NCBI GenBank assembly: GCA_900318395.1
Contig: ONKL01000044.1
Span: forward strand, 1 to 44,379
Direction: 5' to 3'
DNA: 44,379 nucleotides
Source of the DNA: an uncultured Prevotella sp.
GTDB taxonomy: Bacteria > Bacteroidota > Bacteroidia > Bacteroidales > Bacteroidaceae
Shown: in pieces, positions 1-44,379 of the stretch
Layout: every line of letters begins with the position of its first letter
Position numbering within the stretch: the first letter of the stretch is position 1
Made by a program: the position numbers and the translations under genes
Notes under the pieces: model-generated
What the model saw: the letters and a program-made list of their open reading frames with translations, nothing else
Database searches by the model: none
What the model was told of the DNA's origin: nothing

Positions 1-84
1 GCTTCTCTTTGTGTGGTGCTTTGAGTGAGACACATTGCAACCTATCTGTGCCTTCTTTCCTGTAATTTGACAAACTTTAGACAT
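1..84 (-). CDS. rpmB: 50S ribosomal protein L28 (5' end only, runs off the window)
   Basis: The complement of the first 84 bases reads as 28 codons from an ATG at 84, starting [20 protein letters not shown] and continuing SKHHTKRS. This is the typical N-terminus of bacterial ribosomal protein L28 (consensus MSKVCQxTGKxxxxGNNVSHSxxxTKR), a structural protein of the large ribosomal subunit. The rest of the gene lies left of the window. A strong Bacteroidota-type promoter sits about 50 bases upstream. In Bacteroidota a cinA homologue next to rpmB is a common arrangement, and the cinA homologue here precedes it on the same strand. The sequence match is clear although only a fragment is visible. 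Confidence 0.93.
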
Positions 85-135
85 TTCTATCTACTTTTTT
101 ACTTGTGATTTACACTTACTTATTCCAAACAGGGT

Positions 136-166
136 GCAAAGGTACATATTTTAATTGAGATTCAAA
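136..166 (-). promoter_or_regulatory. Promoter of rpmB
   Basis: On the minus strand a TTTG (166-163) is followed after 18 bases by TACCTTTGC (144-136), matching the Bacteroidota sigma-ABfr consensus (TTTG, then TAnnTTTG). Transcription would start near 129, giving a leader of about 45 bases before the rpmB ATG. This suggests rpmB has its own promoter apart from the cinA transcript. Confidence 0.75.
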
Positions 167-203
167 TCATTGCACCAACCGAAAAACGAAGAATTAATAT
201 TTT

Positions 204-719
204 TTAACCTTCATAGACGGGTCGAGGGGCGTTTTCCTCTTTCAGGAAGCCTAAAAAGAGCTCCATCGCCTTGTTGGTGGCATTGGCCAGATTAATGTCG
301 CGGCCCTGGTCTTCCTCGAGCTTCAAGGTCACTACCCTATCCCGACTGCCACAGGCCAGCCAGATGGTACCCACGGGGGTATCCTTCGTGCCGCCTCCAG
401 GACCAGCCACCCCTGTAGCCGAGATGGCATAGTCGGTGTTGAGCGCCTTGCAAGCTCCCTTCACCATCGCAATGGCAACTTCCTCGCACACAGCCGTTTT
501 CTCTTCGAGCAGCTGATGATCCACGCCCAGCAGACTCTCCTTAATCTCGTTCACATACGATATGATACCGCCCTTGAAATACTTCGATGCACCAGGCACT
601 GCGATCATGGCCTCACCGATACGTCCGCCCGTACAGCTCTCAGCCGTACTGACCGTCTTTTCCGTCTCCCAGAGTATTTCGCTGACCTCTCTGCTTATTA
701 CCTTACTTTCAAAATCCAT
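204..719 (-). CDS. pncC: CinA C-terminal-type nicotinamide-nucleotide amidohydrolase (PncC)
   Basis: This 171-aa protein matches the stand-alone CinA C-terminal domain. Such enzymes deamidate nicotinamide mononucleotide to nicotinate mononucleotide in cytoplasmic NAD recycling. The family signature is visible: TVSTAESCTGGRIGEAM near residue 22, with the catalytic Ser of the AESCTGG motif, then GGIISYVNEIKESLLGV, and SATGVAGPGGGTKDTPVGT, a loop typical of the family. An upstream ATG at 767 would add 16 residues, but those overlap the palindromic repeat at 735-805, and homologues start near the ATG at 719, so I chose the latter. It follows tsaD on the same strand with the repeat between them. 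The N-terminal MoCF-like domain of full-length CinA is absent, which is common in Bacteroidota. Confidence 0.88.
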   Translation of the reverse strand: MDFESKVISREVSEILWETEKTVSTAESCTGGRIGEAMIAVPGASKYFKGGIISYVNEIKESLLGVDHQLLEEKTAVCEEVAIAMVKGACKALNTDYAISATGVAGPGGGTKDTPVGTIWLACGSRDRVVTLKLEEDQGRDINLANATNKAMELFLGFLKEENAPRPVYEG

Positions 720-734
720 ATTTTTACTTTTTTT

Positions 735-805
735 GCAACGGACTACACGACTGAAGGACTTTTTCACATGTGATAATCTGTCCTGTTAGTCCTATAGTCC
801 GTTGC
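735..805. repeat. GCAACGGACTA-ended palindromic element, copy 1
   Basis: The ends are a perfect 11-bp inverted repeat, GCAACGGACTA (735-745) and TAGTCCGTTGC (795-805). A second element with the same ends lies at 32662-32740. Both copies share AGTCCTATAGTCCGTTGC at the right end and a GACTTTTTC core. It fills the gap between tsaD and the pncC start. It may be a small non-autonomous mobile element or an RNA hairpin. I see no encoded protein. Confidence 0.75.
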
Positions 806-811
806 TAAATG

Positions 812-1885
812 TTACTTAAATGTTACTCTCGAGAATGCGGGGGCATCAATCGAACAGAATTCACCGTCGAGATACTTATAATAGCCCACGATGCCGATCA
901 TCGCCGCATTATCCGTCGTATAGCTGAACTTAGGGATGTAGATCGTCCAGCCGTAGCGCTTCTGGGCGTCGTAGAAGGCATTGCGCAGACCGTTGTTCGC
1001 ACTCACGCCTCCAGCCACAGCCACGTGCTTGATGCCCGTCTGCTTCACGGCCTTCTTCAACTTCTTCATCAGGATGTCGACGATGGTCCACTCCAGCGAG
1101 GCAGCGATGTCCTCCTTGTGCTTCTCCACGAAGTCGGGATCCTCGGCCACCCACTTCTGCAGGGAGTAGAGGAATGAGGTCTTCAGTCCTGAGAAACTGT
1201 AGTCGAGATTAGGAATCTGTGGCTCGGCGAAGGCAAAAGCCTTCGGATTGCCCTGACGCGCCAGACGGTCGATGATCGGACCACCGGGATAACCCAGTCC
1301 CATCACCTTCGAACACTTGTCGATGGCCTCACCAGCCGCGTCGTCGATAGTCTGTCCGAGCACCTCCATATCGTTGTAGGCATTCACCTTCACAATCTGC
1401 GAGTTTCCTCCCGACACGAGCAAACAAAGGAACGGATAAGGCGGAACTCCACATTTCTCCTTCCTCATTCCTCCTTCCTCCTTCCTCGAATATCCTTCCT
1501 CCTTCCTCGAATCATCGAGAATAAAATGCGCCATCACATGCCCCTGCAGATGATTCACATCGATCAGAGGTATTCCCAACGATCTGGCAAAGCCCTTGGC
1601 GAAGCTCACACCCACGAGCAGCGAACCCATCAGTCCGGGACCGCGCGTAAAGGCGATGGCCGACAACTGTTCCTTCGTGATGCCCGCCTTCTTGATAGCT
1701 TGATCGACCACAGGCACCACATTCTGCTGGTGGGCACGCGATGCCAGCTCGGGCACCACGCCGCCGTAAGCCTCGTGAACAGCCTGCGAGGCCGTCACGT
1801 TCGACAGCAGCACGCCATCCTTGAGCACAGCCGCCGACGTATCGTCGCACGAGCTCTCGATACCTAATATATATATATCCTTCAT
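812..1885 (-). CDS. tsaD: tRNA N6-adenosine threonylcarbamoyltransferase TsaD
   Basis: This 357-aa ASKHA-fold enzyme transfers the threonylcarbamoyl group to A37 of ANN-decoding tRNAs, together with TsaB and TsaE in the cytoplasm. The N-terminus ILGIESSCDDTSAAV, the metal-binding histidines in DVNHLQGHVMAHF (about residue 110), the LVSGGNSQIV motif and the C-terminal VAGGVSANNGLR and TTDNAAMIG are all family hallmarks. The start ATG at 1885 shares a base with the TGA stop of map (TGATG), implying translational coupling; a longer reading frame upstream only overlaps map. An insertion of roughly 20 residues (about 124-144, sequence SRKEEGYSRKEEGGMRKEK) sits just before the PPYPFLCLLVSGG strand. 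It is encoded by a heptanucleotide tandem repeat and makes the protein slightly longer than the usual 335-345 residues. Confidence 0.95.
   Translation of the reverse strand: MKDIYILGIESSCDDTSAAVLKDGVLLSNVTASQAVHEAYGGVVPELASRAHQQNVVPVVDQAIKKAGITKEQLSAIAFTRGPGLMGSLLVGVSFAKGFARSLGIPLIDVNHLQGHVMAHFILDDSRKEEGYSRKEEGGMRKEKCGVPPYPFLCLLVSGGNSQIVKVNAYNDMEVLGQTIDDAAGEAIDKCSKVMGLGYPGGPIIDRLARQGNPKAFAFAEPQIPNLDYSFSGLKTSFLYSLQKWVAEDPDFVEKHKEDIAASLEWTIVDILMKKLKKAVKQTGIKHVAVAGGVSANNGLRNAFYDAQKRYGWTIYIPKFSYTTDNAAMIGIVGYYKYLDGEFCSIDAPAFSRVTFK
1460..1511. repeat. In-frame heptanucleotide repeat (CTTCCTC) inside tsaD
   Basis: On the plus strand four 7-bp units (CTTCCTC, ATTCCTC, CTTCCTC, CTTCCTC) end in GAA, and two more units (1495-1508) end again in GAA. 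It encodes a charged Arg/Lys/Glu-rich loop in TsaD. The same unit, also followed by GAA, occurs four times in the addA-like gene at 40205-40232, in the opposite orientation to its host gene. Since 7 is not a multiple of 3, gain or loss of a single unit would shift the frame. Confidence 0.8.
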
Positions 1886-2751
1886 CAGTACGTCAGTATT
1901 TCCACACCATGTTCCGTCATCACCAGCGTATGCTCCCACTGGGCACTCGGCTTCTCGTCCTCGGTGATCACCTCCCAGCCGTAGGGGTCTTCGGCATCGA
2001 TGAACACCTTCCACGTGCCCATGTTGATCATCGGCTCGATGGTGAACACCATGCCCGGCACGAGCAGCATGCCTGTACCCCGATGGCCGTAGTGGTTCAC
2101 GTCGGGATCCTCGTGGAACTGCAGCCCCACCCCATGTCCAGCCAGGTCGCGCACGATGCCATAGCCGTATTTCTTACAATGCTTCTCGATGGCATGACCG
2201 ATGTCGCCCACAAAACCGTAGGGCTTCGCTGCCTCCATGCCGATTTCCAGGCACTCCTTCGCCACGCGCACCAGCTGCTCCTTCTCGGGCGTCGTCTTGC
2301 CGATGATGAACATGCGGCTCGCGTCGGCATAGTAGCCGTCGAGGATGGTCGTGAAGTCCACGTTGATGATGTCGCCCTCCTCGAGCACATCTTCCTCCTT
2401 GGGAATACCGTGACACACTACTTCGTTGATACTCGTGCAGACCGACATGGGGAATCCCTCGTAGTTCAGACAGGCAGGTATCGCCCCGTGATCCTCACAG
2501 TATTTGCGGCAGATCTGGTCGATCTCCAGTGTGTTCATGCCCGCATGGATCTGCTTGGCCACCTCGTCGAGCACACCCGTATTCACGACACCCGCCTTGC
2601 GGATGCCCTCAATCTGCTCGGGCGTCTTGATCAGCTCGCGCGTAGGAACCAGCTTGCCCTTGTTCTCCCAGAACATGATGGTCTTATCCATTTCCGTTGG
2701 CTCCTGTCCACTCAGACAGTGCCATCTTCTTTTCTTACCAAATGCATTCAT
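1885..2751 (-). CDS. map: Methionine aminopeptidase, type I
   Basis: This 288-aa protein removes the initiator methionine from nascent proteins. The body from LIKTPEQIEGIRKAGVVN onward is a type I methionine aminopeptidase. The metal ligands can be seen in NVDFTTILDGYYADASRMF (two Asp), GHGVGLQFHEDPDVNHYG (His), FTIEPMIN (Glu) and QWEHTLVMTEHGVEILT (Glu). The N-terminal stretch of about 45 residues, containing RRWHCLSGQEP, resembles the extension seen in other Bacteroidales homologues. An upstream ATG at 2802 lies on the promoter -7 element, so the ATG at 2751 is the better start. It is the first gene of the map-tsaD-pncC run. Confidence 0.94.
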   Translation of the reverse strand: MNAFGKKRRWHCLSGQEPTEMDKTIMFWENKGKLVPTRELIKTPEQIEGIRKAGVVNTGVLDEVAKQIHAGMNTLEIDQICRKYCEDHGAIPACLNYEGFPMSVCTSINEVVCHGIPKEEDVLEEGDIINVDFTTILDGYYADASRMFIIGKTTPEKEQLVRVAKECLEIGMEAAKPYGFVGDIGHAIEKHCKKYGYGIVRDLAGHGVGLQFHEDPDVNHYGHRGTGMLLVPGMVFTIEPMINMGTWKVFIDAEDPYGWEVITEDEKPSAQWEHTLVMTEHGVEILTY

Positions 2752-2772
2752 TACCTTATTATATATACTAAA

Positions 2773-2800
2773 GCAGCGGACTTCTCGCGAAATCCGCTGC
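2773..2800 (-). other. Hairpin at the 5' end of the map transcript
   Basis: GCAGCGGA (2773-2780) and TCCGCTGC (2793-2800) form a perfect 8-bp stem with a 12-base loop, at or just after the predicted transcription start. The arms resemble the ends of the GCAACGGACTA elements, so this may be a shortened relative. It could stabilise or regulate the map leader; that is inference. Confidence 0.5.
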
Positions 2801-2831
2801 AAAGGTACTGCAATTCGTATAAATAACCAAA
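2799..2831 (-). promoter_or_regulatory. Promoter of map-tsaD-pncC
   Basis: On the minus strand TTTG (2831-2828) is followed after 20 bases by TACCTTTGC (2807-2799). The predicted start near 2793 supports the map ATG at 2751 and excludes the upstream ATG at 2802. Confidence 0.75.
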
Positions 2832-2852
2832 TTTATTTGGTGAAAAAACCGC

Positions 2853-3365
2853 TTATTCGATGCGCTTTGCAGGACGACTAACTGTTATGCTATCACCATC
2901 GGCACTGCGAGTCCATCCATAGTAGCTATCCCAACGATAATCCCTCTCATATCTACGGGCAACATTCTGGAGATTAAAACTCACAGTCTTATTGCCATCA
3001 TAAAACTCTCCGCTGAAGTAATTGTTATTCAGGCTATATCGGCGAATCAGCACTTCGGCATCGTCCTCAACAAAGTAGATACGAATATCACCATAATCAA
3101 CACGCCAATTAAAGTGAGTCGGCACATATCGGCCACCATAATAATAGTCAACCCAGAGGCCAGAGCCTTCCGAATACCGGTATGGATCCTTCAAGAAAGT
3201 AATCTCAGACTCGACATAAGATACACCATTCCAGTCCTCGATATGCATACTTCCTCTCCATGTACCCTCGAGGGTGTAGGCAATCTGCTCGTCGTCGCAC
3301 GAGGTCAGCGATACGGCCATCACGCCCATCATCGCCATCATCAACAGTGTATACAGCTTCTTCAT
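2853..3365 (-). CDS. Small lipoprotein of unknown function
   Basis: This 170-aa protein begins with a lipoprotein signal (MKKLYTLLMMAMMGVMAVSL, then the TSC lipobox with Cys23), so it should be exported and lipid-anchored. The mature part starts DDEQIAYTLEGTWRGSMHI and is rich in Tyr and Trp with alternating polar residues, as in a small beta-barrel or lipocalin-like fold. Such TLEGTWxG starts are common in lipocalin-like proteins of Bacteroidota. I recognise no catalytic motif. It has its own promoter at 3415-3446 and no close operon partner, the PAP2-like gene upstream being about 200 bases away. Confidence 0.8.
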   Translation of the reverse strand: MKKLYTLLMMAMMGVMAVSLTSCDDEQIAYTLEGTWRGSMHIEDWNGVSYVESEITFLKDPYRYSEGSGLWVDYYYGGRYVPTHFNWRVDYGDIRIYFVEDDAEVLIRRYSLNNNYFSGEFYDGNKTVSFNLQNVARRYERDYRWDSYYGWTRSADGDSITVSRPAKRIE

Positions 3366-3414
3366 AACTTTACCCTTTCCTAACTTTAAATTGGTTCAAC
3401 TTCTGATTTCTGCT

Positions 3415-3446
3415 GCAAAGGTAAGAAGATTATTCCACTCCCACAA
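3415..3446 (-). promoter_or_regulatory. Promoter of the small lipoprotein gene
   Basis: Minus-strand TTGTG (3446-3442) and TACCTTTGC (3423-3415) are separated by 18 bases. The -7 element is consensus; the -33 element is close to TTTG. Confidence 0.65.
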
Positions 3447-3500
3447 GAGGAAAACCCATAAACCGGTATAGGGTTTTCCCTAAATCGCGCCCACCCCCCT

Positions 3501-3556
3501 CGGGTCTGGCGCCAAAGTACAGTCGCCTGCGACTTTACTTTGGGGCCTGACCCCAG
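3501..3556. repeat. GGGTCTGGC-type palindrome, copy A
   Basis: The sequence begins GGGTCTGGCGCCAAAGTAC, turns at GTCGCCTGCGAC, and ends with ACTTTACTTTGGGGCCTGAC, forming an imperfect hairpin with arms of about 26 bp. It lies directly downstream of the PAP2-like gene. Related palindromes occur at 7771-7828 and 43653-43769, each also just beyond the 3' end of a gene. They resemble REP elements mobilised by RAYT transposases, but no transposase is in the window. It may also act as a terminator. Confidence 0.75.
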
Positions 3557-3570
3557 CGAGCAGATCAAGG

Positions 3571-4404
3571 TTATTTAGCCACCCGTTTCTGACCATCCTG
3601 GATATAAACGCCCTGACCAAGAGAATTGAGTCTTCGCCCTGAGAGATCATAGATCTCGGCATCACCACCCTGACGGACCGCCTGAACCTCTCTTACCGCA
3701 GTAGGATCAGAAGTGATCTGCTTGAACTCTTCACGCGCTTTCTTCATCTGCTCCAGGAAGCGCTCGCTGGTATGCAGCTTGGCATAAGCCACTGCCGCTA
3801 CCATTCTGGCGGCATCGGTGTCGCTCTGCCAGTGAGCACCCACCACCACGCGGTTCTCACCATAACGATATCCGCGGGCAAGTATCTCGTTAGCACGGTC
3901 AGGATTGATCTCCATCATCAGGAGTGCCGAACTCCAGCCGTGGGGATTGAGCTCCCCTTCATATTCTGGCGCCAGTGTATGCTCATTAAAGCGGACGAAG
4001 GGTCGCGTGCGGCCATAAAGTGCCTTTGGATACTTACAGATACTGTCGCAGGTGGCGGTACCCTCGAGCAGCACCTTATAGATCTCAGGTGTATCCTCCT
4101 GGCTGACCTTCAAGCCGAAGGCCTCTTCAAACTCCTCCAGGATGGTAGCCAGACCATAGACAGCATCACGCTTGGCCTGATCAGCACGTTTCTGATCCTT
4201 ACGCATCTCCTTGCCCCAGAAGTATCGGCTCACGTCATTGGCGAAAGCCACCGAAGTGCTGTCTGGAGGACCAGGCATGAAAAGTCGCATGTCGGGCATC
4301 TCGTCGGCGGTGAAATAGGCATCGACGGTCTTTGCTTCCTGTGCATTCGCACTTGCTGTTGCCATCATGATGGCTGCAACCATTACTAATAGTTTCTTTT
4401 CCAT
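3571..4404 (-). CDS. Secreted PAP2-superfamily (class A acid phosphatase-like) protein
   Basis: This 277-aa protein has a signal peptide (MEKKLLVMVAAIMMATASAN, cleaved near AQ) and most of the PAP2 / vanadium-haloperoxidase signature KX6RP ... PSGH ... RX5HX3D. KALYGRTRP (127-135) fits motif 1 and NRVVVGAHWQSDTD (184-197) fits motif 3, with His191 and Asp195. Motif 2 is altered: the expected PSGH is NPHGWSSA (153-160), so the usual His is displaced or missing and activity is uncertain. The last 28 residues (IYDLSGRRLNSLGQGVYIQ, then a basic end) look like the short C-terminal sorting tail of type IX secretion substrates. It would act at the cell surface or outside. It has its own promoter. 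Confidence 0.85.
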   Translation of the reverse strand: MEKKLLVMVAAIMMATASANAQEAKTVDAYFTADEMPDMRLFMPGPPDSTSVAFANDVSRYFWGKEMRKDQKRADQAKRDAVYGLATILEEFEEAFGLKVSQEDTPEIYKVLLEGTATCDSICKYPKALYGRTRPFVRFNEHTLAPEYEGELNPHGWSSALLMMEINPDRANEILARGYRYGENRVVVGAHWQSDTDAARMVAAVAYAKLHTSERFLEQMKKAREEFKQITSDPTAVREVQAVRQGGDAEIYDLSGRRLNSLGQGVYIQDGQKRVAK

Positions 4405-4463
4405 TGTCTTCTATGTTTATAATCTCTTTTTACACTTAATGACTTTCTCATTCGTTAAATGCT

Positions 4464-4495
4464 GCAAAGGTAAGACAAGATTATGATTTGGCAAA
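4464..4495 (-). promoter_or_regulatory. Promoter of the PAP2-like gene
   Basis: Minus-strand TTTG (4495-4492) and TACCTTTGC (4472-4464) are 19 bases apart. It is divergent from the promoter at 4513-4544, with only 17 bases between the two, so the two genes may share control. Confidence 0.75.
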
Positions 4496-4512
4496 GAAAA
4501 ACACTTGATTAT

Positions 4513-4544
4513 TTTGTAGTTTCCGATATAATGACTAACTTTGC
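4513..4544 (+). promoter_or_regulatory. Promoter of the Ig-like / fimbrillin-like lipoprotein pair
   Basis: TTTG (4513-4516), 19 bases, then TAACTTTGC (4536-4544). The ATG of the Ig-like lipoprotein follows 27 bases later. Confidence 0.75.
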
Positions 4545-4571
4545 AGCAGAATAACCAAACACCATTAAAGT

Positions 4572-6044
4572 ATGAAACGAAACAGATATATTCTTAACTG
4601 GCTCTTCTTGCTGATGATGACGGTGGGAATGACGTCGTGTCAGGGACTGGTCGATGCCATCTTCGGCTCTGAAGACCAACCCGCGCAAAGCGGTAGTACA
4701 ACCCCCGACATCCAGATCGACAATGCCACACTGACGCTGTCGGTAGGCCAAACGGCCTCCAGACCGGCGACGGCCAAGACGGCTGATATCCAGCTCACCT
4801 ATGCCTCCAGCACGCCTGCCGTGGCAACGGTAAGCCAGGCGGGAAAGGTGACGGCCTTCTCCGCCGGCGAGACCACTGTCACCGTGAGTGCGCCCCAGAT
4901 TTCCAAGAGCGTATCCTTTAAAGTCGTTGTCAACGCCATCCCAGCCGAGCAGCTGGCCGCTGTGGATAAAGCCACGCCGCTGACGATTCTGCCACAGGAT
5001 GACGGAAAGGTCACCGTCACCTTCAACAATGGCATCACGCTGGCTGGCGACATCCACTACACCATCAACGACGGCCAGGAGCAGACCATTGCCAAGAACA
5101 CCGCCGGTGCCTACGACATCCAAGCGAAGAAGGGCGACGTGGTGCAGCTCTACAGCATCAACACCTCTCTTGGTGGTGGCGCTGTGGCAGGAACCCGTGG
5201 CGGTACAAGAGCTATTGACGAGGGTGCGAAGTACATCAACATCCGTCCTTCGATGAAGACCGAGATCTTCGGTAACGTGATGAGTCTGCTGAAGGGCAAG
5301 GACGGTCTGGAGGGTGCTACTGCCATCGAGGCAAAGAACGCCTTCTACGGCTTGTTTGCAGGTGCCGATAAACTCGTGAACAATGACGAGCGTCTGCTCG
5401 TATTGCCCGCCACCACCTTGACGGAGGGCTGCTACGATAATATGTTCAGCGGCTGTAGTGGCATCGAGAAAGCGCCTGAGTTGCCTGCCCCGACGCTGGT
5501 GAAAGACTGCTATCAGGAGATGTTCGCAGGCTGCTCCAAGCTGAAATATGTGAAGTGTCTGGCTACCGACATCTCGGCTGAGGGCTGCACGAAGAACTGG
5601 CTGACTAATGCCGGCACCGAGGCTACAGGCGAGAAGGTGCTCGAGACGCTGGTGCCGATGACGTCAGGCAGCGACGACGGTGTGCCCGACGGATGGACAG
5701 CCCGGACGGATGGAGCCAAGAAGGCCGGCAGCATCAGTTATTCAGATAAGGATGCTCAGATTAAGAAAACGCTGGCCGACGATGACTTCACCATCGAGCT
5801 GGAGAAAGTGGGCGACGCCTTGGTGAGCTATTCATCAAGTAATACGAATGTGGCAACCGTTAACGCCAAGACGGGCGAAGTATCTATCTTGGCCGAGGGA
5901 AAGACCACCATCACCGCCACCGTAGAAGATACCGAATTCTATCACTACGAGACAACGTCCGCGAGCTACGAACTGGAGGTCGTGGAGCCGGAATCCAACG
6001 GCGCGCTGGAGGACTACAACAGAAATGACGCCACAGAACAGTAA
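4572..6044 (+). CDS. Lipoprotein with two bacterial Ig-like (Big_2) domains and a leucine-rich-like segment
   Basis: This 490-aa protein starts with a lipoprotein signal ending at Cys23 (MTSC). Residues about 46-120 form a Big_2 domain (LTLSVGQTAS ... VATVSQAGKVTAFSAGETTVTVSA). A second copy lies near 385-470 (VSYSSSNTNVATVNAKTGEV ... GKTTITATV). In between, LTEGCYDNMFSGCSGIEKAP and KDCYQEMFAGCSKLKYVKC repeat a roughly 24-residue pattern seen in BspA-like surface proteins. No catalytic motif is evident, so a surface adhesion or structural role is most likely. It shares a promoter and strand with the fimbrillin-like gene 21 bases downstream, and probably a transcript. Confidence 0.85.
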   Translation: MKRNRYILNWLFLLMMTVGMTSCQGLVDAIFGSEDQPAQSGSTTPDIQIDNATLTLSVGQTASRPATAKTADIQLTYASSTPAVATVSQAGKVTAFSAGETTVTVSAPQISKSVSFKVVVNAIPAEQLAAVDKATPLTILPQDDGKVTVTFNNGITLAGDIHYTINDGQEQTIAKNTAGAYDIQAKKGDVVQLYSINTSLGGGAVAGTRGGTRAIDEGAKYINIRPSMKTEIFGNVMSLLKGKDGLEGATAIEAKNAFYGLFAGADKLVNNDERLLVLPATTLTEGCYDNMFSGCSGIEKAPELPAPTLVKDCYQEMFAGCSKLKYVKCLATDISAEGCTKNWLTNAGTEATGEKVLETLVPMTSGSDDGVPDGWTARTDGAKKAGSISYSDKDAQIKKTLADDDFTIELEKVGDALVSYSSSNTNVATVNAKTGEVSILAEGKTTITATVEDTEFYHYETTSASYELEVVEPESNGALEDYNRNDATEQ

Positions 6045-6065
6045 CCACTTAAAACGAAACGAGCT

Positions 6066-7664
6066 ATGCAAAAGATTTCCAGATATATCAGTATGGCCGC
6101 CCTCGCATTGATGGGCACCATGATGACGGGCTGCACCGGCGACGACCTCGCCAAAGAGGCGCCACAGACAAACAACGACAACCACACCGTGACCCTGACC
6201 ACCACCATCAGCCTCGATGGCTCAGCCACCACCCGCGCACTCGACGCCCAGGGCAAGAAAACCTTCGCAGCAGGCGACCAAGTGGCGATATACTATCAGA
6301 ATACCAGCGATGTCGCGAAGATGGCCATCACCACGGCCCTTACGACCACCGATATCTCCGATGACGGCAAGACGGCCAAGTTCACCGTGACACTCAACGA
6401 CCCGAAGCCCTCAGGCAAGTTGCGCTATGTCTATCCCGCATCCATGGCAGAAACGGAAATCACCAGCGTCGATGGCAACGAAAACATCTCTACCGATTTC
6501 GAAGACGAGCAGGATGGCACGTTGGAAACGCTCGCCAGCAAATTCGACCTCGCCATCTACGACGGCTCTCTCTCCAGCAAAGCCCTGCTGCCCACTACCG
6601 CCACGCTGAAGAACCAGCTGACCATCGCCGAGCTGACCATCAAGGACTACGCTGGCACCGACATCACCGACAAAATCAAAAAGCTCGATATCCAGTTGTG
6701 TGGCAACGGCTACGCCCTGACACGCCCTGACAATGCCGCTGGCCCCATCTACGTGGCTTTGTATCCCACCCCTGGGAGCAACAAAGAGAACATCACCGTC
6801 ACCGCCACTGCCAACGACGACACAAAATACGAGAAGGATTTCAAATTCACCTTCGCCGCCAACAACATCTATCCCATAGCGGTAAAGACCTTTAAGGTCG
6901 TAGATGTCTCAACATTACCAATCCTTGACCGCGAAAAAAATGTCGGATATTATACGGCACAAAATGGCGACATGCTGACAGGCACGATTGCTAATAGAGT
7001 GCGTATTTGCATTGCCGCTAACGCCAACGTGGCATTGAAAAACTTAACCATTGATTATGAAAAGCCCCCTGGTTCAACTTATTTCCATAATTCTGGTATT
7101 ACCTGCATAGGCAATGCCACCATCATCCTCGAAGGAACAAACAAAGTGAAAGCTTTTGAAGGTGACTTTCCAGGCATCTCGGCTGCTACTAATAACTCTA
7201 CCCTCACTATCAAAGGTGATGGTTCGCTCGAGGCTATAGGCCAAATGGGTGGTGCAGGAATCGGTGGTGGTAAGGGGGGGAACTGTGGTAATATTGTCAT
7301 TGAGAGTGGATCTATTACTGCTACGGGCGGCAATAATGCTGCAGGTATCGGCAGTGGATATAGTAATTCCTGCGGTAATATCCTCATCAGCGGCGGAACA
7401 GTAAAGGCTACGGGCGGCAATAATGCAGCTGGCATCGGAACGGGAGATTATGGCACTTGCGGCTCCATCACCATCACTAATGGCGTGAAAGAAGTGATTG
7501 CCAAGAGGGGCACTAATGCAGATTGTAGCATTGGTAAGGGAAATGGTAACAGCAGCTGCGGCAAGGTGACTATCCTTGGCGTCGAATATTGGAACGGTTC
7601 TGGTTATGTGAATGATGAAGGCCGTATCTACCTCCAGGATCCCGATCTCAAAATCATCCCTTAG
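6066..7664 (+). CDS. Fimbrillin-like lipoprotein with glycine-rich repeat tail
   Basis: This 532-aa protein has a lipoprotein signal (ALALMGTMMTGC, Cys23). The N-terminal half (about 40-285) follows the fimbrillin / Mfa-like pattern: a TTRAL motif, FAAGDQVAIYY, KLRYVYPASM, then a second domain with PIYVALYPTPG and NIYPIAVKTFKV. The C-terminal part (about 340-515) holds tandem beta-helix-like repeats: GGAGIGGGKGGNCGNIVIES, GNNAAGIGSGYSNSCGNILI and GNNAAGIGTGDYGTCGSITI, spaced about 29 residues apart, each with a cysteine. Fimbrillin-family proteins form surface pili or adhesins. The repeat tail is not part of the classical fimbrillin fold, so this looks like a fusion that displays a repeat domain. 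Confidence 0.82.
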   Translation: MQKISRYISMAALALMGTMMTGCTGDDLAKEAPQTNNDNHTVTLTTTISLDGSATTRALDAQGKKTFAAGDQVAIYYQNTSDVAKMAITTALTTTDISDDGKTAKFTVTLNDPKPSGKLRYVYPASMAETEITSVDGNENISTDFEDEQDGTLETLASKFDLAIYDGSLSSKALLPTTATLKNQLTIAELTIKDYAGTDITDKIKKLDIQLCGNGYALTRPDNAAGPIYVALYPTPGSNKENITVTATANDDTKYEKDFKFTFAANNIYPIAVKTFKVVDVSTLPILDREKNVGYYTAQNGDMLTGTIANRVRICIAANANVALKNLTIDYEKPPGSTYFHNSGITCIGNATIILEGTNKVKAFEGDFPGISAATNNSTLTIKGDGSLEAIGQMGGAGIGGGKGGNCGNIVIESGSITATGGNNAAGIGSGYSNSCGNILISGGTVKATGGNNAAGIGTGDYGTCGSITITNGVKEVIAKRGTNADCSIGKGNGNSSCGKVTILGVEYWNGSGYVNDEGRIYLQDPDLKIIP

Positions 7665-7770
7665 GGTCATGTCACAAAAGGGTCAGGACACTTTGTGAGA
7701 AGGGGACAGGCACCTGGGGTGAGATCAGGATACTTTGATTTGTTCCCCCATCTGCGCTTGTTGCCTCACG

Positions 7771-7828
7771 CTGGGGTCTGGCACTGACGTAAAGTCGCTT
7801 GCGACTTTACGTCAGTGCCAGACCCCAG
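7771..7828. repeat. GGGTCTGGC-type palindrome, copy B (28-bp perfect arms)
   Basis: The left arm (7771-7798) begins CTGGGGTCTGGCACTGACGT and the right arm (7801-7828) is its exact reverse complement, with only TT between them. The flanks GCCTCACG and TGCGAGGC extend the pairing imperfectly to about 7763-7836. It starts 106 bases after the fimbrillin-like gene. It could be a REP/RAYT-type element or a very strong terminator hairpin. Confidence 0.85.
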
Positions 7829-7899
7829 TGCGAGGCGTTTTCCTAGAGAGAGATCACGGGGACAGGTTCATGATCGCTCGTGCCGAACGACTCACGCTC

Positions 7900-8390
7900 A
7901 AATCTCAAAAACTAATGACATATGACATAAAAGTTGTTATATTTGTCTTGTTATCAGATGATTATAAAATTTTGAATTGACATAGAAGTGACATAGAAAC
8001 GACATAGAAACGACATATTAATGACATACTAATGACATAAAGAGGGGCAATAAGGGGGCCTTATTCTGCAATAAGGGACCCTTATTGGCTGGTAAGTGCT
8101 GCTTATTCGCTATCCTTAGGCTCGTTATTGATTCCCAGTGTGGGAATACTTTATTCCCAACGTGGGAATAATATGTTCCCAACGTGGGAATTCTCCGTCA
8201 GATACCTCCCTGATGGGCACTTAATCTGGTCTATCGTTAGCTAAAAACAGACCTTTTATGTCATTAGCATGTCGTTTTTATGTCGTTTTTATGTCGTTTT
8301 TATGTCATTTATCAAACTTTTGATTTGAAACTAATTTACTGATAATCAGTGGTTTTAGATAAGTATTATGTCATATGTCATTAGATTTTG
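7900..8390. repeat. Large inverted repeat with GACATA-rich arms
   Basis: CTAATGACATATGACATAA (7912-7930) recurs as its exact reverse complement at 8366-8384. Further inside, the left arm carries a run of GACATA motifs (GACATAGAAACGACATAGAA, about 7980-8038). The right arm carries the complementary TATGTCGTTTT units (about 8256-8310). The arms are roughly 130-150 bp and imperfect. The central 200 bases hold AATAAGG/CCTTATT palindromes (8050-8095) and the TTCCCA palindromes. Confidence 0.7.
8131..8190. promoter_or_regulatory. Three TTCCCA-N3-TGGGAA palindromes at 22-bp spacing
   Basis: TTCCCAGTGTGGGAA starts at 8132, and TTCCCAACGTGGGAA starts at 8154 and again at 8176. The exact 22-bp period, about two helical turns, places all three on the same face of the DNA, as in operator or iteron arrays. 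No binding protein is known to me for this motif. Confidence 0.6.
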
Positions 8391-8434
8391 AAATTATTCT
8401 GAAAATTGAGATCACCTATGAGTTTGCGGGCGGC

Positions 8435-8575
8435 GGTGACACTATGACACCTAAAAATATAAATTTTCACGCGTACCGCGTAGGTTATTATATAATACGC
8501 ACATATATACGCATATATACGCGCGGTACGCGAGAGAATTTCAGAATATGGTGTCACATGTGTCCTTGTGTCACC
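8435..8575. repeat. Imperfect inverted repeat with GGTGACAC ends
   Basis: GGTGACAC (8435-8442) pairs with GTGTCACC (8568-8575), and CGCGTACCGCG (8470-8480) pairs with CGCGGTACGCG (8522-8532). The loop is AT-rich with tandem ATATATACGC. Reading frames across it merely translate the repeat. Confidence 0.7.
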
Positions 8576-8582
8576 TGTACAT

Positions 8583-8644
8583 GAACTCACTGGTGACGGT
8601 TCCGAGTGCACGAGAACTCACTCGGAACCGTCCCCAGTGAGTTC
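8583..8644. repeat. 26-bp hairpin with GGAACCGTCCCC arm
   Basis: The left arm 8583-8608 starts GAACTCACTGGTGACGGTTC; the right arm 8619-8644 is its reverse complement with one mismatch, and the loop is 10 bases. The GGAACCGTCCCC motif resembles REP-like repeats found in many genomes. It lies about 65 bases upstream of the promoter of the SpoIIE-like gene. Confidence 0.7.
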
Positions 8645-8710
8645 TTTCTCCTATTTTATATCCGTTTTGTAGAAAAATAATAAAATGAGGCGAAAAAACG
8701 TTTCACTTCA

Positions 8711-8742
8711 TTGATAGTTTCATTTTATTTGTGTACCTTTGC
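8711..8742 (+). promoter_or_regulatory. Promoter of the SpoIIE-spike-STAS operon
   Basis: TTGA (8711-8714), 19 bases, then TACCTTTGC (8734-8742). It is the only clear sigma-ABfr-type promoter I see before the plus-strand run that extends to 21859. Confidence 0.7.
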
Positions 8743-8785
8743 AAAGCGTATGCAATACTATTGAGCTTGAATAGTGAAATGTGAA

Positions 8786-10696
8786 ATGAAAAAGAGTAAG
8801 TTGTCGCGCCGCATCACTTGGCGTGTTATCGCTATCATGATATTCTTCAATGGTCCGATCATTGGAGCCATGGTTTGGTCTGTCTATAAAGTCTCGCTCG
8901 TGAACAGCAATATGCGTGGGCAGTATGTCGTCGACGGGATCGTAGGCAAGATAGGGTCGAGGTTACAGGCTGTGCATGTAGCGGCTGACAATAACCGTGA
9001 TGAAGTAGAGAGAAACCTGGGGAGCCCGGAGCAAGTCTTTGAGGCCTTGGAGCGCGAAATTTCCGTGAACCACCTCATGGGCTGTTTTGCAGCCTTCGAG
9101 CCTGATTACTTCAAAGATCAGGGCCGCTGGTTTGAAGCCTACGTTTACTATGCCGACAGTACTCATATTAAGCGCCAACAGATAGGCTCACCAAGCCACG
9201 ACTATTTCAATGGCCCATGGTATAAGAAAGGAATTGAACGGAACAGAGAGGATTTGGGCTATCTGACATCCCCCTACTTCGACAATTCCGTTGACAGTAA
9301 TATGTACTGCAGCTATGTGCTGCCTATCTTTGACCGTCAGAATCGCAAGGTGGGAGTGTATGGCTTTGACCTGCATTACATTTGGGCGAACGATATCCTC
9401 GGCGAGGTTGAGAAAACAGTCAAGAGAGAATTCTTCGACAAAGATGTAATTTTCCGGGACAGGGACGGCAACTCAAAATTCTCCATCCAGTTCATCGACG
9501 ATAAGGGCAACAGAGTTTTTGGTTCAGACTCCATTGACATCAATATTCTCAAAGCTGAGCAGGAGGAAGCCATTACAAACCTTGAGATGAGAAATCTCAA
9601 GGGCACGCCTTATTATGTCAATTTCAAACCGATGCCTTTTACAAACTGGACTGTGGCTGTCATACAGCACCGCGACTTGGTGTTTACACAGGGTATTTTA
9701 CTTGCCTTATTCATCATACTCTGCATGTTTGTCGGTAGCCTGGTCATCTTCTTCTTTATCTCCAAGAGCATCCGCCGCGTTACCAAGCCATTGGGATTCC
9801 TCTCCGATTCGGCCCAGGAGGTGGCCAAGGGTAACTTTGACGCCCCACTGCCCACGTTCAAGCATAACGACGAGGTGGCTCAGCTTCGCAACTCGTTCGG
9901 CACCATGCAGCAGTCGCTGAAGAAGTATATGGAGGATCTGAAAGCATCGACCACCGCCAAAGCTGCATTAGAGAGTGAACTCAATATCGCCCGCGACATC
10001 CAACTATCGAAGGTGCCTACGGAGTTCCCCGAGCGGCTCGATCTCGACATCTTTGCCAGCATGACTCCTGCCAAGGCTGTCGGTGGTGACCTCTATGACT
10101 TCTTCGTGCGTGGCAACGAACTCCTCTTCTGTTTGGGCGACGTCTGCGGCAAAGGGGTGCCAGCCGCCCTGTTCATGATGGAGACCAGAAGCCTGTTCCG
10201 TGCCTACGCTGCCGACGAGGACAGACCCGACCGCATTGTTTTGAAAATGAACAAAAACCTGAACGAGCAAAACGAGAGTCTGATGTTCGTCACCCTCTTC
10301 GTCGGCATCCTCGATCTGACAACAGGCGAGCTACGCTATTGTAATGCCGGCCACGAGACACCTCTTGTCATCAACAAGGAGCTCAGTCAACTGCCATTCG
10401 ATGGTGTCAGCCCTGTTGGCCTTATTCCCACTCCACCGTATGTGATGCAGACAGTCCATATAGAGCCGCACACCACGATTCTGATCTATACCGACGGACT
10501 GGACGAGGCGATGACTGCCGATAAGGAGAAGTATGGTCATGAGCGGGTTTTCAACGAGGTGAGCCGTGCCATTCAGGATGGGCAGACAGGACCGAAAGAA
10601 CTGATAGAGAGACTGAAGCAGGCAGTGCGCAACTATGTAGGCGATGCCGAGCAGAGTGACGACCTGACCATGCTCGCTATCAGATTCAGGAAATAG
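8786..10696 (+). CDS. Membrane SpoIIE/RsbU-type PP2C phosphatase with Cache-like sensor and HAMP
   Basis: This 636-aa two-pass membrane protein should dephosphorylate STAS-domain antagonists, as RsbU and SpoIIE do. Transmembrane segment 1 is near residues 10-35, then an extracytoplasmic domain of about 260 residues with a Cache-like pattern (FAAFEPDYFKDQGRWFEAYV, GPWYKKGI, VGVYGFDLH). Segment 2 is near 303-328, then HAMP (about 330-385, ending NDEVAQLRNSF), a linker helix ending ALESELNIARDIQLSKVP, and the catalytic domain with metal-binding Asp in GGDLYDFF (about 433) and GDVCGKGVPAALFM (about 451), and C-terminal SDDLTMLAIRF. A GTG at 8774 would add four residues; I prefer the ATG. It opens the spike/partner-switch operon and is probably its signal input. 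Confidence 0.9.
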   Translation: MKKSKLSRRITWRVIAIMIFFNGPIIGAMVWSVYKVSLVNSNMRGQYVVDGIVGKIGSRLQAVHVAADNNRDEVERNLGSPEQVFEALEREISVNHLMGCFAAFEPDYFKDQGRWFEAYVYYADSTHIKRQQIGSPSHDYFNGPWYKKGIERNREDLGYLTSPYFDNSVDSNMYCSYVLPIFDRQNRKVGVYGFDLHYIWANDILGEVEKTVKREFFDKDVIFRDRDGNSKFSIQFIDDKGNRVFGSDSIDINILKAEQEEAITNLEMRNLKGTPYYVNFKPMPFTNWTVAVIQHRDLVFTQGILLALFIILCMFVGSLVIFFFISKSIRRVTKPLGFLSDSAQEVAKGNFDAPLPTFKHNDEVAQLRNSFGTMQQSLKKYMEDLKASTTAKAALESELNIARDIQLSKVPTEFPERLDLDIFASMTPAKAVGGDLYDFFVRGNELLFCLGDVCGKGVPAALFMMETRSLFRAYAADEDRPDRIVLKMNKNLNEQNESLMFVTLFVGILDLTTGELRYCNAGHETPLVINKELSQLPFDGVSPVGLIPTPPYVMQTVHIEPHTTILIYTDGLDEAMTADKEKYGHERVFNEVSRAIQDGQTGPKELIERLKQAVRNYVGDAEQSDDLTMLAIRFRK

Positions 10697-10734
10697 AACT
10701 ACATACACTTATGGCAAAATCGTGAATTATAATC

Positions 10735-11037
10735 ATGAAAACTACAATACATACAAGTGAAGGCAAGGCACTGGTCAACTTTGAGGGTGAAATGGACTCG
10801 CATATCATTGGCCAGGTGGCAATGGATATGGCTCCCCTATTGGAACTCAAAGACACGGACATCACGCTCGACTGTAGCAAGCTGGAGTATATCTCGTCCA
10901 ACGGATTCCGGCTGTTCCAGATATTGATTTCGGCAGCAAGGTCGAATAGAAGCACCCTATACATACAAGGCCTTAGCCCCGATCTCGTGGATGTTTTCAA
11001 AGCGTCGGGGTTTGACAAGTGTTTTATATTTAAATAA
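10735..11037 (+). CDS. STAS-domain anti-sigma factor antagonist (first of two)
   Basis: This 100-aa protein has the length and fold pattern of SpoIIAA/RsbV. The phosphorylation loop is LDCSKLEYISSNGFRLF, with Ser54 or Ser55 the likely phosphosite. By family analogy the unphosphorylated form binds an RsbW-type ATPase and releases that ATPase's other partner. It lies 38 bases after the SpoIIE-type phosphatase, its probable activator, and 22 bases before the VgrG-like gene. The matching kinase is probably the protein at 18622, at the far end of the operon. Confidence 0.88.
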   Translation: MKTTIHTSEGKALVNFEGEMDSHIIGQVAMDMAPLLELKDTDITLDCSKLEYISSNGFRLFQILISAARSNRSTLYIQGLSPDLVDVFKASGFDKCFIFK

Positions 11038-11059
11038 GAATTTTCAAAATCTTACAAAT

Positions 11060-14000
11060 ATGGCAGACGAATCGAAGATTATCACAAAATCTGGCTTTTA
11101 TCGCTACCAACTGACGTTAGGTAGCCAGATAGGCAAGAGTTCGCCCGGCACCATGAAATTAGTGCAAGGCATAAGCGTATTAATGGATAATTCGGATGAT
11201 AAATCCAAATACTATGTCACCTTGCGCGGCGTGAAGGTGAATAAGAAGATCTATCAACCTACAGAAATAGAGGCCGAAGTTGATTTTGTATTGAAAACCA
11301 ACGACACTTCTGGAAAAGATTCGACAAACGTCCCCTCGTTTGAGGCAGCCACGTCTTTGTTTATGAGGAGAGAGGTTGAACTGGAAATCTTAGAATCAGA
11401 CAAGCCTTTAACATCCGGTGGTAATACCATTTCTGATAAAAATAATAAAGTCCATGCGCACAAAGTGGCGGTGAGCTGCTTTGTGTATGAGGTGTTCCCG
11501 AAGCTGAAGTGCGATACTAACGGCAAAAAGATGTATGTGAAGCTGAACATCTTCAGTATGGATAAGCTGATGACGATCAACAAGTATAGCAAGGCCTATG
11601 TGGCCCGTAAGCTTGGATCGGGCATCCTGAAGCCTGAGAGTCTGAACTTCGGCAAGAAGGCCGACGGAGCGACGCCCCTGATAAAGACCAATAAGAACGG
11701 GCTGAGGTTCTTGAAATATATTGAGAGCGATACATCAACAGACACCAATGGCAACAGTACGGAGACAAACATCGGCACCGAGTTTATCCAACCTTACCTG
11801 GTGCAGTATAACGAGTCGTTCTACGACTTCCTGGTTCGCACGGCCAACCGCTGCGGTGAATTCCTATACTTCGAGAACGGTCAGTTGACATTAGGCCTGC
11901 CTGACAGCCAGGCTGTGACCATCGATAAATATGCTTCCATCACCGAGCATGGCATGTCGCCCGACCCGATGACTATAACGCCCTACAGCTTCGACAGCAT
12001 GAAGAACGGTAAGGGAGAGATGGGCGACCTGAATTATAAGGCTATCGACAAGCTCCCTACAGGTTTCCCGAAAGACGCATTCCCTAAAAATGCGACGAGC
12101 AATTCCGAGCTGGCCCATGATGAGTATTTCTTCCCATTGGAGAAAGATAAGTTCACCACCTTTAAGCGTGAGTGTAACTCTGACATTAATGCCACTAATG
12201 TCACCCTGTGGAGGTTGATACCTCTTATGAAGACTGTTTTCACCAGTGATGACGGAATAACAGGCCTGGTGTCATGGGCTATTGGTACAGAGGCCCTCAA
12301 TGTATTGAAGGCATATTTCAACAAAAACACGGTCGACACAGAGGGATATGAAGCGTGGATAGCTCCCTACGAAAAAACAGACGATCAGTATGACTCAAAA
12401 GCCCAAAAGAGCGTGATGTTCGGTTCTGCGAATGAAAAATGCTGGACGACCATCGACTTCTACAACAACATCCTGAAGAACGAGGAAGAGCAGCAGCGCA
12501 AAATTGTCTGTGTCGATATGGGTACGAACTATATCAATCTGCAATTAGGCGAGAAAGTCAAGATCGACGGTCTGGAGAAAGACTATGTCATCATCCAGGT
12601 CGAGGAGACGTCTGAAGAGTCTTGGGATAATGACTATGAGCAGTACGACACAGCCTCATCCGACCAGAGTAAAGGCTCGCGCTCACTTAAATTCTTTGCC
12701 ATCCCATCTTATAAGGATGAAAATGGTAAAGAGCAGTTCATCCCACCCTTACAGAAAGAGCCTCGAATCCGCAAGGTCGGTCCACAGTCGGCTTTCGTCA
12801 CCGACAATGTCGACCCGAAATTTCAAGGCCGTGTGCGCGTGGCCTATCCCTGGCAATCGTTGCAAGGTGCGGACGGGGTAAAACTGGAAGAGGCAAGTCA
12901 GAAGTTAAAGGTTGCTACAGATAATAAGAAAGAGCTGGAGGACCGAAAAAAAGCACTGAATGCGCTCTTGATCAAACTCTTGGCAGAGCTTGAAGAAGTT
13001 AAAGCCTTTGTGAATGCCTCTAAGGATGATCGCGAGGCGTTGTTGCAGACTAAGGATGGTGAGATTTCAGGTTTGGAGGACCACATCAAACAGTTGGTTG
13101 ATGCTCTGATAAGTGCCGAGAACTCAAAGAAGCAGCTGGAGAATGATATAAAGAAGGGAAATCTCACAGAGCTGGATTTGAATACAAAGAAAAGCGAAAT
13201 CTTAGCATATGAGAATTCTATTCAGGCTAAAGAAAAGGATATTGAGCAGAAGAAGGCTAAGCTTAAGGATCTCAAAGCTCTCAGGCAATTAATGATAGAC
13301 GCAGCCGCAGAGCATGACCGGAAGACCAAAGATAATGATCCAGATTATCAGGACATTGAGGAGGATAACACCGTCATCGCAGCACTGTTGCAGAGGTACA
13401 ATCAGACTACAGTTGAATATCAGGACTGCTATACTCTTCTTGAGGAAAAGGAGGCGAAAGTCTCTGAAAGTGAGAAAGAGGTTGAAACAATCAAGGCAAT
13501 CATAGAAGAGAGTGTCAAAGCCATGTCATCGCCTTGGATACGCGTAGCCACCCCAATGGCCACAGACGGAGGCGGTACCTACTTCCGACCGAATGTTGGC
13601 GACGAGGTGCTCATTAACTATGATAATGACAACATCGAGCGCCCCTACGTCGTTGGTAGCCTCTTCTCTAAGAATGTGCTGGATCCTGTTGAGCGCGTAC
13701 AACGTAAGGCCAATCCTCTCATTCAACAGCAAGACGTCTCGATGTCGCTAACATCCCGCAATGGTCATCATATCACCTTTACCGATCCTGATACTGGTGG
13801 TAGCTTTATCACGAATTTCCTCTCGCCTGGTCTCGGATTTATTACTAGCTTGGTTGGCCTCGACCAGTTTGGAGAGAACGTGAGGGATCTGGCAGGTGGT
13901 ATCCACATGGGCGACCGCTACAATATCAATGAAATTGAGATGGTTACCCATAGGCGCGAGCTCAATATCAGATCACAATTAGGAACGATCACGCTGAGTG

Positions 14001-15424
14001 CGTTCAAAGGAATTACCGTCGATGCGCCTAATGCCGATGTCACCATCAAGGGTATGAATATCAACCTCATAGCCGGTAACAAAGTGAATATCATATCAGG
14101 GGATAACATCAAGCCGCCTACAATAGATGATCCAGAAGGAAAGGGAGCTTATATCGGTGCACTCTTGGTCAACACCGTCCTTGGTGGTGCTGTAGGTGTC
14201 GGCGGAAATCTGGTCATTGGAGATACCGTAGATTTCTCGACGATACGACGAATGGTGGAGATATTCGTTCGCCCGGTTGACGGTACGATGCTCATCAAGT
14301 CGAAGCGTTATCTCATGCTTGAGGCCGGACCTGGTCATGCCACAGTGAAGGCCGACCGGTATAAGAATCTGGCGGTTAAGAAACAGGGGCTTTTCTCGAA
14401 ACTTCTCTCCGGTACAAAGCCGACGGAGGATAAAGAGACCATGGAAGAGTTCTATAAGTCATTGATCTTATGCATAGATTATATTAATAATACTATCACA
14501 GAATTTGGTCAAGTTTATAATAATCGTTGGATAAAAGCCAAAAAGGCGTCTATTAATTATCTCGATGTGATTCCTGCTCTCGACAAAGACGCCCCCAATA
14601 TTGAGAGCAAAATGTGGAACAATATGTTTAAAGAATGGGATGAAAGTTGGATTAATTATCGTTCCCCGGCGTATTGGAAGGATACATCTTTTACGGCAGG
14701 TTCAAAAGAATATTGTACTCCAGAAGAGAAATTCGGTTATTTTAAAGACAAGATCATAGACTATGCCAAGGCTACCCATGAACTTTTCCAATATGGATCT
14801 GATATAACTATACTTTTTCATGATGCTCATGTAGAGGTTCCTGAGAAATTTTCTTGGATAGTAACAGACTGCTTGAAGAAATGTATTAAACCTCTTAATA
14901 ATAGTATTTATGAGAAGTGGTGCGAGTTTTATGAAAGTGATAAAGGGAAAATTTCCATTTGGCCTCTTGTGCCACCAAAGGATATCTTTCAAAAGGATAA
15001 CCTGAAAGTTGTCAAACGTAAGGCGATATTGTCTTTCCTTTATTTGGTGAATAACCACAAGGAAAACGCGGGGAATAAGTTCATCAAGATCGGCTTAGAT
15101 ATGGATTATGTAAACAAGACTAATTCGTATCGTCAGGAGCATTATTGGCAACGTCAGGTCAATACTATAGATCATTTTATCCAGAGTACCAAATTCTGGA
15201 GAATGCTATATGATGGAACTGTTGACTTGTTTGTATCTAAGTTCCATAGTAATTTCCAGTCCTTGGATCAGGACGTTTGGGAAAGCACGAAAGACGGTCA
15301 GATATTGTTCTCTGAGAAAGAAGGTAGCACCGTGAACTTCAATGGTACACAGCTGGAGGAACAAAGCCGTGCTAACATCGGAACCATGGATAATCTGAAG
15401 AAAGTGCTGATGGCCATTAAGTAG
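11060..15424 (+). CDS. Giant VgrG-like spike protein with coiled coil inserted in the OB fold
   Basis: This 1454-aa protein keeps the order of VgrG / phage gpD-gp5 spikes. A gpD-like N-terminal half has QPYLVQYNESFYDFLVRTAN (about 244-263) followed by GEFLYFENGQLTLG. The gp5-type OB fold starts with FVTDNVDPKFQGRVRVAYPW (about 578-597) and resumes with SSPWIRVATPMATDGGG and PNVGDEVLINYDNDNIERPY (about 822-865). Between these halves sits a Lys/Glu-rich coiled coil of about 200 residues (607-815). After the OB fold comes a beta-spike segment (VDAPNADVTIKGMNINLIAG, about 985-1004). Then a helical C-terminal domain (about 1125-1414), AT-richer than the rest and unrecognised, could be an effector or adaptor. 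I start at the ATG at 11060, because the longer frame overlaps the STAS gene. VgrG proteins form the tip of type VI secretion and related injection systems. Confidence 0.82.
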   Translation: MADESKIITKSGFYRYQLTLGSQIGKSSPGTMKLVQGISVLMDNSDDKSKYYVTLRGVKVNKKIYQPTEIEAEVDFVLKTNDTSGKDSTNVPSFEAATSLFMRREVELEILESDKPLTSGGNTISDKNNKVHAHKVAVSCFVYEVFPKLKCDTNGKKMYVKLNIFSMDKLMTINKYSKAYVARKLGSGILKPESLNFGKKADGATPLIKTNKNGLRFLKYIESDTSTDTNGNSTETNIGTEFIQPYLVQYNESFYDFLVRTANRCGEFLYFENGQLTLGLPDSQAVTIDKYASITEHGMSPDPMTITPYSFDSMKNGKGEMGDLNYKAIDKLPTGFPKDAFPKNATSNSELAHDEYFFPLEKDKFTTFKRECNSDINATNVTLWRLIPLMKTVFTSDDGITGLVSWAIGTEALNVLKAYFNKNTVDTEGYEAWIAPYEKTDDQYDSKAQKSVMFGSANEKCWTTIDFYNNILKNEEEQQRKIVCVDMGTNYINLQLGEKVKIDGLEKDYVIIQVEETSEESWDNDYEQYDTASSDQSKGSRSLKFFAIPSYKDENGKEQFIPPLQKEPRIRKVGPQSAFVTDNVDPKFQGRVRVAYPWQSLQGADGVKLEEASQKLKVATDNKKELEDRKKALNALLIKLLAELEEVKAFVNASKDDREALLQTKDGEISGLEDHIKQLVDALISAENSKKQLENDIKKGNLTELDLNTKKSEILAYENSIQAKEKDIEQKKAKLKDLKALRQLMIDAAAEHDRKTKDNDPDYQDIEEDNTVIAALLQRYNQTTVEYQDCYTLLEEKEAKVSESEKEVETIKAIIEESVKAMSSPWIRVATPMATDGGGTYFRPNVGDEVLINYDNDNIERPYVVGSLFSKNVLDPVERVQRKANPLIQQQDVSMSLTSRNGHHITFTDPDTGGSFITNFLSPGLGFITSLVGLDQFGENVRDLAGGIHMGDRYNINEIEMVTHRRELNIRSQLGTITLSAFKGITVDAPNADVTIKGMNINLIAGNKVNIISGDNIKPPTIDDPEGKGAYIGALLVNTVLGGAVGVGGNLVIGDTVDFSTIRRMVEIFVRPVDGTMLIKSKRYLMLEAGPGHATVKADRYKNLAVKKQGLFSKLLSGTKPTEDKETMEEFYKSLILCIDYINNTITEFGQVYNNRWIKAKKASINYLDVIPALDKDAPNIESKMWNNMFKEWDESWINYRSPAYWKDTSFTAGSKEYCTPEEKFGYFKDKIIDYAKATHELFQYGSDITILFHDAHVEVPEKFSWIVTDCLKKCIKPLNNSIYEKWCEFYESDKGKISIWPLVPPKDIFQKDNLKVVKRKAILSFLYLVNNHKENAGNKFIKIGLDMDYVNKTNSYRQEHYWQRQVNTIDHFIQSTKFWRMLYDGTVDLFVSKFHSNFQSLDQDVWESTKDGQILFSEKEGSTVNFNGTQLEEQSRANIGTMDNLKKVLMAIK

Positions 15425-15465
15425 TGAAGAGTGAAAAGTGAAGAGTGAAAAGTGAAAAGTGAAAA
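15424..15465. repeat. Six heptanucleotide units GTGAARA directly before a start codon
   Basis: Units GTGAAGA or GTGAAAA run without interruption from the last base of the VgrG-like stop codon to three bases before the next ATG (15469). They contain GAAAAG/GAAGAG purine runs in the position of a ribosome binding site, so a change in unit number would alter leader spacing. A similar array lies at 40813-40847. Confidence 0.85.
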
Positions 15466-15468
15466 GTT

Positions 15469-17472
15469 ATGGATTACATATTTGAAGAATGGGAGAAGAA
15501 ACTCTCTGAATTTAAGGACAATGTAGAGAGTGAGCTGTCTGAAATCCGGAAATGTAAGGCAGAGATGCAGCAGATGCAACTCGACTTTGTGGCTAAGATT
15601 AAGAAGGGTCAATATATGTACGATCCGGATTGTCTGGTGCTTTCGGCACCTAAGATTATTATTGGCCATGTGGATCGTAATGGCACGCTTCTCGGAGGCG
15701 GCTCAGAGGTCATCATCCGAGGCACACAGGTGGGGCTGCAAGGTGCTGGAGAAGGGGGAACGGTGGAAGTACGCGCTTCCAACATCCGCCAAGTAGCCGA
15801 AGATCCTGGTGTTGATGGTCTGGAACACGTCGTGGGCACATTGTCTGAGATTGTCAGTCAGGCCCGCAACATCATCATCCAGAGTAACGACATCGCCAAT
15901 GACAATGACTACCAAGGTGCCTTCTCTGCAGCAACGATTCCTGCGGGATCAAGTGGTGTGCGCATCCATGCAGATAAGAATATTGACATTCATGCGGCGA
16001 TGACAGCTGAGACCCGTCAGAAAGATCTGGAAGACCTGATCTCGGTGTTGGAGGAACAGCAGTCTGACCTTCAGGATCAAGTTGATGAGTGCAAGGAATC
16101 TTTCGACGAACTTGCTAAAGAGCTGAAGGGACTCTTGGAAGAAAGAGGAGACCTGATGGAAGACAATGATGACGTGCGTACCAACTATAAGGATATCAGT
16201 GGTAAGAGTGACGAAATCGAGGACACTGCGCAACTACTGACGAAGCAGTCTTATGTCTACATCGAAGTGCTCTCAAAACTGGCAGAAACCAACCGCCGCT
16301 TACAGTGTTATAAAAAGGAAAAGGATAATATTGTTACAGGCGATGACTTCAAGAACAACAGTACAGGTGCCAATGTAAGGGTCTTGGGTGAAGCCATTAG
16401 CCTCGTCTCGGCCGACGGCGAAGGCAACCTGCGCGACAATGAGAATGCTGGCATCGGAATGGTTGCCAACAATGTATCCATTGCTGCTATTGAGGATGAC
16501 AACAGCTTAAAGGAAAACGGTCGTGTAAGCATCCGCTCCAAGAACATCGAAGTCTCGACAGCCAATACTGCCGATGTGCAACGTGAGGAGGACGGCACTC
16601 TCACGGCGGCTACCTATGCTGCTGAGGGCGACTTTACCCTGAAGTCGAAGAACATCACCATCGAGGCTGTGGATTACGAGGTGGCCGAGAGTAAGAAGAA
16701 GGAAAAGCAACTGACTGACGATAGCAAGATTAAACTCCGTGCCAAGACCATTGAGGTGAGCACCGAGGGCTCTGCCAATATCGAAGTCGACGATGACGGA
16801 GCCATCACCAAGGCTAACTACACTGCAGAGGGCGATCTGATCGTGAAGTCGAAGACCGTCACCGTGAAGAGTACCGACAATGACATCGAGAATGGCGAGG
16901 AGAAGGAGAAAGCCCTGACTTCAGAGAGCAAGGTCTTCATCCGTGCCGAGAAGGTGGATGTCGTATCGACCGATACCGAGGGCAAGGCCACTGGCAGCGT
17001 CAGCATCAATGCAAAGGATGTCAGCGTCAAGTCGATGGATATAGACAAGGAAAGTGGCGACGACTCAGCTCTGGCCGAAGGCAGTACGATGCTACTCGTT
17101 TCTGAGAAGATGTATATGGGCTCGAAGTCCGACGATGTGAAGAGCAAGAAGGTGCAGATAGTATCCGAGGAGATCGGTGCCTTTGCCGACAAGACCATCG
17201 AGGCGCAGCAGGGCGACGGCAAGGCTGTGGTACAGTTGGCCGATGGCAAGTCGGCTGTGGGTGGCGACGAGACACAGGTCTATGGCAAGACCACGATCAA
17301 CGCCGACACAGAGGTAAAGGGCGAGGTGAAAGCTCCGAAGGCCACGATCGACGACCTCAATGCCAGCTCGCACTTCAAGACACCCAATATCGAAGACGGT
17401 GTGGCTGCAGGCGCCGGTGGCGGTGGTGGCAGCCTGAGCACCAAGCTGACTAAGGAGGACGCAGGCAAATAA
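15469..17472 (+). CDS. Second spike-like protein: beta-helical repeats interrupted by a coiled coil
   Basis: This 667-aa protein begins with a short helical stretch (1-45), then beta-rich segments (LSAPKIIIGHVDRNG, SEVIIRGTQVGLQGAGEGGT) like the VgrG C-terminal needle. A coiled coil follows at about 183-285. From about 345 there are tandem repeats of roughly 68 residues, each with an RSKNIEVST / RAKTIEVST / RAEKVDVVST strand and a DFTLKSKNITIE / DLIVKSKTVTVK strand. It ends in a Gly-rich segment followed by LSTKLTKEDAGK. The alternation of beta-helix and coiled coil mirrors the VgrG-like protein just upstream, so it is probably a spike extension or partner. No enzyme motif is visible and I recognise no named family. 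Confidence 0.7.
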   Translation: MDYIFEEWEKKLSEFKDNVESELSEIRKCKAEMQQMQLDFVAKIKKGQYMYDPDCLVLSAPKIIIGHVDRNGTLLGGGSEVIIRGTQVGLQGAGEGGTVEVRASNIRQVAEDPGVDGLEHVVGTLSEIVSQARNIIIQSNDIANDNDYQGAFSAATIPAGSSGVRIHADKNIDIHAAMTAETRQKDLEDLISVLEEQQSDLQDQVDECKESFDELAKELKGLLEERGDLMEDNDDVRTNYKDISGKSDEIEDTAQLLTKQSYVYIEVLSKLAETNRRLQCYKKEKDNIVTGDDFKNNSTGANVRVLGEAISLVSADGEGNLRDNENAGIGMVANNVSIAAIEDDNSLKENGRVSIRSKNIEVSTANTADVQREEDGTLTAATYAAEGDFTLKSKNITIEAVDYEVAESKKKEKQLTDDSKIKLRAKTIEVSTEGSANIEVDDDGAITKANYTAEGDLIVKSKTVTVKSTDNDIENGEEKEKALTSESKVFIRAEKVDVVSTDTEGKATGSVSINAKDVSVKSMDIDKESGDDSALAEGSTMLLVSEKMYMGSKSDDVKSKKVQIVSEEIGAFADKTIEAQQGDGKAVVQLADGKSAVGGDETQVYGKTTINADTEVKGEVKAPKATIDDLNASSHFKTPNIEDGVAAGAGGGGGSLSTKLTKEDAGK

Positions 17473-17514
17473 AGATAAAATAGTAAAATAAATAAGGTAG
17501 AAAAGTGAATCATT

Positions 17515-18183
17515 ATGGATAATTATATTTTAGCTGAAATAAATGAATTTTCACAGAGGGAGAATGGCTATCTGGCATTATTCTGTGTTCGCCTGGGTAA
17601 TTTCTGTGTCAAAGCCGATCCGCAGGCCATGCTGCCAGCGACGATTAGATTGGAAAGTGCAGAGTACAACTTCGAGGACGTAGCCGAGGCTACAAGACCG
17701 AACGACTACACCTTCGACGTCACTCCCAAGAACGAGAACAGTCTGAAAGCCATCATTCAGGGCGTGGCCGAAGTGCACCCGGAGTTTAAGGTCAGTGTGA
17801 AGATCAAAGAGTATGATGGAGGCATTAAAGAGCGCCATATCATCTATACGATGCCTGAAGTGAACAAGGAACGTCGCGATCTGCTTAACGATACGTGCAA
17901 GACCTTCCACAAGGAGTGTGTGGCTAAGCTCGAATGGGCCTATGACAAGCGACTGGCCGATACTGCGCAATTGCTTACCAGAATACCCATCCAAGATGCA
18001 GACAATGCCAGGAAGGTATTTGAGAAAACTTATAATGACGCCAAGGAAAATGCAGAGAAGCTCCTGAATGCCAAGCTCCAGGAGATTGAGGAGGGCTATC
18101 AGCGCTATCTTGCGGGGAAGGATAATACTTGGGAAAATTCCTATAAGGATGATACAGAAGTTGATGTCAGTTCACTCATATAA
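17515..18183 (+). CDS. Ribosome recycling factor-like protein (divergent RRF paralogue)
   Basis: This 222-aa protein aligns by eye with RRF along most of its length. RLGNFCVKADPQAML (26-40) matches the RTGRASPALL region. Residues 54-81 (FEDVAEAT, then TFDVTPKNENSLKAI) match the LNQVATISVPD and ALKAIEKAI segment. YTMPEVNKERRDLL (111-124) matches the hallmark LPPLTEERRKEL. The following helices (125-196, ending KLLNAKLQEIEEGY) match the long C-terminal helices. The arginine pair before the conserved Asp in canonical RRF (NVRRDA) is AYD here (142-144), and the C-terminal extension (about 200-222) is extra. This is probably not the housekeeping RRF. Its place between spike and partner-switch genes suggests a recruited role, perhaps binding ribosomes or acting as a structural adaptor; that is inference. 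Confidence 0.65.
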   Translation: MDNYILAEINEFSQRENGYLALFCVRLGNFCVKADPQAMLPATIRLESAEYNFEDVAEATRPNDYTFDVTPKNENSLKAIIQGVAEVHPEFKVSVKIKEYDGGIKERHIIYTMPEVNKERRDLLNDTCKTFHKECVAKLEWAYDKRLADTAQLLTRIPIQDADNARKVFEKTYNDAKENAEKLLNAKLQEIEEGYQRYLAGKDNTWENSYKDDTEVDVSSLI

Positions 18184-18200
18184 AATATTAAAATAAAAAA

Positions 18201-18608
18201 ATGGAAAACGACTTTATAGTATCGATAAAAGGAACGACGCTAACTATCGAGTTAGGCAAGGAACTCGCAACGGCCAATTCTCCGGCATTGACCGAAGAAC
18301 TGTCGAAGTATCGGGGGCAGGATATCACTAAGGTGGTCTTCGATGCATCTCGACTGCAGATTCTCTCCAGTAGCGGCATCCGCGTTATCTTCTTTGTCAA
18401 TCAGAGGATAGGCCACAATCCAGAGATCGTGTTCGTGAATTGTGCCAAGGAAATATACGAGTCGCTTGAATTCGTCGGACTGACGAAGACTATTACGTTT
18501 GAAGAGAACAAGAGCAAACTTATCCTTCGCCAGAAAAAGGTGCTCGAAGACTACGCTGCGAACAACGACGTGGTGTGCTATCAGATGAAGTTAGGACAAG
18601 AAGACTAA
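18201..18608 (+). CDS. STAS-domain anti-sigma factor antagonist (second)
   Basis: This 135-aa protein has an RsbV/SpoIIAA-like STAS fold (LTIELGKELATANSPALTEE, VVFDASRLQILSSSGIRVIF) with the phosphosite loop at Ser56-58. A C-terminal extension of about 35 residues (KSKLILRQKKVLEDYAANND onward) is longer than in the first STAS protein, so the two are unlikely to be redundant. It starts 17 bases after the RRF-like gene and ends 13 bases before the RsbW-like gene, the classical STAS-kinase pairing. Confidence 0.87.
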   Translation: MENDFIVSIKGTTLTIELGKELATANSPALTEELSKYRGQDITKVVFDASRLQILSSSGIRVIFFVNQRIGHNPEIVFVNCAKEIYESLEFVGLTKTITFEENKSKLILRQKKVLEDYAANNDVVCYQMKLGQED

Positions 18609-18621
18609 TCGTTCTTTCTCC

Positions 18622-19029
18622 ATGATCAGACTACACTTCCAACCCATACTGGGCAAAAGCCTCGAAATCATCAATGCCATGCTCCATCATAAGGAGCTGG
18701 CATCGGTGGAAGAGGCGCTTTATAACAAGCTCTATGTGGTGGTTGATGAGCTGGTAACAAATATAGTCAACTATGCCTATCCCGACGGCAAGAACGACTA
18801 CCTCGATGTGGAGATCAAACATGATGAAGAGCTTCTGACGATCCGATTTCGCGATGGGGGGATACCGTTCAATCCTCTGGAGCTAGCTCCTCCCGACATC
18901 TCTCTACCGATGAATCAGCGTCCAATCGGAGGATTAGGCATCCGTCTCGTCATCCAGAAGGCCGACACCATTGCCTACGAATATACCGACGGTGAGAACG
19001 TCCTCACCATATCTTTTAAAAAACAATGA
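18622..19029 (+). CDS. RsbW/SpoIIAB-like serine kinase / anti-sigma-type ATPase
   Basis: This 135-aa GHKL ATPase shows the N box (VVDELVTNIVNYAY, Glu43 and Asn47), the G1 box (RFRDGGIPFNP, Asp78) and the G2 glycines (PIGGLGIRLV, 101-110). Family members bind ATP, phosphorylate STAS partners and sequester a target, usually a sigma factor. No sigma factor is encoded in this window, so the target is either distant or not a sigma factor. With the phosphatase and two STAS proteins it completes a partner-switching set within one operon. Confidence 0.9.
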   Translation: MIRLHFQPILGKSLEIINAMLHHKELASVEEALYNKLYVVVDELVTNIVNYAYPDGKNDYLDVEIKHDEELLTIRFRDGGIPFNPLELAPPDISLPMNQRPIGGLGIRLVIQKADTIAYEYTDGENVLTISFKKQ

Positions 19030-19033
19030 TTAT

Positions 19034-20209
19034 ATGACATCTTTTCAATCCAGAAGTTTCGACCACGCTGCATCATCGCAGGCCTGTTGGAAGTCGGTCT
19101 TCCTCTTAGTTCTTGTTTGTTTACTAACCTTAGCAACCTCTTGCTCTAAAGACGACGAGCCCAATGACCAGCCGCTGCTGAAAGGCATCATCTCATCGTA
19201 TAACGAGTACGATGGAGCCATGCTTGACTTGACGAAAGCAGACATGGAGAAGGCTGGATTCGCACTCGGCGATGTGGTCAGCATCACCCTCGACGACAAA
19301 ATATTCGACGTGCCTTACTACGACGGCTATTATGCCCGTAGCGGAGAACTCCTGCTCGTGGCTTATCCCAGCTATTCCACGATCTGCTTTACGGCCAGCA
19401 ACACCGGACTGCCCAAGGAGCTCAGAGGGCTGGAGGGGCATGCCGTCACCGTCAGGATGAAGGTAAAGGGGGGCGGTTTCGACGTGCAGAAGGCCATGAG
19501 CATGGAATACTCCAACGAGCGCAAAGACTATCCGAACCTTACTGATGCGGAATTTGCCAATGCCCGCGCCGTGAAAGCCGGCAAGATTGCAAGCGGCGTT
19601 CTCCACCGTTGTTCTACGCCGTTCACCGATGTCACCAAACGTGCCTTCTATGTATCGGATTATCTGGAAAACATCAAGGATATGACCGTGCTCAACCTCG
19701 CCGACACGGAGGAGAAAATGAAGGGCTACGACATGCCTCCCTTCAGCCGTACACTCTGGGATGGAGGTAAAGTGATACTGTGCCCGCTGAAGGCTGACCC
19801 TACGGCAGAAGATTATAACAACCGACTGATTGCGGCACTGAAGGAACTCCCGACGCGCCCTGGCCCCTATGTCGTGCATTGCATGGAGGGAAAAGACCGC
19901 ACCGGGTATGTGTGCGCCCTGCTTGAGGGATTATGCGGCGCAACGTATGAGGAAATTGTGGCCGACTACCTGGTCACCTATAACAACTATTACAAGGTCA
20001 ACCCCCAAAATGACCCTGATGTATGCAAAACGTTATTAACGCTGAGACTCAACCCCTGCCTGATGTATTATGCCGGGGTCAGCGACGAAGCTCAGCTGCC
20101 GAACGTGGACTACGCAAAGGCGTTCTCAAGCTATCTGCTCTCTCACGGCATGAGCCAACAGCAACTTGACGCTCTGATACAGGCTTTGACAGTCAGCAAG
20201 GATGTCTGA
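19034..20209 (+). CDS. Lipoprotein tyrosine phosphatase (DSP/IphP-like)
   Basis: This 391-aa protein has an N-terminal extension, then a hydrophobic signal and lipobox (FLLVLVCLLTLATSCSK), so it is probably lipid-anchored outside the cytoplasm. The phosphatase P-loop is VVHCMEGKDRTGYVCALLEG, with nucleophile Cys283 and Arg289 (C-X5-R), as in bacterial tyrosine phosphatases of the Y_phosphatase3 type. The conserved GVLHRCSTP and VLNLADTEEKM motifs lie upstream. It starts four bases after the RsbW-like stop; an ATG at 18971 would overlap that gene and spoil the signal. Being so tightly linked it may belong to the partner-switch operon, although its location outside the cytoplasm suggests other substrates. 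It overlaps the MATE gene by eight bases. Confidence 0.85.
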   Translation: MTSFQSRSFDHAASSQACWKSVFLLVLVCLLTLATSCSKDDEPNDQPLLKGIISSYNEYDGAMLDLTKADMEKAGFALGDVVSITLDDKIFDVPYYDGYYARSGELLLVAYPSYSTICFTASNTGLPKELRGLEGHAVTVRMKVKGGGFDVQKAMSMEYSNERKDYPNLTDAEFANARAVKAGKIASGVLHRCSTPFTDVTKRAFYVSDYLENIKDMTVLNLADTEEKMKGYDMPPFSRTLWDGGKVILCPLKADPTAEDYNNRLIAALKELPTRPGPYVVHCMEGKDRTGYVCALLEGLCGATYEEIVADYLVTYNNYYKVNPQNDPDVCKTLLTLRLNPCLMYYAGVSDEAQLPNVDYAKAFSSYLLSHGMSQQQLDALIQALTVSKDV

Positions 20210-21539
20210 AGGTTCTCTGAAACATCAACTGAAAGTAATCACCATCCCAGTGTTTATCGAGATAGCACTGGTGATGCTGCTCGGTGCGGTCGATACCGTG
20301 ATGCTGAGCCGTTACAGTGACAATAGTGTGGCTGCAGTGGGACTCGACAATCAGTTGATGACACTCGTATTCCTCGTCTATCAGTTCTTCTCGATGGGCG
20401 CTGCCATCCTCTGTGCTCAATATATCGGAGCTGGATACAAGAAGCGACTGGTACAGGTGGTGGGCATGGCACTGGTGGTGAACCTGATGCTCGGTCTGAC
20501 GGTCAGTGCCCTACTCTTCTTCTTTGCCGAAGACTTGCTCAGGCTGATGGGGCTGCGCCCGGAGCTGATGGGCGACGGAGTGGTCTATCTGCGGCTGACG
20601 GGAGCACTCTCATTCTTCCAAGCCCTGTCGCTGACATTCTCTGCCTCACTGCGCAGTGCCGACAAAGTGATATGGCCAATGGTCGTAACGGGCATCGTCA
20701 ACGTGCTGAACATCCTGGGCAACTATGCCTTGATCTTCGGACATTGGGGCTGCCCGCAACTGGGTGTTGAGGGTGCTGCCATTGCCACCGCTTCAAGCCG
20801 TGCTGTCTCCATGGTGCTGCTGGCCATCATCCACTTCCGTGTACACATCCGCAAGTTCCCGCTGAGCTACTTCCGCCCGATGCCCTGGCAGGAGCTCAGA
20901 TATCTGCTGAAGATAGGCATTCCGGCCATGAGCGAGAACATCAGCTACAGCCTCTCACAGGTGGTCATCACCTATTTCATCAATCAGATCAGCAACGAGG
21001 CGCTGGCCACGCGTACCTATTGTTATAATATGATTATGTTCGTCTATCTGTTCTGTGTCAGCATCACTCAGGGCGGCGACATACTCGTGGGGCATCTTGT
21101 AGGCCAGTGGCGACACCAGGCAGCCTACGTCCTTGGTAATTACTTCTTCCGCTGGGCGATGATTATCACCATCACAGGCTCTATCGTGCTCGCCGTTGCC
21201 GGACCAGGCTTGTTGAGTGTCTTTACCAACAATGAGGAGATCATACGCATGGGAGTCTGGATACTGATAGTCGATGTGTTCCTTGAGATAGGCCGCACGT
21301 CGAACATTTTCGCCGGCAGCACACTACGCGCCACAGGCGACACCTTCTATCCCTTCCTGGTAGGCATCATCTTCCAGTGGAGCATCGCCGTTGGCCTCAG
21401 CTATGTCATCGGCATCCCCCTCGGCTACGGCCTGGTAGGCATGTGGATTGGCTTTGCCATCGACGAGAACATCCGTGGTGTCATTCTCCTCCGTCGCTGG
21501 CATTCAGGTAAGTGGCGCAGCAAAGGATTTGTCCAATAG
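20202..21539 (+). CDS. MATE-family multidrug/Na+ antiporter
   Basis: This 445-aa membrane protein has the twelve-segment pattern of MATE exporters (NorM/DinF type), which expel drugs or metabolites using Na+ or H+ gradients. Typical segments are VFIEIALVMLLGAVDTVMLS, DNSVAAVGLDNQ and a repeated half with GIPAMSENISYSLSQVVITY and GGDILVGHLVGQ. Its start overlaps the tyrosine phosphatase gene, which suggests co-transcription. The substrate cannot be inferred from sequence. Confidence 0.92.
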   Translation: MSEGSLKHQLKVITIPVFIEIALVMLLGAVDTVMLSRYSDNSVAAVGLDNQLMTLVFLVYQFFSMGAAILCAQYIGAGYKKRLVQVVGMALVVNLMLGLTVSALLFFFAEDLLRLMGLRPELMGDGVVYLRLTGALSFFQALSLTFSASLRSADKVIWPMVVTGIVNVLNILGNYALIFGHWGCPQLGVEGAAIATASSRAVSMVLLAIIHFRVHIRKFPLSYFRPMPWQELRYLLKIGIPAMSENISYSLSQVVITYFINQISNEALATRTYCYNMIMFVYLFCVSITQGGDILVGHLVGQWRHQAAYVLGNYFFRWAMIITITGSIVLAVAGPGLLSVFTNNEEIIRMGVWILIVDVFLEIGRTSNIFAGSTLRATGDTFYPFLVGIIFQWSIAVGLSYVIGIPLGYGLVGMWIGFAIDENIRGVILLRRWHSGKWRSKGFVQ

Positions 21540-21565
21540 AAACAACATGTAAAACCATTCAGCTG

Positions 21566-21859
21566 ATGGCTTGGAAACTGAAATATCGCTGTAAGGACTG
21601 CGGCTATGAAGCCGAGGTGTATGAGGGACGGGGACTCTTTCGTCAGGAGATAACTGCCATGACCTGCCCCGACTGCAAGACCGTGCAGAACATCGTCGTG
21701 GGCGGCATTATTGCCGATGTAGCTCCCTCCTATAGGAGCGAGGTAGGCCGTCTGTGCCTGAACTGTGGCAGCGACCGCATCCGCATTTGGGACAAGCATA
21801 CCTGTCCCAAATGCGAAGGCGAAATGGAAGAAACGGGCGAGAAAGAGTTCTGGACCTAA
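21566..21859 (+). CDS. Small zinc-ribbon protein
   Basis: This 97-aa protein has four CXXC knuckles (CKDC, CPDC, CLNC, CPKC), enough for two zinc ribbons. There is no signal peptide, so it is probably cytoplasmic. An upstream ATG at 21512 would overlap the MATE gene and add 18 residues unlike the domain, so the ATG at 21566 is preferred. It is the last gene of the plus-strand run and converges with the C69 peptidase gene. Its function is unknown. Confidence 0.78.
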   Translation: MAWKLKYRCKDCGYEAEVYEGRGLFRQEITAMTCPDCKTVQNIVVGGIIADVAPSYRSEVGRLCLNCGSDRIRIWDKHTCPKCEGEMEETGEKEFWT

Positions 21860-21881
21860 CCCTTTGAACAGGCACTAGAAC

Positions 21882-23624
21882 TTATTTATTCTCTTTCTGA
21901 GGCACGAGGAACTTGTTGCCAGTCTGCTTGAGGAGATCCTTGGCATAGCGCTCGGGGAATCCTGGACGCACAACGCGGGCTCCGTGGCCGTAAGGCGTGC
22001 GGAGGAAGGTGCCATTCTCGTCGGTGGGCTTCACCACCATGTCGTTGTACTTCACGATGAGGAAGAAGGCGAGCTGCTGCCAGCGGCTGATCATCTCATC
22101 GCCCTTCTGACAGCTATAGTCGGTGAGCAACTTGATGCGCTCGTCGGCTGTAGACAGCGCAAGGGCCTTGGCCTCAATCTCGGGTTGCAGACGGTCGTAA
22201 GAGGCATCGAGCGAGTCGCGGACGGTCTGGAGCGAGGGGAACATCATCGAGTAACGGGGATAGACCATGTTGCTGACCCAGTTGCACACCCAGTAGGCGT
22301 TGTCCATCGAGAAGGTGACATCGTCGACTCCTTCGCCTGCGAAGCACTTCGGACGGCGGGTCATACACGAATACATCGGGGTATAGGCCACCATGTTGCC
22401 ATCGTCGTTACCGAACCAGAAGCAGGCGCCGACCTCACGTGGCAACGAGGCGCGCATCTGCGAGATGTACGACCAGGCAGTCTGCTGGGTAGAGATGGGG
22501 CGCTCGTTGAAGTACTCCACGCCATCGACCTTGAAGGAGAGCGGTGAGGGACGGTAAGGCATCTGGAAGATACCACCACCGATATCGCTGTCGAGCGCAA
22601 AGGGTGTGCCCTCATAGTGGTCGCGCATGGCATCACGCAGATCCTGAATGGTAACCTTCTTGTTGGGGATGATCCACAGGGGCATCTCCTTGGCATCCTT
22701 CTCGATGCCGGCAGCATAAGGCACATACTCAGAGAAATCGTCGGCAAAGCGGTTGAAGAAACTCCAGACACGGGCCTCGCAGTAACGGCGACCAGAGAAG
22801 TCGGGCTCTGCATAGGCTGCATTATAGGAGAAGTCGGCATCCTTGCCCTCGAACCAGCCCATCGCACGGGCATAGCTGACGACATTGTCGGAGCAGACCA
22901 TCAGACTCTGGGCTTTAGACTTCTGAAGAAGACGCTCAGCCTTGGCTATGGCTTTGGGATTCTGCAGATCCTTCATCTTCACCTGCACGTAGCGGCCATC
23001 AAGGAACTTCGTGATACGGCTCTGGTTGGCATGAGCGGCTATGGCATCGTCGGGGATGCGGACGGCCACCCACACGGTGCGCCCAGCCTCCTTCGTGCGA
23101 TCAGGGCCACAACCCATCATCTCGAGCATCCAGGCCTCATCCTTATCGGCCACCGAGAAGGTCTCACCCTCAGAGCAGTAGCCATACTGCTCGACGAGCG
23201 ACGTCATCACTTGCAGAGCCTCACGAGCCGTCTTTGAGCGCTGGAGGGCAATATAGATGAGTGAGCCGTAGTCGATGATACCCGTTGAGTCGGCCATCTC
23301 CTCACGACCTCCGAAGGTGGTCTCGCCGATGGTGACCTGCCACTCGTTGGAGTTGCCGATGACGTTCCACGTCTGTGGAACCTCCGCAATCTCGCCTAAA
23401 TACTTATTGGTATCCCACTCGTAGACCTTACGCATCTCACCAGCCGCATGGGTGGCAGCAGGATAGTGATAGAGGGGCATGAAGGCACCATAGGAGTCGG
23501 CATTATAGGTAACGAACACCGAACCGTCGGCAGAGGCTTTCTTGCCCACAATGAAGTTGGTGCAAGCCATCGAGGCCGACAGTGGTATGAGAACAGACAG
23601 AAGAACAAATACTACTTTTTTCAT
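21882..23624 (-). CDS. Secreted C69-family dipeptidase (PepD-like)
   Basis: This 580-aa protein has a signal peptide ending at MACTNF; Cys21 is the expected N-terminal nucleophile of the C69 (Ntn-hydrolase) family once exposed by cleavage. The family motifs TNFIVGKKASADGSVFVTYN, WQVTIGETTFGGREEM and DKDEAWMLEMMGCG are clear. Such enzymes split dipeptides in the periplasm or outside. It is the last of four minus-strand genes (cstA, outer-membrane protein, nadC, this gene) with gaps of 13 to 26 bases; with cstA, a peptide transporter, this suggests peptide use. Confidence 0.92.
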   Translation of the reverse strand: MKKVVFVLLSVLIPLSASMACTNFIVGKKASADGSVFVTYNADSYGAFMPLYHYPAATHAAGEMRKVYEWDTNKYLGEIAEVPQTWNVIGNSNEWQVTIGETTFGGREEMADSTGIIDYGSLIYIALQRSKTAREALQVMTSLVEQYGYCSEGETFSVADKDEAWMLEMMGCGPDRTKEAGRTVWVAVRIPDDAIAAHANQSRITKFLDGRYVQVKMKDLQNPKAIAKAERLLQKSKAQSLMVCSDNVVSYARAMGWFEGKDADFSYNAAYAEPDFSGRRYCEARVWSFFNRFADDFSEYVPYAAGIEKDAKEMPLWIIPNKKVTIQDLRDAMRDHYEGTPFALDSDIGGGIFQMPYRPSPLSFKVDGVEYFNERPISTQQTAWSYISQMRASLPREVGACFWFGNDDGNMVAYTPMYSCMTRRPKCFAGEGVDDVTFSMDNAYWVCNWVSNMVYPRYSMMFPSLQTVRDSLDASYDRLQPEIEAKALALSTADERIKLLTDYSCQKGDEMISRWQQLAFFLIVKYNDMVVKPTDENGTFLRTPYGHGARVVRPGFPERYAKDLLKQTGNKFLVPQKENK

Positions 23625-23645
23625 ATTTCCTATTATATAAATAAA

Positions 23646-24494
23646 TCAACAGGCCTTGAACGACATGTCGAGACCCTTGACGGAGTGTGTGAGCGCACCG
23701 ACAGAGATAAAGTCGACACCCTGTTCGGCATAGTCGCGGATGGTATCGAAGGTAATTCCCCCACTCGACTCCGTCTCGAAACGGCCAGCAATCATGTCGA
23801 CGGCCTTCTTCGTATCGGGCACTGTAAAGTTGTCGAGCATGATGCGGTCAACACCTCCGTGGTCGAGCACCTGCTGGAGTTCGTCGAACGAGCGCACCTC
23901 TATCTCAATCTTCAGGTTAAGACCTTTCTCTTCGAGATACTTGTGGCAGCGGTCGATGGCATTCACAATGCCACCAGAGAAGTCGACGTGGTTGTCCTTG
24001 AGCAGGATCATATCGAATAGTCCGATGCGGTGGTTACATCCGCCGCCAATCTTCACGGCCTGCTTCTCGAGCATACGCATACCAGGGGTGGTCTTGCGGG
24101 TGTCGAGCACACGGGTGTGGGTACCCTTCAATCGCTCCACATACTTATCAGTCATTGTGGCAATACCGCTCATGCGCTGCATGATGTTGAGCATGAGTCG
24201 CTCGGTCTGCAGCAGCGAGCGTACACGTCCGCTGACAATCATGGCGATGTCACCCTTCTTCACACGGGTGCCGTCTTGCATGAGCACCTCGACCTGCATC
24301 TCAGGGTCGAAGCGACGGAACACCTCCTTGGCAATCTCCACACCAGCGAGAATACCATCCTCCTTGATGAGCAGATGCGACTTTCCCATCGCATCCTCGG
24401 GGATGCAACAAAGGGTGGTATGGTCGCCGTCACCGATATCCTCGGCAAACGACAAATCAATCAGTCTGTCGACCAGTTCGTCTACGCTTAACAT
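23646..24494 (-). CDS. nadC: Nicotinate-nucleotide pyrophosphorylase (quinolinate phosphoribosyltransferase)
   Basis: This 282-aa cytoplasmic enzyme converts quinolinate and PRPP to nicotinate mononucleotide in de novo NAD synthesis. The family signature is clear: FAEDIGDGDHTT, ERLMLNIMQRMSGIAT, RVLDTRKTTPGMRMLEKQAV (substrate-binding Arg and Lys), GGGCNHRIGLFDMILLKDNH and ITFDTIRDYAEQGVDFISVG. nadA and nadB are not in the window. Its leader is AT-rich with degenerate 7-base periodicity before the ATG. Confidence 0.95.
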   Translation of the reverse strand: MLSVDELVDRLIDLSFAEDIGDGDHTTLCCIPEDAMGKSHLLIKEDGILAGVEIAKEVFRRFDPEMQVEVLMQDGTRVKKGDIAMIVSGRVRSLLQTERLMLNIMQRMSGIATMTDKYVERLKGTHTRVLDTRKTTPGMRMLEKQAVKIGGGCNHRIGLFDMILLKDNHVDFSGGIVNAIDRCHKYLEEKGLNLKIEIEVRSFDELQQVLDHGGVDRIMLDNFTVPDTKKAVDMIAGRFETESSGGITFDTIRDYAEQGVDFISVGALTHSVKGLDMSFKAC

Positions 24495-24520
24495 ATAAAC
24501 TATAAATTTAAAATTATCAA

Positions 24521-25036
24521 TTAGAAATAGAAACCAGCGCCGACACGGAGGCCAAAGCTAGAGTAGTCGCTGTCCTTGAAGCTGTGCTTGTAATAAAGCT
24601 CAGGCTCGATGGTGACGTGACGGCCTAAGAAGAAGGCATAGCCAGCTTGTATCTCTGGCTGGAAGTCGTTGACCTTAGAACCTAAAGTCGTCTGATGGGC
24701 ATACTTAGCCATAGCACCTAAAAAGATTCCAACCTTATCGAAATAGTAACGAGCGCCAGCACCAATCTCAAATGACTTATAATCACCGTTGTTCTGACTC
24801 AGGAATGAGACATCACCCAATCCCATCAGATTGTCGATGAAGAAGTAACCAACCCTACCACTGATACCGATGTTGAAGTCGGACGATTTTGAGTAAGAGA
24901 GTGAAGCAGCCGACATAGAGGCAGCCACATACATCTTGTCCTGCTCGAACGGGGTTCCTGAATCGTTCAGGTACTGTGCATTCATACTGGCCGCCATCAT
25001 CAGAGCGGCGAAAGTCATCATTAGTTTTTTCATCAT
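24521..25036 (-). CDS. Small outer-membrane beta-barrel protein
   Basis: This 171-aa protein has a signal peptide (MMKKLMMTFAALMMAASMNA), then about eight amphipathic strands, several ending in aromatic residues (RVGYFF, GARYYF, AGYAFF), and a C-terminal Phe (SFGLRVGAGFYF) as in barrels inserted by BAM. The pattern fits the OMP_b-brl / OmpX-like group. It lies between cstA and nadC with short gaps. A specific function cannot be assigned. Confidence 0.8.
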   Translation of the reverse strand: MMKKLMMTFAALMMAASMNAQYLNDSGTPFEQDKMYVAASMSAASLSYSKSSDFNIGISGRVGYFFIDNLMGLGDVSFLSQNNGDYKSFEIGAGARYYFDKVGIFLGAMAKYAHQTTLGSKVNDFQPEIQAGYAFFLGRHVTIEPELYYKHSFKDSDYSSFGLRVGAGFYF

Positions 25037-25049
25037 AATATAAATGTTA

Positions 25050-26519
25050 TTATTGGTTTGTTGTTTTGTTTGTTTCCTTACGATACCAGATACAGAACCA
25101 GATGATGGCCACTACGAGGCTGACACCTCCGAGGGGATAAGCCACGCTCTCGGGCAGATGGAGCGCCTGCTTTGAGACGAAGAAGAACGTTGCGCAGACG
25201 GTGGTCATGAAGAGGGCTGGAATGAGTGTGACCCAGTAAGGCTTATTGTGACGTACGAGGTAGACGGTAATCGTCCAGAGCGTAAAGACACTGAGTGCCT
25301 GATTAGAGAAGCCGAAGTACTGCCAGATCGTGTTGAAACCGTCGGGATTCTCCACTTGCCAAACCAGCATGGCTATAGAGCAAGCGAACAACGGGATACA
25401 GATGTAGAAACGGTTGATAATGGGTCGCTGGTTGAGTTTCAACCACTCGGCCACGATCAGACGAGCAGAACGGAAGGCTGTATCACCCGAGGTGATAGGC
25501 GCAGCCACCACTCCAAGCATAGCCAGGACGGCACCTGCGACACCCAACCATTCGTTGCACACAAGGTTGACCACTGCGGGGGCTGAGCTATGGAAACCTG
25601 CTGTGGCATTAGCAATAAGTGTATAGCCTGGGGCCGGATCGCCATAGAAGAACCACGACGAGACACTCGCCCAGATAAGGGCCACAACACCCTCGGTGAT
25701 CATCGCACCGTAGAAGATGGGGCGACCCATGCGCTCATTACCTACACAACGAGCCATGAGCGGACTCTGAGTGCCGTGGAAACCGGAGATCGCACCGCAG
25801 GCAATCGTAATGAAGAGAGCTGGGAAAATAGCATCCTTCCACTTGTCGGGCTCAGTAGCGGCTCCCATGTTATAGAAATTCGTCCAAACCTCAGGCAATG
25901 AAGGCCAATGGATGAAAAGCCATACCATCAGGGCGCCAGCCATGAAGAGCAGCGAGAAGGCAAAGAGCGGATAGACCTTGCCGATAATCTTGTCGATAGG
26001 CAGCATCGTGGCGATGATGTAATAGACAAAGATAACAGCCACCCACATCATCGTACCGCCTCCCATCGTGTGGAGGATCTCGGCGGGTGAATAAACGAAC
26101 ACCGTACCCACCATGATAAGCAGCAGGACGGTGAAGACAAGCATCACGCTCCTGGTCGTCTTACCCAGATAATGGCCGCACAACTCGGGCAATCCCGCAC
26201 CGTCGTGGCGCATAGAAAGCATACCGCAGAAATAGTCGTGAACCGCACCAGCGAAAATACAGCCAAAGACAATCCACAGATAGGCCACAGGACCGAACTT
26301 CGCACCCATGATGGCACCGAAGATGGGACCCGTACCGGCAATGTTAAGAAACTGAATCATGAAAACCTTCCAGTTGGGAAGCACGATGTAATCAAGTCCG
26401 TCGGCCTTTGCTAAGGCTGGAGTCGGACGGCTATCAGGCCCGAAGACGCGTTCCACAAAACGCCCATAGAGCAGATAACCCAATACGAGAGCCACTAAGC
26501 TCACTAAGAAAGAAATCAT
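25050..26519 (-). CDS. cstA: CstA-family peptide / carbon starvation transporter
   Basis: This 489-aa inner-membrane protein matches the carbon starvation protein CstA. It has many hydrophobic segments, the conserved N-terminal IVLPNWKVFMIQFLNIAGTG and GPVAYLWIVFGCIFAGAVHD, and the FHGTQSPLMARC motif. CstA proteins take up peptides or pyruvate. The length fits the short Bacteroidota form rather than the roughly 700-aa E. coli protein. It begins a minus-strand operon that ends with a secreted dipeptidase, so peptide or amino acid use is the likely theme. Confidence 0.92.
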   Translation of the reverse strand: MISFLVSLVALVLGYLLYGRFVERVFGPDSRPTPALAKADGLDYIVLPNWKVFMIQFLNIAGTGPIFGAIMGAKFGPVAYLWIVFGCIFAGAVHDYFCGMLSMRHDGAGLPELCGHYLGKTTRSVMLVFTVLLLIMVGTVFVYSPAEILHTMGGGTMMWVAVIFVYYIIATMLPIDKIIGKVYPLFAFSLLFMAGALMVWLFIHWPSLPEVWTNFYNMGAATEPDKWKDAIFPALFITIACGAISGFHGTQSPLMARCVGNERMGRPIFYGAMITEGVVALIWASVSSWFFYGDPAPGYTLIANATAGFHSSAPAVVNLVCNEWLGVAGAVLAMLGVVAAPITSGDTAFRSARLIVAEWLKLNQRPIINRFYICIPLFACSIAMLVWQVENPDGFNTIWQYFGFSNQALSVFTLWTITVYLVRHNKPYWVTLIPALFMTTVCATFFFVSKQALHLPESVAYPLGGVSLVVAIIWFCIWYRKETNKTTNQ

Positions 26520-26549
26520 TTTTTATTTGTTATTTGAATTATTTTTGAT

Positions 26550-26558
26550 GCAAAAGTA
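26550..26558 (-). promoter_or_regulatory. -7 element of the cstA promoter
   Basis: Minus-strand TACTTTTGC matches the Bacteroidota -7 motif about 30 bases before the cstA start. I see no clear TTTG at the -33 position. It is divergent from the promoter at 26568-26599. Confidence 0.55.
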
Positions 26559-26567
26559 GTGTTTTTA

Positions 26568-26599
26568 TTTGAAAAATGAAAATAATATGCTAACTTTGC
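26568..26599 (+). promoter_or_regulatory. Promoter of the GHL10 glycoside hydrolase gene
   Basis: TTTG (26568-26571), 19 bases, then TAACTTTGC (26591-26599). The TTG start codon at 26627 follows 27 bases downstream. Confidence 0.72.
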
Positions 26600-26626
26600 A
26601 GCAAATTTTTCTAAAATAACAACATT

Positions 26627-28078
26627 TTGAAAACAATTATACGAATTTTCCTCATATTAGGGGTGGCACTGAACCTCCATGCACAGTCGCCCAAACACGA
26701 AGTAAGAGCCGTATGGCTCACCACCATCCAGAACCTCGACTGGCCACGTTCGCGCTCTGCCTACCAGCAGAGACAAGAACTCATCAACATCCTCGACCAA
26801 CTGCAAAAGGCGAATATCAACACCGTATTGCTGCAGACGCGCGTCAGGGCATCGACCATCTACCCGTCGGCCATCGAGCCCTGGGACATCTGTATGACGG
26901 GTACTGGCGGACAGTCACCCGGATATGACCCGCTGCAGTTCTGTATCGACGAATGCCATAAGCGCGGCATGCAATGTCACGCCTGGATGGTGACCATTCC
27001 CGTGGGAAAATGGAACAGCGACGGCTGTAAGAAGATACGCCAGAAGCTGCCCAAACTTATCAAAAAGATAGGCGAAGAAGGCTATATGGACCCCGAGAAT
27101 CCCCAGACGGGCGACTATATCGCCAGAATGTGTGAAGAGGTGACGCGCCGCTATGATATCGACGGCATCCACCTCGACTATATCCGCTATCCCGAGACGT
27201 GGAAGCTGAAAGTGAGCCGCAGTGAAGGCCGAAGGAATATCACGGCCATAGTGCGCAAGATATATCAGGCTGTAAAGGGTGTGAAACCCTGGGTGATGCT
27301 CTCATGTTCGCCCATCGGGAAATTCGACGACCTGAGCCGCTATCGCAGTGGAGGATGGAATGCCTACACAGCCGTGTGTCAGGATGCACAGGGATGGCTG
27401 CGTGACGGACTGATGGATGCCCTCTTCCCGATGATGTATTTCCAGGGCAACAATTTCTACCCCTTCGCCGTCGACTGGAAGCAGCACAGCTATGGGCGCA
27501 TCATCGCCCCGGGACTGGCTGCCTACATGCTTCACCCGAGAGAGAAAAACTGGAGCCTCGACGTAGTGACGCGAGAGATGAACGTACTTCGCGAACTGGG
27601 GCTCGGTGTGACTTTCTTCCGCAGTAAGTTCTTCACAGACAATACGAAAGGTCTGTACACCTTCACGCAAGACTTTAACAGCTATCCCGCCCTCATTCCT
27701 CCGATGACCTGGGCCTCAAGACGACAGCCTGCAGCCGTTGGTCAGCTGAACATCAGAAGGGGCATGAGCAACGATATCCTGACGTGGACGGGGAGCAGAA
27801 GCTCAGCAACAGGTGACTACCTTTTATATAATGTATATGCCTCGGACACCTATCCCGTGGACACCCGTGATGGACGGAACCTGATTGCCACCCGTCTGCA
27901 GGGACAGGCACTCTCGGTACCCCACAACGGGAGGACACTACACTACGCGGTGACCGCCACTGACCGCTATGGTAACGAAAGCGCACCCACGCTGACAAGA
28001 AATACGTCATCCGGACATCGCAAACCAATAGATTTCAGGCAACTGATGATGGGCAATAAGCTAAAAAAGTACAAATAG
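26627..28078 (+). CDS. Secreted GHL10 (YddW-type) glycoside hydrolase-like protein
   Basis: This 483-aa protein begins at a TTG codon (MKTIIRIFLILGVALNLHA, then Q), giving a good signal peptide. The rest is the GHL10 / DUF187 barrel: EVRAVWLTTIQNLDWPRS at the mature start, KANINTVLLQTRVRASTIYP, YDIDGIHLDYIRYPETW (with likely catalytic acidic residues) and LMDALFPMMYFQGNNF. A C-terminal fibronectin-III-like stretch (about 395-465) follows. Members act on peptidoglycan or extracellular glycans, and some cut denuded glycan strands. It precedes the hexuronate genes, but a link to that pathway is not shown. Confidence 0.88.
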   Translation: MKTIIRIFLILGVALNLHAQSPKHEVRAVWLTTIQNLDWPRSRSAYQQRQELINILDQLQKANINTVLLQTRVRASTIYPSAIEPWDICMTGTGGQSPGYDPLQFCIDECHKRGMQCHAWMVTIPVGKWNSDGCKKIRQKLPKLIKKIGEEGYMDPENPQTGDYIARMCEEVTRRYDIDGIHLDYIRYPETWKLKVSRSEGRRNITAIVRKIYQAVKGVKPWVMLSCSPIGKFDDLSRYRSGGWNAYTAVCQDAQGWLRDGLMDALFPMMYFQGNNFYPFAVDWKQHSYGRIIAPGLAAYMLHPREKNWSLDVVTREMNVLRELGLGVTFFRSKFFTDNTKGLYTFTQDFNSYPALIPPMTWASRRQPAAVGQLNIRRGMSNDILTWTGSRSSATGDYLLYNVYASDTYPVDTRDGRNLIATRLQGQALSVPHNGRTLHYAVTATDRYGNESAPTLTRNTSSGHRKPIDFRQLMMGNKLKKYK

Positions 28079-28124
28079 ACAAACTTTTGAGCTGAAAAAA
28101 CAAATGAATCTCACACAAAATGAC

Positions 28125-28133
28125 TACTTTTGC
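28125..28133 (+). promoter_or_regulatory. -7 element of the uxuA promoter
   Basis: TACTTTTGC matches the Bacteroidota -7 consensus 31 bases before the uxuA ATG. No TTTG lies at the expected -33 distance, so this promoter may need an activator. Confidence 0.5.
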
Positions 28134-28164
28134 AAAATCAATCTAACAATTTAAGACAAATTAT

Positions 28165-29418
28165 ATGGAAAGAACATGGAGATGGTTTGGCAAGAAAGAC
28201 AAGATCACACTTGCCCAACTTAGACAAATCGGAGTAGAAGGCATCGTTACTGCGCTTCACGATGTGCCCTTAGGCGAGGTATGGACACGAGAGAAAATCC
28301 GCGACCTGCGCGAGTATATCGAGAGTTATGGCATGCGCTGGAGCGTCGTTGAGTCGCTGCCAGTCGTAGAGACCATCAAATACGGAGGTCCTGACCGCGA
28401 CCATCAGATAGAGGTATATAAGGAGAGTCTGCGTAACCTCTCAGCAGAGGGCATCCATTGCATCTGCTATAACTTCATGCCTGTGCTCGACTGGGCTCGT
28501 ACCGATCTGTTCCACGACAATCCCAACGGTGCCACGAACCTCTACTTCAACTATGCCGAATTTGCTTACTTCGACATCTATATCCTGAAGCGTCCAGGCG
28601 CCCGCGAGGAGTGGGAGAAGTTCAAGTTCCCTGAGGGCTGGGGCGAAGGTCGCAGCGTGATTGCCGAGTGCGACGAGCTGGCCAAGACGATGACGCCTGA
28701 GAAGGATCATAAGCTGGTAGAGACCATCATCATTAAGACACAGGGCTTCGTTAGCGGCAACTTCAGCGAGAACGACGAGGCTCCTATCCAGAAGTTCCGC
28801 GACTTCCTCGACCTCTACAAGGGCATTGACAAGGCTCAGCTGCGTGCCAACATGAAGTATTTCCTCGAGGCTATCATGCCGACTTGCGAGGAGTACGGCA
28901 TGAACATGTGCGTACACCCCGACGATCCCCCTATCGAGGTTCTCGGATTGCCTCGTATCGTAAGAACCGAGGAGGATATCCAGTGGTTCCTCGATGCTGT
29001 GCCCAACAAGCACAATGGTCTGACCTTCTGCGCTGGTTCACTCTCAGCAGGTGCTTATAACAATGTGGTAGACCTCGCCAAGAAGTTTGCTTCACGCACA
29101 CACTTCGTTCATCTGCGCTCGTGCCACATCTTCCCCAATGGCGACTTCACAGAGGCTTCACACCTCGGCGGACGTGCCGACCTGATTGAGCTCTGCCGCA
29201 TCTTTGAGAAAGAGAACCCCGAGCTGCCTATGCGCGTAGATCACGGTATGACCTTTACCGACGAGCCTGGCGGCATCATGGACGAGTCTTCTCACGGTCA
29301 CAACGCAGGTTACACACTGCTTGGACGTATGTTCGCACTCGGTCAGGTACAGGGTATCCTGGCAACCGTCGACCGCGAGCTCGGCATCCCCTACAAACAA
29401 CCCGGATTCTTTGATTAA
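28165..29418 (+). CDS. uxuA: Mannonate dehydratase
   Basis: This 417-aa enzyme dehydrates D-mannonate to 2-keto-3-deoxygluconate in the glucuronate branch of hexuronate catabolism. Sequence such as RTWRWFGKKDKITLAQLRQI, GVEGIVTALHDVPLGEVW, YNFMPVLDWARTDL, MCVHPDDPPIEVLGLPRIV and THFVHLRSCHIFPNGDFTEA is characteristic. Metal-binding His and Cys residues lie in HLRSCH and MRVDHG. The next gene encodes the preceding enzyme of the pathway. Length fits the family. Confidence 0.96.
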   Translation: MERTWRWFGKKDKITLAQLRQIGVEGIVTALHDVPLGEVWTREKIRDLREYIESYGMRWSVVESLPVVETIKYGGPDRDHQIEVYKESLRNLSAEGIHCICYNFMPVLDWARTDLFHDNPNGATNLYFNYAEFAYFDIYILKRPGAREEWEKFKFPEGWGEGRSVIAECDELAKTMTPEKDHKLVETIIIKTQGFVSGNFSENDEAPIQKFRDFLDLYKGIDKAQLRANMKYFLEAIMPTCEEYGMNMCVHPDDPPIEVLGLPRIVRTEEDIQWFLDAVPNKHNGLTFCAGSLSAGAYNNVVDLAKKFASRTHFVHLRSCHIFPNGDFTEASHLGGRADLIELCRIFEKENPELPMRVDHGMTFTDEPGGIMDESSHGHNAGYTLLGRMFALGQVQGILATVDRELGIPYKQPGFFD

Positions 29419-29425
29419 TAATAAA

Positions 29426-29491
29426 GGCACAGATTCACACGGCTCTCATTCTGAGAGACGCGGAGGGCAAAAGTCCGTGTTAATCCGTGCC
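29426..29491. repeat. Palindromic element between uxuA and the uxuB-like gene
   Basis: GGCACAGATTCACACGG (29426-29442) and CCGTGTTAATCCGTGCC (29475-29491) are inverted repeats with two mismatches, and CTCTC/GAGAG forms an inner stem. The CACGGATTAACACGG-like arms resemble repeats widespread in Bacteroidota intergenic DNA. Its position suggests an effect on the ratio of uxuA to uxuB transcripts. Confidence 0.65.
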
Positions 29492-29508
29492 AGAAAAAAA
29501 TAACAACT

Positions 29509-31095
29509 ATGAGATTAAATGAAATATTTAGCGGTAATTACAACACCGCAGAGTGGGAAGCCAAAGGGTATCAGCTTCCTAAGTTCGACATCAAGGCCGT
29601 CCGCGAGAAGACTGCCAAAGAACCTACATGGGTGCACTTCGGAGGTGGCAACATCTTCCGTGCCTTCCCTGCAGCTATCCTCAACGATGCCCTGAACACT
29701 GGTAAGTACGATCGAGGTGTGATCGTGGCAGAGACCTTCGACTTCGAGGTCATCGACAAGGCCTACGCTCCCTATAACAACCTCTCGCTGCTCGTCAGCC
29801 TGCAGTCAACAGGTACCATCGAGAAGAAGGTCATCGCATCTGTAACCGAAGCCCTGAAGGCTGATCCTCAGTTTGACGACTGGAAGCGACTTGTAGAGAT
29901 CTTCAAGAACCCATCGCTGCAGATGATCTCATTCACCATCACCGAGAAAGGTTATGGTTTCAATGATGCCGACCTCGCACGTGGTCTGCAGCCCGTCTTT
30001 GCGATGGGCAAGGTGTGCGCCCTGCTGCTCGAGCGTTTCAATGCCGGACAGCTGCCTCTGACCGTACAGTCGATGGACAACTGCTCGCACAATGGCGACA
30101 AGGTGAAGGCTGGTGTTTTTGCCTATGCAGAGCGCTGGGTGAAGGACGGGCTGGTGCCTGAGGCATTCCTCGCCTACCTGAAGGACGAGAAGAAGATCAC
30201 CTTCCCCTGGTCAATGATCGACAAGATCACTCCTCGCCCGCACGAGAAGGTGAAGGAGATGCTGGCTGCCGACGGATTTGAGGACAATAACTATATCGAG
30301 ACTGAGAAGCACACCTTCACAGCTCCCTTCGTGAATGCTGAGGAAGTGCAGTATCTCGTCATCGAGGACAATTATACCAACGGTCGTCCCCCACTCGATC
30401 TTGGTGGTGCCCTCTATACCACGCGCGAGACAGTAGATAAGGTAGAGACCATGAAGGTGACTACCTGTCTGAATCCGCTCCATACAGCCATGAGTATCTA
30501 TGGTTGCATGCTGGGCTACACGCTGATCTCAGCAGAGATGGCTGACGAAGACCTGCGTGCCTTCATCCAGAAGATCGGTTATATGGAGGCGATGCCCGTA
30601 GTGACAGACCCCGGTGTGCTGAATCCCTATGAGTTTATCGGTGCTGTCATCAACCGCCGTCTGCCTAACCCCTTCATGCCTGATGCCCCACAGCGCATCG
30701 CCATGGACACCAGTCAGAAGCTGCCCATCCGCTTCGGCGAGACATTGAAGAAATATATCGCTCGCGGACTCGACAAGTCGAACCTCATTCTGATTCCTCT
30801 TACCCTCGCAGGCTATGCCCGTTATCTGAAGGGTATCAAGGACGACGGTACAGCCTTTGAGCCCTCTCCCGACCCCATGCTCGCAGAGCTGCAGGCCATT
30901 GTAGCCCCACTCGAGATTGGTAAGGCCGATCAGGACTGGAGCCCGCTGAAGGCCCTCTACAGCCGCAAGGATGTCTTCGGTCTCGACCTCTACGAGGCAG
31001 GTCTCGGTGAGCAGATCGAAGGGTACGTCAAGGAGCTCTATGCTGGCCCGGGAGCTGTGCGCAAGACACTTCACAAATACGTTTCAGCACGCTAA
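29509..31095 (+). CDS. uxuB: Mannitol dehydrogenase-family protein, probable fructuronate reductase
   Basis: This 528-aa NAD-dependent long-chain dehydrogenase probably converts fructuronate to mannonate (UxuB), feeding UxuA just upstream. The nucleotide-binding segment is WVHFGGGNIFRAFPAAILND, and the conserved LPLTVQSMDNCSHNGDKVKA and TTCLNPLHTAMSIYGCMLGY (with the family's Lys/Asn/His catalytic region) are present. The mannitol dehydrogenase family also contains other polyol enzymes; assignment to fructuronate rests on the neighbouring uxuA and uxaB-like genes. A terminator follows directly. Confidence 0.85.
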   Translation: MRLNEIFSGNYNTAEWEAKGYQLPKFDIKAVREKTAKEPTWVHFGGGNIFRAFPAAILNDALNTGKYDRGVIVAETFDFEVIDKAYAPYNNLSLLVSLQSTGTIEKKVIASVTEALKADPQFDDWKRLVEIFKNPSLQMISFTITEKGYGFNDADLARGLQPVFAMGKVCALLLERFNAGQLPLTVQSMDNCSHNGDKVKAGVFAYAERWVKDGLVPEAFLAYLKDEKKITFPWSMIDKITPRPHEKVKEMLAADGFEDNNYIETEKHTFTAPFVNAEEVQYLVIEDNYTNGRPPLDLGGALYTTRETVDKVETMKVTTCLNPLHTAMSIYGCMLGYTLISAEMADEDLRAFIQKIGYMEAMPVVTDPGVLNPYEFIGAVINRRLPNPFMPDAPQRIAMDTSQKLPIRFGETLKKYIARGLDKSNLILIPLTLAGYARYLKGIKDDGTAFEPSPDPMLAELQAIVAPLEIGKADQDWSPLKALYSRKDVFGLDLYEAGLGEQIEGYVKELYAGPGAVRKTLHKYVSAR

Positions 31096-31102
31096 CGATT
31101 TT

Positions 31103-31130
31103 CCCCGCTCAAACCGAGCGGGGATTTCTA
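31103..31130 (+). terminator. Rho-independent terminator after the uxuB-like gene
   Basis: CCCCGCTC, a loop of five, GAGCGGGG, then a T-rich ATTTCTATTT tail, starting seven bases after the stop codon. It separates the uxuAB transcript from the uxaB remnant, which has its own promoter. Confidence 0.85.
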
Positions 31131-31176
31131 TTTCGCAAAGGTTTTCGTGGATTTTAACGTTATATGACATTTAAGA

Positions 31177-31209
31177 TTTGGAGGTTTCAGATTTTTGTCC
31201 TATCTTTGC
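31177..31209 (+). promoter_or_regulatory. Promoter of the uxaB-like gene
   Basis: TTTG (31177-31180), 20 bases, then TATCTTTGC (31201-31209), 37 bases before the ATG. The promoter is intact although the gene behind it is broken. Confidence 0.72.
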
Positions 31210-31246
31210 AGTCGCAAAATATGAACATTAAAAACAATATTTAAAG

Positions 31247-32654
31247 ATGAAACCACTAAACAAACAATTTGCTCCTAAGAGCGTGATGCCTGAAAAGGTG
31301 ATTCAGTTCGGTGAAGGTAACTTCCTCGGACCAGAAGACAGACTTCAACGGCTCAGTAGTCGTTGTACAGCCTATCGAGAGAGGTATGGTCGACTGGCTC
31401 AATGCACAGGACTGCCTCTATCACGTCAACCTTCAGGGTCGTGAGAACGGCAAGCCAGTTAACACACTGGAGCGTATCGATGTGATTAGCCGTGCGCTGA
31501 ACCCCTACACACAGAACGCAGCTTTCATGGCACTCGCTGACCAGCCTGAGATCCGTTTCGTGATCTCAAACACGACTGAGGCAGGTATCGCATTCGATCC
31601 CGCATGCAAGCTCGAGGATGCACCCGCTTCATCATATCCTGGCAAGTTGGTACAGCTGCTCTATCGTCGTTATCAGACTTTCAACGGTGACCCCACAAAG
31701 GGATTGATCATCTTCCCTTGCGAGCTGATTTTCCTGAACGGTCACGTGCTGAAGGACTGCATCTATAAGTATATCGACCTGTGGAACCTCGGTGCCGACT
31801 TCAAGAAGTGGTTCGAGGAGGCTTGTGGCGTTTACGCTACCCTCGTAGACCGTATCGTACCAGGTTTCCCACGCAATGAGATCAAGGAGATTCAGGAAAA
31901 GATCTGTTATCGCGACAACCTCGTTGTCCAGGCTGAGACCTTCCACCTCTGGGTGATCGAGGCACCAAAGGAAGTAGCCAAGGAATTCCCTGCCGACAAA
32001 GCCGGTCTCCACGTGCTCTTCGTTCCTTCTGAGGAGCCTTACCACAAGCGTAAGGTGACCTTGCTGAATGGTCCTCACACGGTACTCTCTCCTGTAGCCT
32101 TCCTGAGTGGTGTCAACATCGTGCGCGATGCCTGCAACCATGAGGTGATCTCCAAGTATATCCACAAGGTACAGTTCGATGAGCTGATGCAGACCCTCGA
32201 CCTCCCGATGGAGGAACTCGAGAAGTTTGCAGGCGATGTACTCGAGCGTTTCGACAACCCATACGTAGACCATCAGGTGACGAGCATCATGCTCAACTCC
32301 TTCCCGAAGTTCCAGGCTCGCGACCTCCCCGGTGTGAAGACTTATCTGGAGCGCAAGGGCGAGCTGCCTAAGGGTCTTGTATTCGGACTGGCTGCCATCA
32401 TCACCTACTACAAGGGTGGTAAGCGTGAGGACGGCGTAGAGATCGTGCCCAACGATGACCAGAAGATCATGGATCTGCTGAAGCAGCTCTGGGCTACTGG
32501 CGACACTCAGAAGGTGGCCGATGGTGTGCTTGGTGCTGAGTTTATCTGGCAGGAGAACCTGAACAAGATCGAGGGGCTCAACGCAATGATCAAGCAGGAT
32601 CTCGACCTCATCCAGAGCGTAGGCATGCTTGAGGCTGTCAAGAGCATTCTTTAA
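31247..32654 (+). pseudogene. uxaB: Tagaturonate reductase UxaB, broken by a small deletion with frameshift
   Basis: The first frame starts well (MKPLNKQFAPK ... VIQFGEGNFL) but after FGEGNFL it reads GPEDRLQRL and ends at 31444. From about 31333 the next frame continues the protein (DQKTDFNGSVVVVQPIERGM) to a normal end at 32654. The missing piece between NFL and DQKTDF is the RAFVDW-type segment of the family, about 11 residues, so roughly 32 bases seem deleted. This removes part of the nucleotide-binding loop and shifts the frame. Intact UxaB reduces tagaturonate in galacturonate breakdown. An internal ATG at 31311 could yield 447 residues lacking the N-terminal NAD loop. A genuine mutation and an assembly error are both possible. 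Confidence 0.82.
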
Positions 32655-32661
32655 TATTTTA

Positions 32662-32740
32662 GCAACGGACTAAAGGACTAAAACGACTTTTTCTTGAAGG
32701 ATCCAATGGAATTAAGTTCTTAAGTCCTATAGTCCGTTGC
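32662..32740. repeat. GCAACGGACTA-ended palindromic element, copy 2
   Basis: It has the same 11-bp terminal inverted repeats as copy 1 (GCAACGGACTA at 32662-32672, TAGTCCGTTGC at 32730-32740). The right end AGTCCTATAGTCCGTTGC and the GACTTTTTC core are also shared. It fills the gap between uxaB and uvrA, ending ten bases before the uvrA start. Confidence 0.75.
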
Positions 32741-32750
32741 AAATAAAAAA

Positions 32751-35549
32751 ATGGGAGACTCTATTGAAATTAAAGGGGCGCGAGTCAACAATCTGAAGAG
32801 TGTTGATGTCAAGATACCCCGAAACCAATTCGTAGTAATTGCCGGAGTCAGTGGCTCCGGCAAATCTTCTTTGGCCTTCGACACGTTGTATGCCGAGGGC
32901 CAACGCCGTTATGTGGAGTCGCTCTCGAGCTATGCCCGACAGTTTCTGGGCAGGATGAACAAGCCCGAGTGCGACTTCATACGCGGCATCCCGCCAGCCA
33001 TCGCCATCGAGCAGAAGGTGATATCGCGCAATCCGCGCAGTACGGTAGGCACCACGACGGAGATATACGAGTATCTCCGATTGCTTTACGCGCGCATAGG
33101 GCGCACGTATTCCCCCATCAGTGGCGAGGAGGTGAAGAAGCACTCTACCGAGGATGTCGTACAGAAGGTTCTCGAGTACTCCAAGGGTACGCGCTTCGTC
33201 GTGATGTCGCCTATCCGTCTGCAAGAGGAGCGCACACTCGAGCAACAGCTGAAGGCGTATATCCTCGAAGGTTACGCCCGTATCTTCGTCGACAACGACT
33301 TTGTGCGCATCGACGATTATCTCGCTGAATTGCCTGCCGATGCAGATCCCGAGCGTATCTACCTTGTCATCGACCGCATGAGCGTCGATGATTCGAAAGA
33401 TGCCATCGCCCGTCTGGTCGATTCTTCAGAGACGGCCTTTTTCGAGGGGCACGGTGAACTCCGTCTGATGTTCCCACCATCGAACATCTGCTACGACTTC
33501 TCTACACGTTTCGAGGCTGACGGTATCGTGTTCGAAGAGCCTAGCGACCAGCTGTTCTCCTTCAATTCCCCAGCAGGCGCCTGTCCTGAGTGTCAGGGGT
33601 TCGGACGTATCATCGGTATCGACGAGAAGTTGGTCATCCCCAATACAACCCTCTCGGTATACGACGGATGTGTGGTCTGCTGGCACGGGGAAAAGATGAA
33701 GGAGTGGCTCGACTGGTTCTGCCGTCGTGCAGCCAACGATGACTTCCCCATCTTCGAGCCGTATATGAACCTGACACAGAAGCAGAAAGACTGGCTGTGG
33801 CACGGGCTGCCCTGCGATAAGGGTAAGAAGGAGAAGCCTTGCATCGATACCTTCTTCGATATGGTGAAGGAGAACCAGTACAAGATCCAGTACCGCGTGA
33901 TGCTGGCCCGTTACAGGGGCAAGACCACCTGTCCGAAGTGTCACGGGACACGTCTGAAGCCCGAGGCCGAATACGTGAAGATTGGTGGGCGCAGCATCAC
34001 CAATCTCGTACAGATGCCTGTCGTCCGCCTGAAGGAATGGTTCTCTCGCCTGGAACTTGAGCCCCATGAGGCTGAAATAGGCAAGCGTCTGCTGACGGAG
34101 GTGAACAGCCGTCTGCAATTCCTACTGGATGTAGGACTGGGCTATCTGACATTAAACCGTCTTTCTAACACGCTCTCGGGTGGCGAGAGCCAGCGCATCA
34201 ACCTCTGTACCAGTCTCGGAAGCTCGCTTGTGGGCTCTCTTTATATCCTTGATGAGCCCAGCATCGGACTCCACTCGCGCGATACCGACCGTCTCATCCA
34301 CGTGCTGAAAGAGCTGCAGGCTCTTGGCAATACGGTGGTGGTGGTCGAGCACGACGAGGAGATCATGCGTGCTGCCGATCATCTCATAGACATCGGCCCT
34401 GATGCAGGTCGCCTGGGAGGTCAGATTGTCTTCGACGGTGATGCCAGCGAGATCAACAAAGCCTCGCTGAAGAAATACCCCGACAGCTATACGGTGAAAT
34501 ATCTTCTCCACGAAGAGGAGATCCCCGTCCCCAAGAGCCGCAGGCCCTGGAACCGTCATATCGACATCAAGGGTGCCCGTATGAACAACCTGCGGGGCAT
34601 CGACGTACAGATTCCTCTCAACGTGATGACGGTAGTCACAGGCGTATCAGGCTCGGGCAAGTCGAGTCTCATCAAGGGTATCCTCTACCCCTCGCTCAAG
34701 CGCCATCTCGGTGAGGTGTGCGATGCGCCAGGCGAATACCTGGGGCTGCTGGGCGACATCGATGCCGTGAAACATGTGGAGTTCGTCGACCAGAATCCTA
34801 TTGGCAAGAGCACACGCTCTAATCCCGCCACCTACGTAAAGGCCTACGATGCCATCCGCGACCTCTTTGCCGATCAGCCTCTGGCCCAGCAGATGGGCTT
34901 CACGCCGCAGTATTTCTCCTTCAATGCCGATGGAGGCCGCTGCGAAGAGTGTAAGGGTGCTGGTACGATCACCGTCGAGATGCAGTTCATGGCCGATCTC
35001 GTGCTCGAGTGCGAAGCCTGTCACGGGCACCGTTTCAAGCACGATATCCTCGAGGTGAAGTATAACGGCAAGAATGTCGACGATGTGCTCAATATGACCA
35101 TCAGCGAGGCCATCGACTTCTTCAAGGGCAACGATATCATCGTCAAGCGCCTCAAGACGCTCGAGGACGTGGGTCTCGGCTACATCAAGCTGGGACAGAA
35201 CAGCTCGTCGCTCTCAGGTGGTGAGAACCAGCGCGTGAAACTCGCCTACTTCATCGGGCGCGAGCAGCAGGAGCCAACCCTCTTCATCTTCGACGAGCCA
35301 ACGACAGGTCTCCACTTCCATGATATCCAAAAGCTGCTCGATGCCTTCAATGCACTTATCCTGCGCGGCCACACCATTCTTATCATCGAGCACAACATGG
35401 AGATCATCAAGTGCGCCGACCATGTGATAGATCTGGGTCCCGACGGAGGCGATAAGGGCGGCAATCTCGTGATAGCTGACACCCCCGAGGAGGTAGCCCG
35501 ATGTCGCGACAGCCTCACTGGCTATTACCTCAAGGACAAACTGACATAA
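32751..35549 (+). CDS. uvrA: Excinuclease ABC subunit A
   Basis: This 932-aa ATPase recognises bulky DNA lesions with UvrB in nucleotide excision repair. Both ATP sites are complete: Walker A GVSGSGKSSLAFDTLYAEGQ and GVSGSGKSSLIKGIL, signatures LSGGESQRINL and LSGGENQRVKL, and Walker B YILDEPSIGLH and FIFDEPTTGLH. Zinc-binding Cys pairs are seen in CPECQGFGRI/CPKCHGTRL and CEECKGAGTI/CEACHGHRF. Length fits the family. It heads a plus-strand run with the addAB-like genes. Confidence 0.97.
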   Translation: MGDSIEIKGARVNNLKSVDVKIPRNQFVVIAGVSGSGKSSLAFDTLYAEGQRRYVESLSSYARQFLGRMNKPECDFIRGIPPAIAIEQKVISRNPRSTVGTTTEIYEYLRLLYARIGRTYSPISGEEVKKHSTEDVVQKVLEYSKGTRFVVMSPIRLQEERTLEQQLKAYILEGYARIFVDNDFVRIDDYLAELPADADPERIYLVIDRMSVDDSKDAIARLVDSSETAFFEGHGELRLMFPPSNICYDFSTRFEADGIVFEEPSDQLFSFNSPAGACPECQGFGRIIGIDEKLVIPNTTLSVYDGCVVCWHGEKMKEWLDWFCRRAANDDFPIFEPYMNLTQKQKDWLWHGLPCDKGKKEKPCIDTFFDMVKENQYKIQYRVMLARYRGKTTCPKCHGTRLKPEAEYVKIGGRSITNLVQMPVVRLKEWFSRLELEPHEAEIGKRLLTEVNSRLQFLLDVGLGYLTLNRLSNTLSGGESQRINLCTSLGSSLVGSLYILDEPSIGLHSRDTDRLIHVLKELQALGNTVVVVEHDEEIMRAADHLIDIGPDAGRLGGQIVFDGDASEINKASLKKYPDSYTVKYLLHEEEIPVPKSRRPWNRHIDIKGARMNNLRGIDVQIPLNVMTVVTGVSGSGKSSLIKGILYPSLKRHLGEVCDAPGEYLGLLGDIDAVKHVEFVDQNPIGKSTRSNPATYVKAYDAIRDLFADQPLAQQMGFTPQYFSFNADGGRCEECKGAGTITVEMQFMADLVLECEACHGHRFKHDILEVKYNGKNVDDVLNMTISEAIDFFKGNDIIVKRLKTLEDVGLGYIKLGQNSSSLSGGENQRVKLAYFIGREQQEPTLFIFDEPTTGLHFHDIQKLLDAFNALILRGHTILIIEHNMEIIKCADHVIDLGPDGGDKGGNLVIADTPEEVARCRDSLTGYYLKDKLT

Positions 35550-35560
35550 CAGATACGACA

Positions 35561-37591
35561 TTGAAATACGATCAACTATTCAAGCCTCGAACCTTCCTAA
35601 CCGCCATACTTCTCTTCTGTATGGCTGCCGGGCTGTCTGCCGCTAAGAAAGACACGCTCATCCTTGGTCGTATCTTTGAGTATCAGCAAGCCCACAATGC
35701 CGACATCAAGGGCATCGAGGACAATGTCTATGCCAAGTTCCGTTTCAATGTCGAGAGGCGTAACGCCACCCTATGGCTCATCCCTACGATGGACGTGCTC
35801 TGCAAGGACCCCCGCGAGTATATCCGCGAGTCGTACAATAAAGTGATCTTCAATGATCCCCACGATTTCGATATCAGAAGTCAGGTGCTCTCAGGAACCA
35901 TTAGGAAGAACCGCAAGGCACTGCCAACACTGATCGACTTCGCGACCCCCAACATCTACGACATCGCCCTCTATGAGGGGCACATGCTATCACCCTTCAA
36001 CAAGGTGAACCGCCGCTACTACCACTACACGCAGAAACAGCAGAACGACAGCACCACGCGCCTCGATTTCCGTCCGAAGCACTATAACACGCAGCTGCTC
36101 AACGGCTACGCCATCATCGAGACGAATACAGGGCGCATCATCCGCACCCTGCTCAATGGCGAGTACGACATGCTCTCCTTCCGCACGGAGATCACGCAGG
36201 GCGAGACGGGCGGGCGCTCCCTCATGCCTGCCAAATGCACCACAGCGGCCTCCTTCCGATTCATGGGAAACCGCATTTCCGCCCTCTTCGATGCCGCCTA
36301 TAACTGTCAGCTCCAACTACCCGACAGCATCGAGCGTATCACCAGTCGCGAAAAGATGGACTCCATCCGTCCTATCCCCCTCTCAGAGACCGATAAGCGC
36401 ATCTATCAAGAATACGACGACGCCCACAAGCCCGACAGCGTACAGCAGGCCGACACCGTGCCTCATAAGAAGTCATTCAGGGAGTTCCTATGGCAGACGG
36501 GCGACAACCTCGTTACACCTATTGCTGCTGAAGCTGGCCGTTTCGACTTCTACCTGACGCCCATCATCAACCCGCTCTACTTCCGTTACAGCGAGAGCAA
36601 GGGTGCCTCTTACAAGATGCGGCTCTACACCACTATCAGCTTCAACCAATACCGTTACCTCACCTTCGAGCCCACCTTAGGTTACAACTTCAAGCTGAAG
36701 CAGGTATTCTTCGAACTGCCCTTCCGTATGACCTACAACCCGAAGCGCAACGGCTACGCAGAGATCATCTATGGTAACGGCAACCGCATCAGCAACTCTA
36801 CGGTGGCCGATATCATCAATTACGAGCACGGCGACACTCTCGACTTCAGCGATACCGACATCGACAAGTTCGACGACAATTTCCTCCGCGTGTTCAACAA
36901 TATCATGGTCTTCGACTGGTTCGACGTTGAGTCGGGTATTGTCATTCACAGACGTAGAGCCGCCAACCGCGACATCATGCGCCAGTACGGGATGCCTGAA
37001 GAGTATCGCAGTTTCGCCCCACAGCTGGGTCTGAAGTTCAGCCCCTGGCTCCAGCGTGGACCGATGTTCACCATCAACTACGAGCGCGGTATCAAGGGCG
37101 TCAACAAATCCAACATCGATTACGAGCGCTGGGAGTTCGATGCCTCGTGGAAGAAACATATCCCCGGGCTGCGCGTGCTCAACCTCAGGATGGGAGGCGG
37201 ATTCTACACCAACAAGGAGGATAAGTACTTTCTCGATTACACCAACTTCCGAAATAACAACCTGCCCGAGGGCTGGGATGACGACTGGAGCGGCGACTTC
37301 CAGTTGCTCGACAGCCGGCTCTACAACGAGTCGAACTACTACCTACGAGGCAATGTCTCCTACGAGTCGCCCATGTTGCTCGCCACCTGGATACCCTACC
37401 TCGGCAAGTACATCGAGAAGGAGCGCTTCTACATCAGCGCCGTCAACGTGGAGCATACTCGCCCTTACTTCGAGCTCGGCTACGGCTTCACCAACCGCTA
37501 CATCTCCGTCGGCCTCTTCGCCAGCTTCCACAATCTCAGCTTCCAGGAAATAGGAATCGGATTCGACTTTGAACTTTTTAAACGATGGTAA
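35561..37591 (+). CDS. Outer-membrane beta-barrel protein, DUF5686-like
   Basis: This protein of about 676 aa is best started at the TTG at 35561, 12 bases after uvrA, because that places a signal peptide (FLTAILLFCMAAGLSAAKKD) at the N-terminus. An ATG at 35501 would overlap uvrA and bury the signal. The middle region (RLDFRPKHYNTQLLNGYAII, then ETNTGRIIRTLLNGEYDML) and the strand-rich second half ending in FDFELFKRW resemble DUF5686-type barrels of Bacteroidota, here without the N-terminal carboxypeptidase-regulatory-like domain. Function is unknown. It overlaps the addA-like gene by seven bases, so the genes are probably co-transcribed. Confidence 0.7.
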   Translation: MKYDQLFKPRTFLTAILLFCMAAGLSAAKKDTLILGRIFEYQQAHNADIKGIEDNVYAKFRFNVERRNATLWLIPTMDVLCKDPREYIRESYNKVIFNDPHDFDIRSQVLSGTIRKNRKALPTLIDFATPNIYDIALYEGHMLSPFNKVNRRYYHYTQKQQNDSTTRLDFRPKHYNTQLLNGYAIIETNTGRIIRTLLNGEYDMLSFRTEITQGETGGRSLMPAKCTTAASFRFMGNRISALFDAAYNCQLQLPDSIERITSREKMDSIRPIPLSETDKRIYQEYDDAHKPDSVQQADTVPHKKSFREFLWQTGDNLVTPIAAEAGRFDFYLTPIINPLYFRYSESKGASYKMRLYTTISFNQYRYLTFEPTLGYNFKLKQVFFELPFRMTYNPKRNGYAEIIYGNGNRISNSTVADIINYEHGDTLDFSDTDIDKFDDNFLRVFNNIMVFDWFDVESGIVIHRRRAANRDIMRQYGMPEEYRSFAPQLGLKFSPWLQRGPMFTINYERGIKGVNKSNIDYERWEFDASWKKHIPGLRVLNLRMGGGFYTNKEDKYFLDYTNFRNNNLPEGWDDDWSGDFQLLDSRLYNESNYYLRGNVSYESPMLLATWIPYLGKYIEKERFYISAVNVEHTRPYFELGYGFTNRYISVGLFASFHNLSFQEIGIGFDFELFKRW

Positions 37592-40500
37592 AACCCCTTT
37601 CAGTCTATAAAGCCAGCGCAGGCAGTGGCAAGACCTTCACACTCGCTACCGAGTATATCCGCCTGCTCGTGGATAATCCACTCAGTTATCGCAACATCCT
37701 CGCTGTCACCTTCACCAACAAGGCCACCGAGGAGATGAAGATGCGTATTCTCAGTCAGCTCTACGGCATCTGTAAACAGCTGCCCGACTCCAACGACTAT
37801 CTCGAGGCCATCCGCCAGAAGACGGGCTTCGAGCCTCGCCTCATCAGCGAGCGTGCAGGCATCGCACTGGCCAACCTCCTCCACAACTACAACTATTTCC
37901 GCGTCGAGACCATCGACACCTTCTTCCAGAGTGTGCTGCGCAATATGGCCCGCGAGCTCGACCTCACCACCAACCTACGCATCGGACTCAACGACACCCA
38001 AGTGGAGGAACTCGCCGTCGACCAACTCATCGCCGACCTCAGCACCACCGACGTCATGCTCCAGTGGATCCTCAAGTACATCATGGAGAACATCTCCGAG
38101 GACAAGGCCTGGAACATCATCTCACAGATCAAGAACTTCGGACACACCATCTTCCGCGACGATTACAAGGCCGTCAGCCGACAACTCGAACAGAAGATAC
38201 AGGAAGAGGGATTCTTCGAAGACTACACCCGCCGACTGCGCGAACTGCGACAGATGGCCGTGGAGCACATGAAGGAGGTTGCAGCAAGCTTCTTCGACGC
38301 CCTCGAGGGTGAAGGCCTCACCATCGACGACCTCGCCAACAAGAGCAGAGGCATCGCAGGCTTCTTCCTCAAGCTCCAGAAGGGCATCTTCGACCCCTCG
38401 ATAGAGAACGCCTCTGTAGCCAACTGTCTGGGAAACTCAGAGAAGTGGTGCGCCAAGAGCCACCCCAGGCGCGAACTCATCATATCGCTCGCTGAAGGCA
38501 CGCTGGGCGACATCCTCCGCTACGCCGTCGGGGAGCGACCCCGTCAGTGGAAGCTCTACAAGAGTGCCGACCTCACCCTGCGCCACCTCAACCAGTTGCG
38601 CCTGCTCAGCAGCATCGAGCAGAAGGTGCACGAGCTCAACGAGAGTGCCAACCGCTTCTTGCTGAGCGACACACAGCAGCTACTCCACTCCCTCATCGGC
38701 GAGAGCGACTCCCCCTTCATCTTCGAGAAGATTGGCACCCAGCTCGAGCACGTCATGATCGACGAGTTTCAGGACACCTCCACCGTACAGTGGCAGAACT
38801 TCCGCGTGCTGCTCGCCGAGGCTATGAGCCACGAAGGTTCATCCAATCTCATCGTGGGCGACGTCAAGCAGAGCATCTACCGCTGGCGCTCAGGCGACTG
38901 GCGACTGCTCAACGACATCGAGCAGCAGTTCAATGCCCAGCAGATCGAGACGCTGCCCCTGAAGACCAACTACCGCTCCGAACGAGGCATCATTACCTTC
39001 AACAATGCCTTCTTCCGTCAGGCTGCCGACCTCGAATATGCCACACAGCGCGAACTCGGCGAGAGCGAGGCTAAGCAGCTACAGCGCGCCTATGCCGACG
39101 TCGAACAGCAAATACCCGCCAAGCGCCAGTCAGGTGGCTATGTCGACATCCGTCTGCTGCCAGGCAGCGACGACTATCAGGAGCTCACACTCCAGCACAT
39201 CGCACAGACCATCGGCGACCTCATCTCGCAAGGCATCCGCCAGCAGGACATCGCCATCCTCGTGCGCGCAAACGCCTCCATCCCCCACATCGCCCATTAC
39301 TTCATGGAACAGATGCCGCAGGTGACCATCGTCAGCGACGAGGCCTTTCGCCTCGATGCCTCACAGGCCGTCTGCCTGCTCGTCAATGCCCTGCGACTGC
39401 TCATCCACCCCGACGACCTCCTCACGAAGGCGGCCATCGTACGCACCTACCACTGCGATGTGCTCGGTGAGCACGACGAGGAGAACGAGCTGCTGCTCTC
39501 CACCACCGACCTCGACAGCTACCTGCCCGAAGACTATATCGCCCACTTCAACCAGTTGCTCTCACTACCCCTCTACGACCTCGTAGAGCGTCTTTACGCC
39601 ATCTTCGGCCTTGAGACTCTCGACACCCAGAGTGCCTACGTCAGTGCCTTCTACGACCGTCTGTCAGACTATGTCAACGAGAACGCTACCGACATCAGCG
39701 ACTTCCTCCGCGAGTGGGACGAAACCCTCTGCAGCAAGACCATCCAGAGCGACGAGAACGAGGGTGTGCGCATCTTCAGCATCCATAAGTCGAAAGGCCT
39801 CGAGTACGATCACGTCATCATCCCCTTCTGCGACTGGACCATCGAGCGCGGCGGCAACATCCTCTGGTGTACTCCCACCGAGGAACCCTTCAGCGACCTG
39901 CCCATCGCCCCTATCGACTACAGTCAGAAGCAGATGATGGGTACCATCTACGAGAAAGACTATCTGCACGAGCACCTGCAGAACACCGTCGACAACCTCA
40001 ATCTGCTCTACGTCGCCTTCACGCGTGCCTGCAAGAGCCTATACGTCATCGGGCGTCGCGGTGGCAAGAACACCCGCTCTGCCCTCATCGAGCAGTGCCT
40101 CCCCCTCATCGTCGACAAGCTCGAAGCCGCCACCCTCGAAGGCCTCGAGGACGAGAAGGGAGTTCTTCACTTCGCCTACCCCCACTCCACAACAAACATA
40201 TCTCCTTCCTCCTTCCTCCTTCCTCCTTCCTCGAAAAAAACCTCTCAAAACCCCTTCCTCCAGCCCTCCGATCCCATCAACGTGGCTGTGCGCACCTTCG
40301 CCAGCAAGGTCAATTTCCAGCAGAGCAACCGCAGCCGCAACTTCGTCGAGGGCGACGATGAGGATGCCAAGCAGCGCCGTCAGTACATCCAGACGGGTAG
40401 CGTCCTCCACGAGATATTCTCCACCATTCGCACAGCCGCCGACATCCCCGATGCCCTCCAGCGACTACAGTTCGAAGGCGTGCTCTACGATGAAAATATC

Positions 40501-40824
40501 ACCACAGAGCGCATCACGGAGATGCTTAAGAAAAGACTCGAACATCCGCGCGTACGTGATTGGTTCTCAGACCGTTGGACGCTCTTCAATGAGTGTACCA
40601 TTCTCTCTGTCGAAGATGGTCAGTTGCACGAGCGCCGCCCTGATCGCGTGATGACCGATGGCCACGAGTGGATCATCGTCGACTTCAAGTTTGGTGCCCC
40701 TCATCCCGAGTATCACGACCAGGTGCGCGAGTACATGCAGTTGCTCGCCTCGATGGGTCACCAGCACATCAGCGGCTACCTCTGGTACGTCTATTCCAAC
40801 CGCATCGAAGAAGTTAAAGATTAA
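37585..40824 (+). CDS. addA: AddA/RecB-like UvrD-family helicase-nuclease
   Basis: This 1079-aa protein is a UvrD/Rep superfamily 1 helicase fused to a RecB-type nuclease, expected to process double-strand breaks for RecA loading. Motif I is VYKASAGSGKTFTLATEYIR, Ia LAVTFTNKATEEMKMRI, II VMIDEFQDTSTVQWQNF, III GDVKQSIYRWRSGD, IV PLKTNYRS, V IFSIHKSKGLEYDHVIIP and VI NLLYVAFTRACKSLYV. The C-terminal nuclease shows GSVLHEIF, RRPDRVM, WIIVDFKFGAPHPEYHDQVR and EYMQLL. A low-complexity stretch near residues 870-890 (NISPSSFLLPPSSKKTS) is encoded by the CTTCCTC heptamer repeat. The AddB-like partner follows 24 bases downstream. Confidence 0.9.
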   Translation: MVKPLSVYKASAGSGKTFTLATEYIRLLVDNPLSYRNILAVTFTNKATEEMKMRILSQLYGICKQLPDSNDYLEAIRQKTGFEPRLISERAGIALANLLHNYNYFRVETIDTFFQSVLRNMARELDLTTNLRIGLNDTQVEELAVDQLIADLSTTDVMLQWILKYIMENISEDKAWNIISQIKNFGHTIFRDDYKAVSRQLEQKIQEEGFFEDYTRRLRELRQMAVEHMKEVAASFFDALEGEGLTIDDLANKSRGIAGFFLKLQKGIFDPSIENASVANCLGNSEKWCAKSHPRRELIISLAEGTLGDILRYAVGERPRQWKLYKSADLTLRHLNQLRLLSSIEQKVHELNESANRFLLSDTQQLLHSLIGESDSPFIFEKIGTQLEHVMIDEFQDTSTVQWQNFRVLLAEAMSHEGSSNLIVGDVKQSIYRWRSGDWRLLNDIEQQFNAQQIETLPLKTNYRSERGIITFNNAFFRQAADLEYATQRELGESEAKQLQRAYADVEQQIPAKRQSGGYVDIRLLPGSDDYQELTLQHIAQTIGDLISQGIRQQDIAILVRANASIPHIAHYFMEQMPQVTIVSDEAFRLDASQAVCLLVNALRLLIHPDDLLTKAAIVRTYHCDVLGEHDEENELLLSTTDLDSYLPEDYIAHFNQLLSLPLYDLVERLYAIFGLETLDTQSAYVSAFYDRLSDYVNENATDISDFLREWDETLCSKTIQSDENEGVRIFSIHKSKGLEYDHVIIPFCDWTIERGGNILWCTPTEEPFSDLPIAPIDYSQKQMMGTIYEKDYLHEHLQNTVDNLNLLYVAFTRACKSLYVIGRRGGKNTRSALIEQCLPLIVDKLEAATLEGLEDEKGVLHFAYPHSTTNISPSSFLLPPSSKKTSQNPFLQPSDPINVAVRTFASKVNFQQSNRSRNFVEGDDEDAKQRRQYIQTGSVLHEIFSTIRTAADIPDALQRLQFEGVLYDENITTERITEMLKKRLEHPRVRDWFSDRWTLFNECTILSVEDGQLHERRPDRVMTDGHEWIIVDFKFGAPHPEYHDQVREYMQLLASMGHQHISGYLWYVYSNRIEEVKD
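40205..40232. repeat. In-frame heptanucleotide repeat (CTTCCTC) inside the addA-like gene
   Basis: Four perfect CTTCCTC units followed by GAA encode part of a Ser/Leu/Pro linker between the helicase and nuclease domains. The same unit and GAA boundary occur in tsaD at 1460-1511. A one-unit change would shift the frame and remove the nuclease domain. Confidence 0.85.
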
Positions 40825-40847
40825 ACATTAAAGATTAAACATTAGAT
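40813..40847. repeat. Five heptanucleotide units (ATTAAAS-like) directly before a start codon
   Basis: GTTAAAG, ATTAAAC, ATTAAAG, ATTAAAC and ATTAGAT run from inside the last codons of the addA-like gene to one base before the ATG of the addB-like gene. The array overlaps the stop codon (40822-40824), as the GTGAARA array does at 15424. Confidence 0.8.
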
Positions 40848-40848
40848 A

Positions 40849-43593
40849 ATGAAATCGTTTCTCGAATACGTCGCAGAAGATCTGCTCTCACGATATGGCA
40901 CCAATCTTTCACGCGTGGCCGTCGTCTTCCCCAACAAGCGCGCCTCACTCTTCCTCAACGAGCACCTCGCACGCCTCGCAGGCCGCCCGCTCTGGAGCCC
41001 TGCATACATCACCATCAGCGACCTCTTCCGCAGTCACTCACAGCTGAAGGTTGCCGACCCCATCCTGCTCGTCTGCGAACTCTACAAGAGTTTCTCTGCC
41101 TGCACGGGCATCGACGAGACCCTCGACCACTTCTACGGCTGGGGACAGCTGCTGCTCTCCGACTTCGACGACCTCGACAAAAACATGGGACCTGCCGATA
41201 AAGTCTTTGCCAATCTGCGCGACATACACGAGCTCGATGATGTGTCATACCTCACCGACGAACAGCGCGAGATGATACGACGCTTCTTCAGCAACTTCAC
41301 CGATGACCACAATTCCGAACTCAAGGAGCGATTCCTGCGCCTGTGGAGCCACATCGGCGACATCTACCGCGACTACAACGAGCGCCTCGCCAGCCTGCAG
41401 CTCGCCTACGAGGGCGCACTCTACCGTCAGGTGGCCACCGACGAGACCATCCAGTTCGAATACGACGCCTACGTCTTCATCGGCTTCAATCACCTCCATC
41501 AGGTAGAACAGACCCTCTTCCGCCGCCTCGACGAAGCTGGCAAGGCCCTCTTCTATCAGGACACCGACGAACTGCCGCCACGCGATGTCACCTTCATCTC
41601 AGCCCCCACCGAGAACATCCAGGCGCGATACATCAGCCAATGGCTCACACCCGAGCGCATCGCCGACGGACGGCGCACCGCCATCGTGCTCTGCAACGAA
41701 GGACTGCTGCAGGCCGTTGTCCACTGTCTGCCCGATGAGGTCGACAAGGTCAATGTCACCACCGGCTATCCCCTGCTCCAGACGCCAGTCGCCTCGCTCA
41801 TCTCCCAGCTGCTCAACCTACAGATCAACGGCTTCTCGCTGAAGACGGGCACCTTCCGTCGCCACTGGCTCGAGGCCGTGCAGCGTCATCCCTATGCCTC
41901 GCTGCTGCCCGACGACTTCGCCGCCACCCGGTATACCGACAACAGTTCCCTACTGCGCTGGCTCCTCGTCATCGTCCGCACCATCGCCTCTGCAGACGAG
42001 CGCCCCAGTGGCGCACTCGATGCAGAGAGCTTGTTCCGCACCTATACGCTGCTCAATCGTGTCAGCGACCTCGTCGACAGTGGTGTACTCAGCGTCGACC
42101 TCATCACCCTGCAGCGCCTCATCGCCCAGCTCGTGCAGTCGACCACGATCCCCTTCCACGGAGAACCAGCCGAAGGCATCCAGGTGATGGGTGTGCTCGA
42201 GACGCGTAACCTCGACTTCGACCACGTGCTGCTGCTCTCCTGCAACGAGGGCAACATGCCGCGAGGCGTCAACGACACCTCGTTCATCCCCTACGCCATC
42301 CGCAAGGCCTACGGGCTCACCACCATCGATCACAAGGTAGCCATCTACCAGCACTACTTCCACCGCCTGCTGCAGCGTGCCACCGATGTCACCATCGTCT
42401 ACAACAATGCCACCAGCGACGGTCAGACAGGCGAGATGTCGCGCTTCATGCTCCAGCTCATGATCGAGCGCCCCAACATCAACTTCAAGACCCTCAAGGC
42501 GGGGCAGAAGTCACTGCTACGCACCCCACAACCCATCAGCAAGACACCACATATCATGCAGCTCCTCGGCCAGCGATTCGCGCGCGAACGAGGCGGTATC
42601 AGCCCCACAGCCATCAGCAACTACCTCCGCTGCCAGCTGCGGTTCTTCTACCGCTACGTCTGCGAACTGCAGGAACCCAACGATGACGACGACGAACTCA
42701 TCGACAACCGCATCTTCGGCAACATCTTCCACAAGGCCTCGCAGAACCTCTACGAGCGCTTCGGGCGCCAGCGCGTCACAGCCTCGATGCTCGACGATCT
42801 CCTGAAGAGCGCCGTCGAGATCGAACAGGCCGTCGACAACGCCATCAAGAGCGAGTTCTTCAACATCACCGACCCTCTGCGCCCTATGCCTACGCTCGAC
42901 GGTCTCCAGCTCATCAACCGCGAGGTCATCATCAAGTACGTGCGCCAGCTCCTCGAAGTCGATCGTCGCCTCACCCCCTTCACCATCCTCGGCCTAGAAC
43001 TCCCCGCCTACACAGATATAAGTTATTCCGTTCCTGCCAATAATATATGTTCTTCTGTTACTATGTCAGAAAAAACATGTTCTTCTGTTCTTATGTCAAA
43101 AAATAGCCCTTCTGTTACTATGTCTAAACTAAGAATCGGCGGAATGATCGACCGTCTCGACAGCGTGACCGATCCCGAGACAGGCGAAGAGCGCATCCGC
43201 GTAGTCGACTATAAGACAGGCTCCAAACGCCAGAAGAGCTTTGCCGACGTAGAAGCCATCTTTGACCCTGCCAACATCCGCGACCACAGCGACTATTACC
43301 TGCAGACCTTCCTCTACAGCAACATCGTGCGCTACGACCCCAAGCTGAATCCACAAGGTATGAAAGTGTCGCCATCGCTGCTCTTCATCCAGCATGCAGG
43401 CTCCGACGACTACGACCCCACCCTCAAGGTCGACAAGACTCCCGTCGTCGACATCGCCGATGTCTCTGCCCAGTACATGCAGCTGCTCACCGGCAAGATT
43501 GGCGAGATCTTCAACCAAGACCTCGCCCTCTCGCCCACCGACGACCCCGTCCGCTGCCGCACCTGCCCCTACGCCTCCCTCTGCGGCCGCTAA
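40849..43593 (+). CDS. addB: AddB-like PD-(D/E)XK nuclease with Fe-S cysteines
   Basis: This 914-aa protein is the likely partner of the AddA-like helicase-nuclease. The N-terminal half is a degenerate helicase-like fold (VAVVFPNKRASLFLNEHL, RTAIVLCNEGLLQAVVHC, MGVLETRNLDFDHVLLLSCN). The C-terminal nuclease has ISPTAISNYLRCQLRFFYRY, FGNIFHKAS, GGMIDRLDSV and IRVVDYKTGSKRQKSFAD (catalytic Asp and Lys). The four cysteines expected for the AddB iron-sulfur staple are one in YLRCQLRF and three in the final RCRTCPYASLCGR. Residues about 724-760, just before GGMIDRLD, are a repetitive low-GC insert (CSSVTMSEKT-type 10-residue units). Confidence 0.88.
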   Translation: MKSFLEYVAEDLLSRYGTNLSRVAVVFPNKRASLFLNEHLARLAGRPLWSPAYITISDLFRSHSQLKVADPILLVCELYKSFSACTGIDETLDHFYGWGQLLLSDFDDLDKNMGPADKVFANLRDIHELDDVSYLTDEQREMIRRFFSNFTDDHNSELKERFLRLWSHIGDIYRDYNERLASLQLAYEGALYRQVATDETIQFEYDAYVFIGFNHLHQVEQTLFRRLDEAGKALFYQDTDELPPRDVTFISAPTENIQARYISQWLTPERIADGRRTAIVLCNEGLLQAVVHCLPDEVDKVNVTTGYPLLQTPVASLISQLLNLQINGFSLKTGTFRRHWLEAVQRHPYASLLPDDFAATRYTDNSSLLRWLLVIVRTIASADERPSGALDAESLFRTYTLLNRVSDLVDSGVLSVDLITLQRLIAQLVQSTTIPFHGEPAEGIQVMGVLETRNLDFDHVLLLSCNEGNMPRGVNDTSFIPYAIRKAYGLTTIDHKVAIYQHYFHRLLQRATDVTIVYNNATSDGQTGEMSRFMLQLMIERPNINFKTLKAGQKSLLRTPQPISKTPHIMQLLGQRFARERGGISPTAISNYLRCQLRFFYRYVCELQEPNDDDDELIDNRIFGNIFHKASQNLYERFGRQRVTASMLDDLLKSAVEIEQAVDNAIKSEFFNITDPLRPMPTLDGLQLINREVIIKYVRQLLEVDRRLTPFTILGLELPAYTDISYSVPANNICSSVTMSEKTCSSVLMSKNSPSVTMSKLRIGGMIDRLDSVTDPETGEERIRVVDYKTGSKRQKSFADVEAIFDPANIRDHSDYYLQTFLYSNIVRYDPKLNPQGMKVSPSLLFIQHAGSDDYDPTLKVDKTPVVDIADVSAQYMQLLTGKIGEIFNQDLALSPTDDPVRCRTCPYASLCGR
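43048..43128. repeat. 30-bp coding repeat inside the addB-like gene
   Basis: Units starting TGTTCTTCTGTTACTATGTC (43048), TGTTCTTCTGTTCTTATGTC (43078) and CCTTCTGTTACTATGTC (43108) have a period of exactly 30 bases (10 codons). The stretch is clearly AT-richer than its surroundings and sits next to the nuclease active site. There are no spacers, so it is not a CRISPR array. Confidence 0.8.
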
Positions 43594-43601
43594 TGTTTTA
43601 T

Positions 43602-43619
43602 GCAGCGGATATCCACTGC
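43602..43619 (+). other. Short palindrome just after the addB-like stop
   Basis: GCAGCGGATATCCACTGC is palindromic with one mismatched pair and begins nine bases after the stop codon. No T-run follows, so terminator function is uncertain. Confidence 0.4.
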
Positions 43620-43652
43620 GCACCCCGTCACATGATTGGAGTTTGCAGCCCC

Positions 43653-43769
43653 CGGGTCTGGCGCCAAAGTGGAATCCGCAGGCCTCGGGTCTGGCGCCAA
43701 AGTACAGTCGCTTGCGACTTTACTTTGGGGCCTGACCCCAGTGAACACTTTACTTTGGCGCCTGACCCC
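43653..43769. repeat. GGGTCTGGC-type palindrome, copy C (nested double)
   Basis: An inner hairpin (43686-43740) has the same sequence type as copy A: GGGTCTGGCGCCAAAGTAC, a GTCGCTTGCGAC turn, and ACTTTACTTTGGGGCCTGAC. It is enclosed by outer arms CGGGTCTGGCGCCAAAGT (43653-43670) and ACTTTGGCGCCTGACCCC (43752-43769), which are exact complements. One copy thus seems inserted into, or duplicated around, another. Confidence 0.8.
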
Positions 43770-44379
43770 AGCATCCATGGTACCTTTTCGCTTAAAAACG
43801 GTTACTTTCATATCTGTTTTTGAATTTCTTTTATCTACCAAGGTATAAAGACACAAAATTTTCCATCAATTTCCAAACAAACGGATTAAATATATCATTC
43901 ATCATTCACATTTAGAATTATACTATTTATAATCAGATGATTATGCCGTGTAATACATAGTATAATCCTTCACCATCATTCACCATTCTCGTCAAAACAT
44001 TCAAAATAAGCTCAAAATAAGTGGCACTTTTTACGCAACAAGCAGCACTTATTGCACAATAAGTGCCACTTATCGCTGCTATAGAGCCGCTAAATTTTCA
44101 GGCGAAAACTCTAATTTATTTAACAAAACGGCCAACTTTCTACTCAATTCCTCGTCTCTTTAGTGTGAATGAAGGTGAATGATGGTGAATGTATATAACA
44201 AAGAAAATACAATCTAAATAATTGGTAATTAGCCATTTAGTACATAATGTGAATGGGTGAAGGTTTAAATTAAACAATTAGGTTCTGCATCAATTTGGGT
44301 GGTAACCAATTATTACAAAGTTTAACTATCTGCTTGATAATCAATACGTTAGTTAACTAAATAAAGTTGCAGATGTGCG
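43770..44379. other. Gene-free AT-rich region with inverted repeats at the window end
   Basis: I see no credible gene. TTCACCATCATTCACC (43969-43984) is the exact reverse complement of GGTGAATGATGGTGAA (44174-44189), and similar GTGAATG units recur around both. Between them lie AATAAGTGCCACTTAT-type palindromes (about 44015-44080), similar to the AATAAGG/CCTTATT block near 8050-8100. The last 150 bases are AT-rich without recognisable signals. Confidence 0.6.

What the first reader, a model, noticed from the sequence alone, without database searches (positions are those of the whole stretch)
8786..20209. Partner-switching module wired to an orphan injection-type spike
A SpoIIE-type phosphatase, a STAS protein, a VgrG-like spike, a second spike-like protein, an RRF-like protein, a second STAS protein, an RsbW-like kinase and a lipoprotein tyrosine phosphatase are encoded on one strand with gaps of 4 to 45 bases. 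Partner switching normally controls sigma factors. Here no sigma factor is present and the set encloses spike genes. Type VI systems are known to use PpkA/PppA phosphorylation for post-translational control, so a partner switch gating assembly or loading of a spike would be a plausible but, to my knowledge, undescribed analogue. The linkage is seen; the function is inferred.
Basis: partly seen in the sequence, partly recalled or inferred. Interest (0 to 1): 0.88.

Follow-up and report, generated by a model that had tools for sequence, protein, structure and literature searches.

The report
Phospho-switch wired into injection-spike loading
In a Prevotella-like gut bacterium, a protein switch best known for controlling genes is built into operons for the spikes of a cell-to-cell injection weapon, and one switch protein carries a short end-piece that elsewhere belongs to the spike's own helper protein, which suggests that the cell may turn individual spikes on and off by phosphorylation.

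Summary
Seven co-directional genes (SpoIIE, STAS1, VgrG, spike2, RRF-like, STAS2, RsbW) form the module; a relative (L021) keeps the same order at 74-90% protein identity. The tyrosine phosphatase is not part of it. The spike is not orphan: the genome has a type VI core (TssC, three TssD, TssE, ClpV) and ten VgrG loci. Switch genes recur: 7 of 15 STAS genes of this genome sit beside VgrG or RRF-like genes, and 42 of 86 spike copies not flagged as core (biased sample) have SpoIIE, STAS and/or RsbW in the operon.

New: STAS2 ends in a conserved tail (...NDVVxYxM[KR][LM]GQ[ED]D). RRF-like proteins of islands without STAS2 end in a similar tail; those with STAS2 lack it (strict motif 34 of 55 versus 0 of 22; 21 of 21 STAS2; 0 of 843 other proteins). 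STAS2-like proteins away from spikes lack it (5 of 5). So the tail seems to have moved from the spike's adaptor to a phosphorylatable protein.

Best reading: STAS2 is a phospho-controlled, separately encoded part of a spike-loading adaptor. Linkage and tail distribution are shown; binding, phosphorylation and gating are inferred. My paper searches found no report of partner switching in type VI secretion.

The parts
8786..10696 (+). SpoIIE-type PP2C phosphatase with N-terminal membrane PDC/Cache sensor and HAMP (ORF also open from GTG 8774)
   Evidence: PF07228 E 1.8e-45, PF22673 2.1e-16, HAMP 9.4e-11; passes all four PP2C motif patterns
10735..11037 (+). STAS1, short STAS protein without tail; predicted acceptor Ser55 (codon 10897-10899)
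   Evidence: PF01740 E 8.2e-12; acceptor column invariant in the 6 STAS of alignment A3
11060..15424 (+). VgrG spike (TssI) with a coiled-coil-like insertion before the OB domain and a long C-terminal extension
   Evidence: Phage_base_V E 6e-16, vgr_GE model 6e-16, below its cut-off, solved T6SS VgrG E 1.8e-8; start chosen just after STAS1
15469..17472 (+). spike2, conserved second spike-like protein (repeat-rich, beta-helix suspected by eye; coiled coil at about 180-290)
   Evidence: no Pfam family above cut-off; found beside VgrG at all ten own-genome VgrG loci; alignment A1; matches only coiled-coil chains in the PDB. Fold not predicted
17515..18183 (+). RRF-like protein, a paralogue of ribosome recycling factor belonging to the spike operons; here without the C-terminal tail
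   Evidence: AlphaFold2 mean pLDDT 90.4, order of helices and strands as in RRF; profile matches solved RRF 1eh1 E 1.4e-11 over positions 11-199; separate canonical RRF on C84
18201..18608 (+). STAS2, STAS protein with conserved C-terminal tail
   Evidence: PF01740 E 4.9e-12; family alignment A4
18369..18371 (+). predicted phospho-acceptor Ser57 of STAS2
   Evidence: codon AGT; column invariant in A3 and A4; acceptor role by analogy with SpoIIAA/RsbV, recalled
18552..18605 (+). C-terminal tail YAANNDVVCYQMKLGQED of STAS2, similar to the ends of RRF-like proteins of other islands
18622..19029 (+). RsbW/SpoIIAB-like GHKL serine kinase
   Evidence: HATPase_c_2 E 2.3e-17; D.G.PF and GG.G patterns found, the N-box pattern did not match this copy; ELVTN (ExxxN) read by eye

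Best explanation
The operon is one of several VgrG islands serving the T6SS (T6SSiii type) of this genome, and it carries its own partner switch that controls whether this spike set is loaded or fired. In islands without STAS2 the RRF-like protein, made from a ribosome-recycling-factor fold, ends in a short tail that probably docks the spike complex to the T6SS machine. In islands with STAS2 the tail has left the RRF-like protein and sits on STAS2. STAS2 would bind the spike complex (RRF-like protein or VgrG) only in one phosphorylation state and so supply the tail in trans. The RsbW-like kinase phosphorylates STAS2 and the sensor phosphatase SpoIIE reverses this when its Cache domain senses an outside signal. 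STAS1 would be a second substrate. Shown: gene linkage, its recurrence, switch motifs in the window proteins, and the complementary distribution of the tail. Inferred: the docking role, binding partners, phosphorylation, direction of control and the signal.
For: Recurrence: own genome, six spike islands with SpoIIE (C46, C60, C92, C82, C23, C132) and seven adjacent STAS genes; 42 of 86 spike2 copies not flagged as core with same-strand SpoIIE, STAS and/or RsbW; L021 keeps all seven genes in order at 74-90% identity. Tail: strict motif in 21 of 21 STAS2, 34 of 55 RRF-likes without STAS2, 0 of 22 with STAS2, 0 of 843 other proteins, 0 of 25 STAS1, 0 of 88 VgrG. Genus sample: 0 of 10 RRF-likes with STAS2 and 7 of 18 without by the strict motif (loose 0 and 12, wide 1 and 18; wide background 160 of 777 ORFs). 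Closest pair: the RRF-like protein of L051 ends AYSMKLGQEDIN and scores E 6e-6 with a profile built from STAS2 tails only. STAS2-like proteins of five loci with no VgrG or RRF-like gene in the fetched stretch stop right after the STAS domain, 5 of 5. L072: STAS2 lost the acceptor serine and no SpoIIE is seen in the stretch, yet the tail stays.
Against: No interaction, phosphorylation or phenotype was tested. The short motif was chosen after seeing the sequences; a first, broader tail score separated the groups only weakly. Counts are not corrected for kinship: on the RRF tree only 3 independent STAS2 contrasts are supported (6 on the best tree), too few for a sign test; the tail went the same way in 1.8 (strict) or 2.3 (loose) of 3, the other way in 0.0 on average. 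By the strict motif 21 of 55 RRF-likes without STAS2 do not score, among them 6 of 8 core ones. The kinase was scored in only 7 of the 86 islands. Of 50 SpoIIE-like proteins only 30 pass all four PP2C motif patterns; those failing one include C92, C82 and C23 of this genome (the patterns may be too strict). The mirror comparison gives no clear partner: after allowing for spike2, STAS2 correlates 0.13 with RRF and 0.33 with VgrG. Most RRF-likes of STAS1 islands keep the tail, so the tail swap does not explain STAS1. Partner switches are common here (19 SpoIIE genes over cut-off), and one sits in an amylase operon.
Confidence: 0.55

Rival explanations
1. Ordinary transcriptional partner switch: STAS proteins act on a kinase whose other target is a sigma factor or regulator elsewhere; the switch genes ride in the spike operon only so that they are co-expressed.
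For: This is the classic output of such modules (recalled). An AraC-type regulator gene lies beside SpoIIE on the C132 island fragment, and the related SpoIIE-WD40 set on C28, without spike genes, is followed by two histidine kinase genes.
Against: It does not predict a tail shared between STAS2 and the RRF-like spike partner, nor its absence from RRF-like proteins where STAS2 is present. No sigma or anti-sigma factor other than the RsbW-like kinase among the 29 window ORFs scanned.
Confidence: 0.2
2. The tail is a turnover or recycling tag (for example read by ClpV or another protease), and the switch controls the lifetime of the adaptor rather than docking.
For: The tail is short, C-terminal and found on two unrelated folds, as degradation tags can be.
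Against: A tail-like end is also on the RRF-like protein of the T6SS core (L142, RQMRVGATEE), where constant turnover is harder to explain. No protease link was found or tested.
Confidence: 0.1
3. Hitch-hiking: this lineage has many partner switches and many VgrG islands, and they were shuffled together without functional coupling.
For: 19 SpoIIE, 15 STAS and 13 HATPase_c_2 genes over cut-off in the genome; island labels change often on the spike2 tree.
Against: 7 of 15 STAS genes adjoin spike or RRF-like genes; seven-gene order kept in L021; in the genus sample the tail is on STAS2-like proteins in spike islands (10 of 10) and not on those elsewhere (0 of 5).
Confidence: 0.07
4. STAS2 and its partners are cargo delivered by the spike, and the tail is a loading signal for delivery.
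For: The tail sits at the C terminus of both RRF-like and STAS2 proteins encoded with the spike.
Against: STAS2 is mostly accompanied by a SpoIIE phosphatase, in some islands by a kinase, and the window phosphatase has a membrane Cache sensor; STAS2 has no domain but STAS in Pfam above cut-off.
Confidence: 0.08

Closest known systems
RsbU-RsbV-RsbW / SpoIIE-SpoIIAA-SpoIIAB partner switching
   Same: PP2C phosphatase, STAS with acceptor serine, GHKL kinase, encoded together
   Different: no sigma factor among the window ORFs scanned; STAS2 has a C-terminal tail like that of a spike-operon protein; spike genes lie inside the operon
Bordetella BtrU-BtrV-BtrW control of type III secretion (passages of PMC8256260 seen)
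   Same: a partner switch tied to an injection system
   Different: type III, not type VI; [quoted passage not shown] type VI and T6SS do not occur in that text
Pseudomonas SiaABCD
   Same: SpoIIE phosphatase with sensor and STAS partner; the SiaA model matches the window SpoIIE at E 2.4e-23
   Different: 82.5 bits against a cut-off of 700; no diguanylate cyclase among the window ORFs scanned (that SiaD is one is recalled)
PpkA/PppA/Fha phosphorylation control of T6SS (recalled; of PMC12607579 only the listing with title and start of abstract was seen)
   Same: phosphorylation control of a T6SS after translation
   Different: other kinase and phosphatase families (recalled); by its title that paper concerns positioning and initiation of the machine, not one spike island
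T6SSiii of Bacteroidota (passages of PMC4714493 and PMC10781749 seen)
   Same: TssC, TssD, TssE, ClpV and VgrG present
   Different: here ten VgrG loci with spike2 and mostly RRF-like partners, and partner switches; the passages of PMC4714493 discuss TetR regulators, and the terms phosphatase, STAS and ribosome do not occur in its main text

Membership tests
Partner-switching module (Rsb/Spo type) | SpoIIE/PP2C phosphatase with metal-binding motifs | tested here: met
   window copy: PF07228 E 1.8e-45, four motif patterns; across islands 30 of 50 pass all four
Partner-switching module (Rsb/Spo type) | STAS protein with acceptor serine | tested here: met
   both window STAS; pattern found in 49 of 52 STAS; of the 3 missed, 2 show the serine by eye and L072 lacks it
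Partner-switching module (Rsb/Spo type) | GHKL kinase with N and G boxes | tested here: met
   HATPase_c_2 E 2.3e-17; G-box patterns; N box read by eye
Partner-switching module (Rsb/Spo type) | sigma factor target encoded with it | tested here: not met
   none among 29 window ORFs scanned with Pfam; genome not searched for sigma factors
Partner-switching module (Rsb/Spo type) | phosphorylation and exchange of partners | not testable with these tools
   biochemistry needed
T6SSiii | TssC, TssD, TssE, ClpV in the genome | tested here: met
   C66
T6SSiii | membrane complex TssN, TssO, TssP, TssQ, TssR | tested here: inconclusive
   no Pfam match under these names at E 0.01 or better among the core proteins scanned; 302-aa and 805-aa proteins of fitting size (sizes recalled)
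T6SSiii VgrG island | VgrG with gp27-like region and OB domain | tested here: met
   OB domain above cut-off, Phage_GPD below it
Ribosome recycling factor | RRF fold (three-helix bundle with inserted beta domain) | tested here: met
   AF2 secondary structure, pLDDT 90.4; PDB profile search; no structure comparison was possible
Ribosome recycling factor | is the housekeeping RRF of the genome | tested here: not met
   canonical RRF at C84 scores 224 bits; the window copy 28 bits, below cut-off
SiaABCD | SiaA model cut-off reached | tested here: not met
   82.5 bits against 700

The most novel reading that the evidence does not exclude
A separately encoded, phospho-switchable spike-loading adaptor: the docking tail of a T6SS adaptor derived from ribosome recycling factor has been moved to a STAS protein, so that each spike of a multi-spike cell is armed by its own signal-sensing partner switch without a sigma factor.
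Probability: 0.45. Interest if true: 0.92.

Novelty: new variant of a known kind. Interest (0 to 1): 0.8.

Why it matters
Bacteria with many VgrG spikes and one machine must decide which spike to load. If right, this shows a way to make that choice after translation and one spike at a time, with a signal-sensing phosphatase as input. It would also show partner switching with a mechanical output, a second job for the ribosome recycling factor fold, and a short portable tail that can be tested directly.

Tried and rejected
Rejected: the tyrosine phosphatase as a module member. Rejected: an RRF-STAS fusion in L025; the 248-aa STAS ORF is only an over-long start, and the RRF-like gene lies in another frame. 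Rejected: the ~160-aa protein before VgrG in Hcp-led islands as a degenerate STAS; by eye it looks like a second Hcp-like protein, though Pfam gave no match for three copies scanned. A first tail score (12-column matrix) separated the groups weakly (Mann-Whitney P 0.002) because it also weighted the NDVV stretch that RRF-like tails lack; I then used a short motif, so that motif was chosen after seeing the sequences. A mirror-distance test gave no clear STAS2 partner. A DNA pattern for the tail found two STAS2 genes and two other places that lie in ORFs of 18 and 43 codons.

Rows dropped or changed before counts: RRF-like ORFs cut by a stretch end, and proteins under 90 aa. L029 and L058 were moved to the STAS2 group because the six-frame scan showed STAS2 tails that my ORF choice had missed. 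L083 was counted apart because the place of STAS2 is off the contig. In the spike2 tree some labels are wrong for the same kind of reason (for example L054, L065 and L077 carry STAS2 but were labelled STAS1). The 86 copies still include some that look like core (for example L013, L032, L098). The 79 loci are the best of 180 confirmed ones, chosen by likeness to the spike2 alignment, so 42 of 86 is biased. The genus sample is drawn evenly: STAS2-like matches in 9 of 120 genomes, RRF-like genes in 10 of 120, 28 in all; it overlaps the first set. In a family sample STAS2-like matches were found in 2 of 41 genomes, the second a broken partial match. In an order sample RRF-like genes appeared in 1 of 295 genomes, the window's own.
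Full report
What is there. The window (44,379 bases, contig C46 of a 3.59 Mb, 132-contig assembly) belongs to a Prevotella-like lineage: the nearest named relatives of the spike gene are Prevotella assemblies, many from ruminants by their titles. VgrG most likely starts at 11060 and not at 10991, leaving 22 bases after STAS1.

The module has seven genes. In the closest relative (L021) the same seven genes stand in the same order at 84, 85, 74, 90, 90, 90 and 82% protein identity (SpoIIE, STAS1, VgrG, spike2, RRF-like, STAS2, RsbW), followed by an amylase-like gene where the window has the tyrosine phosphatase. The phosphatase profile gave one hit among 1342 ORFs.

The spike is not orphan. The genome has a T6SS core on C66 with ClpV, TssC, three TssD and TssE, and VgrG homologues at ten loci. 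All ten show VgrG with spike2 next to it, and nine an RRF-like gene after that (C123 ends at spike2). An eleventh island fragment, C132, holds RRF-like, STAS2, RsbW and SpoIIE genes.

The association recurs. In this genome STAS genes adjoin VgrG or RRF-like genes at C46 (two), C60, C92, C82, C23 and C132: 7 of the 15 STAS matches; SpoIIE genes belong to such islands at six of 19 genes over the cut-off (one gene, C63, gives two rows). Of 92 spike2 copies in 90 stretches, 6 were flagged as core; of the other 86, 22 had SpoIIE and STAS, 6 SpoIIE, STAS and RsbW, 7 STAS alone, 3 STAS and Hcp, 3 SpoIIE alone, 1 STAS and RsbW; 31 had Hcp without switch genes and 13 had neither. Contig ends and missed ORFs lower these counts. 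Several arrangements occur: SpoIIE-STAS-VgrG-spike2-RRF; VgrG-spike2-RRF-STAS-SpoIIE, sometimes followed by a DUF4280 protein (PAAR-like, recalled); VgrG-spike2-RRF-STAS-RsbW-SpoIIE; STAS-VgrG-spike2-RRF-SpoIIE-WD40. On the spike2 tree the labels change many times (at least 12 changes for STAS1 and 8 for STAS2 forced by supported branches), though some labels were wrong because of missed features.

The RRF-like protein is an RRF homologue. AlphaFold2 gives mean pLDDT 90.4 with one N-terminal helix, an alpha/beta insert and two long helices; a profile of 61 relatives matches solved RRF structures (1eh1, E 1.4e-11). The housekeeping RRF is separate, on C84 (224 bits).

The tail. STAS2 carries about 18 conserved residues at its C terminus. 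A profile made from STAS2 tails alone, run over the ORFs, picked RRF-like proteins as its best non-STAS hits (L051 E 6.3e-6, L047 E 0.0013), at or within a few residues of their C termini. Listing the ends of 81 RRF-like ORFs showed that those in islands with STAS2 end otherwise. With a strict motif (M[KRH][LMF], one to eight further residues, an acid among them): STAS2 21 of 21; RRF-like without STAS2 34 of 55 (10 of 15 with STAS1 only, 22 of 32 with no STAS, 2 of 8 core); RRF-like with STAS2 0 of 22; L083, set apart, 0 of 1; STAS1 0 of 25; VgrG 0 of 88; spike2 0 of 91; TssD 0 of 53; other proteins 0 of 843 (Fisher P 1e-7 without correction for kinship). A looser motif gives 49 of 55 against 1 of 22 (59 of 843 others). 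In the genus sample the strict, loose and wide motifs give 7, 12 and 18 of 18 without STAS2 and 0, 0 and 1 of 10 with it; the wide motif has a background of 160 of 777 ORFs. On a tree of RRF-like proteins made without the last 25 residues, STAS2 presence needs 6 changes (3 on supported branches); over 200 random sets of 3 independent pairs the tail was lost together with STAS2 gain in 1.8 (strict) or 2.3 (loose), went the other way in 0.0 and did not differ in 1.2 or 0.7 on average.

Two further contrasts. The genus search found 15 STAS2-like matches. Ten lie in islands with an RRF-like gene and carry the tail. Five lie in stretches where RsbW, SpoIIE and/or WD40 genes but no VgrG, spike2 or RRF-like gene were found; all five stop right after the STAS domain. 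In L139 only about 500 bases precede the gene on its contig. In L072 the acceptor serine is gone and no SpoIIE is seen, yet the tail remains.

How it most likely works. Tail-bearing RRF-like proteins would dock the spike to the machine. Where STAS2 occurs, the tail is supplied by STAS2, so docking depends on STAS2 binding, which the kinase and phosphatase can set. The Cache sensor on SpoIIE gives an outside input. Binding, phosphorylation and direction are inference. In STAS1 islands the tail mostly stays on the RRF-like protein, so STAS1 must act in another way; in the window both types are present.

What is known. Searches of the open full-text library: type VI secretion with partner switching and STAS, 0 papers; type VI secretion with Prevotella, VgrG and rumen, 1, on Kosakonia by title; type VI secretion with SpoIIE, 6, none on this by title and abstract start, one of them, PMC12088040, looked at by passages; partner-switching with secretion system, STAS domain and SpoIIE (three of four), 8; type VI secretion with ribosome recycling factor and Bacteroid, 0; VgrG with anti-sigma factor antagonist, 1, a Pseudomonas regulator review by title; a broader search, 46, of which the 10 listed hold no 'anti-anti-sigma' (the other 36 were not seen). 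None seen describes this. Subscription papers and preprints are not held. The nearest analogue in a paper of which I saw passages is the Bordetella BtrU/V/W control of type III secretion (PMC8256260).

Verdict. A real and recurrent linkage, with a specific sequence clue that points to a mechanical rather than transcriptional output. The parts that could be named are of known kinds; the combination is a new variant.

Noticed in passing
L012 (G000:C66:1-15000) and core clusters L078, L087, L098, L149, L154: The T6SS core operon encodes what looks like a ubiquitin-like conjugation set: ThiF/E1 (PF00899 E 1e-49), an E2-like protein (UQ_con below cut-off in 6 of 6 tested), a 105-aa protein with weak ubiquitin-like matches (3 of 3 tested; none for the own-genome copy) and perhaps a RING in the 805-aa protein, below cut-off. 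One paper search found nothing.
   Followed up: partly
L101 (G000:C81:10000-28000), 5658-11650: Another partner switch mixed with enzyme genes: SpoIIE-Cache, alpha-amylase, STAS, isoamylase-like, RsbW; a similar amylase-STAS-708 aa-RsbW run follows the spike module directly in L021.
   Followed up: partly
L049, L052, L061, L063, L064, L070, L071: Beside Hcp-led islands an opposite-strand Cache-SpoIIE gene fails three of the four PP2C motif patterns, perhaps a pseudo-phosphatase.
   Followed up: no
L014:2750-3619 (G000:C66b): A PDC/Cache sensor without phosphatase domain follows the RRF-like gene of an Hcp-led island.
   Followed up: no
L100 (G000:C28:4000-22000): SpoIIE, WD40 protein, two histidine-kinase-like proteins and a TonB plug protein in a row without spike genes; a SpoIIE-WD40 pair follows spike genes in C82 and in L054, L073, L077, L079.
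   Followed up: partly
L072:13431-13886: Natural STAS2 variant without the acceptor serine and with no SpoIIE seen in the stretch, tail kept.
   Followed up: partly
window 11060-15424, about residues 626-846 of the listed ORF: Coiled-coil-like insertion between the gp27-like part and the OB domain of VgrG; more distant own-genome VgrG paralogues align on either side of it.
   Followed up: no
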